Assembly: GCA_029582265.1 (NCBI GenBank)
Contig: CM055817.1
Coordinates: 56,617,750-56,681,749, forward strand
Origin: Zoroaster sp. YZ-2022
Taxonomy: Eukaryota > Echinodermata > Asteroidea > Forcipulatida > Zoroasteridae
DNA: 64,000 nt
Direction: 5' to 3'
Shown one piece after another: positions 1 to 64,000 of this stretch (the first letter of the stretch is position 1; every line of letters starts with the position of its first letter). Under the pieces are notes generated by a model, which did no database searches, had not been told where the DNA came from, and worked only from the letters and a program-made list of their open reading frames with translations. A program made the translations under genes and the position numbers.

Positions 1-132
1 AGCCATCATCAGGAGACTGCATGTTAACAATGCAGCCGTTTGGATTGTGCGTCATTATTTGCTTGATAAAACACACACGCACAAATAATTGTCAAAGGCA
101 ATACATTCCCCATTCGCAAACTCTTTTGCTGT

Positions 133-525
133 TGGATTTGAATCAGGGTCTACGGCGTGACAGCCGTACGTCTAACCCGCTGAGCCACCAACGGTTCTTG
201 AAACGTGATGAAAACATGAGGTTATAACAGGTCATAATAGTGCGCCCCTATCGGTTCTACTTATTAGCTCATTGATCTGCAATAACGTTAGAAACGTTAG
301 ATATAGTCCTTGCGCTTTCCTGAAATCAGATCTTCATAAAAATCAAAATCGATTGTTTCGTGTAGCAAACTCAACATATTCAGCAAATTTCATCCAAATC
401 TGTGGAGAACGTTTTGAGATATCTTGTACAAAGTGCAGAAAGTACATGTACATCACACACACCTACCCACACATGGGTGAAAACATTACCTCCGCCGCGA
501 CCTACGTCGGCGGAGATAATAATCG
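133..525 (-). mobile_element. tRNA-headed SINE-like dispersed repeat, copy 1
   Basis: Read on the minus strand, 133-195 resembles a tRNA-derived head: an A-box-like TGGCTCAGCGGG and a B-box-like GATTCAAATCC. The adjoining part (about 195-345) is repeated in the same relative orientation at 16095-16310 in reverse, sharing GGTTCTTGAAAC and GTGCGCCCC blocks. The far end (about 470-525) has a CA-rich stretch followed by a small inverted repeat (CCTCCGCC..GGCGGAG). The head and body may belong to two adjacent elements. No protein is expected. Confidence 0.5.
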
Positions 526-539
526 TGTTCCCTTAGGTT

Positions 540-2820
540 TTAGACGTCCGGCGGTCGGTCATGTACGTCACTGGCCAAACAGCTCTGCTCGGAAAGCCCC
601 TGTAAATTTCCAACCACTGCAACGGTCAACTACCTGGGCTTTCTTATATAAAAAACAAATCGTTAAATATCCACGTTTTCATTAGAGATGGGCTGGCCAT
701 CAGGGACCTCGATCCTCAGATGGCACTTCCAAAGCCCAGACGTGCTGAAATGGTACAGCCTCGTCCAATACAACAATGTTACAATTCGACGCAGTTTCCA
801 AGTGACGGTTGCTAGCTAAAAAGTTTAGTCAATATTTGGACTTCAAATACTGTTATCTTTCATTTCGCAAGTTTTAATCCTCAAAACTATCTAGTTTTGT
901 ATTTAAAGTAATGAAGTTTTTGTAAAATTAAGTAAACTGTGGTTTTAAGTTTTCACAAGTGACCGATCGCAGCCCTGTGTGCATGTATTACTGCATGTAT
1001 TTTATGCGAACGCAGCATTTTTTTTACGAAGTGCCGCAGTAGCCGCAGTACGGCGAGATGGCGTCCCCGACGCGGTCCGTTGAGTGCATGGCGTACCAAA
1101 ACTCCGTCTGAAAAGTAGTAATGTGGTTTTGTTTTTGAATCTTTCTTCAATAGGTGTGATGAGCATTCGAAAAAATGCCCTCGGAATAATGTCTTTTTCC
1201 CAACATTTTGGGAAACATTGAAATTCGAACACGCCACGTGTGTTCCATTAGATTGACGCGTGTCCCCTATAACTAATAGAAACATCGGTTCGTGAAAACT
1301 TGACAACAGCATGTGGTTTTCACGAAGTGATCACTAGTTTATTTATAAGTTTGTTACTCGTTTGCGTTATTTTCCTCTACGAAACGAACGAATACAGTTA
1401 CGTATTATAAGGAGATTTCAAGTTTCTAAGTAAAATTAATGATCTTCGAGATTAAAATGACATCGAAAACCGCGGTTTTAAAATCTTGACCAACTTCAAT
1501 CGCTTATATCTCGCAAAGCAAAGCGATTTTACCACGACGATAGGCAAATATGTCACCTTCGTGAAAACTGCGACGAATTGTTTGATGTTTGATAACCCAA
1601 ACGCAAAGCCGTAAAGGATCCCATGTTATTACACGTAGTACTGTGGCGTATCCTCCACACTGGTAAAAAGTGAAAATTTTTGCTGTGTGCATGAGCCGTT
1701 GAGGGCACCTGTGTGGGCGAAAGGGCGCAGCGATAGTGCGTTGCGTTTATGGCGTATTTGTGCAGTTGATGTGCGTACGCGCGGAATATCTCCAGTGATC
1801 ATTGGCTGGTAAGAAGTTGACACGCGCTTGAGTACCCATACCATACGCACATAAGTGTACGCACAACGCTACTTGACGTCAAAGTGGCTATCATCAAGAC
1901 ACTGGGTGCAAATTCACCGCTAGAGGGGCTGATGATGTGTACTGAGCGAATAACCCAGCAACAAAAAAAGCTACCATTGTACATGAACATGGTGTTGTTA
2001 ATATAATGTACCAAGAATCAAGACAGTTCCTCGACTTATTGCCTATAAAACTTCCCCTTTCAACCCCAGAAAATCGTCTTTTAGTGCCAAAAATTTCCAA
2101 AATTTATGTTGGGTTTTGTTTTTGGAATATAAAATTCAAATTTTGAGGCCAGGTTTCTTGGTGTTTTAATGGCAATATAATGACATTAAACATTACGAAA
2201 CATGTGTTTCTTATCTTTGTTATGTCTATCTTTATTAGGCCTTACAAAAAAATAGTTTCCGGTTACCCAACCCAACCTAGAAAATTACGCATAACCTATA
2301 TCTTTTTATTCGAAAAAATAATAAAAAATAAAAACTTATGGCGCCTAATTTTTGTGTACATCGTCCTGTATTTTTTATTTATTTATTTTTTATTCCGACA
2401 AAGCCAATTAAAGATATGTACCAATTAAGAAAAGAAACCGCAAAGACTGAGTTTTCTTAATTTATTTTGTCTTTATTGGACCTTGCCTCAAAACTGTCTA
2501 AGAATGATCAGAGCGTCATGATAATTCTTCGGAGCAAAGCGGCACTTCACACGCACGAGGCTAGGCCTATGTTCACATTTTGTGAGTGACATGATCCAAA
2601 TCGCTTGTAACAAATATTTCTATTGGTTGTATGACAAGGTATGTGTTCTCGTTCGACCAATAAGAAAACCTTTGAAAAAAAAAGTGGCCATGGTCTTGTG
2701 TATTTGTACTCACAACCATCTGCATTCTAAATTCAGATATTCTTAAACCACTCAACCAGTGAATATACAGTGCTGATAGGTAGTATTAACATATATAGTA
2801 TTAAATCTGACATTGCTCAC
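540..2820. other. No recognisable gene
   Basis: AT-rich sequence without a convincing open frame, domain or repeat. The short open frames on both strands (up to 119 codons) show no domain or compositional sign of coding. Confidence 0.4.
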
Positions 2821-2828
2821 TTATTACC

Positions 2829-3000
2829 AGAGTTGTTGACTCGAGTCGGTGACTCGGACTCGAGTCCGGGACTCGAGTCATAAGGCCAATTTTGTGACTT
2901 GCGACTTGATCTTGACTTGGACAAAAATGACTTGGGACTTGACTTGACTTGGACAAAATGACTTGTGACTTGACTTGACTTGAGTAAATTTGACTTGACG
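2829..3000. repeat. TGACTTG/ACTCGAG-rich degenerate repeat
   Basis: Begins with alternating GACTCGAGTC-type words and continues as imperfect TGACTTG repeats. A related block lies at 4785-4890. Such tracts are usually terminal parts of dispersed elements or decayed minisatellites; this one is not assigned. Confidence 0.6.
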
Positions 3001-3009
3001 ACATTGTAA

Positions 3010-4460
3010 GTCATCATCAGTATTTTAGGTTGTTTTATTACATGTATTTTTCTGGTCAATCCGCCACGGCAGCCGAATACTTTTGTGACGGGAAAAAAAA
3101 TGCCGTCATGAATTTTATATCTATACGTAATACATAATAATAGTTATTATACTGTTGTACACGTATGTTGCCTTGTACTGTAAAGTGTACGCTATATGTC
3201 TAGTCTTCAACACAATCCGTCGTAGTGGAAGAAGTGGGCTATTACTAGTGAAGGCATTGCATTAATATTCAAAATAATTTATACAAACAGCTGGAACGAG
3301 GTTATAGCGACATTGTTAATTGTATTAAGAATTTGTAAAGTGTTGAACAAATTATCGCAAATTTTCGTAAAACAAAACCGAATAGCTATTTTGACTCAAA
3401 TTATATTTTATTATGTGTGTAATCATTAAAGGGTACATGTGTTTTTTAAAAATGTTTTACTCCGTAAAAGGGGAATTTCAAAATATTTTACGAACGTAAT
3501 ATTTAAATTCTCCTTACATCACCCTATGCAAACGTTGTCAGAGTTGTCAACACAGAATCAGTAAAGTTTTCATGCACAACGTTGTAATACACTGAGTCCG
3601 GAGTCCGTGATTTTAACAAATGTATTATTTGTGACAGTGCTGTGACAAAATAACTAAGAAACAGTAATTACTAGTTTTTGGGGCGTATACAAAATTATCT
3701 TCTTCCAAGTGCAAATTCCGAGAGCCCATATAAAGGTGTAAATTACCATCCGTCGGTTTCAATCCTGGAAGAAAAATAGATTGTCCCACGTGTAACAACT
3801 TCAACCGTCTGCAAATTTTTCGTGCAAATATTGAAATGAACCACTCTGCCATGTTACCACGCTTCAGATTGATAATTTTCAGATTAAAAAAATTAACACC
3901 TCAATCGCTTACAACACCACTTTCCACACAACCCATAATTTCTGGACCGAATTGATGAAAAACTACCTGGACCTGTTTTTTTTAAATAACATTGAATTCA
4001 GATGCGGACATAACAAAAACAATGACGCACTACACAATTTGTGGAAGCGTTAACGTCATACTTGGATTTGTTTGTGAGTTTCTGGTCTTCAATAGTCATT
4101 TATTTACCTCCCATCATGTTATCACTTGTTTTTCATTTATTTTATTCAATCAACAACTTATATTAATGAAGTAAAATACGTCTAAACATCTTCAATAAAG
4201 TGTCAATCTTTGGGCCTACAGTGTACATTTGAGCCTATACGTTTCACCATACATTTCCTTCACATGTACTGCACGATACACATTTACGTGTGTGCGTTTG
4301 TATAGTTTTCTCAATATTGCCCGATGATTACAGCGAGGTTTCGCTTGGCTAATTCGAGATAAATGTCCAATTATGTATATCCTATAAACAACAAATGACA
4401 AACACTGGATTTATTCTCACTGTAAGACAGGGAACTTGCAAGCAAACAGAACATTTTATA
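3010..4460. other. No recognisable gene
   Basis: AT-rich stretch with only short unsupported open frames. Nothing assignable was seen. Confidence 0.35.
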
Positions 4461-4483
4461 GGCAAAAAAAAAAAAAAAAAAAA

Positions 4484-4765
4484 GGCTCCGGTTTCTGGTG
4501 ATCTCCCGTGCGCGTGGCCTCCAGCTGAACCTGCACATCGGCATTTTATTTTATTATTTTTGCTATGAAACGATATTCAATCGCAGCCACACTTTTTCAC
4601 ATAGGGTATAAACGTTTGGCTGATTTGTGAGTCCTCTCTTAATACCATACTTTGTACAATGGGAAATTTGGTCCCCGCCTACACATGTAAAAAAAAATTA
4701 AACAAAAACAAAGGCAAACAAAAACAAAAATCGCGTCACCGCACCAATTTTGAAACTGAAGCATT
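4484..4765. mobile_element. MITE-like repeat (CCGGTTTCTGG family), copy 1
   Basis: One end reads CTCCGGTTTCTGGTG. The interior carries GCTATGAAAC, and the other end carries GCGTCACCGCACC. The same blocks occur in opposite orientation at 21496-22056. An isolated end-like piece (GTTTCCAGTTTCTGGTTAT) lies near 6277. Non-coding; preceded by a ~21-bp A tract. Confidence 0.5.
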
Positions 4766-4784
4766 TAGCCTTATTCGGGACGAT

Positions 4785-4890
4785 AAATGACTTGTGACTT
4801 GACTTGACTTGAGAAAATTTGACTTGTGACTTGACTTGACTTGAGAACATTTGACTTGTGACTTGACTTGACTTGAGAAAAAATTACTTG
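4785..4890. repeat. TGACTTG tandem repeat
   Basis: Three near-identical ~30-bp units built from repeated GACTTG and separated by GAGAAAATT-like spacers. Similar in composition to 2829-3000. Confidence 0.75.
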
Positions 4891-4958
4891 GTTACAACAC
4901 TGCTTATTACCTGTTACAAATGAGTGCGCAAAAAAAATTATAAATAAATAAAAGGTAA

Positions 4959-5309
4959 TAATAATAATAATAATAATGTGTGGATTTATATAGCGCACGT
5001 ATCCACCTGCTAAGTGGTGCTCAAGGCGCATTATATTATTATCCCTGCTCATAAGGCTCATAAATCGTTCCTGAAACCATCTCAGCTCCTGGGGGAGTAT
5101 ACAGCTCAAGTGCTGCCATTTCTAGCGCATATAGAGCAAAACCAACTCTGCCTTCACAGGTGCATTTAACCCCTGGGTGGAGAGAAGCAATTATGATTAA
5201 ATTAATGCTCAAGGACACAAGTGTCTGACCGTGATTCGAACCCACATTATGTTGCTAACACCAGAACTTCAGATCCGGTAAGCTAGACCGCTCGGCCACG
5301 ACACCCCAT
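4959..5309 (-). mobile_element. tRNA-derived SINE, family A, copy 1
   Basis: Minus-strand SINE. The 5' head (near 5309) is tRNA-like, with TGGCCGAGCGGTCTAG as A box and GGTTCGAATC-like B box. The body ends in GCGCTATATAAATCC and the 3' end is an (ATT)n/(AAT)n tail at 4959-4977. A second full copy lies at 19622-19978 on the same strand, which fixes the boundaries. Confidence 0.85.
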
Positions 5310-5860
5310 TGACCGTCATCGATGCATCCCACCCTAATATTTTTTGGCTAAAAATTTAGAGCAAAAAAAAAGATTTGCCACCTACCCACCCTATTTTCTT
5401 TTTCAGTGTAATAGGGAACACAACTATTTTTGAGGCCTTATACAAAATAGGTTCCGTGAGCCTTTTCCATGACGTCATCGATGAATGTGTCTATTGTTAT
5501 TTATTGTTATAACCATGAGAAAGGACACGCGGGACACTTTCAGTTCAAACATGGTTGTTTTTCAATTGGGTTATTGATGTGGAAAAACACGCGGTATAAA
5601 TACAACACATTATAAAAACCTGAAATATAATCCAATGCCACTGAAACTAACTGATCAAACGGAGTTTTGGCAATTAGTTTGTTAAGTTGAAAACCAGTTT
5701 TTAGCCACTGTTTCCAACAAGACTATCGTCCAGTAATTAAGAAATTCTGGAGCAAGTAAAAACATATGTAAGACTTGTAGCTTTGCATGTTGAAAAGCTA
5801 AGAGATAAGTATACAGACTGTTTGCAGTGACACCATCATGTGTCCTAGAAAAGAGACAGT
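5310..5860. other. No recognisable gene
   Basis: No coding or repeat signal was recognised between the SINE and the palindrome that follows. Confidence 0.35.
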
Positions 5861-5863
5861 TGG

Positions 5864-5951
5864 TTACAACTCGACGTTTTGACGAGTATGCTGTGATCGC
5901 CATTCTCCTGAAAGATGATCAGAGCATACTGATCGAAGCGTTGAGGTTGTA
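5864..5951. other. 88-bp imperfect palindrome, hammerhead-like
   Basis: Two ~43-bp arms are inverted copies, sharing TACAAC, AGTATGCT, TGATC and GGAGAATGG. One arm contains CTGAAAGATGATCAG..CTGATCGAAGCG, i.e. CTGA, a GATCAG/CTGATC stem and GAAG. This resembles the CUGAUGA-stem II-GAAA core of hammerhead motifs carried by Penelope-like elements, but the core is imperfect. No reverse transcriptase lies beside it. Confidence 0.4.
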
Positions 5952-6330
5952 TCCTTTCAATTCGTCTTTACCACCATATTTTTCAGCTTCAGAATGAACA
6001 TAAAATATAATTTGAGACGCTTACCGTGTTGAAAGCGTGAAGGTTGAAGGCTTTACGGTCTTCCAAACGTAAACGTTGCGAGAAAGAATGTTGCTAAAAG
6101 GCTTGCCCTCATATCCCGGCATGCAACAAAGCCGAAGGTAATGACACAGCGCCGATTGAAACGGCGAAGCGGCTTAAACACGCCTGCGATATGATAAAAT
6201 GAAGCGGCATCATGACTGCAGAAATAACTATGACATACAACAAACAAACAAAATCGTTTCTAAGGCCAAAAACGGTTTCCAGTTTCTGGTTATGGGTCGT
6301 TTTTTAAATATTATTATTATTATTATTTCG

Positions 6331-7380
6331 CGTTAGCACAGCATGAAAAGAAAGATCTTGTTTTCCTTTCTGCCGGTTACACCTCGAAGTCTCGAGTGTC
6401 TTTCACCAGAATCCTTGCTGTCCCTAAGAGTGCCGCCTTCTGTAAGTAATTCTACTCTAACAGATATTCCTATCTCCTTGAGATGTTTCTCCAACACCTT
6501 CGGATTGTGCCAGTGCTCCCACTACCACGGGAATAACCTTCACCTTGACTTGCCACAGCACGCGAGTTCTTTCTCGCTAAATCCTGATATTGCTGTACCT
6601 TCTCCTTCTCCTTCGAAGCTACTCTACTATCATAGCACAGCTATATCGATAAGATGACACATCTTCTCATGCTTATCCAGACAACAACATCCGGCCGTCT
6701 ATGTTTCTATAACATGATCTGTCTGGATGTTGAAGTCCCAGAGAATCTTGACATGGTCCGTTTCTTCTGCCTTTTCCGGCACATGGTCTTATGCCCGCCG
6801 GTGCACCTGTGACACCGTACTTCTTACACAAATCCCAATGAATCACCTTGGCCAACTTGTCGTGTCTGCCTTTGTACTCCCGTCTGAGCATGCACTCTGC
6901 ATTCGCTGACAATGTGAAACACAGTCTCCTCCGCCGCATTGCACATTCTGCACATACAAGAGACATCTGTCTTCTCGATCCTTGCCTTCATCACATTCGT
7001 CGGCAGAGACTGGTTTGCGCTGCAGTAATCAGACCCTCAGTTTCTTTCTTTAGTTCTCCTCTCTCAACCATTCCCAAGTTTGCTACTTGCCACTTCTTCG
7101 GTACATCTCAGGAATCGACCGTGAAGTGGTTTTCCTCAATCTCGTGTTCTTTCTTCTCTTTGATTCTTATACTCCTTTGGACCTAATTCGCCTGCCTTCA
7201 TGTATTTCTGTTTCTCCTGTTTACAGCACGAATTCTGTTGTTGTTCTGAGCAGTGTGTATACGATCTGGCGGTACCTGCTCAAGCATACCGACCAGAACG
7301 GGCGATGGACTCCTCTTTGAGAGATCGTCGCTGATTCACCGTTGAGTTGATGCTGCATGTAAACAGTCTTCCGAAATCGG
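6331..7380 (-). pseudogene. LINE 3' end, restriction-like-endonuclease type, copy 1
   Basis: Decayed C-terminal part of a non-LTR retrotransposon polyprotein. Minus-strand frames show a CCHC-like cysteine cluster with a segment containing EYKGRHDKLAKVIHWDLCKKYG, followed by RPDVVV and a downstream ID-containing segment. This layout is known from the C-terminal zinc knuckle and PD-(D/E)XK-like nuclease of LINEs with a restriction-like endonuclease. Frames shift several times and stops interrupt them, so it is dead. The reverse transcriptase domain is absent (5' truncation). An (ATT)n run at about 6311-6328 marks its 3' tail. Confidence 0.7.
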
Positions 7381-8223
<843 letters not shown>

Positions 8224-8760
8224 TTTCCTCCCTTACGTTTAGAAGTAATAAACCACAAACCACAATAACATCCAAATGGAATGACGTAGAGACTTGTAAT
8301 TTTGCACAAACATTTGTTTGTGTAAAATCATATGTAAATCATAAAATCCATACAAACTTAATCAGTTCCGCTCTTATGGGCAAAAACAATGAAATTTCAA
8401 AAGCCCTATAATTCCCTAACGAAATGATGTGCAGACTTGTAACTTGCTACAAACATTTATTAGATATGTAGAAGTACCCAAAATTCAAAACAATTCCATC
8501 CGTTCCGGTTTAACGGACGTTCAGAGTTGTAACTTGGCACAATAATCGACTGGATTTTTGAGTATTTAGTAAGGAACCTTTGTGGTCCAGTGGTTAATGC
8601 GTCTGACTGCTAATTAATTTTGTGATGAGTTGAGATCCGTCGAACATGACCACACTAATTTTATTGCTTTTTTTTTTTTATCCGTTCACGGCTCTCATCC
8701 GCGGCAAGTAATACCTTTCGAAAAGCTATTTTATTACACTTACTGACTTAGACATGGCAC
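8224..8760. other. Degenerate repeats and a weak tRNA-like segment
   Basis: Contains loosely repeated blocks around GACTTGTAA..TTGCACAAACATTT (near 8290, 8430 and 8525). At about 8583-8640 a tRNA-like piece has TGGTCCAGTGGTTAATGCG as A box and GAGATCCGTCGAA as a poor B box. This may be a decayed SINE. No protein-coding signal. Confidence 0.35.
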
Positions 8761-9260
8761 NNNNNNNNNNNNNNNNNNNNNNNNNNNNNNNNNNNNNNNN
8801 NNNNNNNNNNNNNNNNNNNNNNNNNNNNNNNNNNNNNNNNNNNNNNNNNNNNNNNNNNNNNNNNNNNNNNNNNNNNNNNNNNNNNNNNNNNNNNNNNNNN
8901 NNNNNNNNNNNNNNNNNNNNNNNNNNNNNNNNNNNNNNNNNNNNNNNNNNNNNNNNNNNNNNNNNNNNNNNNNNNNNNNNNNNNNNNNNNNNNNNNNNNN
9001 NNNNNNNNNNNNNNNNNNNNNNNNNNNNNNNNNNNNNNNNNNNNNNNNNNNNNNNNNNNNNNNNNNNNNNNNNNNNNNNNNNNNNNNNNNNNNNNNNNNN
9101 NNNNNNNNNNNNNNNNNNNNNNNNNNNNNNNNNNNNNNNNNNNNNNNNNNNNNNNNNNNNNNNNNNNNNNNNNNNNNNNNNNNNNNNNNNNNNNNNNNNN
9201 NNNNNNNNNNNNNNNNNNNNNNNNNNNNNNNNNNNNNNNNNNNNNNNNNNNNNNNNNNNN
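8761..9260. other. Assembly gap (500 N)
   Basis: Exactly 500 N, so the length is a placeholder. The gap abuts the 33-bp array, whose real length is therefore unknown; 5' exons of the LGR-like gene could also be hidden here. Confidence 0.99.
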
Positions 9261-9650
9261 ACCTTCCTCTTACTGATCTTACACTATATACAAAGCTTCC
9301 TTACTGACATTACACCATATACAAACCTTCCTCTTGCTGATCTTACACCATATACAAACCTTCCTCTTGCTGATCTTACACCATATACAAACCTTCCTCT
9401 TGCTGATCTTACACCATATACAAACCTTCCTCTTGCTGATCTTACACCATATACAAACCTTCCTCTTGCTGATCTTACACCATATACACACCTTCCTCTT
9501 GCTGATCTTACACCATATACACACCTTCCTCTTACTGATCTTACACCATATGAAAACCTTCCTCTCACTGATCTTACACCATATACAAACCTTCCTCTTG
9601 CTGATCTTACACCATATACAAACTTTCCTCTCACTGATCTTACACCATAT
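9261..9650. repeat. 33-bp tandem array, left part
   Basis: About 12 units of a 33-bp sequence with the core CTTCCTCTTGCTGATC and ACACCATATACAAA. It starts at the gap edge and ends exactly at an LTR. The same array resumes at 15070, so it was one array before the Gypsy insertion. Because 33 is divisible by three, long open frames run through it on both strands; these are not genes. Confidence 0.95.
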
Positions 9651-10758
9651 TGTAACCAAGCAGAAGAAAGGTGACAAAACTCTTTTTCTTTACAGGTCTG
9701 TTTAACGTTAAGTTGTTTATTAATTTAGGACTATAAAATAACAAATTAATATCCAACATACAAGTTTTCTACTTAACTGGGGTGAACATCCACTATACAC
9801 TCAAATTTCACGATGTGAGTGGAATTTCATGGCAAAAACTTTCAGTGTAAGGATTAACAAGGCTAAACAAGACTATAGCAATACTACAAGGCTAAACAAG
9901 ACTATAGCAATACTACAAGGCTAAACAAAACTATAGCAATACTACAAGGCTAAACAAAACTATAGCAATACTACAAGGCTAAACAAAACTATAGCAATAC
10001 TACAAGGCTAAACAAAACTATAGCAATACTACAAGGCTACCAGAAAGGGGCCTGGAAGAAATAGAAATACAAAAATATTAATTATTAAATGCATACCTTC
10101 CCATTTGGATAACCTTTAAATTAAAGATTACCTGGGACTTACTTCGTTTGAGTAAATTTAGACCATGTCAATGCAAAATTTACTATTACTCATAATGCGA
10201 ATATTCAAGTTAAACTTGGAAATGAAAAATACAAAATCACATGTGGAAATTACACTTCACAGTAAAGATAATTCCCACCTACGGAACTCACCTAGACACT
10301 CTTCTGCACCCGAAAGGTTACTGCCTGATGGATGAAAATGAAGTTGTACCATACAATTGTCATTTAACGGAAGGAAAACTAATGGTGGCTGAACTTAAGA
10401 AACGAAAATAACTAAGAAGAACAGCTCTCTACTGTAGACCCTTCCTCTACAGCGGCAAGTGCAGGAATGGTTCTTTAACATTGCACTGTGCAGCTCGCTG
10501 CAACGCTTGATTGAACATTGGCATCCTAATTGTTTGTTGACAATGCTCACAACCATTCCAAGACTTCCAACACAGAAGAGTTCCAAAAGAAGGACACTGG
10601 GCATTTTATACATTCCAAAAGGGTTTTAAAAATCACTAAAGGTAAGTATGCAAGCAATGAATTTGCAGAATGCAAAGTCAGCTGGTTACACCGGGTAGTA
10701 AAAGTCATTAAAGGTAAGTAAGCAATGAATCTGCAGAATGCAAAGTCAGCTGGTTACA
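9651..10758 (-). repeat. LTR (3') of Gypsy element 1
   Basis: 1108 bp, bounded by TGTAACC and GGTTACA. Contains six 29-bp tandem units (AAGGCTAAACAA..CTATAGCAATACTAC) at about 9859-10038. It is one unit longer than the partner LTR, which exactly explains the 29-bp length difference. Confidence 0.93.
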
Positions 10759-11428
10759 CACACCCAAAGATAAAAAGATTTTGGACACCCGAGTCAAATT
10801 TCCACATTTTAAAACCTTATTCAGACCTGCTTACATTTTGAAACAACAATTAATTACACACAAATCCATTTTTCCTTTAAATTTCAAGGAATTTTGTTAT
10901 AAGAAAAAAACTTTACACCGTTTTCCTTAAACTCCTAGTACCTTAATAAATACACTCGACAATTAATTATTCAATATTTACAATTTCCATGTCTAAACCA
11001 CATAAACTCCACTCAGGTCTACTCACCGATACTGGCTCGTCAATATGCACTAATTTTCATCTAAACAAACCACCTTGATGCTTACCATGACTAGGGCTAA
11101 ACCCAAGTACGAGTTAAACTCTCATGGTCATCTTAGGTTCACATTTTCGTATATTTTTGTCTAGAGACAATTCGTCTCGAAAATTAAGAAAAGTGCAAAT
11201 GATACATTTAAACTTGCCAGTCGGTAGCTTACCCTCTTGAGTCCAGTCTATGGATAAAGACATTGCCTGCCTGTAGAATTAGGAATCCACGTAGAGCCTT
11301 AAAAGCCTAAGTAAATCAGTCATATTCCTGCATCTATTCGGGAAAAGAATAATAAGCAGAAATATTAAAATGACACCAATTCCTGTACTTAGAAGTGATC
11401 CTTTCATGAATCCACAAAATATATGATA

Positions 11429-11866
11429 TCAAGATATCATACCAATCATACAAAACAAGAGAAATCCCAATTCAATCTTAATTGAGTCCTTAATAGTAAC
11501 CACAGAACATGAACTATCATCATGTGAAATTTGTTCATGTAAGGCAACTGAACGAGGCTCATGAAAGAGATTGCTATGTTTACCAGCTGTAGATCTAGTT
11601 GTACGACGCAAGGGTACTGTAACCTTCGTTTTGACCTGAGACTGAGGTTCAGCAATAGCAGCTTGCGATGGTACTACGGTTATGGTGTCATTGGTTGAAA
11701 GAGAACTCTCAGGTAAAATTGAAGGAGAACTCTTAGGTGGAAGAACCATAATTTCCATTTCCGACTCGGAATTAGAGCTATATGGATCTTCGACGGTACT
11801 TTGCTCTCCGTGTAGAGAGTCCTTTTGGGTATCGGAACTGTCTTCGGTAACCCTTGCTAGCTTCAA
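11429..11866 (-). CDS. C-terminal extension frame of Gypsy element 1 pol
   Basis: Open frame of about 145 codons overlapping the end of pol in another frame. It begins at a TTG that overlaps the pol stop, not at an ATG. The product is Ser/Thr-rich and acidic, then has a basic PLRRTTRSTAG stretch of the kind often found at the C-terminus of Gypsy integrases, and ends in a short hydrophobic tail. It is more likely the natural continuation of pol, separated by a one-base shift, than an independent protein. Confidence 0.45.
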   Translation of the reverse strand: MKLARVTEDSSDTQKDSLHGEQSTVEDPYSSNSESEMEIMVLPPKSSPSILPESSLSTNDTITVVPSQAAIAEPQSQVKTKVTVPLRRTTRSTAGKHSNLFHEPRSVALHEQISHDDSSCSVVTIKDSIKIELGFLLFCMIGMIS

Positions 11867-13945
11867 CTCAGTGGAGTGTACATTTTTTGTTGTTGATCAG
11901 AATCATCTAACGATTGGATCGTATAGACAAAATTGTCATGATCGGGTTGATCGACGATTCTGTAGCGCTGTGGAGAGTAGGCATCTTGGATCTTATGACG
12001 GCCCTTGAATTGATGCTGTTTGAGGTATACAAAATCTCCAATAGCAAAGGTATACGGTTTTGCTTTACGATTGCAGATGGCTTCACGAGATTTCGCAGTT
12101 GCTTTTAATTTCTTCCGAGCAATCTCATAAGATTGTTGCAACCGTTGTCGATGTAGAGACACCCAGTCGTCACTGCTCTTCTGTTGTTTGCCGAGAAGGA
12201 GATCAACTGGAAGGAGAGCTTCTCGTCCAAACATCAGATAAAACGGTGTAAGGCTGGTAGCTGGATGGATAGTAGCATTGTAACAATAGACTAGTTCACC
12301 CAAATGTTTGTTCCAATGTCTTTTCTGCTTTTCTGTCAGAGTTCTAAGTAGGTCGTGCATCGTCCGATTAAACCGTTCACATTGCGCGTTACCTTGCGGA
12401 TGGTAGGCAGTAGTCCTAGACTTTCGAACACCATACAAAGAGCAGAGTTGTTGGATTAAATCAGATTCAAACTGTCTCCCTTGATCGGAATGAATCCGCT
12501 CTGGAACCCCAAACTTAACGAACCATTCATTTACCAGAACTCTAGCAGTTGTTACAGCGGTCTGGTCTTTCGTCGGAACGGCCAAAGTGTATTTGGAGAA
12601 AATATCAGTGATTACAAGAACATTCTCAGTACGATCCGATGTTGATTCCAAGACAGTGAAATCAATGGCAACCACTTCAAGAGGACGCGATGCAATCAAT
12701 TGACCTATTGGATTTCTTGGTTTAGGAGATGGAAGTTTAGCCACAATACACCTCTCACAATGCTGAACCCAATCCTTAATGTCTCGAAACATACCAGGCC
12801 AGTAACATCTTTGTTGAATCAAAGAAAATGTTCTCTCTACTCCTTGATGGCCACTCTGGTTGTGAAGTGAAGAAAGAACAGTTGGCTTCAAACAACTTGG
12901 TAGTAAGAGTTGCTTAGTGTCAATGCCGTTATGAATTATTGTCCTGTACAAAACCCCATCAATCTCAACAATTTTCTCACATTGCCTGAGAAGGACCAAT
13001 ACCAAATGAGGTTCAAGCTTTCTTTCTGAAGGAGAAGGTCTCTTCCCATTACGGAAGTAGAAGGAGAACCTTTGTATAGTAGGGTCTTTCTGCTGTATTT
13101 GCTGAAGTTCCTCTTTGGAGGACGAGGGGAATGATGAAATTTGTGAAACTACTGCATGACAGTTCCTGGCTGCAGCCAACTCTAAGTGTTCTATCGTGCC
13201 AGCGACTTGGAGGTCTACTGGAACAAGGGAAGGAGACACGTTTATATCAATGAGACCTTGAGTTTCATCGGTTCCTTCACCTTCAACTTCTCGTGGGATT
13301 CTTCGAGAAAGAGCATCTGCATTGGCGTTCTCACGACCTGTTCTATACCTAATTTGGAAATCATAGGTATTAAGTCTTGCCACCCATCTCTGTTCAGTAG
13401 CGTCCAGACGTGCTGTCTGCAGGTGACTGAGTGCGTTGTTATCAGTCCATACTTCAAAGGAGCTTCCGTACAAATAGTCCTTGAACTTTTCAGTTACATC
13501 CCAAGTGAGTCCCAAGAGTTCCAACTTCATCGAACTATATCTTTGCATGTGTCGCTCATTGGGACGGAGAGTACGGCTTGCATAAGCTATCACTTTACGT
13601 TTTCCGTCTTGTTGTTGAGAAAGGACAGCACCCAATCCATCTAAGCTGGCGTCGATTTCAACAATGAACGGCTGAATGAAGTCAGCATAAGCTAGAATGG
13701 GCACAGATGTAAATTGACTTTTAAGTTGTTCAAACGCTTCCTGGCACTTCTCGGTCCATCGCTTGCGGAAGTAACTCGGTGACTTTTTCTGGCACTCTCC
13801 AATCAAGGAATACAACTCACGAGTGATCTTTGAGAATGAAGGCACATACCGTCTGTAATAGCCCGCGAATCCGAGGAATGTTCTTAACTGCTTCAATGTC
13901 CGTGGAGTGGGCCACTCAGCTACTGCATTCGTCTTGGAAATCTGT
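11863..13945 (-). pseudogene. Truncated Gypsy pol: RT connection, RNase H, integrase
   Basis: Minus-strand frame open from the deletion junction at about 13945 to the stop at 11863. It begins within the RT thumb/connection (FLGFAGYYRRY). RNase H follows (VEIDASLDGLGAVLSQ, then WTDNNALSHL). The integrase zinc-binding HHCC region is next (HNQSGHQG..CERCIVAK), then the DDE core (AIDF; HSDQGRQFES; ERFNRTMHDLL). Gypsy pol normally also carries protease and the RT fingers and palm upstream, and none is present. The first in-frame ATG is 13896, but homology extends upstream of it. An intact reading frame in a deletion derivative suggests a recent event or trans-mobilisation. Confidence 0.9.
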
Positions 13946-13987
13946 CGGGGTCTCCCCGCGCAGGTTCAAATCCTGCCGACTACGCCA
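13946..13987 (+). other. tRNA-Ser 3'-half sequence at the primer-binding site
   Basis: The plus strand here reads like the 3' part of a eukaryotic tRNA-Ser: long variable arm (GGGGTCTCCCCGCG), T arm (CAGGTTCAAATCCTG), acceptor strand (CCGACTACG) and terminal CCA. It ends 3 bp from the 5' LTR. It is thus the primer-binding site of element 1, but about 42 nt match instead of the usual ~18. It directly abuts truncated pol. The tRNA match is from recalled tRNA-Ser consensus. Confidence 0.75.
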
Positions 13988-13990
13988 TTT

Positions 13991-15069
13991 TGTAACCAAG
14001 CAGAAGAAAGGTGACAAAACTCTTTTTCTTTACAGGTCTGGTTAACGTTAAGTTGTTTATTAATTTAGGACTATAAAATAACAAATTAATATCCAACATA
14101 CAAGTTTTCTACTAAACTGGGGTGAACATCCACTATACACTCAAATTTCACGATGTGAGTGGAATTTCATGGCAAAAACTTTCAGTGTAAGGATTAACAA
14201 GGCTAAACAAGACTATAGCAATACTACAAGGCTAAACAAGACTATAGCAATACTACAAGGCTAAACAAAACTATAGCAATACTACAAGGCTAAACAAAAC
14301 TATAGCAATACTACAAGGCAAAACAAAACTATAGCAATACTACAAGGCTACCAGAAAGGGGCCTGGAAGAAATAGAAATACAAAAGTATTAATTATTAAA
14401 TGCATACCTTCCCATTTGGATAACTTTTAAATTAAAGATTACGTGGGACTTACTTCGTTTGAGTAAATTTAGACCATGTCAATGCAAAATTTACTATTAC
14501 TCATAATGCGAATATTCAAGTTAAACTTGGAAATGAAAAATACAAAATCACATGTGGAAATTACACTTCACAGTAAAGATAATTCCCACCTACGGAACTC
14601 ACCTAGACACTCTTCTGCACCCGAAAGGTTACTGCCTGATGGATGAAAATGAAGTTGTACCATACAATTGTCATTTAACGGAATGAAAACTAATGGTGGC
14701 TGAACTTAAGAAACGAAAATAACTAAGAAGAACAGCTCTCTACTGTAGACCCTTCCTCTACAGCGGCAAGTGCAGGAATGGTTCCTTAACATTGCACTGT
14801 GCAGCTCGCTGCAACGCTTGATTGAACATTGGCATCCTAATTGTTTGATGACAATGCTCACAACCATTCCAAGACTTCCAATATAGAAGAGTTCCAAAAG
14901 AAGGACACTGGGCATGTTATACATTCCAAAAGGGTTTTAAAAATCACTAAAGGTAAGTATGCAAACAATGAATTTGCAGAATGCAAAGTCAGCTGGTTAC
15001 ACCGGGTAGTAAAAGTCATTAAAGGTAAGTAAGCAATGAATCTGCAGAATGCAAAGTCAGCTGGTTACA
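13991..15069 (-). repeat. LTR (5') of Gypsy element 1
   Basis: 1079 bp, TGTAACC to GGTTACA. Five 29-bp internal units versus six in the other LTR, otherwise only scattered substitutions. The high similarity of the two LTRs implies a young insertion. Confidence 0.93.
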
Positions 15070-15945
15070 ATATGAAAACCTTCCTCTCACTGATCTTACA
15101 CCATATACAAACCTTCCTCTTACTGATCTTACACCATTTACAAACTTTCCTCTTACTGATCTTACACCATATACAAACCTTCCTCTTACTGGTATTACAC
15201 CATATACAAACCTTCCTCTACTGGTCTTACACCATATACAAACCTTCCTCTTACTGATCTTACACCATATACAAACCTTCCTCTTGCTGATCTTACACCA
15301 TATACAAACCTTCCTCTCACTGATCTTACACCATATACAAACCTTCCTCTTGCTGATCTTACACCATATACAAACTTTCCTCTCACTGATCATACACCAT
15401 ATGAATACCTTCCTCTCACTGATCTTACACCATATAAAAACCTTCCTCTTACTGATCTTACACCATATACACACCTTCCTCTTACTGATCTTACACCATA
15501 TACAAACCTTCCTCTTACTGATCTTACACCATATACAAACCTTCCTCTTACTGATCTTACACCATATGAAAACCTTCCTCTCACTGATCTTACACCATAT
15601 ACAAACCTTCCTCTTGCTGATCTTACACCATATACAAACTTTCCTCTCACTGATCTTACACCATATGAAAACCTTCCTCTCACTGATCTTACACCATATA
15701 CAAACCTTCCTCTTACTGATCTTACACCATTTACAAACTTTCCTCTTACTGATCTTACACCATATACAGACCTTCCTCTTACTGGTGTTACACCATATAC
15801 AAACTTTCCTCTTACTGATCTTACACCATATACAAACCTTCCTCTTGCTGATCTTACACCATATAAAAACCTTCCTCTTACTGATCTTACACCATATGCA
15901 AACCTTCCTCTTACTGATCTTACACCATATACAAAGCTTCACATC
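15070..15945. repeat. 33-bp tandem array, right part
   Basis: About 26 units of the same 33-bp repeat as 9261-9650, with variants (TATGAAAA, TATACACA, TTTACAAA) mixed along the array. It lies in the intron immediately upstream of the first visible LRR exon. The 307-codon minus frame and 243-codon plus frame are products of the three-divisible period. Confidence 0.95.
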
Positions 15946-15982
15946 CTACTTATCTTCATATACTTTGATTTTTGTATTGAAG

Positions 15983-16054
15983 GGACATCTCGAGGAACCA
16001 AATAAAGGATCTTGAGGCGGACTCTTTCTCCGAACTCAATAATTTGGAAACTAT
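15983..16054 (+). CDS. LRR exon 1 of LGR/GRL101-like receptor (72 bp)
   Basis: Exactly 72 bp between an AG acceptor preceded by a T-rich tract (15981-15982) and a GTGAGC donor (16055). Read in phase 2 it encodes one leucine-rich repeat (DISRNQIKDLEADSFSELNN, then LE). One 72-bp exon per LRR with phase-2 introns is the gene structure known for leucine-rich-repeat GPCRs (LGR family). It joins in phase with the next two exons and the seven-helix exon. Confidence 0.8.
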
Positions 16055-16094
16055 GTGAGCGAACCTCCTTTTATGAATTTACTTTTGGGAAAGA

Positions 16095-16310
16095 GGTTGT
16101 CTTATTGATGACTATAATCATTGCTGTTAAAGTACGAACTCCATTTAAATTCTTATGCATAATAATAAATCGATTAGATTTTGGTGAAGATCCAATTACA
16201 GGAAGGCGTATTTTAAGTAGAACCGATAGGTATAGGGGGCGCACTAATGACCTATTTACTTATAACCTAAATGTTTTCGTCAAGTTTCAAGAACCCTTGG
16301 TGGCTGCAGA
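16095..16310 (+). mobile_element. SINE-like dispersed repeat, copy 2 (intronic)
   Basis: Reverse-complement homologue of about 195-400: shares the AAGTAGAACCGATAGG, GGGGGCGCACTA and GTTTCAAGAACC blocks. It sits in the intron between LRR exons 1 and 2. The tRNA-like head seen in copy 1 is not evident here. Confidence 0.55.
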
Positions 16311-16372
16311 GCTCTACTGTCTCTAGTTTATAGACATTCGATAATTTTTTTTCTTTTCATTTCATGTTTAAG

Positions 16373-16444
16373 GATTGCAACAGCCATTCCTCTACGAAGT
16401 CTAAAAAGGAAGGCGTTTAGTGGACTCCGTAATCTGAAAACCCT
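16373..16444 (+). CDS. LRR exon 2 of LGR/GRL101-like receptor (72 bp)
   Basis: Exactly 72 bp between a polypyrimidine-preceded AG (16371-16372) and a GTAAGA donor (16445). In phase 2 it reads as a single LRR (SLKRKAFSGLRNLKTL at the end). Both size and phase equal exon 1, so it can splice to it without a frame change. Confidence 0.8.
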
Positions 16445-16652
16445 GTAAGAAATTATTTTCATAAATAGTAATCAATTAAATTAATTTAAATCATGGGTTT
16501 TAAGAGCTGGCTGCTTTTGGAATTGTTGCATTCCAAAAAAAATAAAAATGAAAACTACAAGAATTATTTGCGGTATTCAGTTACATTTCTTTTATAGCTT
16601 TATATTTGAATGTCTACATTTGATCATGATCTTACTCAAGAGTTCTGATCAG

Positions 16653-16724
16653 AGGTGAACCAAGTGATGACCATGTCCGTGTGGAGAGCGGTGCGGTGAC
16701 TGACTTAGTGAGATTGCAGGAATT
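16653..16724 (+). CDS. LRR exon 3 of LGR/GRL101-like receptor (72 bp)
   Basis: Exactly 72 bp between AG (16651-16652) and a strong GTAAGT donor (16725), again phase 2. The repeat is more divergent (HVRVESGAVTDLVRLQEL) but keeps the hydrophobic spacing of an LRR. The acceptor has a weaker pyrimidine tract than the other two. It joins in phase to the hinge at 16941. Confidence 0.7.
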
Positions 16725-16784
16725 GTAAGTATCAAAGATGGAGTATGTAGACTTATTGATGATTATACAAAGATAGCAGTTTGT

Positions 16785-16785
16785 G

Positions 16786-16835
<50 letters not shown>

Positions 16836-16885
16836 AATGATGATGGTGGTGATGATGATGGTGGTGGCGGTGGTGGTGGTGGTGA
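16785..16885. repeat. GATGAT/GGTGGT simple repeat
   Basis: Imperfect trinucleotide run grading from GATGAT to GGTGGT in the last intron before the seven-helix exon. Confidence 0.9.
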
Positions 16886-16940
16886 TTAAGAACATGATGA
16901 AATCAATTCATGATGAGCTTGTTTTCTATTGAATTTTCAG

Positions 16941-18162
16941 GTACGTGGACGACTACAGACTCTGTTGTGAGTTTGTTTCTTTACCTAACTTCACGATATC
17001 ACATTGTGAGACGACAGAGTTACAACCACCACTAAACCTCTGTGGTAGTCTCATGCGGAACACACTCCTTCGCGTATCCATGTGGGTTCTTGGAATAAGC
17101 GCCCTCATCGGCAATGTTGTGGTATTCGTCCAAAGAACAAGGGAGTGCCATGCGACCCGAAATAGAAATCGTAACGCGAACATAAGGCACTCAATTATGG
17201 TTCTAAATCTAGCCGTGTCTGACTTCATGATGGGTGTTTATATGCTCATTATTACAGTAGCAGATCTGCATTTTGGTGAGACGTATTCAACGGAGGCCAA
17301 GCAATGGCGGTCAAGCGTGATATGCAAATTAGCTGGCGTGTTGTCGGTCTTGTCGTGTGAGGCGTCTGTGTTTATCGTCACACTTATAAGTGTAAATTGT
17401 TTCTGGGGTATCGTGTACCCCTTCAGCTCATGGAAACCAAGCAAGAAATCCACCAATATAGTTCTACTCGTGATTTGGTCAATGTCACTTGGTTTGAGTA
17501 TTGGACCAACGGTCTTTGGTAGTGGGTCAGATTCGGATATCTACGGTTTATCCGATGTGTGCATTGGACTACCACTCATCACCAAACCAACCGCTTTCGA
17601 GGTCAACGAGGGCGCTATTGATAATCCACTTGGGAGCCAGAGTGTATCGATCCCAGTAGGTAAAGGTCAGAAGCCAGCCTGGATTTTCTCAATTATCCAC
17701 TTTCTTGGTGTCAACCTCATGTGTTTCCTGGTAGTGTTCGTCTGCTATGTTGCAATTTTTTTCAAAGTCAAGCGCACATCGAATAAGGTCCGCGTGGCCG
17801 CTCACCGTGATCGGGAAATCAGAATGGCGGTCAAAATGGCATTCATAGTCGGCACTGATTTTGCATGCTGGATGCCTGTGATCATCATGGGGATTCTTTC
17901 TCAGACTGGGACGGTAGTAATCGGTCCAGACATGTATGCCTGGATTGTTGTCTTCATCCAACCCATAAACTCCTCCCTGAACCCGTATCTATACACTCTT
18001 TTTACGTCTATATCGGAACAGCGATCAAAGAGCACGAAACCCAAATCAGTTTCCAAAAATATGAAATCGTTAGACACATTGAGCATGAGTGTGTCAGAAA
18101 ACAAACATCCACAAAACAAAGAAATGACGGTAGGCAAAAACACGGATGAAAGTACAATGTAA
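16941..18162 (+). CDS. LGR/GRL101-like GPCR, hinge and seven-helix exon
   Basis: Exon starting after TTTTCAG at 16941 (phase 2) and ending at TAA 18162, about 406 residues. It opens with the cysteine-rich hinge (DDYRLCCEF, then a C and LNLCGSLM), typical of LRR GPCRs of the GRL101/relaxin-receptor type. Seven hydrophobic helices follow, at roughly residues 43-65, 82-108, 125-150, 170-190, 245-270, 292-318 and 327-352. Family motifs present: LNLAVSDFMMGVYML in TM2, a Cys at the start of TM3, IVYPF after TM3, and NPYLY in TM7. The usual E/DR(Y/F) after TM3 is replaced by NCF (SVNCFWGIVYP), which is unusual. Predicted cell-surface receptor; the ligand is not inferable. The C-terminal tail is Ser/Lys-rich. 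Confidence 0.88.
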
Positions 18163-18649
18163 ATGTAGTGAAAAATGATTTGAATGAGAATCAAGTATAA
18201 TAGTGGTATGTACAGAAGAAAGCGTTTACATTTCCACACATTCTGCACAAAAAACTTTTATGCACGTCCAAATTTCCGATGTTTATAATTATTTATTCAA
18301 TTATTCAAGTTAATGTAAATTTAACAGCACACAGATTAAGTAAACAAGAAATGTTAGGTGCTTGTCAGACACCGAATCTATGTTAGTTGGTTACAAATGT
18401 TAGAATATTTTTATAGTTAATGGAGCACGTGTTTTATTAACCATTTTGGAATGTTGTACATAAAGAGGTTGAAATTAGATTTAGTGAACAGTTACTTATT
18501 ATTCAACACAATAGCTTTTACAAAATGGACATGGAGGATCCTTGTGTGGCCTAAAGAGGGCGCCATTTACACAAAGCAGTGATTGTCACCAGCCAATCCT
18601 ATTGTCTCCATCTACTAAGTGAAGGGTTTCATCTATTTAAAAGCTTGCA

Positions 18650-18977
18650 GAATGTTGTCCTCTTTCGGCTGCTCCCGTTAGGGGTCGCCACAGCGGATCA
18701 TGATACGCATATTTGATTTGGCATAGGTTTTACGCCGGATGCCTTTCCTGACGGAACCCTCCCATTTATCCGGGCTTGGGACCGGCACTAACCATGCGCT
18801 GGCTTGTACATCCCCAGTGGATGGGTTCAATTCGGCCCTCGCAGCAATTATGGTAAAGTGTCTTGCTCAAGGACACAAGCACCATGGTCGCGACAAGGCT
18901 TCGAACCACACACTCTGACGACTCAGCCATCAGAACACAAATCCGATGCACTAAACCGCTCGACCATGGCACCCCAC
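18650..18977 (-). mobile_element. tRNA-headed SINE, family B head with LINE-like tail
   Basis: On the minus strand the head (18977 to about 18840) matches the family B SINE at 24092-24405: GGTGCCATGGTCGAGCGG, GTTCTGATGGCTGAGTCG, GTGCTTGTGTCCTTGAGC. The tail differs completely: GCATCCGGCGTAAAACC, TCATGATCCGCTGTGGCG and CCCCTAACGGGAGCAGCC, a tail known from dispersed retroelements of fish and invertebrates. It is a chimeric SINE inserted in copy 1 of the tandem duplication. Confidence 0.8.
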
Positions 18978-19621
18978 TAAAAGCTTACAGAATGGCCGAT
19001 GGAAAAAAATTTCAGGGAGAAAAACTACTCATACTCGGCAAGATTTTACACAGAATAGGAAAGGTATGGATGATTTGGAATGAGAGGATCAGGTTGGTGA
19101 CAGAATAAGATGTAACAGGAAGTAATTCCTGTTTGTATATAAACTGACTATTCAATCATTAAAGCAACAACATTACATCATCTCCAGCATGTACAGAAGA
19201 AGAATTTGTTTACATTTCTGCACATTCTAAAAAAGAAAAACTTTTATGCACGACCACAATTTCGCGGTTTATATTTATTCATTTTAAATTCATATTTATT
19301 GTTCTGAATTTACGTAATTTTAAAAGTACATTTAATCATACATTAACGTAAAAGAACACCTTTAACAGCACACGGATTAACAAGAAACATTAGGTTTTGC
19401 ATTTGTCGGACACCGAATCTGTGTTAGTTGCTTTTTAGTATATTTTGTAATTACTCGAGCACGGAAATGTTCACATGTTTAGCTGTTTTCGAATTTTGCA
19501 CAAAAAGAGGTTTCGTATTATTATACACAATAGCTTTTACAAAATGGTCATGGATGCTCTGTGTGTGGTCTAAAGAGGGCGCCGTTTACGTAAAGCAACG
19601 ATTGGCACTAGTCAAGCCTAA

Positions 19622-19978
19622 TTAATAATAATAATAATGTGTGGACTTATATAGCGCACGTATCCACCAACTGAGTGGTGCTCAAGGCGCATTATATTAT
19701 TACCCCTGCTCATAAGGCTCATAATGCTCATAAATCATTCCTGAAACCATCTCAGCTCCCTGCGGAGTGTACAGCTCAATCGCTGCCATTACAGCGCATA
19801 TAGGGCTAATCAACCAACTCTGCCCTCACAGGTACCCATTTAACCCCTTGGTGGAGAGAAGCAATTATGGTTAAGTATCTTGCTCAAGGACACAAGTGTC
19901 ACGGCCGGGATTCGAACCCACATTCTGCTGCTAACACCAAAACCGGTAAGCTAGACTGCTCGGCCACGACATTCCATT
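19622..19978 (-). mobile_element. tRNA-derived SINE, family A, copy 2
   Basis: Full-length relative of 4959-5309 in the same orientation, with head near 19978, GCGCTATATAAGTCC-like 3' region and AATAAT tail at 19622. A short internal duplication (TCATAAGGC / TCATAATGC) distinguishes it. Inserted in copy 2 of the tandem duplication. Confidence 0.85.
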
Positions 19979-20036
19979 AAAGTAAAGAGACCACTTCATT
20001 TTTGTGTTTTTCTTTGTATGCATGTGTATGTATATG

Positions 20037-20040
<4 letters not shown>

Positions 20041-20072
<32 letters not shown>

Positions 20073-20140
20073 GGCGAGCTGAAATTGCCCAGTTATGGTG
20101 CTTAATAAAGTTTACTTGACTTGACTTGACTTGAGATCTA
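20041..20140. repeat. (TA)n plus TTGAC tandem tail
   Basis: A TA run of about 28 bp, a short unique piece, then AATAAAGTTTACTTGACTTGACTTGACTTGAG. The arrangement looks like a retroposon tail, but the body was not recognised. Confidence 0.55.
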
Positions 20141-20383
20141 TTTCAAATCTTTAATGGAAATGTCCTTTTTCAGGTAAAAAAACTCCTAAGATATAGGAAA
20201 AGGCATGATCGATATGGAATGAAAGGAGGTTGTTATGGATACAACAGGGAAGCATCTCCAGTGTGTATAAACTGACTTTATTAAATCATTGAAGCAACAA
20301 AATATACACAAAAGAATACATTTACATTTCCACACATTTCTACATGTCATTTTACAGAAGAAAACTTATTATGCACAACCATT

Positions 20384-21407
20384 GGGCCGGATAAATAAAA
20401 AGTAGCAATTGCTTTTACTAGTCATTTTCTTAAATCTTCATTAATAAAAGTGAGCAATTACTTGCAAGTAATTGCTTCCAGAAGTTAGCAAAAGCAAGTG
20501 CTATGACTTTTAAGCAATTACTAGAGAGATTAGCACTTGCTTGGAAGCATATAAATAAACCAGACCTTTTACTAATGACTTGTTGCACTTGCTAATATTT
20601 TTACAAGATACTAAATGAGGAGCTTACGCATTTGCTAACACTTGCATGTTGCATTACTCCTGCCATCATGGCCGAGTTTATGCATGTAAGGGAACATGAA
20701 AAGGTGTACAATGAAAGAAAACATCGTGATGAAGTCAATCATACCAGATATCGGAAATTATTTCGGTTCAATATTGAAAATTTAGAGTGGCTAGCAGCAG
20801 TCGAAGTACTTGGTTTGAAACCAGCAGAAATGGTGCATGGCATCTTCGTAATAGTCGGGTTTTCATCCCCTTTGAAGATGTTGTACAGATCTTGTTCCCA
20901 TGGAACCAAAACAATCTTCCTCTTTCCTGTTTGCATTCCATCTGTTTCCTTCTTCACTTGACTTTTCATGTGTGCTATCTTTTTCAAATCCATAGCTTTA
21001 CCTGTGTTGGTAGCAATTGACATTTGTGCTTTTTTAAGTGCATTTGCCTTCATGTCTTTTAACCCCGGCAACTGACTTTTCTCGATTAGAACAGGGTACT
21101 CTTTGATTATACTAACGAACAGTTCGTTCAAAGATTGCTCACTATTTGTACCACTCCCCAATTCTTCGGCAGCATCCATGTTGCTAACACTTGCCTCATA
21201 TACAACCACTAGGCTAATCGGAACTGACCTCCCCTCATTGTTATACCCATAAGCAATTGCTAAACCACCCAAGCAACAGGTGCTAGTCTAAGAAGAAGGT
21301 TATTTATACATTTTTAAGCAATTGCTTAACCTTGAGCTTTTACTTGTTAAGCAATTGCTATTGCTTGAGCTTTTACTAGATAAGCAAACTTTTTATTTAT
21401 CCGGCCC
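20384..21407. mobile_element. DNA transposon with 20-bp TIRs and Myb-like gene
   Basis: 1024-bp element with perfect inverted termini GGGCCGGATAAATAAAAAGT, flanked by ATT on both sides (candidate 3-bp target duplication). Subterminal regions contain many AAGCAATTGCTT-like words on both sides, likely transposase or accessory-protein binding sites. The only gene is the minus-strand frame at 20739-21272; no transposase is present, so it is non-autonomous. The 3-bp duplication plus a Myb/SANT-like protein suggests a PIF/Harbinger relationship, but this is an inference. Confidence 0.8.
20739..21272 (-). CDS. Myb/SANT-like transposon accessory protein (truncated?)
   Basis: 177-codon frame inside the TIR element. 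The central region (FVSIIKEYPVLIEKSQLPGL, then KKIAHMKSQVKKETD) resembles the tri-helical Myb/MADF-like DNA-binding domain of accessory proteins in Harbinger-type transposons. The C-terminal part (WEQDLYNIFKGDENPTITK) also fits that family. The first ~30 residues, upstream of MDAAEELG, overlap the subterminal repeats and may be non-coding; the ATG at MDAAEELG is a plausible start. In such systems the protein helps bring the transposase to DNA; here it is orphaned. Confidence 0.6.
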   Translation of the reverse strand: MGGLAIAYGYNNEGRSVPISLVVVYEASVSNMDAAEELGSGTNSEQSLNELFVSIIKEYPVLIEKSQLPGLKDMKANALKKAQMSIATNTGKAMDLKKIAHMKSQVKKETDGMQTGKRKIVLVPWEQDLYNIFKGDENPTITKMPCTISAGFKPSTSTAASHSKFSILNRNNFRYLV

Positions 21408-21495
21408 ATTATTTAGTTGTTTATATTTATTAAAAATTATTGTAAATTTACGTAATTTTAAAAGTATCTTTAATTCTACTTAAGCCAACAAAAAT

Positions 21496-22056
21496 GTTTC
21501 CGGTTTCTGGTCATAGGTTGACTTAAAAATCGGTGCGGTGACGCATTTTTAATTTAATTTTTAAAATGTTGTTTCTTATTATTTTTTTTAATGATACATG
21601 TTACATTGGATTCAGACCAAATACCCATATACAATGTATGGTGGCTAAGAGAGGCTGCACAACTCTGGCAAAAGTTCATACCACTGTGTGAAAACGTCGT
21701 TTAAAACACAGCATTGTAGAATTAAAAACGATCCAGCAATTTTGGCTGCAGTATACCTTGATCACACAGCAGTCATCTTTGTCAGATTCCTTGTATACAT
21801 GATGACAATGGTAATGTAAATCTCATAGAACAAAAGGACCAGACTATTTTCACTTCCAGCCTCTGTTTAGTTTACATTGTTTTGAATGAAAACACAAACA
21901 AAAACAAACAAACAAACAAACACCCCAACAAACAAACAAAGAAGATGACAGCACCATGATAAAGCTCTATTTGACATTGTTTCATAGCAAACTATGGAAC
22001 TAAAAATGCTGACACGCGGGTCTGAGACGACGCGCGCGGAGATCAGAAACTGGAGA
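21496..22056. mobile_element. MITE-like repeat (CCGGTTTCTGG family), copy 2
   Basis: Ends are imperfect inverted repeats: GTTTCCGGTTTCTGGTCAT at the left and the complement of AGTCTCCAGTTTCTGATC at the right. It shares internal blocks in opposite orientation with 4484-4765 (CGGTGCGGTGACGC; GTTTCATAGC). Includes a (AAAC)n stretch near 21895-21940. Non-coding, inserted in copy 3 of the tandem duplication. Confidence 0.6.
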
Positions 22057-22429
22057 CTTATTTATTGGCCTTATACATACGGATTAAGTAAATAAGAAAT
22101 GTTAGGTGCTTGTCAGACACATTAGTTGATTACAAATTTTAGTATATTTTGTAATTATTTGAGCACGGAAACTTGCACGTGTTTTATTATAAACTGTTTT
22201 GAAATTTTTACACAAAAAGAGGTTAAAATTAGATTTAGTGAAAAGTAACGTATTATTATACATAATAGCTTTTACAAAATGGTTATGGAGGCTCCGTGTG
22301 TGGCCTAAAGAGGGCGCCGTTTACACAAAGCAGCGAATGTCACCTATTTGCTCTATTTCCATTCAAGTGAAGAATTTAAAATCTTACAAAATGGCCCAAA
22401 GGTAATCTATTTTTTCATTGTGTCCAACG

Positions 22430-23530
22430 ACGTCTGTCTTGACAAGAAGCCGAGGGGTGTATCCCACTAAATAAACTCCCAAACAATTTTAAAACATATT
22501 TTTTAAATTTGTATTCTCAATTTAATGTGGATAGTCCACACGCCAGTTATTCTTATACGAGTTATTCTTATTCCAATGGAAACCACCATCTACACTAGTG
22601 TAAACGCCCACACTGACAAACATCCTACGCTTCAAATTAGAACAATTTTTTCAAGGTAAAGTGTGTCCAAAATACTCAAAATTGGAAGTCAATTACACAG
22701 TCCCGTTTGTATGGGCCTCAAATCTTTGTTTTTCAAAAAATATTGAGAGCATAACAGCTCGGCGCATATTTTAGTCGAGTGCACCCTCAGCAAGTTTTGA
22801 GATTGAATTTATAGCGACTCCTAATGATTATCAGTGTATGTATGTAATTCGAGTACGTGAAATAAATAAGCACATTATTTGCACACAGATGCACAATGAC
22901 CCGTTCATTGTCATTCATATATATTGAGTATGCCTGTATTTCTTATAAACTTATATAAAACTGCATAACAGATGGATACAATGTGTATTACACAAGGACA
23001 AATTATAATGTCCATCATTACTAATAACTAGGCCAGCTTGCACTCTTGTGTATAATTGTCAGTACGCAACGGACCCAAACGACGTTACTTGTCCCGTTGG
23101 TAAGTGTGATATAATTCCAACAAAACCACGGCATTTCAAATCGCACGTGCTGGCTCCAACGATCATGAGAAGCCCATTGGAAATGCATTGACCACCCATT
23201 TTTAATGTGCGCAAAACAAATAAAAAAGCTTGGGACTTGCCTTTAACGTATGTGTTGTAAAGACCCAAAATCTTATTCAATCAATTTCTGCCTCAAGAAT
23301 CGCGGCTTTTGAACGTATCAGGAATTTAGGTTAAATTACACGTTTATTAAGCCAGCTTTGGAACCAGAAATAGCCAACATAATGTGTGTACTACCAATGC
23401 GCATGCTTATAACGTATCAACTTACCAAACGGGATAGAAAGTCACCTTTATGAAACTGTTTTAACGATTGTGACACAAGAGCATACACGCCTGTTATGAT
23501 ACTAAGCGCTTGCATGCGCAACATGCAACA
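22430..23530. other. No recognisable gene
   Basis: AT-rich stretch without supported open frames; the 73-codon minus frame at 23059-23280 has no recognisable feature. Confidence 0.35.
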
Positions 23531-24012
23531 GTTTGTATTGGGACCATACAAAGGCTGGTCACATTGAACTGGTTGCCTCTATATCCAGGAGCCAATTTCA
23601 TGGAACTGTTAATGCTACAGTCACACTGTCACGATCTGGCGTTACGATTGTTCACGTATGACACTTTGTATTGGGACCATACAAAGGCTGGTCACATTGA
23701 GCTGGTTGCCTCTATATCCAGGAGCCAATTTCATAGAGCTGTTAATGCTACAGTCACACTGTCACGATCTGGCGTTACGATTGTTCACGTATGACAGTTT
23801 GTATTGGGACCATACAAAGGCTGGTCACATTGAACTGGTTGACTCTATATCCAGGAGCCGATTTCATAGAGCTGTTAATGCTACAGTCACACTGTCACGA
23901 TCTGGCGTTACGACTGTTCACGTATGACAGATTGTATTGGGACCATACAAAGGCTGGTCACATTGAGCTGGTTGCCTTTATATCCATGGACCAATTTCAT
24001 AGAGCTGTTAAG
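23531..24012. repeat. 133-bp tandem repeat, ~3.6 units
   Basis: Units start at 23531, 23664, 23797 and 23930, each beginning TTGTATTGGGACCATAC and ending near TTCACGTATGACA. Identity between units is very high. The period is not a multiple of three, so the overlapping short frames across it are not genes. Confidence 0.95.
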
Positions 24013-24091
24013 TAGAGAATTGTGCTCAGCAAATATTTAAGCATTTTAAAACAGACTACCAGCCAAAATACACACATTCTACATGAAAGTT

Positions 24092-24405
24092 TGGGGTGCC
24101 ATAGCCGAGCGGTTTAGCGCATTGGACTTGGGTTCTGATGGCTGAGTCGCCAGAATGTGGGTTCGAATCCTCACCGCGACCGTGGTGCTTGTGTCCTTGA
24201 GCAAGGCACTTTACCGTAATTGCTTCTCTTCACCCAGGAGTATAAATGGGTACCTGGCAATAGCTAGGGAAGTAACCTGCGATAGACTGGCATCCTATCC
24301 AGGGGGAATGGAAATATTCTCAGTCGTTTCATGCCAACAAAACCGGAGATAAACACCGGCCTGATGAGCCAATATGCTCGGGACAGACTTTACTTTACTT
24401 TTTTA
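24092..24405 (+). mobile_element. tRNA-derived SINE, family B
   Basis: Plus-strand SINE. Head GCCATAGCCGAGCGGTTTAG (A box), GGGTTCGAATCC (B box), then GTGCTTGTGTCCTTGAGC and a body ending CTGATGAGCC..CAGACTTTACTTTAC. The TTTACT repeats form the 3' tail. Its head is shared with the chimeric SINE at 18650-18977. Confidence 0.85.
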
Positions 24406-24964
24406 CTATATGAAAGTTTAGCTGGTAGCAAACAATATTTATTAAGTTTTTTTCTGCTAACCATTTTTTCTGCTGAGCAGCTCTGTCAAATTGACCCGTG
24501 GTGTCAACACAGCAAGCAGGTTGGATGTAAACACCTCATTGCGTATTCCACATCAGAGGTATTTAATTACTCATTAAATTCGATACAAAATTACTGAATT
24601 TCAATCTAATTAATCACTTATGTGAAGTTGATGATGGTATCAAACATCCTTGTCAATTATTGTTGTAACATTATCATTTCAATAATTGATGCTGTACATT
24701 GATGTATATCCCTCATTGCTTCCTTGCAATTGGTCGATGGAGTCTCGGTGAGCGCGCTCTTGAAGGTTGTCACGTATACTGGATATACCAGAATCAACAA
24801 CTGTGTGCGCGCCTTTTTAAGGATGAGCAGGCGGTAAATTGTGGGTAGTATCAAGCTGTACGTGACAACACGTAGGCCTACTGTATGACAGGAGATCGAC
24901 TCATGATTTCAGTTTATCGATGAGAGATTTTTGTCCTGATGCTTCGAACTGTAAAAACTGCAGA

Positions 24965-25025
24965 ATGGGTTGGATTTTAGGAATACTGGTTGTGTTCTGT
25001 ATGTGTGTACCATGCAACGGAGATG
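24965..25025 (+). CDS. Probable first coding exon with signal peptide
   Basis: ATG at 24965 opens a 20-residue peptide, MGWILGILVVFCMCVPCNGD. It has a hydrophobic core and a small-residue end typical of a signal peptide. It is followed at once by a strong GTAAGT donor (intron starts 25026, phase 1). Phase-1 introns after a signal peptide are common in genes for secreted or surface multidomain proteins. No matching second exon was found downstream, where a LINE and other repeats fill the next kilobases. Two upstream out-of-frame ATGs lie in the presumed 5' UTR. Confidence 0.45.
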
Positions 25026-25454
25026 GTAAGTTAATACAATCAGTCAGTTATCACTAATTCACCATTAAAGAGAAGGTACAAAGCTGTTAATAATTTATTG
25101 GCAAAATTGTCTGCCCTATGATTATCTGAGATACAATGCATTAAACAACCATTGATTGAAAGTTTCAGTTTTTTAAATAGTGAAAATGTATTCGTTGGGA
25201 AAACACAAAATTCGTATTTAATACAACGAGAAATTGTTGAACTTTTTACAAATTCAGACTGGAGACTATTCTTAAAATCGATAGCAACGAAATCGTGAGT
25301 CTTCACTGATCTATACAACTGTACGGCAGTCCGTTGTTGTATATGCGCGTGCGCACCAAAAATGTGGGTCGCGCTGGCATAACAAATCGACGCATGCGTA
25401 GTGGTTTACCCCGTTTTCGGTGGGAGATTCAATGAAATCCCCAAGACTGTGTTT

Positions 25455-25590
25455 GATAGCGGTTCGTATGTGATAGCGGTTCGTAATTGTAGCGGTTCGT
25501 GATTGTAGCGGTTATTGATTGTAGCGGTTCGTGTGTGATAGCGGTTTGTGTACATGTATGACAGCGGTTCGTGTAGTGTTGTGCAGCAGG
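25455..25590. repeat. AGCGGTTCGT short tandem repeat
   Basis: About seven imperfect 17-19-bp units around TGTAGCGGTTCGTGATTG. Low complexity, non-coding. Confidence 0.8.
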
Positions 25591-25769
25591 CGGTAACGGA
25601 TCGTGTATGAAAAATATAGAAACACAGTCTTGAACCAAGACTAGGTTGCTGCGCGTGTGGGCCTTGACTAAATGCTACATTTATCGAAGCTCGAAACCTA
25701 GGTTCCATATCCTTATTTATTGATTACCAACTAAACACCTTAGCCAGCATGATACCTCTAGTAAACCTT

Positions 25770-25880
25770 TTGTTTGGATACCAAGTACAATTTGCATATT
25801 TTGATTTTTTAATTCAAGTTTTGATGCCCTTTCCTTTTCTGAAAATGGATACTTAATGGAGTATATATTCACCAACAGAC
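25770..25880. repeat. Dispersed repeat, inverted partner at 30330-30445
   Basis: About 110 bp that recur in reverse complement at 30330-30445 (shared: AAGTATCCATTTTCAG, TTGAATTAAAAAATCA, GCAAATTGTACTTGGTAT). The two copies flank the region holding the LINE. Confidence 0.7.
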
Positions 25881-26071
25881 TGACAACAAGATGAGGAGAG
25901 GAAGACGTCATTGATGGACCCGTCTAACTGTGACATTGTCGTTCGCGACAGACGTCTGCCAACATGCATACATACATACATTCTACAAGCTGTGTGGAGG
26001 GGGTTGTGGGTTGTAACCGTATCACCAAAATATGTTTCCTTATTCTATACCATTTGGAAAAGTTCCCACAT

Positions 26072-26352
26072 CAAATTTTGCGACCGGAGGAAAAGTCGCA
26101 GACATGAAATTTGACGCCAAATTTTGCGACAGGGGGAAAGTCGATAAATTGTCCATGAATATTGACGTCAATATGTAAGTCTTTGGTGTCCCTTCAGGGC
26201 CATTTGGGTTAAGTCGGAGACATAACATTTCACGTCGAATTTCGCGACTTTGGGGAAAAACTCGGTCGCAGACATGAAATTTGACGTTAAAAAGTCGTGA
26301 AATTTTCCATGAAATTTGACGTCAATATTTTGGTGTTGTGTGTCCCTCCAGG
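26072..26352. repeat. Dimeric repeat with ATTTGACGTCAAT motifs
   Basis: Two or three diverged units, each with AAGTCGCAGACATGAAATTTGACG, a TTGACGTCAATAT palindrome and a GTGTCCCTTCAGGGCCA-like end. The second unit ends GTGTCCCTCCAGGGCCACA. A MITE-like or satellite origin is likely. Confidence 0.65.
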
Positions 26353-26589
26353 GCCACAATAGTTATCCAAACACACTACCAGGCCTTTGCCAGAAAATCA
26401 ATATTGATATCTCTTGTCAGGTTTTGTTTATCAACTGACGTAATGTTGCCCTTAGTAACTGGCTCGCTTTATAGCATTTTGATTGTATTAATAATCCACA
26501 TCACCTGCATATAAAACCCCGCCTTCTAGGGCTAAAAAACAAAAAAATCATTTAAGTTTTGCCAATGTAAGAGGGGTTAGGGGAAATTT

Positions 26590-27735
26590 CACCGCGATTC
26601 AATCTTTCCTGCAGCTAAATTCTCCAGACCTCCTTGCTTTATGCGAGTCTCGCCTAGACAACAGTATAATGTCTACATCACTGACAATACCTGGCTATGT
26701 CATACATAGACTTGACGCTCCACCATGTCATGGACTTTGTATTTTTGCAAAGGACACACTTCCCCTTAGCCGTGAGATCTCACTTGAGGATGTGCTTTCG
26801 CCTTGCACTTTTACATTCCACTATGTATCTCTACTGTCTTTACCGCTCACCCTCATCACAAAATAGTGTTATATTTGATGCGATATCCAACAGCATCGAC
26901 CTGGCACTTTCTCGTCATCCTACAGCAGAGATCATGGATTTTGGTGATTTGAATGTTCATCACAAGGAATGGCTGGTCCATTCCAACAGCATCTGGTGTC
27001 AGTGCTTTCAATTTTGCTTTGTCTCATGACCTTACTCAGATCATCTCAGCACCTACCCGTATACCTGATCGTGTCACTGATAACAGGTATCTTCTTTATT
27101 TGTTTCTGTGCTCAAATCCTAATGTTTGTACCCCCACAATCCTAGGCCCACTTGGAAACTCTGATCATGCTAACATTGAGGTTCAGGTTCGTTGTACCTC
27201 TGAGTCACCACTGACTTGTTCTCATCCATATCACCGGACTGTTTTCCAGCACGGCAGGGCTGACAGCGATGGATTTCGTTCTTTTCTTGGTGACATCCCC
27301 TGGAATTCGATTTTTTGCCTAAGTCCATCTGAGGCAGCCGATGAAGTGACGGACTGGATCCAGGTTAGAATGGATATCTTTATACCCTCCCGTACCTACC
27401 AAGTGAAATCACACTCTCAGCCATGGTTCACCCCTGCGTGTGCTGCCGCTATCTCCCATCGAAACCATTATTTCCATCAATTTAACAGAGATGGTTCAAG
27501 GTTGGCCCACCATCAATTTCGCCTTGCTAGAAACAACAGCAAAAAGGTTCTGGAAAATGCCAAGCGCCATTACGCAGAGTCTGTTCAGGAGTCCATCTCA
27601 ACTCAACGTCTTGGCTGCAGAGATTTTTGGAGAATTGCAAACAGCATCCTTAATAGAAATAAGTGTACTATTCCAGTTCTTTTCAATGGTCCTGAAGTTC
27701 TCACATCTCCTATTGACAGTCAACCTTTTTGCTGA
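26590..27735 (+). pseudogene. LINE endonuclease domain, frameshifted
   Basis: Apurinic/apyrimidinic-type endonuclease of the LINE polyprotein, spread over three frames: an N-terminal part (ALCESRLDN.. near 26640), a middle part near 26880-26960 (FGDLNVHHKEWL), and a C-terminal part from 26953 (LGPLGNSDHANIEVQV, the SDH motif of this nuclease). The linker to RT follows. Frame breaks near 26880 and 26960 preclude a functional product. Confidence 0.7.
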
Positions 27736-29636
27736 TCGTTTTGCAGCCAACTCCACACTTGATGACCTAGGCCGAGACCTGCCTGACTGTCCTTCTCGTG
27801 TTAACAGCAGTTTATGTACGATCAACGTCACACCTAAGATGGTAGCTAAAGTCATCAGTCATCTTGACACTTCTAAAGCCTCAGGACCTGACCGAATTCC
27901 TGCAACTGTACTGAAGATGTGTTCACCAGAACTGTCCTCTATCCTCTCCAAACTGTATAATCTTTGCCTGTCACACTCAGTGTTTCCATCCAATTGGAAG
28001 CTGGCCTCTGTTGTTCATGTGTTTAAAGGCTCGGGAGCGAAAGCAGATCCCTCCAATTATCGACCCATAAGCCTTCTTCCTATTATGAGTAAGGTCTTTG
28101 AAAGCCTGATTAACCAGCAACTCATAGATTATCTCGAAGAACATGAGCTCCTGACTGATGTTCAGTATGGTTTCCAACATTCACGGTCAACAGGTGATAT
28201 CATATCCCTGATCACAGAACACATAAATAGAGCGTTAGATCGACGTGGTGAAGCAAGGCTTGTTGCCCTTGATATTTCAAAGGCCTTTGATAAAGTTTGG
28301 CACAGACGGCTCATCCATAAATTGAAGTCATATGGCATCTCTGGTGAATTGCTAAATTTACTCTCTAGCTTTCTCAGTGAACGTCAGATCTCTGTTGTGC
28401 ACGAGGGCCATTCCCCCTCCACCCGTTGTATTAATGCAGGTCACAGAACACATAAATAGAGCGTTAGATCGACGTGGTGAAGCAAGGCTTGTTGCCCTTG
28501 ATATTTCAAAGACCTTTGATAAAGTTTGGCACAGAGGGCTCATCCATAAATTGAAGTCATATGGCATCTCTGGTGAATTGCTAAATTTACTCTCTAGCTT
28601 TATCAGTGAACGTCATGTCTCTGTTGTGCACGAGGGCCATTCCTCCTCCACCCGTTGTATTAATGCAGGTGTCCCGCAGGGTTCTGTCCTGGGCCCGTCA
28701 CTATTTTTACTATTTATCAATGACCTGCCTGATTCTGTCTCATCACAGTTGGCCATGTATGCAGATGACTCAACAGTATATACTGCATACCCTGGTCCTT
28801 TGTCTGCCACATCCTGTGCTCAAGCCAGTACTGTTCTCAACCTTGACCTAGAGAATGTCATTAACTGGGGTAACGACTGGCTTGTCACCTTCAATCAAAA
28901 GAAGACTCAATTGTTGTCTTTGTCCAGGTCCAGATCCCCACATTTTTCTACCTTGGCAATGAATTCAATACCATTGCAGGAGCTCACTGACATCCGGCTG
29001 CTTGGTCTTGATCTCACCTCCAACCTCTCCTGGGACAGGTACATTCGTAGTATTGCCAAAAGGGCCTCGCAGCGCGTAGGCTGCTTATATCGTGCGCGGC
29101 AATATCTTCCTCCATCCGTTATGCTCTACTTGTATAAGTCCACAATACGTCCTGTCATGGAATACTGCTCCCATATTTGGGCTGGTGCTCCAGCTTGTCA
29201 TTTGGCCCTGCTTGACGGTATACAGCGACGTATTGCAAATTTAGTTGGACATGACTTGGCTTCATCTCTGGAACCCCTATCTCTCCGTCGCTCTCTAGCC
29301 TCATTGAGCCTCTTTTACAGATACTATAATGGTAGGTGTTCCAAAGGACTTTCACTGGTTGTTCCACCTAACCGTACCTTTGGCCGCACCACACGTTTCT
29401 CTGCTCATTCTCATCCTTATACTGTATCTGTCCCCAAAGCAAATACCTGGCGGTACTCATCCAATTTCTTTCCACGTACTGCCTTACTTTGGAATTCATT
29501 ACCTGTATCCTGCTTCCCTGCCACCTATAATCTGTCTCAATTTAAACGCAACATCAATATTCATCTTTCTACTTTTAGATTTATTCTTCTCTTACCAACT
29601 TTCCCCTATTTAGCCTTCACCTTGAGTGGCCTGTAG
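27735..29636 (+). pseudogene. LINE reverse transcriptase, frameshifted and partly duplicated
   Basis: RT domain in two plus-strand frames (27735-28459 and 28377-29636). Motifs: FKGSGAKADPSNYRPISLLP, ALDISKAFDKVWH (first catalytic Asp), GVPQGSVLGPSLFLLFINDL, and MYADDSTVY (catalytic ADD). A C-terminal block with RTALLWNSLPVSC ends at the stop. The block around FDKVWH is present twice because of the 229-bp duplication, which shifts the frame. The family is typical of jockey/CR1/L2-like LINEs; the exact clade was not resolved. Confidence 0.85.
28212..28669 (+). repeat. 229-bp tandem duplication inside the LINE RT
   Basis: 28212-28440 is repeated at 28441-28669, both running from TCACAGAACACATAAATAG to TTGTATTAATGCAGG, with only a handful of substitutions. 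229 is not a multiple of three, so the copy breaks the reading frame. Confidence 0.95.
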
Positions 29637-29699
29637 GCCTTGTGATTGGCAACTACTCATAAAAAATAAAAAAAATAAAAAAACCTGTTGTCTGGATTG

Positions 29700-31010
29700 T
29701 TATTATTACTGGCAAAGTCATCAATAAGCAAGACTAATGCGCTCCAAGAAGCTCCATTACTGGAATTTAAAATGAATTATTTACATTCTGTACTGCATTA
29801 TTTACATTATGTGATGTGAAGACCATTATGACTATCTCATGTAGATGTTTAGGCCTACAGTATGCTGTATACCGGTATCGTGTAAGGCTTAATGTAGCTG
29901 AAATGATTAGCAAGACCTAACTTTATACTATTCACCCAAATTATGTTTCCTGTTTGACCTGAAAACCATTATGGCTGCAATTAATTAAATGAACTGTATA
30001 AATTACACACACGTATTCAGATTGCTATAAATTATGTAAGGCTTCATGATGTTGAGAAGATTGGCAAGGGAATAAATTTAATTCAGTCCAACGGCAGCAG
30101 AATGATTTTGAAAGCGGGGCCTAATCCAATCCAACGATGAACTCTGGAACTTTACACTGAAAAACTAGAAACAAAAAGTTTACACTTAAAAAAGTGGAAT
30201 TAAACATTAGGCATAATTTGATATATTACCTTATTTTAGGGGAATGGGAACATTCCCAAAAGATCTAGAATAAGGAAAACAGAAATTGGTGATACGTTTA
30301 CAACCCCGCAACCCCTCTATACCCCTTGTAGAAAATAAAGTATCCATTTTCAGAAAGGAAAGGAAAATGGTATCAACATTTGAATTAAAAAATCATAATG
30401 TGCAAATTGTACTTGGTATCCCAAATAAAAGGCCTAATTAATGCAACCACAATATAATTTTGACATGATTATCGATCTACTTCTGTACGTAGGCCGATTT
30501 GTTATAATTATTTGATATTGAAGTGTTCAAAGACTTGTTCTTGAATGCATAAAGAAACGGTTACATAATGTTTTGTGATGTTTGTATAAACGTTATATGC
30601 TTATTTACGTGGCGCCTTCGAAGGCCACGTAATTATATAAGATATTTAAAAAATAAAATTAAAAACAAATAAAAAATAAAACATTCCCGAAGATGGCAGT
30701 GGTTTAGAAAGAATATTTACTCGGAACGACTGGTACCAGTGCCTCATTATATGAAATCAACATTTAGATTAAAAAGGAAATGGTTAAAAAATTATGATAA
30801 TCACCACTGCCTTTAATATTTCAGCAAATATATTTTAGGAAATTACCGATTGTGTACATAACCTTTAACTATGATCCACAAGTTAATTAGGAATACAAAT
30901 CACGGATTAAAGAGGAATATTTAGCTGTACTAAATCAATGCAATGTTGAGGCAGCTTGCCTTGTAAAAAATCTTAAATCGACACGTCCTTCCGCTGATTG
31001 GTTTACAATC
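29700..31010. other. Intergenic repeats, no gene
   Basis: Contains a dispersed repeat at about 29900-30150, sharing CAGATTGCTATAAATTATG and GCAGAATGATTTTGAAAG with the minus-strand copy at 36640-36740. It also holds the inverted partner of 25770-25880 (30330-30445) and a hairpin-like ACGTGGCGCCTTCGAAGGCCACGT at about 30607-30631. No coding signal. Confidence 0.6.
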
Positions 31011-31721
31011 AGTATTGTGGCGGTTTCTTCTCCACGCTGCCAGGTCGCTCTCGACCGTCATCAGCGAGCGATCAAACTTCCAAGGCCGGGGAGGCAGATC
31101 CGTTTTGGCGGCAGTCTACCGCCAGTCCCGCAACACACCACCACCTGGTTACACCCTAACTCGGTCGACTCAGACATGGACACAGTCACACACACACACA
31201 TTCACCTTACAGGGGCGGGGAGGACCACGGGGAATTGACAGGAGACGGACACAAAGTCTGGGGAGTCTCTTGTTTTATTAAATGTAACTTCCTCCTAAAT
31301 AGGTGCTTCACGCAGTGTATCCACTAATCGTTAACCACGCTTGTATTTACCAATAGTTACAGCAACCCAGATACATTACTTAATATCACTTAATTAATTA
31401 ACCACAAGGTAATGATCGGCACTGAATTTATAATCACTCCTCCCACAGTGTATGAGGCTCCTTCCAATTCTTGCTAAGCTTGATTGGCAATTACTTGTTG
31501 TTCTACTCTAGGTTCAGCTCCCGAACAGAACGCAGACTGGAAAAGAAGAATAAAACACGCGGGCTCAGCGCCGCTTATAATTATTATAGTCGCGCTGCCG
31601 TCGGCTGGCATCCCTCTAACATACATGCCAAGCGCGTACACCACGGTATGGAATTCCATTACTGCCATTTAAACGGCGCATGTATGGCGATGATGGTTTG
31701 GTCCCTAGCCGTTTGCGCCAT

Positions 31722-31905
31722 CAACGGCGCATAGTCGCGTCGTGCCGGCGCATAGTCGCGTCGTGCCGTCGCATAGTCGCGTCGTGCCGTCGCATAGTCG
31801 CGTCGTGCCGTCGCATTGTCGCGTCGTGCCGTCGCATAGTCGCGTCGTGCCGTCGCATAGTCGCGTCGTGCCGTCGCATTGTCGCGTCGTGCCGTCGCAT
31901 AGTCT
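31722..31905. repeat. 21-bp tandem array, left foldback arm
   Basis: About nine units of GCATAGTCGCGTCGTGCCGTC with ATAG/ATTG variants. Confidence 0.9.
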
Positions 31906-32485
31906 GGAACAGCTGATACAGGAGTTTGAAGAGAACGGGGTATGTTACTATGTACTTGTTACGTGTTTATTTAAAGGAAATCGGTCAAAAAAAGGGGTAA
32001 AATGTTGTTAAGGCTTAACCTAGGCCTTTCCTAGACGTATGCATGTTGACCGTTAGCCACTAAGGGTAATTCCCACTAAGACAGTCGTTTTCCCGGTTCC
32101 GTATTTTTTCCGGTTCTGGATAGCTGCAAATTAAAAAATCTATTTAACATGTTAATCCATGTCGCTTCAGAAAACAATTGATAGTTTACTGAGTTTGCTT
32201 CCAAACGGCTAGTAAGAGTTTAAAATTGGGGAAGAGTGCAGTGGCGATCGTATACTGCACTCTTTCCTAAAATTGTTACACATCCTAACAGTCACAGAGA
32301 CCAGACAGTCTGACAGTATTAATTTTGAACGAAACAGTCATTGTTCGTGGACTATTGCAATTTAAAGCAAACTAAGAGCTATGCAGAACCGGGAAAACGA
32401 TTGCACAGTGGTTTAAGACCGAGACATTTCGTCAAAAATGTTTTTAATTTCTATCCTTGGGAGAGAAGCTTTCAAACCTTTTCGG

Positions 32486-32609
32486 CATTCTCAATGCATC
32501 ATGGGAAAGTAGCGTTTTGTGTACCAGTACACGGCGCTACACGTATGACTTTCATGTTACGCCACAGGCATATACTTTGTAAACAGTTTCCCATGATGCA
32601 TTGAGAATG
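32486..32609. mobile_element. Small TIR element inside the foldback loop
   Basis: 24-bp perfect inverted repeats with CATTCTCAATGCATCATGGG at the left end and its complement at the right, enclosing about 76 bp. Could be a nested MITE or a structural hairpin of the foldback. Confidence 0.6.
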
Positions 32610-33477
32610 TTGAAGAAAAGGTTGATTAATTTAGAACTAACAGTTACAAAGTATGTACTTTGGTTTTCTTGTATATATTTTAGTAAACACATGATTTTAT
32701 GCATAAAGTTATATTGTGTTTATTTTGTAATTATGTATAATAATAAAAATGATGCAGTAACAAAATGTGCATAAAACCAAATATCACTGATTGTGTAGTC
32801 CATTGTATACCCTTTCAAATAGCACGATAAATTGTACAAATCGTGAAGTCTAGTATTTATAAAATTTATAATTGGCATAAAAAAACAATTATTGCTCTTT
32901 AGAAATAATGAGTTTTTGGGGATGGGTTAGATTCTCAAGTTGAAGGAAAAAAAAGTAGATATAGATGCATTGGCTATAAAAGTAATCCACTGCACTCTTC
33001 CCCAATTTTAAACTCTTACTATCCGTTTGGAAGCAAACTCAGTAAACTATCAATTGTTTTCTGAAGCGACATGGATTAACATGTTAAATAGATTTTTTAA
33101 TTTGCAGCTATCCAGAACCGGAAAAATACGGAACCGGGAAAACGACTGTCTTAGTGGGAATTACCCTTAGTGGCTAACGGTCAACATTCATACGTCTAAG
33201 AAAGCCCTAGGTTAAGCCTTAACAACATTTTACCCCTTTTTTTGACCGATTTCCTTTAAATAAACACGTAACAAGTACATAGTAACATACCCCGTTCTCT
33301 TCAAACTCCTGTATCAGCTGTTCCAGACCCAACTGGCGTAAAATAACATCCATCTTTTACTTTGTCTTTGAGACTTATTCGTCATCGCGGGGAAAAAGGT
33401 GAGAGTACCTCTGAAGTAAAGACAGCGCCACCTATTGGCAAGCACTGGATAATTCAGTCAAACTGGTGGTACGGGGC

Positions 33478-33860
33478 GACAATGCGACAATGCGACGGCA
33501 CGACGCGACTATGCGACGGCACGACGCGACTATGCGCCGTTGACGGCGTAAGCGGCTAAGGACCATCAATCAACACGGGCGACAATGCGACAATGCGACG
33601 GCACGACGCGACAATGCGACGGCACGACTCGACTATGCGACTGCACGACGCGACAATGCGACGGCCCTATACAAGCAGTACAGAACTATGCGACGGCACG
33701 ACGCGACGGCACGACGCGACTATGCGACGGCACGACGCGACAATGCGACGGCACGACGCGACTATGCGCCGGCACGACGCAACTAAGCGACGGCATTACG
33801 CGACTATGCGTCGGCACGACGCGACTATGCGCCAGCACGACGCGATTATGCGCCGTTGAT
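33478..33860. repeat. 21-bp tandem array, right foldback arm
   Basis: Inverse of the left array, about twice as long. It is interrupted near 33535-33580 by an inner copy of the arm tip (GGCGTAAGCGGCTAAGGACC) and near 33665 by a unique 25-bp piece. Confidence 0.9.
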
Positions 33861-34146
33861 GACGCAAACGGCTAGGGACCAAACCATCATCGCCATACAT
33901 GCGCCGTTTAAATGGCAGTAATGGAATTCCATACCACAGCTAGGCACTGGCCAGGGGTGACGCAACCGACAGCAACCAACGCTTAGTATACACAAAACAA
34001 CAATGGCGCCCCCATCGTTACAGTATGATATAATTTTATTAATAACGATTGAAAATCCAACGATTGTGTATGTCTCTCACTTAAAACGTTCTAAGTGTTT
34101 TAACCCTCCGAGCCACAATACACCACAACTACCACAAGCGGAATAA

Positions 34147-34972
34147 GGGGAGACTCCGGAAGGCACTTTGTATTACGCGTATATAACACTGTTTGGTGGA
34201 CACAATCCTTTTTCTAATGGTCTAAATATATGAATGGAGGTCCCCTAGACACACCCACAAAAGATTGAAGCATTTTGGAAATTTACATGTTGGTTCACCA
34301 CTGATTTGCCAAAAAATGTAACAATTCCTGTAAAGGGAGACTCCGGAAGGCACTTTGTATTACGCGTATATAACACTGTTTGGTGGACACAATCCTTTTT
34401 CTAATGGTCTAAATAGATGAATGGAGGTCCCCTAGACACACCCACAAAAGATTGATGCATTTTGGAAATTTACATGTTGGTTCACCACAAAATTTAATAA
34501 TTACTGTCAAAATACATGCAAAATGCAAACAAATATGACAACAAAATATGACAACAAGAAAATCACAATAAATGGCAATAAATGAAAATTGCAAACAAAT
34601 ATAACAAAATTGACTCACTTGGTCTTGAGGAAGGGATGGTCTTAGACTAAATGGGCTAATATTTATGTACAAAACACTGCTTGGTGGTGTACACAGATGA
34701 ATGGAGGTCCCATTCAACAGTCGTAGCTAGTACTATCGATAGGCGGCGAAACTCAATGGGCTTAGATTTGTACACAACTGAATGGGCTTTGGCTGGGCGC
34801 CCAGCTTTCCCACGGTCGGGGTGACCTTTGCTGAACTCGATGTTAAAGGTTACTATAGTATGTCAAACTAGAAGGTTCCATTGAGGATTACATGTAGTTT
34901 CAGCGTAATTGGCCCAAAGGTGTTTGAGTAATTAAAAAAAATTAAAAAAAGTGCCTTCCGGAATCACCTATT
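34147..34972. mobile_element. MITE with TCCGGAAGGCACTTT termini
   Basis: Left end GGGAGACTCCGGAAGGCAC, right end the complement of GGTGATTCCGGAAGGCAC. The left ~190 bp are present twice in tandem (starts at about 34147 and 34336), and a diverged third piece lies near 34670-34715. Non-coding, about 0.8 kb. Confidence 0.65.
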
Positions 34973-34979
34973 CGATGCT

Positions 34980-37420
34980 CCCAGGGTAAGATAAATACTA
35001 CTGATTAAAATATCTTAAAGTCCATTGAACACTTACTATACGTCTTCAAGACTGGCACAAGTTTGTTATAAACTAGCGCCCTCATTATTCGCTCATGATT
35101 TTAAATCGATTAAAATATTGTTAAAATACTAGCAAACTATGTTGAAAGGTAATAACTTGTTATTTGTATAACAACAAATCCATACAATAATAACACAGGA
35201 AATCATACATTTTCAGACAATTTCAGTTTTTCAAGAATATGTTTTTTTTTTTTACAAAGAAAGCGCACATAAAACTACATTGTACATACCCGTCTTTTAT
35301 TACATTTTTGGATCAGTCTGGGAGCACAATGTTTTAATTTTGATATCCATTATTTATTTATTAATGATTAAATATAGGTTCATAACCGTTGAATAATGTA
35401 CACTGACATGCTTGCCTATAATTCTAATGAATATTTTCTTTGATAGGGGACTTTGGTATAGGCAATTTTATATTTTCTTCCAGTTTTTCTCTGCTCCTTT
35501 TATATCTCATATCTTTTCATAATCTCTCACGTATTGCCGGAAACATCTTTTAATGTTCAGCTTGCTTTTACATTCCAGTTTTAATATTAATTAATCAAAC
35601 AATAGAAGAACAATAGAGGTCCTCACAATTGTGTGTGTGTAAAGTTCACATTAATCCCTTTGATAATTAGGGTCAAATTAGCAACAGTAACAAGGTTTTT
35701 TAATAGTTTTTTGTTCTTAAAAAAGGAATTCGCGGTAAAACTGAAATCCGTGTTTTTTTCCACCTAAAAGCCTATAACGACTGGCGGAAATTGAAGTCGA
35801 CAAACTTGGGCAAAATTTTCCAAAAAGACTCTTTATAAATAGGCCCCAGTTTATACAGCCTAGATATTTCATGCTCCAAATAATAATTATTATTATGTGG
35901 CAACAGTGGGATGTTTGAGGTGATCGCAAATATTAACTTCCATCGACGGACATCGTTGTGAAGCCCTCGGCAACGGAAGCTGGCGTGCAGGGAGGGGTAG
36001 GGGAAAGATGACACTTTCTCCCCACCTTAGAAACGTTCTTGATTTGCTTAAATTTCCTTATATGTTCAAAAAAAATTCAACACTATTCCAAAATTGTTTG
36101 CAATTTCTCAAAATTTGAAGTGGGTCTGGGGGACGGTTAAGACAGGCAAGCGTTTAGGGCGGTCATTCAGATTTAGAATCATCCTTCAAAATGTACACTT
36201 TAAATCTCTCCACAAAAGGAGAAATGGCAGGAGCTCAAATCTTTGAGGATAGGTTTTTTACCATCCAATAAATTCAACAGGCTTGTTTTAAAACTATTTG
36301 GCAATATTTCTGCACAGATTTACAACCTCTCACCTGATTCCATTCCCAAATATTCACAGTAGAATTTAATCAAATGTTTTTAGCACGTATCTCATGTAAC
36401 ACAATCGATTCAATATTCATTGTTGAGACATTCTGGTCCTTCTTCAAAAACAACAGCTAATTTTGTGGTTAAGATCAAGAGATCATTTTCCAAAATTGAC
36501 TCAATAAAATTACACTGTATAAGTTTACATTGCTCACAACTGCTCACACAGAGCTTTCTGAGTGCAAAAGCGGGCCTCAGACCCCACGCCATATGAGTTC
36601 GCTTCAATCGCTGGTTCGCTGGTTTGGATCCCCACACTTTCAAAATCATTCCGCCGCCGTTGAACTGAATGGTATTAATTTGGCCCCTTGTCAATCTTCT
36701 CAGCTTCATTAAGCCTTACACAATATACAGCAATCTGAATCCGTCTACATGGTACACAGTTCCCTTATTATAGCCATAAAATTGTCACATTACCAGCTGT
36801 ACAGATAATTAATTGTCAACTCCAGTAATGAGTTTTTGGAGCGCTAGTCTTGCTAGATGAATAGCCCTTAAGATTTATCCGGATTTTGGCTCAAGAGACC
36901 CCAAATGATTATAATTTTAATATACAATACAAAATCAAGCATACTACCCATTAAGTTCGTTCACCCAAACAAAGTTTATAAAATATATAACCCGTATTTG
37001 GCACAAAACATAATTTAAAAAGCGAACGAATTTTAAAGACAATATCGTTATTAAACGAAACAAAACAAGTTATGAAGTTCGGATGTCGGAAAAGATATTT
37101 CAAAAGTACTTCTGATTCTGATTGTCAGGGCTGGGCTGGCCAATCGGATGACTGTATACGCCCTCATTAAAGGATTATAGTCAGCGTATTAATTTAAGTT
37201 AAAAAAAAAATATATATTATTTTGTTTAATTTACTGGTACCGGTACTAATCCTTGACGGCTGTTTTTTCGTTCAATGTCTCAAATAAAAGCTTTTAACTT
37301 CCTTAACTCCAGTAAAATAGCATTTTAACATTTAAATCTATTTTTTACCATCAAATTAGCCCAAATATGAGCGATATATTAAGCGATATCTCAGAATATC
37401 TTCAGATTCGTAATTTGACA
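34980..37420. other. Probable intron or intergenic sequence, no exon found
   Basis: Region 3' (on the minus strand) of the GPS exon, where the seven-helix exons of an adhesion GPCR would be expected. No hydrophobic frame with splice sites was recognised. It contains the minus-strand dispersed repeat at 36640-36740, shared with 29900-30150. Confidence 0.4.
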
Positions 37421-37423
37421 TAC

Positions 37424-37597
37424 CACAAGGATGGCAAAGTTAGTGGCATGGTTGCAGTTACATGATACTCTTTTATTGGTCAGATCTGCAAAGTCACAAC
37501 CATCCGTTGACCAATCACCGACACCCTTTTCCAGAGCGAAATCACAGAATACGCAATGTACACTGGTTGAATCCTCCTTAGTTACATTATCAGGTGC
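37424..37597 (-). CDS. Adhesion-GPCR-like gene: GPS-motif exon
   Basis: 174-bp exon on the minus strand, from an AG acceptor after a T-rich tract (37598-37599) to a GTATGT donor (from 37423), phase 0 to 0, 58 residues. It carries the GPCR proteolysis site: CVFCDF, GVGDWSTDGC, then CNCNHATNFAILV. In this family the four cysteines and tryptophans form the end of the GAIN domain, and autoproteolysis occurs before the Thr/Ser of the H-x-T triad; here that is HAT. The second tryptophan-type position reads CDF instead of the usual WDF. The seven-helix part should follow but was not found in the window. Confidence 0.85.
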
Positions 37598-38026
37598 CTG
37601 AGACAACAATATATTATCAATATTTATATTATAAGGGCAAAATATAAAGATTGTTCAGACAGACAGTTCTGTACCCATACCATGCATAGCGTCATGTCAT
37701 ACTAATTATACTACTATTATGAACGCAGTGTAATAAATGTATTTCGCGTTTTGCAGAGTCAAAGGGTGAAAGCGATAAAAAGTTTAAAAAAATATTTAAA
37801 AAAACGAAACAAAACAAACAAACAAACAAACACCCCAACACCCCAACAAACAAACAAAACAAACACAAATCAAGAATAGGGATCAAATGATCTCACAGAG
37901 ATCTCAACAGTGAGAACAGGTGTAGATGCAAAACTAAATGTAAAACTCATGACCCATAGCGTAATTTAGGTTAAGGTCAGTTTACCAACAGTTTTTAAAT
38001 GCAATCTTTTCTCGTAGAAATATTAC

Positions 38027-38217
38027 CATGGATTCTATGACCAATGGTTCAGTCAGGTTCACGAGGTCAACATCTTCCACTGTCAGCGAGACCACAGATC
38101 CGGCAACCTCAAGACTTGCGCTGTTATTTCCTCGAGATTTCATGATCCGAGCTGAACTAAACAATGTGTCATCAGCGTAGACTACAAAACTGGCTCGGCG
38201 CTTTGTTGTGTTATCAT
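38027..38217 (-). CDS. Adhesion-GPCR-like gene: GAIN domain exon
   Basis: 191-bp minus-strand exon, acceptor TAG before 38217 and donor GTAATA after 38027. It begins with two bases that complete a codon begun in the previous exon (phase 1) and ends in phase 0, matching both neighbours exactly. The product contains RRASFVVYADDTLFSS and a late DLVNLTEPLVIESM stretch, typical of the beta-rich GAIN subdomain B (F-V-Y-.-N/D, V-x-N-L-x-x-P-V). Confidence 0.85.
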
Positions 38218-38748
38218 CTAGTATGGGACATGCATGACAAAATTAACATAACATGCTTCTTTTATAACTTTGTTTGAAAGTCTTTATAACGAGAAACTTG
38301 TTTGCAGAATATTTTGTGATTCAGATATATATAATATGATCATAATTATAGACAAGATACACTTATAATACGTTAATGGATGGATCATTTTATTCAACTT
38401 TTAACTAATTATTATTTGTATTGCTTTGACTCAGGAAGGGCTTCAGCTACATCGGTTATGTTATCAAAACTACTTTGTAAACAACTAACCTGTTAAAATT
38501 TCACGTAAACGCTGTGTCTTCATAATGAGACAATTTAGAAAATGCATTCTAACTTTCGTTATGTTGATCTCATTTTTCTAAAAAATAACAGCATCTCAGT
38601 TTAGACCTCATTTATAATGAATTATTTATAGGGAAGATTGGTATCATCATCACTTGAACACCAACGAAAGTTTTACATTAAAATTTGACAATCTGTTTAT
38701 ATTTTCTTTTAAATTATAAATTCTACACATTATTTAAAAAATACTAAC

Positions 38749-38835
38749 CATTAGCTGACTGTAATAAGTCAGCAATGTTCCCTGGTAACCGGATAGATGC
38801 CAACACATCAATATCACGTGGTATGTCCTTGCTAT
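38749..38835 (-). CDS. GAIN exon, 3' fragment beyond the Gypsy insertion
   Basis: Distal part of the exon whose proximal part is 48951-49255. It ends at a GTTAGT donor (from 38748), phase 1, compatible with the exon at 38027-38217. It encodes DVLASIRLPGNIADLLQSAN, a typical GAIN segment. Its right edge is the Gypsy LTR; the four bases CTAT (38832-38835) are the target duplication. Removing the element and one CTAT copy leaves an exon of 388 bp that keeps the frame. Confidence 0.85.
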
Positions 38836-39962
38836 TGTGGCGGGTTTCCCAGGCTCAACCTAAGTTCGATAGGGTCAAGTCAGACACCAATTGCGGTGAC
38901 AACAATTCCCCCAAACTAAGATTCTTTCCTAGACGAGATACCACTCAGAGCGATCTCTGGGCCAGGGGTATGAGTCCGTTTTGATGGAAATCTACCACCA
39001 ATTGTGATTGATTGTTAAGTCTATGCTAGCACACAGTTACTCAGAGAAACAAGGCACCTGAAAACAGAATTGTCGGTACAACACTATAATTTATTCAAGT
39101 TATAATTAGCAACATTACTGTGACTGGGTTGGGATTGATTCTTTTATTAACACCTGCATGGGTCCTCTTTCTTTTCAATCTCAATGTATAACTGACAGGT
39201 AATATTACAATGAAAAGTACTCAGCTCGCATCAGCATTACACTACTACATCAGCAATGCCCACTAGCATCAGCCTTAAACAACAGCGTCAACAATGCACA
39301 CTAGCATCAGCCTTAAACAACAGCGTCAACAATGCACACTAGCATCAGCACTAAACAACAGCGTCAATAATGCACACTTGCATCAGCACTAAACAACAGC
39401 GTCAATAATGCACACTAGCATCAGCACTAAACAACAGCGTCAATAATGCACACTAGCATCAGCACTAAACAACAGCGTCAATAATGCACACTAGCATCAG
39501 CCTTAAACAACAGCGTCAACAATGCACACTAGCATCAGCATTAAATAAGAATGCACACTAGCATCAGCACTACACGAGAACATTAGCCGTATACAGTTGG
39601 TATAGCTTTGTACTCATCAGCAATGCACGCCAGCGTTAGCTATGTACAGCTTCCAAAGTTTTGTACCTGCTACGCATCAGCTATGCACGCTAGCATCTAC
39701 AACGTACAGCTCATACAACTTATATTCTCTTTGCAGCTAATGCACCACGCGCTAGTCAGCGACGTACACGCAGAGCTAAGACAATAAACTTACGTCTTTC
39801 TACGCTGGCAGCTACCGCTCTCTTTTGCGCTATGGCATACCGCAGGCAACCACGACCGGCGCAGCCATCGCATCGCTACGCGCCTGCCCAATCAGCGCGC
39901 GCAACATAAGGTCACCCACAATCTAAATATTAGACTGGTATAGTCTTTCACTTTCCGTTACA
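38836..39962 (-). repeat. LTR (3') of Gypsy element 2
   Basis: 1127 bp. Contains about eight 36-bp tandem units (AACAGCGTCAATAATGC..AGCATCAGCACTA) at about 39235-39545. The other LTR is ~38 bp longer, mainly one 36-bp unit. Confidence 0.93.
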
Positions 39963-40880
39963 AAGGCCCGAGCATGGCCGAGAATGCCCCCATACTCGTC
40001 AGCCATAAATACAACAAAAATAGGAAAGTGTGTTATTTCTTAACTTTTTCTTTATAAAACAATATAACACTTAAGGGGGGGGGGGGCAATTTTCAAGAAA
40101 ATTAGTTATTCACAAGAGTTTATACAGAGTTAACTGGGGCCATCTTGTGTAAAGTTTACAATTTTTAAAGTCTAAGATCTGGTTGATTAAATATTCACAA
40201 AATGTACACTAGATTTTTATACAGGAAATTTGCTCATTAAATATTCACAGGAAATTTACATTGATTTTAAGATGCACAGTGTTTCGTTTTAAAATGACCT
40301 GTTCTCAGCGCACTTTTAGCTCCTAGAAAATGCACAGAATTTATTTTATACAAAATTTAAAAGTCTGATTCGTGGCTCATTAAAAGATTGCACCAATTTC
40401 TAAGAGAATGAATTTATACAGAATAAATATAAATTTTGCTAATTAAATATTCACAAGATTTTTACACTGATTTAAGAGGTTGAATTTATACAGAATTAAC
40501 ATAAATGTTGCTAATTAAATATTCACAAGATTTTTACACTGATTTTAGAGGTTCAATTTATACAGAATAAATATAAATTTTTGCTAATTAAATATTCACA
40601 AGATTTTTTTTTACACTGATTTTAGAGGTTCAATTTATACAGAATAAATATACATTTTTGCTAATTAAATATTCACAAGATTTTTTTTTACACTGATTTA
40701 GAGGTTCAATTTATACAGAATAAATATAAGAATTTACTCATAATTTAACAAAATGTGTACACAATTATTAGACTGATTTTTATATAATAGCAGTTTGTTC
40801 TACCGACTTTATAAAACGAATTCTAATGAACTTTTCTACAAAAAAACGCGAACTACAAAACAAAATGCAAACGGATGGTG
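39963..40880 (-). other. 3' untranslated part of Gypsy element 2 with a 75-bp repeat
   Basis: AT-rich region between the C2H2 frame and the 3' LTR. At about 40420-40735 a ~75-bp unit (TTTATACAGAATAAATATAA.., GCTAATTAAATATTCACAAG) is repeated four to five times. A G12 run lies at 40075-40086. No clear polypurine tract was seen at the LTR edge. Confidence 0.7.
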
Positions 40881-40883
40881 TTG

Positions 40884-41660
40884 TTACTCGCTCCCCAGGG
40901 GTCTTCCTTCCTCGTCAACCTCTATGAGCTTGAGGAAGATTCTGGTCTGCTGCTCATTGCTCACCAGAGCTCCATCTAGAAATGTTTGTGAAGAGGTGAA
41001 CTTCTTCACGGTAGCCACTTTCATCCGTTTGGTTGGGGGAGGGACTTCATCAGCCGGCGTGGCTTCAAGGACCACTTCCTCATCTGGACCCTCCAAGGAA
41101 GGAAGTGACGATGGTGTGGAGGAGGGGGCAGGGGACTCAGCTTTCTCCTGCATCATTTGCAGCATTCCTCTTGGCTTGCCTCCTCCAAGCCCGTAAGGCG
41201 TGACCACGGCCCTCGGCGAAAAGGGGGGCTTCTGCAGTGGGGACCTAGGGGTTGGGGACAACGACAAGACTGCCGGATCACCAACTTCCCTTTCTGACGC
41301 AATCTCCTCCGGCACCACCGGAGGGAGACTGGGCAACGACATACTCTTAATAACCGGCTGGCTCCCGGTTACTACCAGGCGTGCTATGGTGCATGGAACA
41401 TTCTCTGCCATGGGGTCCCCTGCAGGACTACCGACAACCCGCTCCATCCCCGTTGGATGACAGCTCGAAATATGATGTTGCAGAGTGGACACTTGACCCG
41501 CCTGGTAAGAACACTGACTGCAACACAGACTCTGCTCTGACTTGTGAACCTCGTGTATATGCCGCCACAGACTCTGTCGTTGATTATACCACTGAGGGCA
41601 CTGCTGGCAATTGAATCGCCTAGCGGGTCTTGCTCTGCCACGGCCTTTTCCTTGCGGCAT
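40884..41660 (-). CDS. Accessory C2H2 zinc-finger protein of Gypsy element 2
   Basis: Open frame downstream of pol; with the ATG of MPQGKGRG at 41660 it gives about 259 residues (an ATG further upstream at 41726 is also in frame). A basic N-terminus is followed by two C2H2 fingers, both C-x2-C-x12-H-x4-H: CQQCPQWYNQRQSLWRHIHE and CSQCSYQAGQVSTLQHHISS regions. The remainder is Ser/Pro/Glu-rich with no recognised domain. It begins about 140 bp after the pol stop. Gypsy elements usually end with pol or an env-like gene, so a nucleic-acid-binding protein here is unusual; its role is unknown. Confidence 0.75.
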   Translation of the reverse strand: MPQGKGRGRARPARRFNCQQCPQWYNQRQSLWRHIHEVHKSEQSLCCSQCSYQAGQVSTLQHHISSCHPTGMERVVGSPAGDPMAENVPCTIARLVVTGSQPVIKSMSLPSLPPVVPEEIASEREVGDPAVLSLSPTPRSPLQKPPFSPRAVVTPYGLGGGKPRGMLQMMQEKAESPAPSSTPSSLPSLEGPDEEVVLEATPADEVPPPTKRMKVATVKKFTSSQTFLDGALVSNEQQTRIFLKLIEVDEEGRPLGSE

Positions 41661-41798
41661 TGTGTTCACCAGTTGTCTGTCTCTTTGTGTCTTTCTAAGG
41701 AACAAAGCACAGAGTACCAAAATCAAAACTCTGAATTAGAAAATATTTATATATTTATATACACTTCCACTCAATACCGTACAATACAACCAAGTATT

Positions 41799-44110
41799 TT
41801 AACAATACCGCATGGGTAACTTGTGGGCCCTCTTAGGGTACCGCCTTTGCGGCGTCTCGCCAGGTGATTCTGGCTGACTACCCTGACCCTCTACTTCTTC
41901 TGTGATGTCAACATCCATCACAGGGGCTGCATTATTAGCCCTAGGCGAAACCTCATCAACACGAACCTCTAACTCAGGTTCTTCCACCTGGTCAAGGGGA
42001 GGGCTTTCTACCGCCTCACCGTTTGACCGGTAACACCAAGGTTGAATCGCCTCACCGACATACGGTTTCAATCTGTCCACATGGACGACCTTTGGTTTGC
42101 TTCCTCGCCTCAGCTGGATGCGAACCGTCACATCTGACAACCGCTTGACAATGAGCCATGGTCCTTCCCACCTCAATTGCAATTTTGGGGAGAGGTGCTT
42201 TTTCTTTGCTGGGTTAAACAGCCAAACCAACTGACCCTCTTTGACACCATGCTCAGAGGCACGCCTGTCATAGTTTCTCTTCTGCCTCCGGGCACTTTTC
42301 CCGAGACATTCTCGAGCCCTATCATGGGCTTGCTGCATGTCACTGCGCAGCTTTTCTGCAAAGTCCGTGTGGGTGCTATTTTGCACCCCTGGACACTCTG
42401 TCACCAAGTCTACCGGGAGACTGACCTCTCTACCCAACATCATCATATTGGGGGACTCCCCGGTCGAGTCATGGGGTGTGCATCGATATGCAAAGGTGGC
42501 ATAGGGGAGAACTTCATCCCAATCTTTTTGCCTCCTCACTGGATCGATCAACACCGACACCATATGGACCAATGTCTTGTTAAATCTCTCGACCATGCCA
42601 TCCGACTTGGGATTATAGGCGGTCGTTCGGGTTTTTGACACGCCGAGAATTCGGCATACCTCACTGAAAACTTCCGATTCAAAGTTTGTGCCCTGATCCG
42701 AATGAAGTTCTTGGGGCACCCCAAATCGACAAACAAACTCATTCACCAACTTTAACGCAACCATAGTTGCAGTTGCATCGGGTAGTGGGTAGGCTTCTAT
42801 CCACTTGGTGCAATAATCACCAACCACCAAAACCCACAGGTTACCACTGTCCGACTTCGGCAGTGGCCCGAGCAAATCTATGGCCACCCTTTCCATGGGA
42901 ACGCCAACCTGATACTGCTGTAGAGGGGCAACCCTCTTCTTAGCAGCCGACTTCCTCCTTGCACAGAGGTCACAACCCCTCAAGAAAGACCGTACATCCG
43001 CAGACATACCTGGCCAGAAATACCTGAACTTCACTTTGGCCAGCGTCTTGCTGACACCCAAGTGGCCACTGAGTTTCCCACCATGCAACTCAGCCAGTAT
43101 TTCCTTCCTGAACTTCAGGGGTAAGACCAACAACCACTTGACCGATTTCCCGTCATCCGACTCCCAACGTCTGGACAATAGCCCTTCACGAACCTCCAAC
43201 TGGTCCCACTGTGACCAATAGGTCTTACAGCTGGCTGTCAAGTGAGACACTACCTTCCATTCAGGACGACCACCGCCGTCCTTCTTAGACTTAATGACCC
43301 AACTCATTGTCTTATCCTGTAACTGGGCTTCCCTTAAAGCCTCAGTGGACAGGAGTGACTGTGCTGTAACGCCCCTGGTTACAGACTCGTCACCTTGAGG
43401 TAGTACCTCGGGGACCTCATGAGTCACCTCGTCACTAACTACCTCTTCACGGCCGCACTGTTTGCATTGCCGCCTCGACATCCCATCAGCATTACCATGT
43501 TTCTTACCAGGCCTATGCTCAATGACCAAGTCGTACTGTGATATGACCTCTATCCACCTCGCCAGCTGACCCTCGGGGTTCTTAAAATTAAGTACCCACC
43601 GCAAGGCAGCATGGTCAGTTCTGACCGTCACCTTCTGACCATACAGGTACTGCTTGAAATATTTCAAGTAAACCACGACTGCCAATAACTCCCGGCGAGT
43701 CACACAATAATTTCGCTCGGGTCTGCTGAGCTTACGGCTCGCATAAGCCAGGACTTTCTCATCGCCATCTTGGATCTGCGACAAAACCGCCCCGATACCA
43801 TTGCCACTGGCATCGGTGTCCAAGATAAAGTCACCATCGGGGATTGGATACGACAGAATTGGGGCAGTCTGGAGCCTGCCCTTCAACTCGTCAAACGCCA
43901 CCTGACAAGACTCAGACCAGACAAATTCTCTTGATTTCTCGGTCAAAGCGTGGAGTGGGCTCGCAATCTCTGCGAAACCTTGAATGAACTTCCGGTAGTA
44001 CGATGCAAGGCCCAAAAAGCTTCTTACATCACGCACACATCCCGGAACTGGCCAATTTGCTACCGCCTGGACCTTCTGAGGGTCTGTGGCCACTCCTCTG
44101 CGGACACAAT
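41799..44110 (-). pseudogene. Gypsy element 2 pol, second part: RT end, RNase H, integrase
   Basis: About 770-residue frame. RT connection (FLGLASYYRKFIQG), RNase H (FILDTDASGNGIGAVLSQ; TDHAALRWVLNFKNPEG), integrase zinc-binding HHCC (H..GHLG..CDLCARRK), DDE core (AIDLLGPLPKS; HSDQGTNFESE; MVERFNKTL), and a C-terminal GPWLIVKRL..VVHVDRLKPY module. It lies in a different frame from the first part of pol; the shift is at about 44085-44110. All catalytic acidic residues are present, so the frameshift is the main visible defect. Confidence 0.88.
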
Positions 44111-45820
44111 GTGCCCCAGGTACGCCACTGACCTTTGGAACAAGTGGCACTTGCTGGGCTTTAATTTAAGTCCAGCGTTCCTCAGCCTGTCCAACACCAC
44201 TTGGAGCCGCTCTAGGGTCTCCATCACCGTCTCACCAAAGACAATAATGTCGTCCAAATAAATCAACAAGATTTCCCACTGCAAGCCGGCCATGACTTTT
44301 TCCATGAGCCGCTCGAAAGTCGCCGGGGCATTGCACAGCCCGAAAGGCATGCACTTCCACTGGTACAATCCATTCCTAACAATAAATGCGGACTTCTGGC
44401 AAGCGTCCTCATCCAGAGCGACCTGCCAATACCCTGACGCCAAGTCAAGGGTACAAAACCACTTTGCCCCTCTCAATGCATCAAATGTTTCATCAATGCG
44501 AGGCACGGGATAAGCATCTTTGATGGTAACCGCATTCAATTTCCTGTAATCAACACAGAAGCGCTTGGTTCCATCCTTCTTGTTGACCAGAACAACATTT
44601 GCCGCCCACGGACTATCGGAGGGCTCAATTACCCCCCTCTTTTCAAGGTCACTGACTTGCCTCTGAATCTCTTGTCGATGACAATAAGGATGGCGTCTCG
44701 GCCGTTCTTTAACTGGCCTGGCCTCCCCTGTCTTGATCTGATGTTTGACCACTTCGGTGTGACCAATGTCATGGTCCCCACTCGAAAATACATCCTTGAA
44801 GTCGGTCAAACACTTCCGGACTTCACCATGGTACTTGGCCTCAACATTGGCTGTACCCCTACCATACAAATCCCTCAAGTGCATGGGAAGTTCATGCCCA
44901 GCATTCTCCACCTCGATTGAATTGAGAAGAATTGAATCTTCCCTTACTTGGGAGATGACCCCTACGGTCATACCCTCACGAGCCACTCTCTTTTCCCGAC
45001 CAGGGTTGAATACCCGTAATGGAATAATCTCTGACTCGGTCTCTACCAGGGATCTGGCTAACATCAAACCCTTCTGGGCCAAATCACCTCCACCTTCCAC
45101 TGGTTCAACAATAGCTGGCCCAACCAAGCCAGTACTCCTCCGGGCGACCATACCCGGGACCACGGCCTCATGGCCGGCTGGAACCACTGTAGTTCTAGAA
45201 ACTACGACTCGGCCAACAAATGGCTCACCTGCACTGCCTGTGCATCTAATCTTCTCACCATTCAGCTTCCATTCTTTGGCCTGGAAATCTAAATTTCCGC
45301 CAGTGGGCACCAGGAAATCCATACCAAGAATACCAGGATAATTCATGTCAGTGAAGATTGCCTTCACCAGGTGCGTGGTCCGGCCAACTTGCACCTCTAC
45401 CCAAGCAATCCCAAGCACCGCTAATGGGCTACCATCGACCTGCCGAACCTGAACACCCTCCGTCTCCAAGACGGGCCTCTGTTCCTTCGGTATCTGGTAA
45501 TACACCGAACTACTAATCAAAGTATCGGTGGACCCTGTATCGATTAAAAATCGACACTTGGTTGCCCTTACAGTTCCATCAACAAACAGACCATACCGAG
45601 GGCCAAGACTTGAACCAGGCAGAGTTATTACTCTTTGCTCTTCCCCTGACTTTTGTCTCTTTCCTCCTTCACCACCCCCGTCACTACGATATCGTTTGGA
45701 CCCTCTGCACAATCCAGCCTGCCCGCGGGCCCTACGTGAGGCTGGTTGGCGTTTCCCTGCATTTGGGGAAGTCTCCTTCGGGATTCTTGCACTGACGTGC
45801 AAAATGCCCCTCTTGTCCAC
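44060..45820 (-). pseudogene. Gypsy element 2 pol, first part: protease and RT
   Basis: 586-codon frame overlapping the end of gag by about 90 bp, so it is probably reached by ribosomal frameshifting. A basic linker is followed by a retropepsin domain with FLIDTGSTDTLIS (DTG active site), then RT: VDYRKLNAVTIKDAYPVP, FCTLDLASGYWQV, MPFGLCNAPATFERL and YLDDIIVFGE (catalytic YLDD). It runs into a stop shortly after YLGHIVSA because of a one-base shift relative to the next frame. Confidence 0.88.
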
Positions 45821-47246
45821 AATTGAAACACCTCCAGGTATTACCCTCTACTTTTGGAGGTTGCTGCTTCTCTTTAGACTGCACTCCACTCTGGCTTGGA
45901 ACCGGACTTGTTAATTTCTCCAACAACCCAGTTACAATTTCCAAAGTCCGTTTTTGCTCACTAAGACTTCTCTCAACCGTCCCTAATCTCTGCTCCACTC
46001 CGGAGTCAGTTGCCCTTGCCAACTTGGCAGGCTTACAGTCCAGCATTCTTTGCTGTTCGACCATCTCAAAATTTTCTGTCTCCAGGGCAGCCTGGATTGC
46101 CTCATCCAAATTGCTTGGACGGGCTCTATTGATTCCCTCTCGGACAGAATGGCTATTTACAGCGTCCAGAAAATGGTTCCTTGCCAATCTATCTCGGGCA
46201 TCTTCCACTATCTCAGGGTATGCCCGAACTGTCAATTCATGAATTGCTTGCCCTAGTTCTTGTAGGGTTTCCTTTGGCTTTTGGCGTCGATACCTTAGTT
46301 CGACAAGGTAATTCTCACTCTGTCGACCAGACCCAAAACGCCTCTCTAGCAACTTGACAAGCACACCATATGTGTACTGTTGCCCTGAGTCACCCAACAA
46401 CCGAAGAGCGTCCCCTTGCAAGCTTGCGGCTAAATACCTTGCGGCTTGCTCATCATTCCACTGGTTGACCTCTCGGCAAGACTCGAAATGGCGGTAATAC
46501 TCCTTCCAGAGTACCTTACCACTGTACCTGTCAGGGGTTATATTCGGGCGACGACTTGGTCGCTCCAAACTTTCCCTCCGACCATCATCACTACAAACCT
46601 GTGACTCCCTTCTCAGTGGCCAAGGACCCACTGAAGAGCTGTCTACTTCCCCAGCTAAACTGTCGCCTCTTTCCTCGACTGGTCGAGTCGCGAAGCCTAA
46701 CAGTTCGCTACGCACCTGTTTAGGTGTAACTACCTCCCTCTCTTGCAGGAAGGGGTTAGTACTCCTCTGAACCTGTCCCATGCCACCTTGCCCCGAAAAG
46801 AACAACGTCAGGTCGTCATTGACTTGACCGTCATTTTCACTGACAATGGGCGTCAACTTCGCTCGGGAGAACATCCCTGAGCCTTGTTGTTTCAGAGGTG
46901 TACTCTCAACAAAACTAACCTTTCCCAACTTGGGGACCGTCTCAGGCACCATGCCTAGACTTGACACCTGCCCTGTTGCACCAGAGACATACCCAGAAGT
47001 CTCTTCCGGCAACAGACACTCAACATCCGAATCTACCTGTTGGTGCACACGCCGACCTTTATCTGGCATGTCTTTGTTTCCTCCCTTGGGGAAAACTTCC
47101 AACTGTGAATCGGACATTGCTTCCAACTTCTTTGTCAGGAGATCTTTCTCCCAACGTAGAAATTGGGCATCCATCCGCAATTGGTGCACCTCATTATCAC
47201 CACCAGCACCCGAGGTGCCCTTTTTACCCATTAATCCTGTGCTCAT
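45732..47246 (-). CDS. Gypsy element 2 Gag with CCHC zinc knuckle
   Basis: Start ATG chosen at 47246 (MSTGLMGKKG), giving about 504 residues; the open frame extends upstream to 47459 but that part overlaps the preceding small frame. The N-terminal third is charged and low-complexity. The capsid-like region includes YSGKVLWKEYYRHFE and LAASLQGDALRLLGD, as in Ty3/Gypsy gag. The C-terminus has one zinc knuckle, CFNCGQEGHFARQC (CCHC). Its ATG overlaps the stop of the upstream small frame as ATGA (47243-47246). Confidence 0.85.
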   Translation of the reverse strand: MSTGLMGKKGTSGAGGDNEVHQLRMDAQFLRWEKDLLTKKLEAMSDSQLEVFPKGGNKDMPDKGRRVHQQVDSDVECLLPEETSGYVSGATGQVSSLGMVPETVPKLGKVSFVESTPLKQQGSGMFSRAKLTPIVSENDGQVNDDLTLFFSGQGGMGQVQRSTNPFLQEREVVTPKQVRSELLGFATRPVEERGDSLAGEVDSSSVGPWPLRRESQVCSDDGRRESLERPSRRPNITPDRYSGKVLWKEYYRHFESCREVNQWNDEQAARYLAASLQGDALRLLGDSGQQYTYGVLVKLLERRFGSGRQSENYLVELRYRRQKPKETLQELGQAIHELTVRAYPEIVEDARDRLARNHFLDAVNSHSVREGINRARPSNLDEAIQAALETENFEMVEQQRMLDCKPAKLARATDSGVEQRLGTVERSLSEQKRTLEIVTGLLEKLTSPVPSQSGVQSKEKQQPPKVEGNTWRCFNCGQEGHFARQCKNPEGDFPKCRETPTSLT

Positions 47247-47452
47247 ACTGCAGTCTCGTACTCGTTCGTGGGGGTATCCCTTAGGGCCTCCAACCAACGA
47301 ATAGCACGTCTCTGTTGTTGGATGATTGACCAAACGTAACAGAGAATTAGCAGCACAACCAAAACCAAGCAGACTAGACTCAAAGTAAAGATAATTATTG
47401 ACCACACCTGCATTAGGTTTGCCTTCTTCACAGGGTTTCCAAACTTGGCCAC
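47243..47452 (-). CDS. Small membrane protein B of Gypsy element 2
   Basis: 69 codons. One strong transmembrane segment (IIIFTLSLVCLVLVVLLILC), a short basic N-terminus and an Arg-rich segment after the membrane helix. It overlaps the end of small frame A by about 25 bp and its stop overlaps the gag start as ATGA, an arrangement suited to reinitiation. No homologue is recognised. Confidence 0.55.
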   Translation of the reverse strand: MAKFGNPVKKANLMQVWSIIIFTLSLVCLVLVVLLILCYVWSIIQQQRRAIRWLEALRDTPTNEYETAV

Positions 47453-47706
47453 TGCCCACTTGGTGACTCAGTCACATCAAGCTCGGCTGCCACCGTAGGA
47501 ATCCTTTGTTGTCTCAAACCTTGCAAGACCACTGCTCCGTGTGTTCGAATAGCCAGGCTATCGATTTGCAATAATGTCACCGTGTGATTCCTTGCGACCC
47601 GGCGCAAGCGTCTAAACTCCAAACGAGTCTTAGCCAAAACCCAAACAATCACCAATCCAATAACCACAAAAATCAACAACAACACAACGACAATCCACAA
47701 CTGCAT
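47428..47706 (-). CDS. Small membrane protein A of Gypsy element 2
   Basis: 92 codons, first ATG after the 5' LTR, about 60 bp after the primer-binding site. The N-terminal hydrophobic helix (LWIVVVLLLIFVVIGLVIVW) is followed at once by a basic stretch (RLEFRRLRR), so it is predicted as a single-pass or signal-anchor protein. It precedes small frame B and gag in an overlapping chain. Such a gene is not part of the standard Gypsy layout and no family was recognised. Confidence 0.55.
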   Translation of the reverse strand: MQLWIVVVLLLIFVVIGLVIVWVLAKTRLEFRRLRRVARNHTVTLLQIDSLAIRTHGAVVLQGLRQQRIPTVAAELDVTESPSGQWPSLETL

Positions 47707-47765
47707 TTATACCAGACTTGTAACTTGTGTATCTTTAGCAAAGGCCAACTTAATCAATCACAATC

Positions 47766-47783
47766 ATCCCACTTCTGACACCA
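47766..47783 (-). other. Primer-binding site of Gypsy element 2 (tRNA-Leu type)
   Basis: 18 bp, two bases inside the 5' LTR. On the plus strand it reads ATCCCACTTCTGACACCA, the 3' end of a eukaryotic tRNA-Leu(CAA) type with CCA. This gives the element orientation and a normal 18-nt PBS length. Confidence 0.8.
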
Positions 47784-47785
47784 TT

Positions 47786-48950
47786 TGTGGCGGGTTTCCC
47801 AGGCTCAACCTAAGTTCGATGGGGTCAAGTCAGACGCCAATTGCGGTGACAACAATTCCCCCAAACTAAGATTATTTCCTAGACGAGATACCACTCAGAG
47901 CGATCTCTGGGCCAGGGGTATGAGTCCGTTTTGATGGAAATCTACCACCAATTGTGATTGATTGTTAAGTCTATGCTAGCACACAGTTACTCAGAGAAAC
48001 AAGGCACCTGAAAACAGAATTGTCGGTACAACACTATAATTTATTCAAGTTATAATTAGCAACATTACTGTGACTGGGTTGGGATTGATTCTTTTATTAA
48101 CACCTGCATGGGTCCTCTTTCTTTTCAATCTCAATGTATAACTGACAGGTAATATTACAATGAAAAGTACTCAGCTCGCATCAGCATTACACTACTACAT
48201 CAGCAATGCCCACTAGCATCAGCCTTAAACAACAGCGTCAACAATGCACACTAGCATCAGCCTTAAACAACAGCGTCAACAATGCACACTAGCATCAGCA
48301 CTAAACAACAGCGTCAATAATGCACACTAGCATCAGCACTAAACAACAGCGTCAATAATGCACACTAGCATCAGCACTAAACAACAGCGTCAATAATGCA
48401 CACTAGCATCAGCACTAAACAACAGCGTCAATAATGCACACTAGCATCAGCACTAAACAACAGCGTCAATAATGCACACTAGCATCAGCCTTTAACAACA
48501 GCGTCAACAATGCACACTAGCATCAGCATTAAATAATAATGCACACTAGCATCAGCACTACACGAGAACATTAGCCGTATACAGTTGGTATAGCTTTGTA
48601 CTCATCAGCAATGCAAGCCAGCGTTAGCTATGTACAGCTTCCAAAGTTTTGTACCTGCTACGCATCAGCTATGCACGCTAGCATCTACAACGTACAGCTC
48701 ATACAACTTATATTCTCTTTGCAGCTAATGCACCACGCGCTAGTCAGCGACCTACACGCAGAGCTAAGACAATAAACTTACGTCTTTCTACGCTGGCAGC
48801 TACCGCTCTCTTTTGCGCTATGGCATACCGCAGGCAACCACGACCGGCGCTGCCATCGCATCGCTACGCGCCTGCCCAATCAGCGCGCGCAACATAAGGT
48901 CACCCACAATCTAAATATTAGACTGGTATAGTCTTTCACTTTCCGTTACA
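47786..48950 (-). repeat. LTR (5') of Gypsy element 2
   Basis: 1165 bp, nearly identical to 38836-39962, with one additional 36-bp internal unit. Only scattered substitutions were noticed, which points to a recent insertion. Confidence 0.93.
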
Positions 48951-49255
48951 CTATTCACAAACGTCATGACCTCCGTGCCATCAAGCGTGCCCTCTTGTGG
49001 TTGAACTTGCCCAGCATGTTGTATGGATACAAAGCTTAGTCCATTACTGGCCAGCATAGGGTCAAGACTGAGTGCCTCTACGTGGGTTGTGTCCTGTTGT
49101 ATGCTGACCTTTCCTTCTTGCCGAAGGGTCAGCGTTACTTGGGTCTCAACAGACTGGACAATAGCCGACGAGCTAACACCATCATCCGCTGAGTCCGTGT
49201 CAGGTTCGTAACTGATGATGACATTGTTGACAGTTTCAAGCACTGATTCAGTGAC
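48951..49255 (-). CDS. GAIN exon, 5' fragment before the Gypsy insertion
   Basis: Starts after TTTTGAAG (acceptor at 49256-49257) in phase 0 and is open to the LTR edge. Product: VTESVLETVNNVIISYEPD, SSSAIVQSVETQVTLTLRQE and a beta-rich stretch up to MTFVNS. This is the alpha-helical to beta transition typical of the GAIN domain. CTAT at 48951-48954 is the target duplication. The exon resumes at 38835. Confidence 0.85.
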
Positions 49256-49259
49256 CTTC

Positions 49260-49825
49260 AAAATAGTCATCAAAACAAAATAATATCACAAAGGATTTGC
49301 TTATAAAAACACGTAGTGTCCTATAAGAACCAATAGAAGGCTGCTCATATCATTGGAAACGGCACGTGTCTTATAGACTAATTTATGGTTGGTTTGTAAG
49401 CAAATTAGACACCAATGGCAAAAGCCTACTTATATGTTTACGTCAATTATTAAGAATACTATTATTTGAAAAAAGTATGAACCATAAGATCTACCAATCA
49501 CCCAGTAGACTTGACAATGCCTTGTTTGTTTGAGGGGCTATCATCATATTCGTCTAGCTTCTTTCAGCGCCAAGGGAGTAGGTCCAGTGGCCGTATAATT
49601 AGCTGATTTGCCCATGGGAGCAGTTTTTCCACTTACCTCTAAGGGTCACAGCAGTAAGTGGTTTGAAAAAAGCTGTTTATCACACGATGGTTGCTGGTTT
49701 TGAAACAGAGTGATCGAGTATTGTCTTTCAGACAATAATCGATCAGCCAGACATCATACAAATCAACCACGACCCTCAATTTAACGTGTACACACGACCC
49801 CCTCTGCCTCTAGGTACACTCCTAC
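49260..49825. other. Intron of the adhesion-GPCR-like gene
   Basis: AT-rich intron between two GAIN-region exons; no further feature recognised. Confidence 0.6.
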
Positions 49826-49978
49826 CTCAATATCACCCGAACTAGCGTCGACAATGTTCACCAAAATGGTGGAAATAACATCAATGGGTACATCCTCTTT
49901 ATCGTCAGATAATGCTGATGATGTCTCGTTGGCTAGAAACTCAGCAACTTCTACAGCATTTCCTGTACTAACAGGAAC
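49826..49978 (-). CDS. Adhesion-GPCR-like gene: pre-GAIN helical exon
   Basis: 153-bp exon (51 codons, phase 0 to 0) from AG (49979-49980) to a GTAGGA donor (from 49825). It encodes AVEVAEFLANETSSALSDD and DVISTILVNIVDASSG, matching the helical GAIN subdomain A pattern of adhesion GPCRs (A-x-x-L-x-N-x-T, then I-x-x-I-V). Confidence 0.8.
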
Positions 49979-50421
49979 CTGTGTATATTAAATATGTAGA
50001 ACTTAATTACACTTCAGCCATATGATGTAAAGCACACTGTGAACAAGTACGATCCTAATTCTGATTGCCAATTCATAAAGGTGCCAGACTATTTCCCTGC
50101 CATCCTCAGATTGGTAACATTGATTTGTATCGCAACTTTCCTACAGCTTTAACACATAGACCTGTGTAAGTAGGATTGATTGAAAGAAAAAGTAAGGTTA
50201 TGGTAGCACCATAAACAATTTGTAAGGAGTTGTACTAATTATTGGTTCTGAGAAGAACCGGTGGTGAGTTCACTCATAAATTATACCCGTGCACCATAAC
50301 ATTCTCCTCAGCTGCCATATTGCGGTTTGATAAGGGTAGAATGGTGGTATAACCTGGGCCTGTATAATGTATGACTTAATTATCAATATTAATTGGTTGC
50401 GTGCTTTAGCATGTAACCCAC

Positions 50422-50549
50422 CATTGCGACATCTTCAAGGGTGATATTTGTCCTGACTTCCCCACAGCCGTGAGACTGAGGAACCTTCCACTGAAAGTAC
50501 GCAGGTGGCTCCAGCACTGAACATATCCTGATAGCTCTTGGAAAGCCAG
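50422..50549 (-). CDS. Adhesion-GPCR-like gene: stalk exon
   Basis: 128-bp exon, two leading bases plus 42 codons (phase 1 to 0), from CACAG (50550-50551) to GTGGGT (from 50421). It has two cysteines and a PPAYFQWKVPQSHGCGEV stretch, ending NITLEDVAM, which resembles the segment just before the GAIN domain of adhesion GPCRs. The donor is not ideal, but the phases on both sides fit. Confidence 0.65.
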
Positions 50550-50595
50550 CTGTGAATGAATAAAATTTATGAAATCAAGCAGAGGCCCATATACT

Positions 50596-50700
50596 ATATA
50601 TATATATATATATATATATAGAGCGCTCGTCTAGTATTCGAGAGGTCGTGGGTTCGAGTCCGGCATCAGCCAATTTTTCTTTGCTCGCGAACCGTTTATA
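50596..50700 (+). mobile_element. tRNA-Thr-like SINE, partial copy
   Basis: A TA run leads into GAGCGCTCGTCTAGTATTCG..GTGGGTTCGAGTCCGGC..CAGCC, then TTTTTCTTTGCTCGCGAACC. It is a 5'-truncated copy of the element at 50922-51020. Confidence 0.65.
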
Positions 50701-50921
50701 TAATATTTCAGGTCAGTTTCTCTATATATAAATCTACTTTGTGTACAACCACATAAAAGGCTTGTGTCCCGTTTGTGTGATCCCCGCTACTGCCGTTACC
50801 CGGGTTGTTTGCATCTGACCGGGGCTTGATCCCTGGCTACTCGGCAGATATGGTTTGACCTCTGACCTGGCCCCATAGAGCAATAGATAATTGGCATAAG
50901 TGGACCGCCCACCAACATAGG

Positions 50922-51015
50922 GGCTGGTTAGCTCAGTTGGTAGAGCACTCGTCTAGTATTCGAGAGGTCGTGGGTTCGAGTCTGGCATCAGCCAATTTTT
51001 CTTTGCTCGCGAACC

Positions 51016-51020
<5 letters not shown>
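50922..51020 (+). mobile_element. tRNA-Thr(AGT)-like SINE
   Basis: 50922-50993 folds as a 72-nt cloverleaf: acceptor GGCTGGT/ATCAGCC, D arm GCTCAGTTGGTAGAGC, anticodon loop CTAGTAT (AGT), T loop TTCGAGT. The anticodon and T stems each have a mismatch. The same sequence plus the same downstream text (TTTTTCTTTGCTCGCGAACC) and a TA run occurs three times within 750 bp, so it is a SINE or pseudo-tRNA rather than a normal gene. Confidence 0.65.
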
Positions 51021-51076
<56 letters not shown>

Positions 51077-51080
51077 CATA
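51020..51080. repeat. (TA)n microsatellite
   Basis: TA/TATACA run at the 3' side of the tRNA-like element, adjoining a TA-flanked MITE. Confidence 0.9.
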
Positions 51081-51293
51081 TACTGAACAAAATTATAAAC
51101 GCCCCATGTGGCACTTTGAAACTTTTATTAGCCTTAGGGGTTTCAAAATATATTAAATCATACAAAATTCATTTTGTTGTTCAATAGGCTACAGATTACT
51201 GTCCGTTAGAACACGATAGTGGCGTCTGGCAATCATGGACATGCATGTTATATAAATAATTTACATGGGGCGTTTATATTTTTGCTCAGTGTA
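51081..51293. mobile_element. MITE with ~28-bp TIRs in a TA repeat
   Basis: 213 bp. Left end TACTGAACAAAATTATAAAC followed by GCCCCATGT; right end is the complement with small differences (ACATGGGGCGTTTATA..TTGCTCAGTGTA). Flanked by TA repeats, as expected for a Tc1/mariner-type TA target. Non-coding. Confidence 0.8.
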
Positions 51294-51299
51294 TATATA

Positions 51300-51362
51300 T
51301 AAACGTTCGCGAGCAAAGAAAAATTGGCTGATGCCGGACTCGAACCCGCGACCTCTATATAT
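51300..51362 (-). mobile_element. tRNA-Thr-like SINE, inverted partial copy
   Basis: Minus-strand copy containing GCGGGTTCGAGTCCGGCATC and the downstream AATTTTTCTTTGCTCGCG. Only the 3' half of the tRNA-like part is present. Confidence 0.65.
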
Positions 51363-51369
51363 ATATAGA

Positions 51370-51812
51370 TATGGGTCATTCCATGAACGTGGGACCCAAA
51401 GTGTGACATGGAGGTCAACATTTCAAGTTTATTAAATAAAGAAAAAAATCAGTTTTGTTACCTTATTTATCATAGTTTTGTAGGTTGTCATCTTTTAAAA
51501 TAATATATACAAACATTAAAACTGGTGTCATGTATTTACTTCCTGCTTCACCTGATATGAGGTTAACGATGTAACAAAATTACAAGGGGACACCGTGTCT
51601 TGTTACGTTGTGTAATATACTGACTAAAGTTAATGGATCAAAATAGGGGAGACCCAAGATATTTCTGTTTGTTGTCATAATAGGTCTGTATGAGATGCAA
51701 CAATAGGTGAAAGTTATAATCATCAGCTCGTACGATGTAAGGAATAACACAGGCCCCAATATCTGAAATACATGGAAAACACAAGTGTCCCACGTTCATG
51801 GAATGATCCATA
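51370..51812. mobile_element. MITE with GTCATTCCATGAACGTGGGAC termini
   Basis: About 440 bp with inverted ends ATGGGTCATTCCATGAACG (left) and the complement of ATGGATCATTCCATGAACG (right), in TA-rich flanks. The interior has no open frame of note. Confidence 0.75.
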
Positions 51813-52187
51813 TATCAGGTCATTTTGTTAGCTATATGCCGTTAGCATGTACCCCCGCATTGGCATACTTCTCGGCTAGTCCTTAGGCAAGTCGCTTTCG
51901 GCATGATAGAAACAGATGTTTCGGGCAGTTTCTGTATAGGCCTACCTCGTACCCACTGCTCTGACACCCTGGAACGGGACCATTTCAATTTCCAAAAGTC
52001 TTGGATATTTAAGTTAGGTGCTCGTAGCTTATGGGATTTGGGGAACCGTCTGATACACGAGTAATAAAAAGAACGTGTGCTGCAGTACATGTTAGAAAAT
52101 ATATCTGTTTTTTCTTCGAAAAAATAATTAAATTGATTTTGCTTATTATGTTGTATACATAGTACACAGTTTTAGTATTACATGCAC

Positions 52188-52609
52188 CTCTTATTCTTGA
52201 GTAAAATGAATCCACAGGTTTTGGTCCCGCCTGCAAGAAGGCCTGACACCAGTATTTCATGTCATCATTTAAGGTGATTGACTTCGCAATTAAGGCATTG
52301 TTACCATGTCTGCTATCAAACACGTAATGGCTTTGGTTAATGTCTGGTTCATAAACAACATTATTCCCATAGTATACTGACAATAGACTCAGCATCGCTG
52401 ATGTCCGTTACATTCACGTCACTCAATCTCCATTCTAAGGCATAGTAGGTCTCGCTGACAGTACAGGTAAGTGTTGTATCTTCTCCAATATCCACCCATA
52501 AATCACCATGAACTATGACCTGAGAGACAGCTACTGCACATTGGAAGCACGACAATACAAAAATATAAAAATATAATCTCAAAACTCTGTTTAAAAAACA
52601 ACAATTCAT
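52188..52609 (-). pseudogene. Adhesion-GPCR-like gene: signal peptide and Ig-domain exon, frameshifted
   Basis: Minus-strand ATG at 52609 opens a signal peptide (LRLYFYIFVLSCFQCAVAVS) followed by an Ig-like domain: DIGEDTTLTCTVSETYYALEW (first Cys and core Trp). The second half is one base out of frame (break at about 52365-52380) and has the later Ig hallmarks, NDDMKYWCQAFLQAG. It ends at a GTGCAT donor (from 52187) in phase 1, which fits the stalk exon at 50422-50549. Alternatively a CTCTCAG acceptor at about 52525 begins the Ig exon. The break is either a real lesion or an assembly error. Confidence 0.65.
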
Positions 52610-52639
52610 TAGTTCAAATGTTTAGTTACTCTTTTAATC

Positions 52640-53298
52640 GGTGTGCTCCTGTTATTTTAAACCCCGGGCAGCTTTGAAAAACTGTTTTTCGCTGAAAAGT
52701 TTCCACATGTAAAATAATAAATAAATACATAAAATATACTGTTTGTGCTTTTTTTCTTTGGTTTATCTAGTTGTCTATGAAAACAGAGCAAAATAGTGGT
52801 TTAATGGACTTACGTTTACGTCTCTTACGTTTCTCAAAGGCAAAATAACATTTCGTGTATTTAAGCTAATGAGGTGGTGCGAGGCGTTTTTTTGTTGAAA
52901 ACTATAACAATTGCTAATATGTTTATCCGAAAGAAGACTATTTCCTAAATTACACGTTAGAATGAATACGAAGAACCTGAATGTATTTGCACTGTGTATT
53001 TATGAGTCTGCAGCTGGACTTGTTGGATCTTGTTGGGTGCTGTGTGATGGACCTTGATCTGGGCTTGTATGAAGATGCGTTGAAGCTAATGCAAGAGATG
53101 ACCGATGTGTGAAAGCGGGACCGATGACCGAGGATCAGGTAGAGGAGTGGACTTGGGCTGGGTAATGCTGACCTTGCTAGATGTATTGATGTGAAGTTCT
53201 TGGTGAAGACAGGCTTGGTTGCAGGTACGGTAGGCACGGCGAACTAAGGTGTTGTTCCATGGTAACTTTGATATTTGGCTGTTTATGTTTGCGGTGTT
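52640..53298. other. No recognisable gene
   Basis: Upstream of the Ig exon. Open frames running into the gap have no recognisable motif. The part nearest the gap could belong to the DIRS-like element on the other side. Confidence 0.35.
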
Positions 53299-53798
53299 NN
53301 NNNNNNNNNNNNNNNNNNNNNNNNNNNNNNNNNNNNNNNNNNNNNNNNNNNNNNNNNNNNNNNNNNNNNNNNNNNNNNNNNNNNNNNNNNNNNNNNNNNN
53401 NNNNNNNNNNNNNNNNNNNNNNNNNNNNNNNNNNNNNNNNNNNNNNNNNNNNNNNNNNNNNNNNNNNNNNNNNNNNNNNNNNNNNNNNNNNNNNNNNNNN
53501 NNNNNNNNNNNNNNNNNNNNNNNNNNNNNNNNNNNNNNNNNNNNNNNNNNNNNNNNNNNNNNNNNNNNNNNNNNNNNNNNNNNNNNNNNNNNNNNNNNNN
53601 NNNNNNNNNNNNNNNNNNNNNNNNNNNNNNNNNNNNNNNNNNNNNNNNNNNNNNNNNNNNNNNNNNNNNNNNNNNNNNNNNNNNNNNNNNNNNNNNNNNN
53701 NNNNNNNNNNNNNNNNNNNNNNNNNNNNNNNNNNNNNNNNNNNNNNNNNNNNNNNNNNNNNNNNNNNNNNNNNNNNNNNNNNNNNNNNNNNNNNNNNN
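53299..53798. other. Assembly gap (500 N)
   Basis: Exactly 500 N. It cuts the reverse transcriptase of the DIRS-like element. Confidence 0.99.
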
Positions 53799-55646
53799 AA
53801 TTTTCTAAAATCTTTGGTACTGGAACACCATAGTATGCATCCTTCAAATCTATCGATGCCATAGCAATCTTTAGAAATTAGCTTCAACGCAATATCAAAT
53901 GTCTCCATTTTAAAATGGAAGTATTCAACATTGTAGTTGGAATTGCTTGTGTGGAATAAGTCTATGTGAACCATCTTCTTAGGTACTAAGAAAATGCCTG
54001 AGAGAAATTCACCCTCTTCCGTAACAGCATTTTCTAAAACCTGTTTTAAAGAAGAATTATTTCTTTACTGATAATGGAACTCTGTTCCTTTGTTAAATTT
54101 AGATATTGTTATATTATTCTGTGTAGGTGAGCACCCTCTGTAAATTAATTGTGCAACCTGCTTACCGTCTGTAGTATCAGTATCTGAAGTAATGTCCCTC
54201 CAAATGTGAACAAATTTACCAACCTACCAGCATAAAAAGTGTGGTGGATTTGTGTCAGATTCAATGAGTGTTATAATATCCGGTTTAAAATTTTACATTG
54301 AGTTTGTTTCACCTCACTTGTTGAAAGGGTGCAGGAGATGAAGCGACGTAGTTCTGAGCTTGCATCCTCCGGATCTCTTTCTATGCCATATATACCCCCG
54401 AGAAGGGTAGAGCACTTGGCGGACGATTGCCTCTGGGGCCCGGACCCCGATACTGTCCACGTGGAAAATAGCTCTCCAACGGGGCACGGCATGCTCCTGT
54501 CGTCCTGATCCCCTGGTGTAGAAGGTAGGTTTACCTGGCCCAGTTGGCTGACTGTTTTGCAGGGATTCTCCAATATCCTTTGATAATTTTCAACATTTTG
54601 CTTACGCCATATAAGTAAGCATTATGCTCAACATCCGATGAAAAAGATTCTCATAACGCCAAGCCAGTTCAGGCTTTTTGGAGCTCTCGCGACAAGAGAG
54701 GCAGATATTGTGAATCCATGACCCAACATGGCAAGACCTGCTGCGCCACCACGGTTAATTCATTAGCGACGTCACACTTTAAAATTGCACTGTTGTTCTT
54801 GGTCACATGCTTTTGAATGCTATCCACAATTTTTGGTGAGGCAACAACTGCTTTAGAAACCGCTGTTTGAATGATTTTCATTCGCTCATCAAATTCTTGT
54901 TTGATGTTTCGCAGCTTCAATACTTCAGTACCAGTTCGCCAGTCTCAACTTGACTGCGGCTCGTGCATTTATCAGGGCTTTATTTCCGTCGATTTTCGAA
55001 ATACCTCAAATCCATACCTTTCTGAAACATGTTGTTTATTCCATTGGCAAGTGAGGCGATTACCAGCCACAGGTCTCTTCTTTAGGAGTCATAACTCAAG
55101 AAGATATCTTCATCAAACTTGCTGGATTTATAGGGTCAACATTGGCGCTGTCCTTCATTTACGCTATCATCGCATCATGTTATTGTTAACGTTAACGGTC
55201 TCGGTCAATGCAGCTGTGTTAGCTGATGACCTCCTCGCCTTCGTGCACGGCGAAGCCCTCGTATTCCTCCGCAGCAGAGTACTGATCACCACCATAGAAA
55301 TATCCGTAGGCCCAATCGGTATCATGGGGTAAAAGTAGTCCAAGGTGAGGGAAGGCCGGCTGAACATTTGTTCGACCATTTTCTCAAGTTGAGCTTTTTC
55401 ATGTTCTTCACCTCTTTCTGTCAAGTCTTCAAGGTTTTGGCCAGTTGGCCCAAAGTTGGAGGATATCGTGTTGCTCGGTCGTGACTTCTCAGTTGCCGCC
55501 ACTTTTACGCAACCGCATGTGTGTTCTTTTTTTTTGTCACACGGTTGCCTTCCAGGTCTGGGAAATGACATTGTCTTTTCCCGTATTTGTTGTTTCTTGA
55601 TTTGTGAGCCATTGGCATCACTTTTGTCTATGTCACCCTTACCCAT
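53799..55646 (-). mobile_element. DIRS-like retrotransposon remnant
   Basis: Minus strand. The RT start is recognisable near the gap: YFHFKMETFDIALKLIS followed in another frame by MASIDLKDAYYGVPV, the first catalytic-Asp block typical of DIRS-group RTs. Upstream, 54271-55646 holds fragments of a first ORF: a start at MGKGDIDKSDANGSQ (55646), and a later piece MKLRNIKQEFDERMK..VLPCWVMDSQYLPLLSRE. The frame breaks several times. Tyrosine recombinase and terminal repeats are not visible (gap). Confidence 0.65.
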
Positions 55647-55804
55647 TGGGATTAGGGATTTGTGTTTTTATAAACAAAAAACATGTAATTTTCTGGTACT
55701 TTTGTACCTAAGATCTGTACGCCGAATCGCCTGGTTCGTGATTAGTTTCGCTTACTGGTTTGAGCATGCGCGATCGTATCCCATGGAATTCGTATCCGCC
55801 AGAG

Positions 55805-58800
55805 GGCAGTATACAACACATGTATACCTCCACTTTATGATACCTGATGACATTATTACGCACAGGTGTAAATCCTCGAGATGGGCAGGAGATATACATA
55901 TGTATACCTCCACTTTATGATACTTGATGACATTACATACACAGGTGTAAATCCCTCGAGGATGGGTGAGATATACATGTATACCTCCACTTTATGATAC
56001 TTGATGACATTACACACAGGTAAACTTGAGGGGATGCGAGATATATACATGTATACTTCACTTTATGATACTTCTGGATGACATTACACATACAAAATCC
56101 CTGAGGGATGGGTAGATATACATGCCGTATACTCACTTTATGATACTTGATGACACATACAGGTGTAAACCCTGAGGAGGGAAGAGATATACATATCTGT
56201 TATGACATTACTTGATGACATTACATACACAGGTGTAAATCCCTGAGGGATGGGTGATATATACATGTATACCTCCACTTTATGATACTTGATGACATTA
56301 CATACACAGGTGTAACCCCGAGGGATATATATACATACTCCACTTTATGACGATGACATATACACAGATAAATCTCTGAGGGGATGGGTGACATAACATG
56401 TATACCTCCACTTTATGATACTTTGATGACATTACATACACAGGTGTAAATCCTCGAGGGATGGGTGAGATATGTATACCTCAATTTTATGATACTTGAT
56501 GACATTACATGTACAGGTGTATGTAAATCCCTGAGGGGATGGGTGAGATATATGTACATGCATACCTCCACTTTATGATACTCTGGATGACATTACATAC
56601 ACAGAGTGTAAATCCCTGAGGGGGGATGGGCGATATGTTACATGTATACCTCCACTTTATGATACTTGATGACATTACATATTAATAGGTGTGAAATCCC
56701 TGAGGGGATGGGTGAGATATACATGTATACCTCCACTTTATGATACTTCTGATTACATTACATACACAGGATTGTGCAAAAATCCCTTGAGGGATGGGTG
56801 AGACCTATACAGCTGTATACCTCCACTTTATGATACTTGATGACATTACATACACAGGGTGTAAATCCCTCGAGGGGATGGGTGAGATATACATGTATAC
56901 CTCCACTTCTATGATACTTGATGACATTACATACACAGGTGTAAATCCCTTAAGGGGATGGGTGAGATATACATGTATACCTCCACTTTATGATACTTGA
57001 TGACATTACATACACAGGTGTAAATCCCTGAGGGGATGGGTGAGAGATATACATGTACCTCCACTTTGCCATGATACTTGATGACATTACATACACAGAT
57101 GTAAATCCTTAAGGGATGGGTGATGTATAATTTCCACTTTATGATGATGACATTGCCACACAGGTGTAAACTCTCGAGGGGATGGGTGAGATATAAGCAT
57201 GTATAACCCTCCACTATGATACTTTGATGACATTACATACACAGGTGTAAATCCCTTATGGATGGGTGGGATATACATGTATACCTCCACTTTATGATAC
57301 TTGATGACATTACATAAAGGTGTAACCTCGAGGGATGGGTAGATATACATGTATACCTCCACTTTGCGATACTGAATATTATATACACAGGTGTAAATCC
57401 TTATGATGGTGATGACACCCACTTTACGATACTTGATGACATTATACAGGTGTAACCTCGAGGGATGTAGATATACATGTATACCTACCTTTATGATAAT
57501 ACTTGATGACATTACATACACAGGTGTAAATCCCTGAGGGGATGGGTGAGATATACATGTATACCTCCACTTTATGATACTTGATGACATTACATACACA
57601 GGTGTAAATCCTGAGGAGATGGGTGAGATAGCATGTATGCCTCCACTTTATGATACTGATGACATTACATACACAGGTGTAAATCCTGAGGAGAAGGTGA
57701 GATACATGTATACCTCCACTTTATGATACTTGATGACATTATTATTACACAGGTAAATCCCTAAGGGATGGGCGAGATATACATGTATACCTCCACTTTA
57801 TGATACTTGATGACATTACATTACACAGGTGTAAATCCCTGAGGATGGGTGAGATATACATGGTTACCCACTTTATGATAATTGATGACATTACACACAG
57901 GTGTAAATCCTAAGGGATGGGTGAGATACATATACCTCCACTTTATGATACTTGATGACATTACATACACAGATGTAAATCCCTGAGGATGGGTGAGATA
58001 CATGTATACCTCCACTTTTATGAATACTTGATGACACATACACAGGTGTAAATCCCTGAGGGATGGGTGAGATATATACATGTATACCTCCACTTTATGA
58101 CATTTACGACATTACATACAGGTGTAAATCCCTGAGGGGATGGGTGAGATATACATGTATACCTCCACTTTATGATACTTGATGACATTACATAAACAAA
58201 TGTAAATCCCTTGAGGATGGTGAGACATACATGTACATGCATACCTCCACTCTTATGATACTTGGATGACACATACACAGGTGTAAATCCCTCGAGGGAT
58301 GCTATGAGATATATACATGTATACCCACTTTATGATACTGATGACATTACATACAGGTGTAAATCCCTGAGGGATGGGTGAGATATACATGTATACCTCC
58401 TACCTTTAAGATACTTACGACATATACACAGGTACATGTAAATCTCTGAGGAGATGGCAGATATACATGTATACCTACTTTATGATACTTGATGACATTA
58501 CATACACAGGTGTAAATCCCTGAGGGGATGGGTGAGATATACATGGTATACCCACTTTATGATACTGATGACATTACATACACAGGTGTAAACTTAAGGG
58601 ATGGGTGAGATATACATGTATACCTCCACTTTTATGATACTTGATGACATATATTACACAGGTGTAAACTTGAGGGGATGGGCAGATACATGTATACCCA
58701 CTTTATGGATACTTGATGACATTACACACACAGGTGTAAATCCTTATGGATGGGTGATGTATAATTCTCCAATTTTATGATACTTGATGACATTACATAC

Positions 58801-59805
58801 ACAGGTAAATCCTCGAGGATGTATGAGATATATGTATACCTCCACTTTATGATACTTGATGACATTACACACACAGGTGTAACCTCGAGGATGGGCGAGA
58901 TATACATGTATACTTCACTTATGATACTTGATGACATTACATACAGGTGTAACCTCGAGGGATGTGGTGAGATATACATGCATACCTCCAATTTTTATGA
59001 TACTTGATGACATTGAGACACACAGGTAAACTTTATATTGGGTGATATACATGTATACCTCCACTTTATGATACTGATGACATTACATACACAGATGTAA
59101 ATCCCTGAGGGGATGGGGTGAGATACATGTATACCTCCACTTTATGATACTTGATGACATTACAGCACAGGTAAATCCTTGAGGATGGGTGAGATATATA
59201 CATGTATACCTCCACTTTATGATACTTGATGACATTATACACAGGTAAATCCCTGAGGGGATGGGTGAGACATATGTATACCTCCACTTTATGATACTTG
59301 ATGACATTACATACACAGGTGTAAATCCTTAAGGGATGGGTGAGATATACATGTATACCTCCACTTTATGATACTTGATGACATTACACACAGGTGTAAA
59401 TCCCTGAGGGATGGGCAGGAGATATACATGTATACCTCCACTTTATGATACTTGATGACATTACATACACAGGTGTAAAAATCCTTAAGGGATGCGTGAT
59501 GTATACCTCCACTTTATGATACTTGATGACATTACATACACAGGTGTAAATCCCTGAGGATAATAGAGAGATACATGTATACCTCCACTTTATGATACTT
59601 GATGACATTACATACAAGGTGTAAATCCCCCGAGGGGATGGGCGAGATATACATGTATACTCCACTTTATGATACTTGATGACATTACATACACAGTGTA
59701 AATCCCTGAGGGATGGGTGAGATATACATGTATACCTCCACTTTATGATACTTGATGACACATACACAGGTGTAAATCCTGCGGATGGGTGAGATATACA
59801 TGTAT
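55805..59805. repeat. ~78-bp minisatellite, about 50 units
   Basis: Four kilobases of a unit reading TGTATACCTCCACTTTATG, ATACTTGATGACATTACATA, CACAGGTGTAAATCCCTGAG, GGGATGGGTGAGATATACA. Units differ mainly by 1-5-bp indels and small losses. Open frames across it on both strands are not genes. Confidence 0.97.
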
Positions 59806-60700
59806 TGTAGCGGACGCTCTAGAAAACTTCTTGGTTTATTTTGAGTCATTTTTCCCCAACTTAACTTACTGCATTTTCTAAGAGGCTTTAGGATGATAAC
59901 TAAATATTCCAGATATCATACCTTCAATGTGGCGTAGTTTAGAAAGGATACGGTTGCCTATAAACAGTGTATTCCTGATGCATGAACACGCATGCTAGAG
60001 CCATCCTTTGTTTACATGTGGAGGCCGCCATGTTTGTTATGGTCGTCACGATCAAAGTTTTAGAATTAGCTAAAATATTCTTATATGTCCTAGATATTGA
60101 TCCTTTGAAGGTAACATTTTGCCGGATTAAATTAAGTTTCTTGTAAATTTCTATGGTATTTCTGAGGAAATTTGTGTAACTTATAATTTTCTCCATAATG
60201 CATTGCTTCTTCAAAATGGCCTACTTTTCCGACAATGTGACAATTCCAGTGCTGTTGTTGATGATTCTTAATCCATAATTTCTGTGATCATCCCTAGATT
60301 TAAAAGCTCACCTCTACAGCCCCACGAGGTAATGACTGTCTTTTAGTAATGGTTATAATTTTGGTCTTGCATTCCATATGATTATTGTGAGAAAATAAGG
60401 GTTTTTAGAACGAATTTTAGTGTCATTTATACACGCATATCCACACTGCCCACGTAAATGTAGTGTGTTTGGAATGAAGTTTTGGAACTTTTCATTTGTG
60501 ACATTATCAGTTGTTTTTCCATATTGTTGAGATCTATACTCATTACTATTGTTGGTATTTTCCTGTTTGATAGATCTTACGATGTCTATATAGAGATTTC
60601 ATGAAGTCAAGATTTATGGTCAAAGATGTGCATCTTGAAACAAGAATAAAGACTCAAAGTCAAGGCATCTGTAAGAACGTATCCGCCAAATCGTTTAATT
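59806..60700 (+). repeat. Probable 5' LTR and leader of a BEL/Pao element
   Basis: Starts TGTAGCGGAC directly after GTAT of an array unit and is followed downstream by BEL/Pao gag on the same strand. AATAAA occurs at about 60644. The LTR end and primer-binding site were not resolved; TTGGTAGTCGGGTGCAG near 60708 is a candidate. The 3' LTR is beyond the window. Confidence 0.55.
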
Positions 60701-61649
60701 GAGTATTGGTAGTCGGGTGCAGCTAGCAGTAAGATCTCCACTGCCCTCTGAATGCAGAGTTACCTTGAGTTAAGCGTGAAACTAAACCAAAGTTGTCATC
60801 ATCCCTGGCCCATGATGAAAGAAAGCGAGGCTAGGCAAACTTCGAGCAGCACCAGCCATGCAGCAATCCCAGGTTCATGTAGCACCAAAGATTCAGGCAC
60901 AACAGCATCGTGTGGAACATCTGAAACCGCACGGATCAGCACAGTGACAGAGAAAGACCAGGAGACAGAGAGCTGATCAGCATCAGGAGAATAAAACTTC
61001 AGGAGGACCACAAATGGTGCAAAACTACACACGGAACTTGACAATGAACAGTCGGTCCATATTGACGGTAAAATAACGCGAACGGTGCACACAGAACTAG
61101 ACAACAAACAGTCGGTCGTTGACGGTCAATAACAAACGTTGTTCCATGTACTGTACTTTATTGAGAGCAACAACGTGTAGAGTGTTCTGTCAAACTGTTC
61201 AAAAACCAGAGTGTAAAACCATCCCTGGATACATTTGCAAGGTTGTTGTGTGATAATTAAGATCAATTTACACTTTACTACATGGTGAAAACATCAATTT
61301 CTGTTCACTTATGCGCAGTATCGTTGATTAATTGATTTTAACTCATTGCTTGATGTGTATTGCTTGATGATTAATTTTGCTCATTGAATATGGCATATGT
61401 GTATTTTCTTTTGATTAATTATTTACCATACATATTTTTTGCTGATTCTTTGCCCATTGCATACTGTACATTTACGGTTCAATTTTTGTGTAATTTACAG
61501 CACAGTGCACCTTCATTTGAGGTTATTACAATAAATTTAAAGGTGCACCTGTGTGTCATTCAACACAAATATTTGTAATTGTTGATGAAGGTAATTTTAA
61601 GAAAGTGGTGTGAAATTATTTTGCATTGATATTGTTCCTAAATTAATGC
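60700..61649. other. Untranslated leader of the BEL/Pao element
   Basis: Between the presumed LTR and the gag start. Includes a short local duplication (AAAACTACACACGGAACTTG / CGGTGCACACAGAACTAG with CAGTCGGTC). No coding signal. Confidence 0.4.
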
Positions 61650-63664
61650 GATGGCTAGTAAGGAAATAAATGAACAGGTGAATCAGCTCGAAGAAGAGAT
61701 GGAAATACACGACAACCCTCGAGACAGTAGATGATCCTACAGAAAGAGAAAGGATTTTAGAAGCTATTTTTCAGAATCAAGAAAAATCCTTCAACTGAGT
61801 AAAGCAGCCGAGAGCGAATCTGAAACCCGAAAAGAGCAGCAGGACGCGGCAATTAACAGCCAAGATGACAGAATTGCAAGCCTCAGAGAAGGCTAAAAGG
61901 GAAAGGAGATTGAAGAAAGACTTTGATCACAAATACAGAATCTTGGAAGGATTGCTGCAAGAATGTAAGGAAAGTGCTGAAGGGCTTCTGTACAGAGCAT
62001 ACTTTGAACCAAATATATTCGTCATTGCACAGTGCCCGAGATGAACTGATTGAAGTATATGAAGCCTGCCGGGAACTTAGCCCCACCTGAACAAGAAATG
62101 CGGCGACGGGTTGACACTTGCAGCAATAGCCAAACAACTATTGAGGGTGGTTGCAGACAAGGAAGATACAGATGCAGATGTTTCAAGTCAATTGAGAAAA
62201 GTACTACACGCAGACAACAATGCATCAATCTTCTCTTCGGCACCATCCAGCCGAGCATCGTCCCACCTTTCAGACAGTCTATCGGGTGAGGCGAGTAAAG
62301 GCTGCTGCCGAATTAGCAGCTCAAGAGGCTGAAATAAAGATTCTGGAGGTCAAAGAGAGAAAAGCAAGCAGAGCTCGATGAACTGCAAACGACAACAGGA
62401 GAAGAAAAGGAGAGAAATAGAGCGACTAGAAATAGAGAAAGAGGTGGACAAGGCCCGTGCACAATTCGAAGTGTATGACCGGAGTGCAGGGCTTTAATGA
62501 CAGTAGTGATATAGGTCACTCTCTTGACGGAGCACAGAAGACACTACCAAAGTCAGCCCAAGTATCCGAGGATGGTCAAATAGCAGTCCTGGTCCGCAGT
62601 CTCAGGACTGCATGTCACTATTGCCTCCACCAGAACCAAGTGTGTTTACGGGTGAGGCCATCCGCTATGTGGAATGGAAAGCCAGCTTTAAGACGCTCAT
62701 CGAGTCGAAGGCCATCTCAACAGCGGAGAGAGTGTATTATCTCAAGAGATACTTGGGCGGTGAAGCACTGAAAGCAGTACAAGGCTTCTTTTATAATACA
62801 TCAATTGAGTCATACGAGGGAGCATGGCAGCTGCTTGAGGAGCGCTACGGCCATCCCTTCAAAATACAAAAAAGGCCTTCAGAGATAAGTTATCAGGCTG
62901 GCAGAAGATAAGCCCCAAAGATGCGACCGGCCTACAACAGTTTGCAGATTTCCTGAAGGCGTGTAATGATGCCATACCTCATGTTCTGCGCTAAAAATAC
63001 TGGATGATCATGCGAGGAAAACCGGCGTCTACTGTCGAAGTTACCAGATTAGGCGGTAGCTCGCTGGAATCGGCAAGTCTCATATAGGCTGGACGACACA
63101 GGCAACTATCCTGGTTTTGAAGAGTTTGTGAAGTTTGTGCGGAAAAGAAGCCCGTGTTGCATGTAATCCTATTTCATCGTTGTATGCACTAAAGGAACAG
63201 AGACCTCCGGGGACAGAAGAGACTAAAACAGGCGAAAGAAGAAAAAGCCAATCGCAGCAGAGGTACACGCTCACAACCGCATCAAGCGAAGTTGAGAAGT
63301 CCAACGAAAGCCAGTTGCCCTCCAAACCAGCATTCCAGCCAAAACCTTGTCTGTATTGCAAGTCAACGGATCACCACATAAGTAGATGCCCCGGCTTCGC
63401 AAGCAGTCACTGGATGATAGAAAGAAGTTTGTCAGGAAAACAGACTGTGCTTTGGTTGCCTCAAGAAGGGACATCTCTCAAAGGATTGTCGACGAAGACA
63501 TACCCTGTGACAAATGTAAAGGAAGACACCCTACGATGCTCCATTATGATACAACAGAGAGTAAGTCCTCCAACCAAAGGGAAGTGAAGTCACCAAAGAG
63601 AGAGGAAATAGTAACGGCGGTGTCTTGTGGTGTCCATCTGGAAAATGCCAGGGGACCTCAATGA
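61650..63664 (+). pseudogene. BEL/Pao Gag, multiply frameshifted
   Basis: Begins at the ATG of MASKEINEQVNQLEEE (61650). A coiled-coil-like charged region is followed by the capsid-like block at 62612-62911 (PPEPSVFTGEAIRYVEWKAS; ERVYYLKRYLGGEALKAVQG; AWQLLEERYGHPFKIQ). Next is a linker around 63130-63190 (FVKFV; ISSLYALKEQR), then zinc knuckles starting CLYCKSTDHHISRCPGF at about 63350 and later CDKCKGRHPTMLH. These are hallmarks of BEL/Pao gag. Coding shifts frame at least six times by one-base indels, so the copy is dead or the assembly is error-prone. Confidence 0.8.
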
Positions 63665-64000
63665 TAGTCCCAGTATGGGTGTCGTCAGCAGAAACACCTT
63701 TCGAAGGAAGTTCTCACTTATGCTCTGTTAGACACACAAAGCGACAGCACGTTTATATTGGACAATACCGCCAGGTCTATTTCAGCCCACTGTGAGCCAG
63801 TGCGATTGAAGCTCTCACTATGACTTCTGCATCTTCCATGATAGATTGTAAAGCGCAGTCACAAACATACTAGTCAGAGGGATGTCTTCGTCTAACAGAA
63901 TACAAATTCCACGATCGTACACAAGGGATTTCATCCCGGTGGACAAGTCCCACATCCCTCCCACTGCAGACACTGCTAGAAGATGGTCCCACTACAGCAT
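63665..64000 (+). pseudogene. BEL/Pao protease start (cut by the window end)
   Basis: Shortly after gag a frame reads ALLDTQSDSTFILDN at about 63720-63765. The DTQ-S-D-x-T/S-F-I form is the active-site signature of BEL/Pao retropepsins. Further one-base shifts follow. RT and integrase would lie beyond the window. Confidence 0.7.

Follow-up and report, generated by a model that had tools for sequence, protein, structure and literature searches.

A Ty3/Gypsy element within a coding exon of an adhesion-GPCR-type gene in the starfish Zoroaster sp. YZ-2022

A starfish adhesion-GPCR-type gene very probably carries a Ty3/Gypsy insertion that disrupts one of its coding exons, here called exon B, which no longer reads through on this haplotype. 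The window, i.e. the whole stretch of DNA analysed, comprises 64,000 nucleotides of contig CM055817.1. The element spans positions 38836–48950 (10,115 bp) and lies entirely inside exon B (table 1). The conclusion that it splits a GAIN exon follows from the target-site duplication, the matching reading phases, the homologues continuing across the join, and a homologue with a GAIN fold. Integration proceeded via a 4-bp staggered cut in exon B, in the orientation of the gene, as the target-site duplication, LTR ends, phases and homologues show.

Table 1. Features of the disrupted gene and of the inserted element, in the order of the minus strand.
Feature	Position	Strand	Evidence or remark
Exon H, second half of HormR-like region	50422–50549	-	profile E 1.1e-13; AG before 50549, GT after 50422
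Exon A, GAIN start	49826–49978	-	profile E 7.2e-16; splice sites
Exon B, upstream part (predicted GAIN)	48951–49255	-	profile E 3.1e-42; tblastn, 16/16 homologues
Target-site duplication CTAT, right copy	48951–48954		directly outside LTR edge
5' LTR	47786–48950	-	1165 bp; with 38-bp tandem array
Sense AATAAA in 5' LTR	48093–48098 and 48040–48045	-	putative polyadenylation signals
Putative primer binding site	47766–47783	-	two bases inward of 5' LTR; from sequence
gag ORF with CCHC zinc knuckle	45735–47471	-	ORF and Pfam
Protease and reverse transcriptase ORF	44063–45847	-	ORF and Pfam
RNase H and integrase ORF	41802–44165	-	ORF and Pfam; other frame than reverse transcriptase
Extra 283-aa ORF downstream of pol	40887–41735	-	weak C2H2 zinc-finger matches, below Pfam cut-off
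3' LTR	38836–39962	-	1127 bp
Target-site duplication CTAT, left copy	38832–38835		directly outside LTR edge
Exon B, downstream part (predicted GAIN)	38749–38831	-	profile E 1.9e-9; tblastn, 9/16 homologues at E<=1e-3
Exon C (GAIN)	38027–38217	-	profile E 1.8e-25; splice sites
Exon D, GPS motif	37424–37597	-	Pfam GPS E 1.8e-11; profile E 1.1e-23

The split exon and its homologues

Removal of the element, with one CTAT kept, restores an exon of 305 + 83 = 388 bp, which is 129 codons and one base. The joined exon, bordered by AG and GT, has one open frame out of three; it starts in phase 0 and ends in phase 1. Both phases agree with the neighbours, exon A finishing in phase 0 and exon C fitting phase 1. 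Joined exons A, B, C and D read through 302 codons without a stop. Introns within the gene are 429–570 bp long, the first measuring 443 bp instead of 441 bp with exon H ended at its GT.

Of 4284 candidates, 16 database proteins match the joined protein (302 residues) at E<=1, and the weakest of them reaches E 3.1e-62. Fifteen of these homologues cover 99–100% of the query at 50–60% identity; the remaining one, P0016, covers 80%. All 14 that carry a source name are from starfish (Patiria miniata, Acanthaster planci, Asterias amurensis and Asterias rubens), with several family members per species among the matches found. Thirteen of the 14 are annotated as adhesion GPCR G2-, G4-, G6- or G7-like, and P0016 as uncharacterised. 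With tblastn and a cut-off of E<=1e-3, every homologue matches the upstream half of exon B and nine match the downstream half, the other seven scoring E 0.009–2.1 there. A profile built from the 16 homologues picks out the five exons as six collinear stretches, exon B being split in two, with E values from 3.1e-42 to 1.9e-9. These two values belong to the halves of exon B and, with the 16 homologues, rule out a chance open reading frame. Across six frames, the same profile finds nothing beyond the six stretches better than E 3.8.

Pfam reports no GAIN domain on exon B, only DUF4758 at E 0.013, below its cut-off, and a PDB sequence search with exon B alone returns one chance match (E 0.38). A profile of 15 homologues compared with solved structures finds 59 sequences of adhesion and other class B receptors. 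The earliest-starting of these begins at residue 156 of P0001 and most begin later, so that by sequence only the end of exon B is covered. From the fold of a homologue in Patiria, exon B is predicted to code for part of a GAIN domain. The gene thus shows the GAIN domain expected of an adhesion GPCR, as well as a GPS motif (Pfam GPS, 44.8 bits against a cut-off of 22.5; E 1.8e-11). The earlier note had proposed a GAIN-domain exon of an adhesion-GPCR-like gene that, once the element is subtracted, keeps its frame over 388 bp and fits the phase of the next exon. Both proposals hold, and the lack of a GAIN homologue, which it had named as a ground for doubt, is answered by the 16 homologues and the fold of the Patiria protein.

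The locus shares the second half of a HormR, the GAIN region, the GPS and 50–60% identity with the G2/G4/G6/G7-like adhesion GPCRs of Patiria miniata, Acanthaster planci and Asterias. It differs from them in several respects. Their proteins are free of the element that interrupts exon B here; the 15 full-cover homologues carry a 7TM domain (PF00002), whereas none was found in this window; and in the GPS of exon D a Cys replaces a Trp that is invariant in the 15 aligned homologues. P0016, the uncharacterised Acanthaster planci protein, contains most of the GAIN region and has no 7TM domain listed. Its prediction also stops before the GPS; the protein is perhaps a fragment, or its gene model partial.

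The inserted element and its age

The element has exact LTR edges at 38836 and 48950, and both LTRs have the TG..CA ends that, with a short target-site duplication, are typical of Ty3/Gypsy elements. The two LTRs are nine substitutions and one 38-bp unit of the internal tandem array apart; outside the array, 6 of 774 sites mismatch. On the minus strand, which is also that of the gene, the order is LTR, gag, protease/reverse transcriptase, RNase H/integrase, extra ORF, LTR. The putative primer binding site may resemble the 3' end of tRNA-Leu. No clear polypurine tract was read from the sequence beside the 3' LTR (39963–40010, minus strand). By Pfam, the pol domains follow the Ty3/Gypsy order of protease, reverse transcriptase, RNase H and integrase over two overlapping frames. 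Reverse transcriptase and RNase H fall in different frames, and pol is therefore interrupted as assembled. The 283-aa ORF downstream has four similar database proteins, the best 83% identical over 71%, and is therefore an extra gene that recurs, not an ORF that arose by chance. The description of a full-length Gypsy in the earlier note is accordingly correct from end to end but does not extend to an intact element. Its other observations, of CTAT at both LTR edges, of almost identical LTRs and of a common strand for element and gene, are borne out by the exact edges, by the computed divergence and by gag, pol and the extra ORF all lying on the minus strand.

The insertion is fairly young, as had been supposed from the similarity of the LTRs. 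Their divergence of 9/1127 sites corresponds to K 0.0080 (0.0037–0.0152). PMC10861045 gives a mutation rate of 9.13e-9 per site per generation for the crown-of-thorns starfish Acanthaster cf. solaris. With this rate, which is a rough guide for the present starfish, the age is about 437,000 generations (200,000–830,000; 155,000–1,160,000 including the rate's own interval), or some 0.2–0.8 million. The same paper places Ne at about 70,000–180,000 (PMC10861045). On these figures neutral coalescence is expected on a time scale similar to the insertion age, so that age cannot separate a polymorphic from a fixed insertion. About 3.6 neutral changes are expected in 906 coding bases since the insertion, and intact flanking exons therefore say little about function after it.

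Completeness of the copy and consequence of the insertion

Five exons are present, coding for half a HormR, GAIN and GPS. The 37 kb downstream yielded no 7TM exon when a 7TM profile was run against 1204 open frames (minus strand, 1–37423; best E 0.51), while in a control all nine 30-residue pieces spiked in from a paralogue that had been left out were detected at E<=4.4e-7. A weak 7TM-like stretch at 6024–6173 (minus) is at chance level (profile E 0.51–1.4; tblastn E 1.1–5.9). Upstream, the preceding HormR exon was not found in the 13 kb from exon H to 64000 (best E 4.9). Spiked pieces of that exon were detected at 4.4e-11 (P0012) and 2e-12 (P0008); control recovery overall was 3/3 for P0012 and 5/9 for P0008, both pieces of the preceding HormR exon included. 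Since no 7TM domain above chance was found after the GPS within the window (minus strand, 1–37423), the locus is classed as an adhesion-GPCR-type gene or fragment and not as a complete adhesion GPCR. Either its introns have been greatly stretched by repeats, or this gene copy is a fragment.

The element may thus have struck a fragment already devoid of its 7TM and 5' exons, in which case nothing working was destroyed. This reading, which is compatible with the disruption proposed here, is evenly balanced between yes and no. Both searches were negative while the control pieces of the regions sought were detected, the existing introns are short (about 0.43–0.57 kb), and the GPS carries Cys in place of Trp. 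In the five exons, nevertheless, frames and splice sites are preserved and constraint is normal: of 68 columns that are otherwise invariant, 2 differ here, against 0–12 in 10 other representatives (P0016 and five near-duplicates of at least 88% identity being left out of the 16 homologues). This count is within the normal range, which makes long decay before the insertion unlikely. Moreover, two 500-N gaps in the searched stretches (8761–9260 and 53299–53798) could conceal an exon, and repeats can lengthen introns.

Exon B read into the LTR continues for 13 residues past the join and then meets a stop at 48913–48911 (minus). The transcript probably ends at the sense AATAAA signals of the LTR or is degraded. 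The product would be at most a HormR stub with part of GAIN, lacking the GPS and the membrane part, and the allele is most likely null. It is quite improbable that the element is tolerated through splicing that removes either the element itself or exon B and still allows a useful protein. If the 388-bp exon B alone is skipped, the frame shifts and a stop follows after 11 codons; joint skipping of exons B and C does keep the frame, but most of GAIN is lost. The outcome of an exon spliced around, which the earlier note had listed, is disfavoured for these reasons. Assemblers can go astray at long LTRs that are nearly identical, but an assembly chimera joining flanks from different places through the LTRs, a doubt also voiced in that note, is rejected as scarcely credible: the flanks supply the two parts of a single exon, in the same register and orientation, with a matching 4-bp duplication, and there are no Ns between 9261 and 53298.

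Many exon-disrupting insertions of LTR retrotransposons are known in animals. The disruption of exon B resembles them in its target-site duplication, LTR-to-LTR element, broken frame and sense LTR polyadenylation signals; it differs in its host, a copy of a starfish adhesion-receptor gene. As gene-disrupting insertions go it is an ordinary one; the copy that it hit may have been incomplete beforehand, and no new mechanism is added. Its value is that of a clean, roughly dateable case in which a retrotransposon broke an exon coding for a member of a starfish receptor family, and, if polymorphic, of a natural null allele. A more far-reaching interpretation is improbable: a presence/absence allele still segregating in a natural population of sea stars, within one copy of an expanded adhesion-receptor family, that makes a secreted HormR/GAIN stub ending in the LTR. 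Judged by titles and the openings of abstracts, no paper was recognised as treating this insertion.

Other features of the window

Further mobile elements occur in the window. A second Gypsy copy occupies approximately 9641–15956, with an RNase H/integrase ORF at 11866–13965 (minus) between direct repeats 98–99% identical, and 33-bp tandem arrays lie at 9261–9650 and 15076–15956. Reverse transcriptase ORFs of non-LTR type are found at 26953–29636 (plus) and contain a 229-bp tandem duplication (28212–28670) within the reverse transcriptase. A tRNA-like repeat is present in two copies 97% alike, at 50619–50678 and 50941–51000; the latter overlaps a tRNA-Thr call at 50922–50994 (plus) made by ARAGORN and Rfam. 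As a guess, this repeat could be a tRNA-derived SINE.

An Ig-like coding stretch at 52012–52621 (minus) extends over two overlapping frames. Neither frame alone gives a domain match; joined with X, they match Ig_3 at E 1.4e-4, below cut-off. Ig-like sequence near 52.2–52.5 kb is absent from the homologues, and the stretch was therefore left out of the receptor gene. A rhodopsin-type receptor ORF lies at 16933–18159 (plus; 7tm_1, E 1.2e-23). Among the best 120 of 384 listed matches, the relatives with names are GRL101-like receptors of starfish and brittle stars, the best match being 85% identical.
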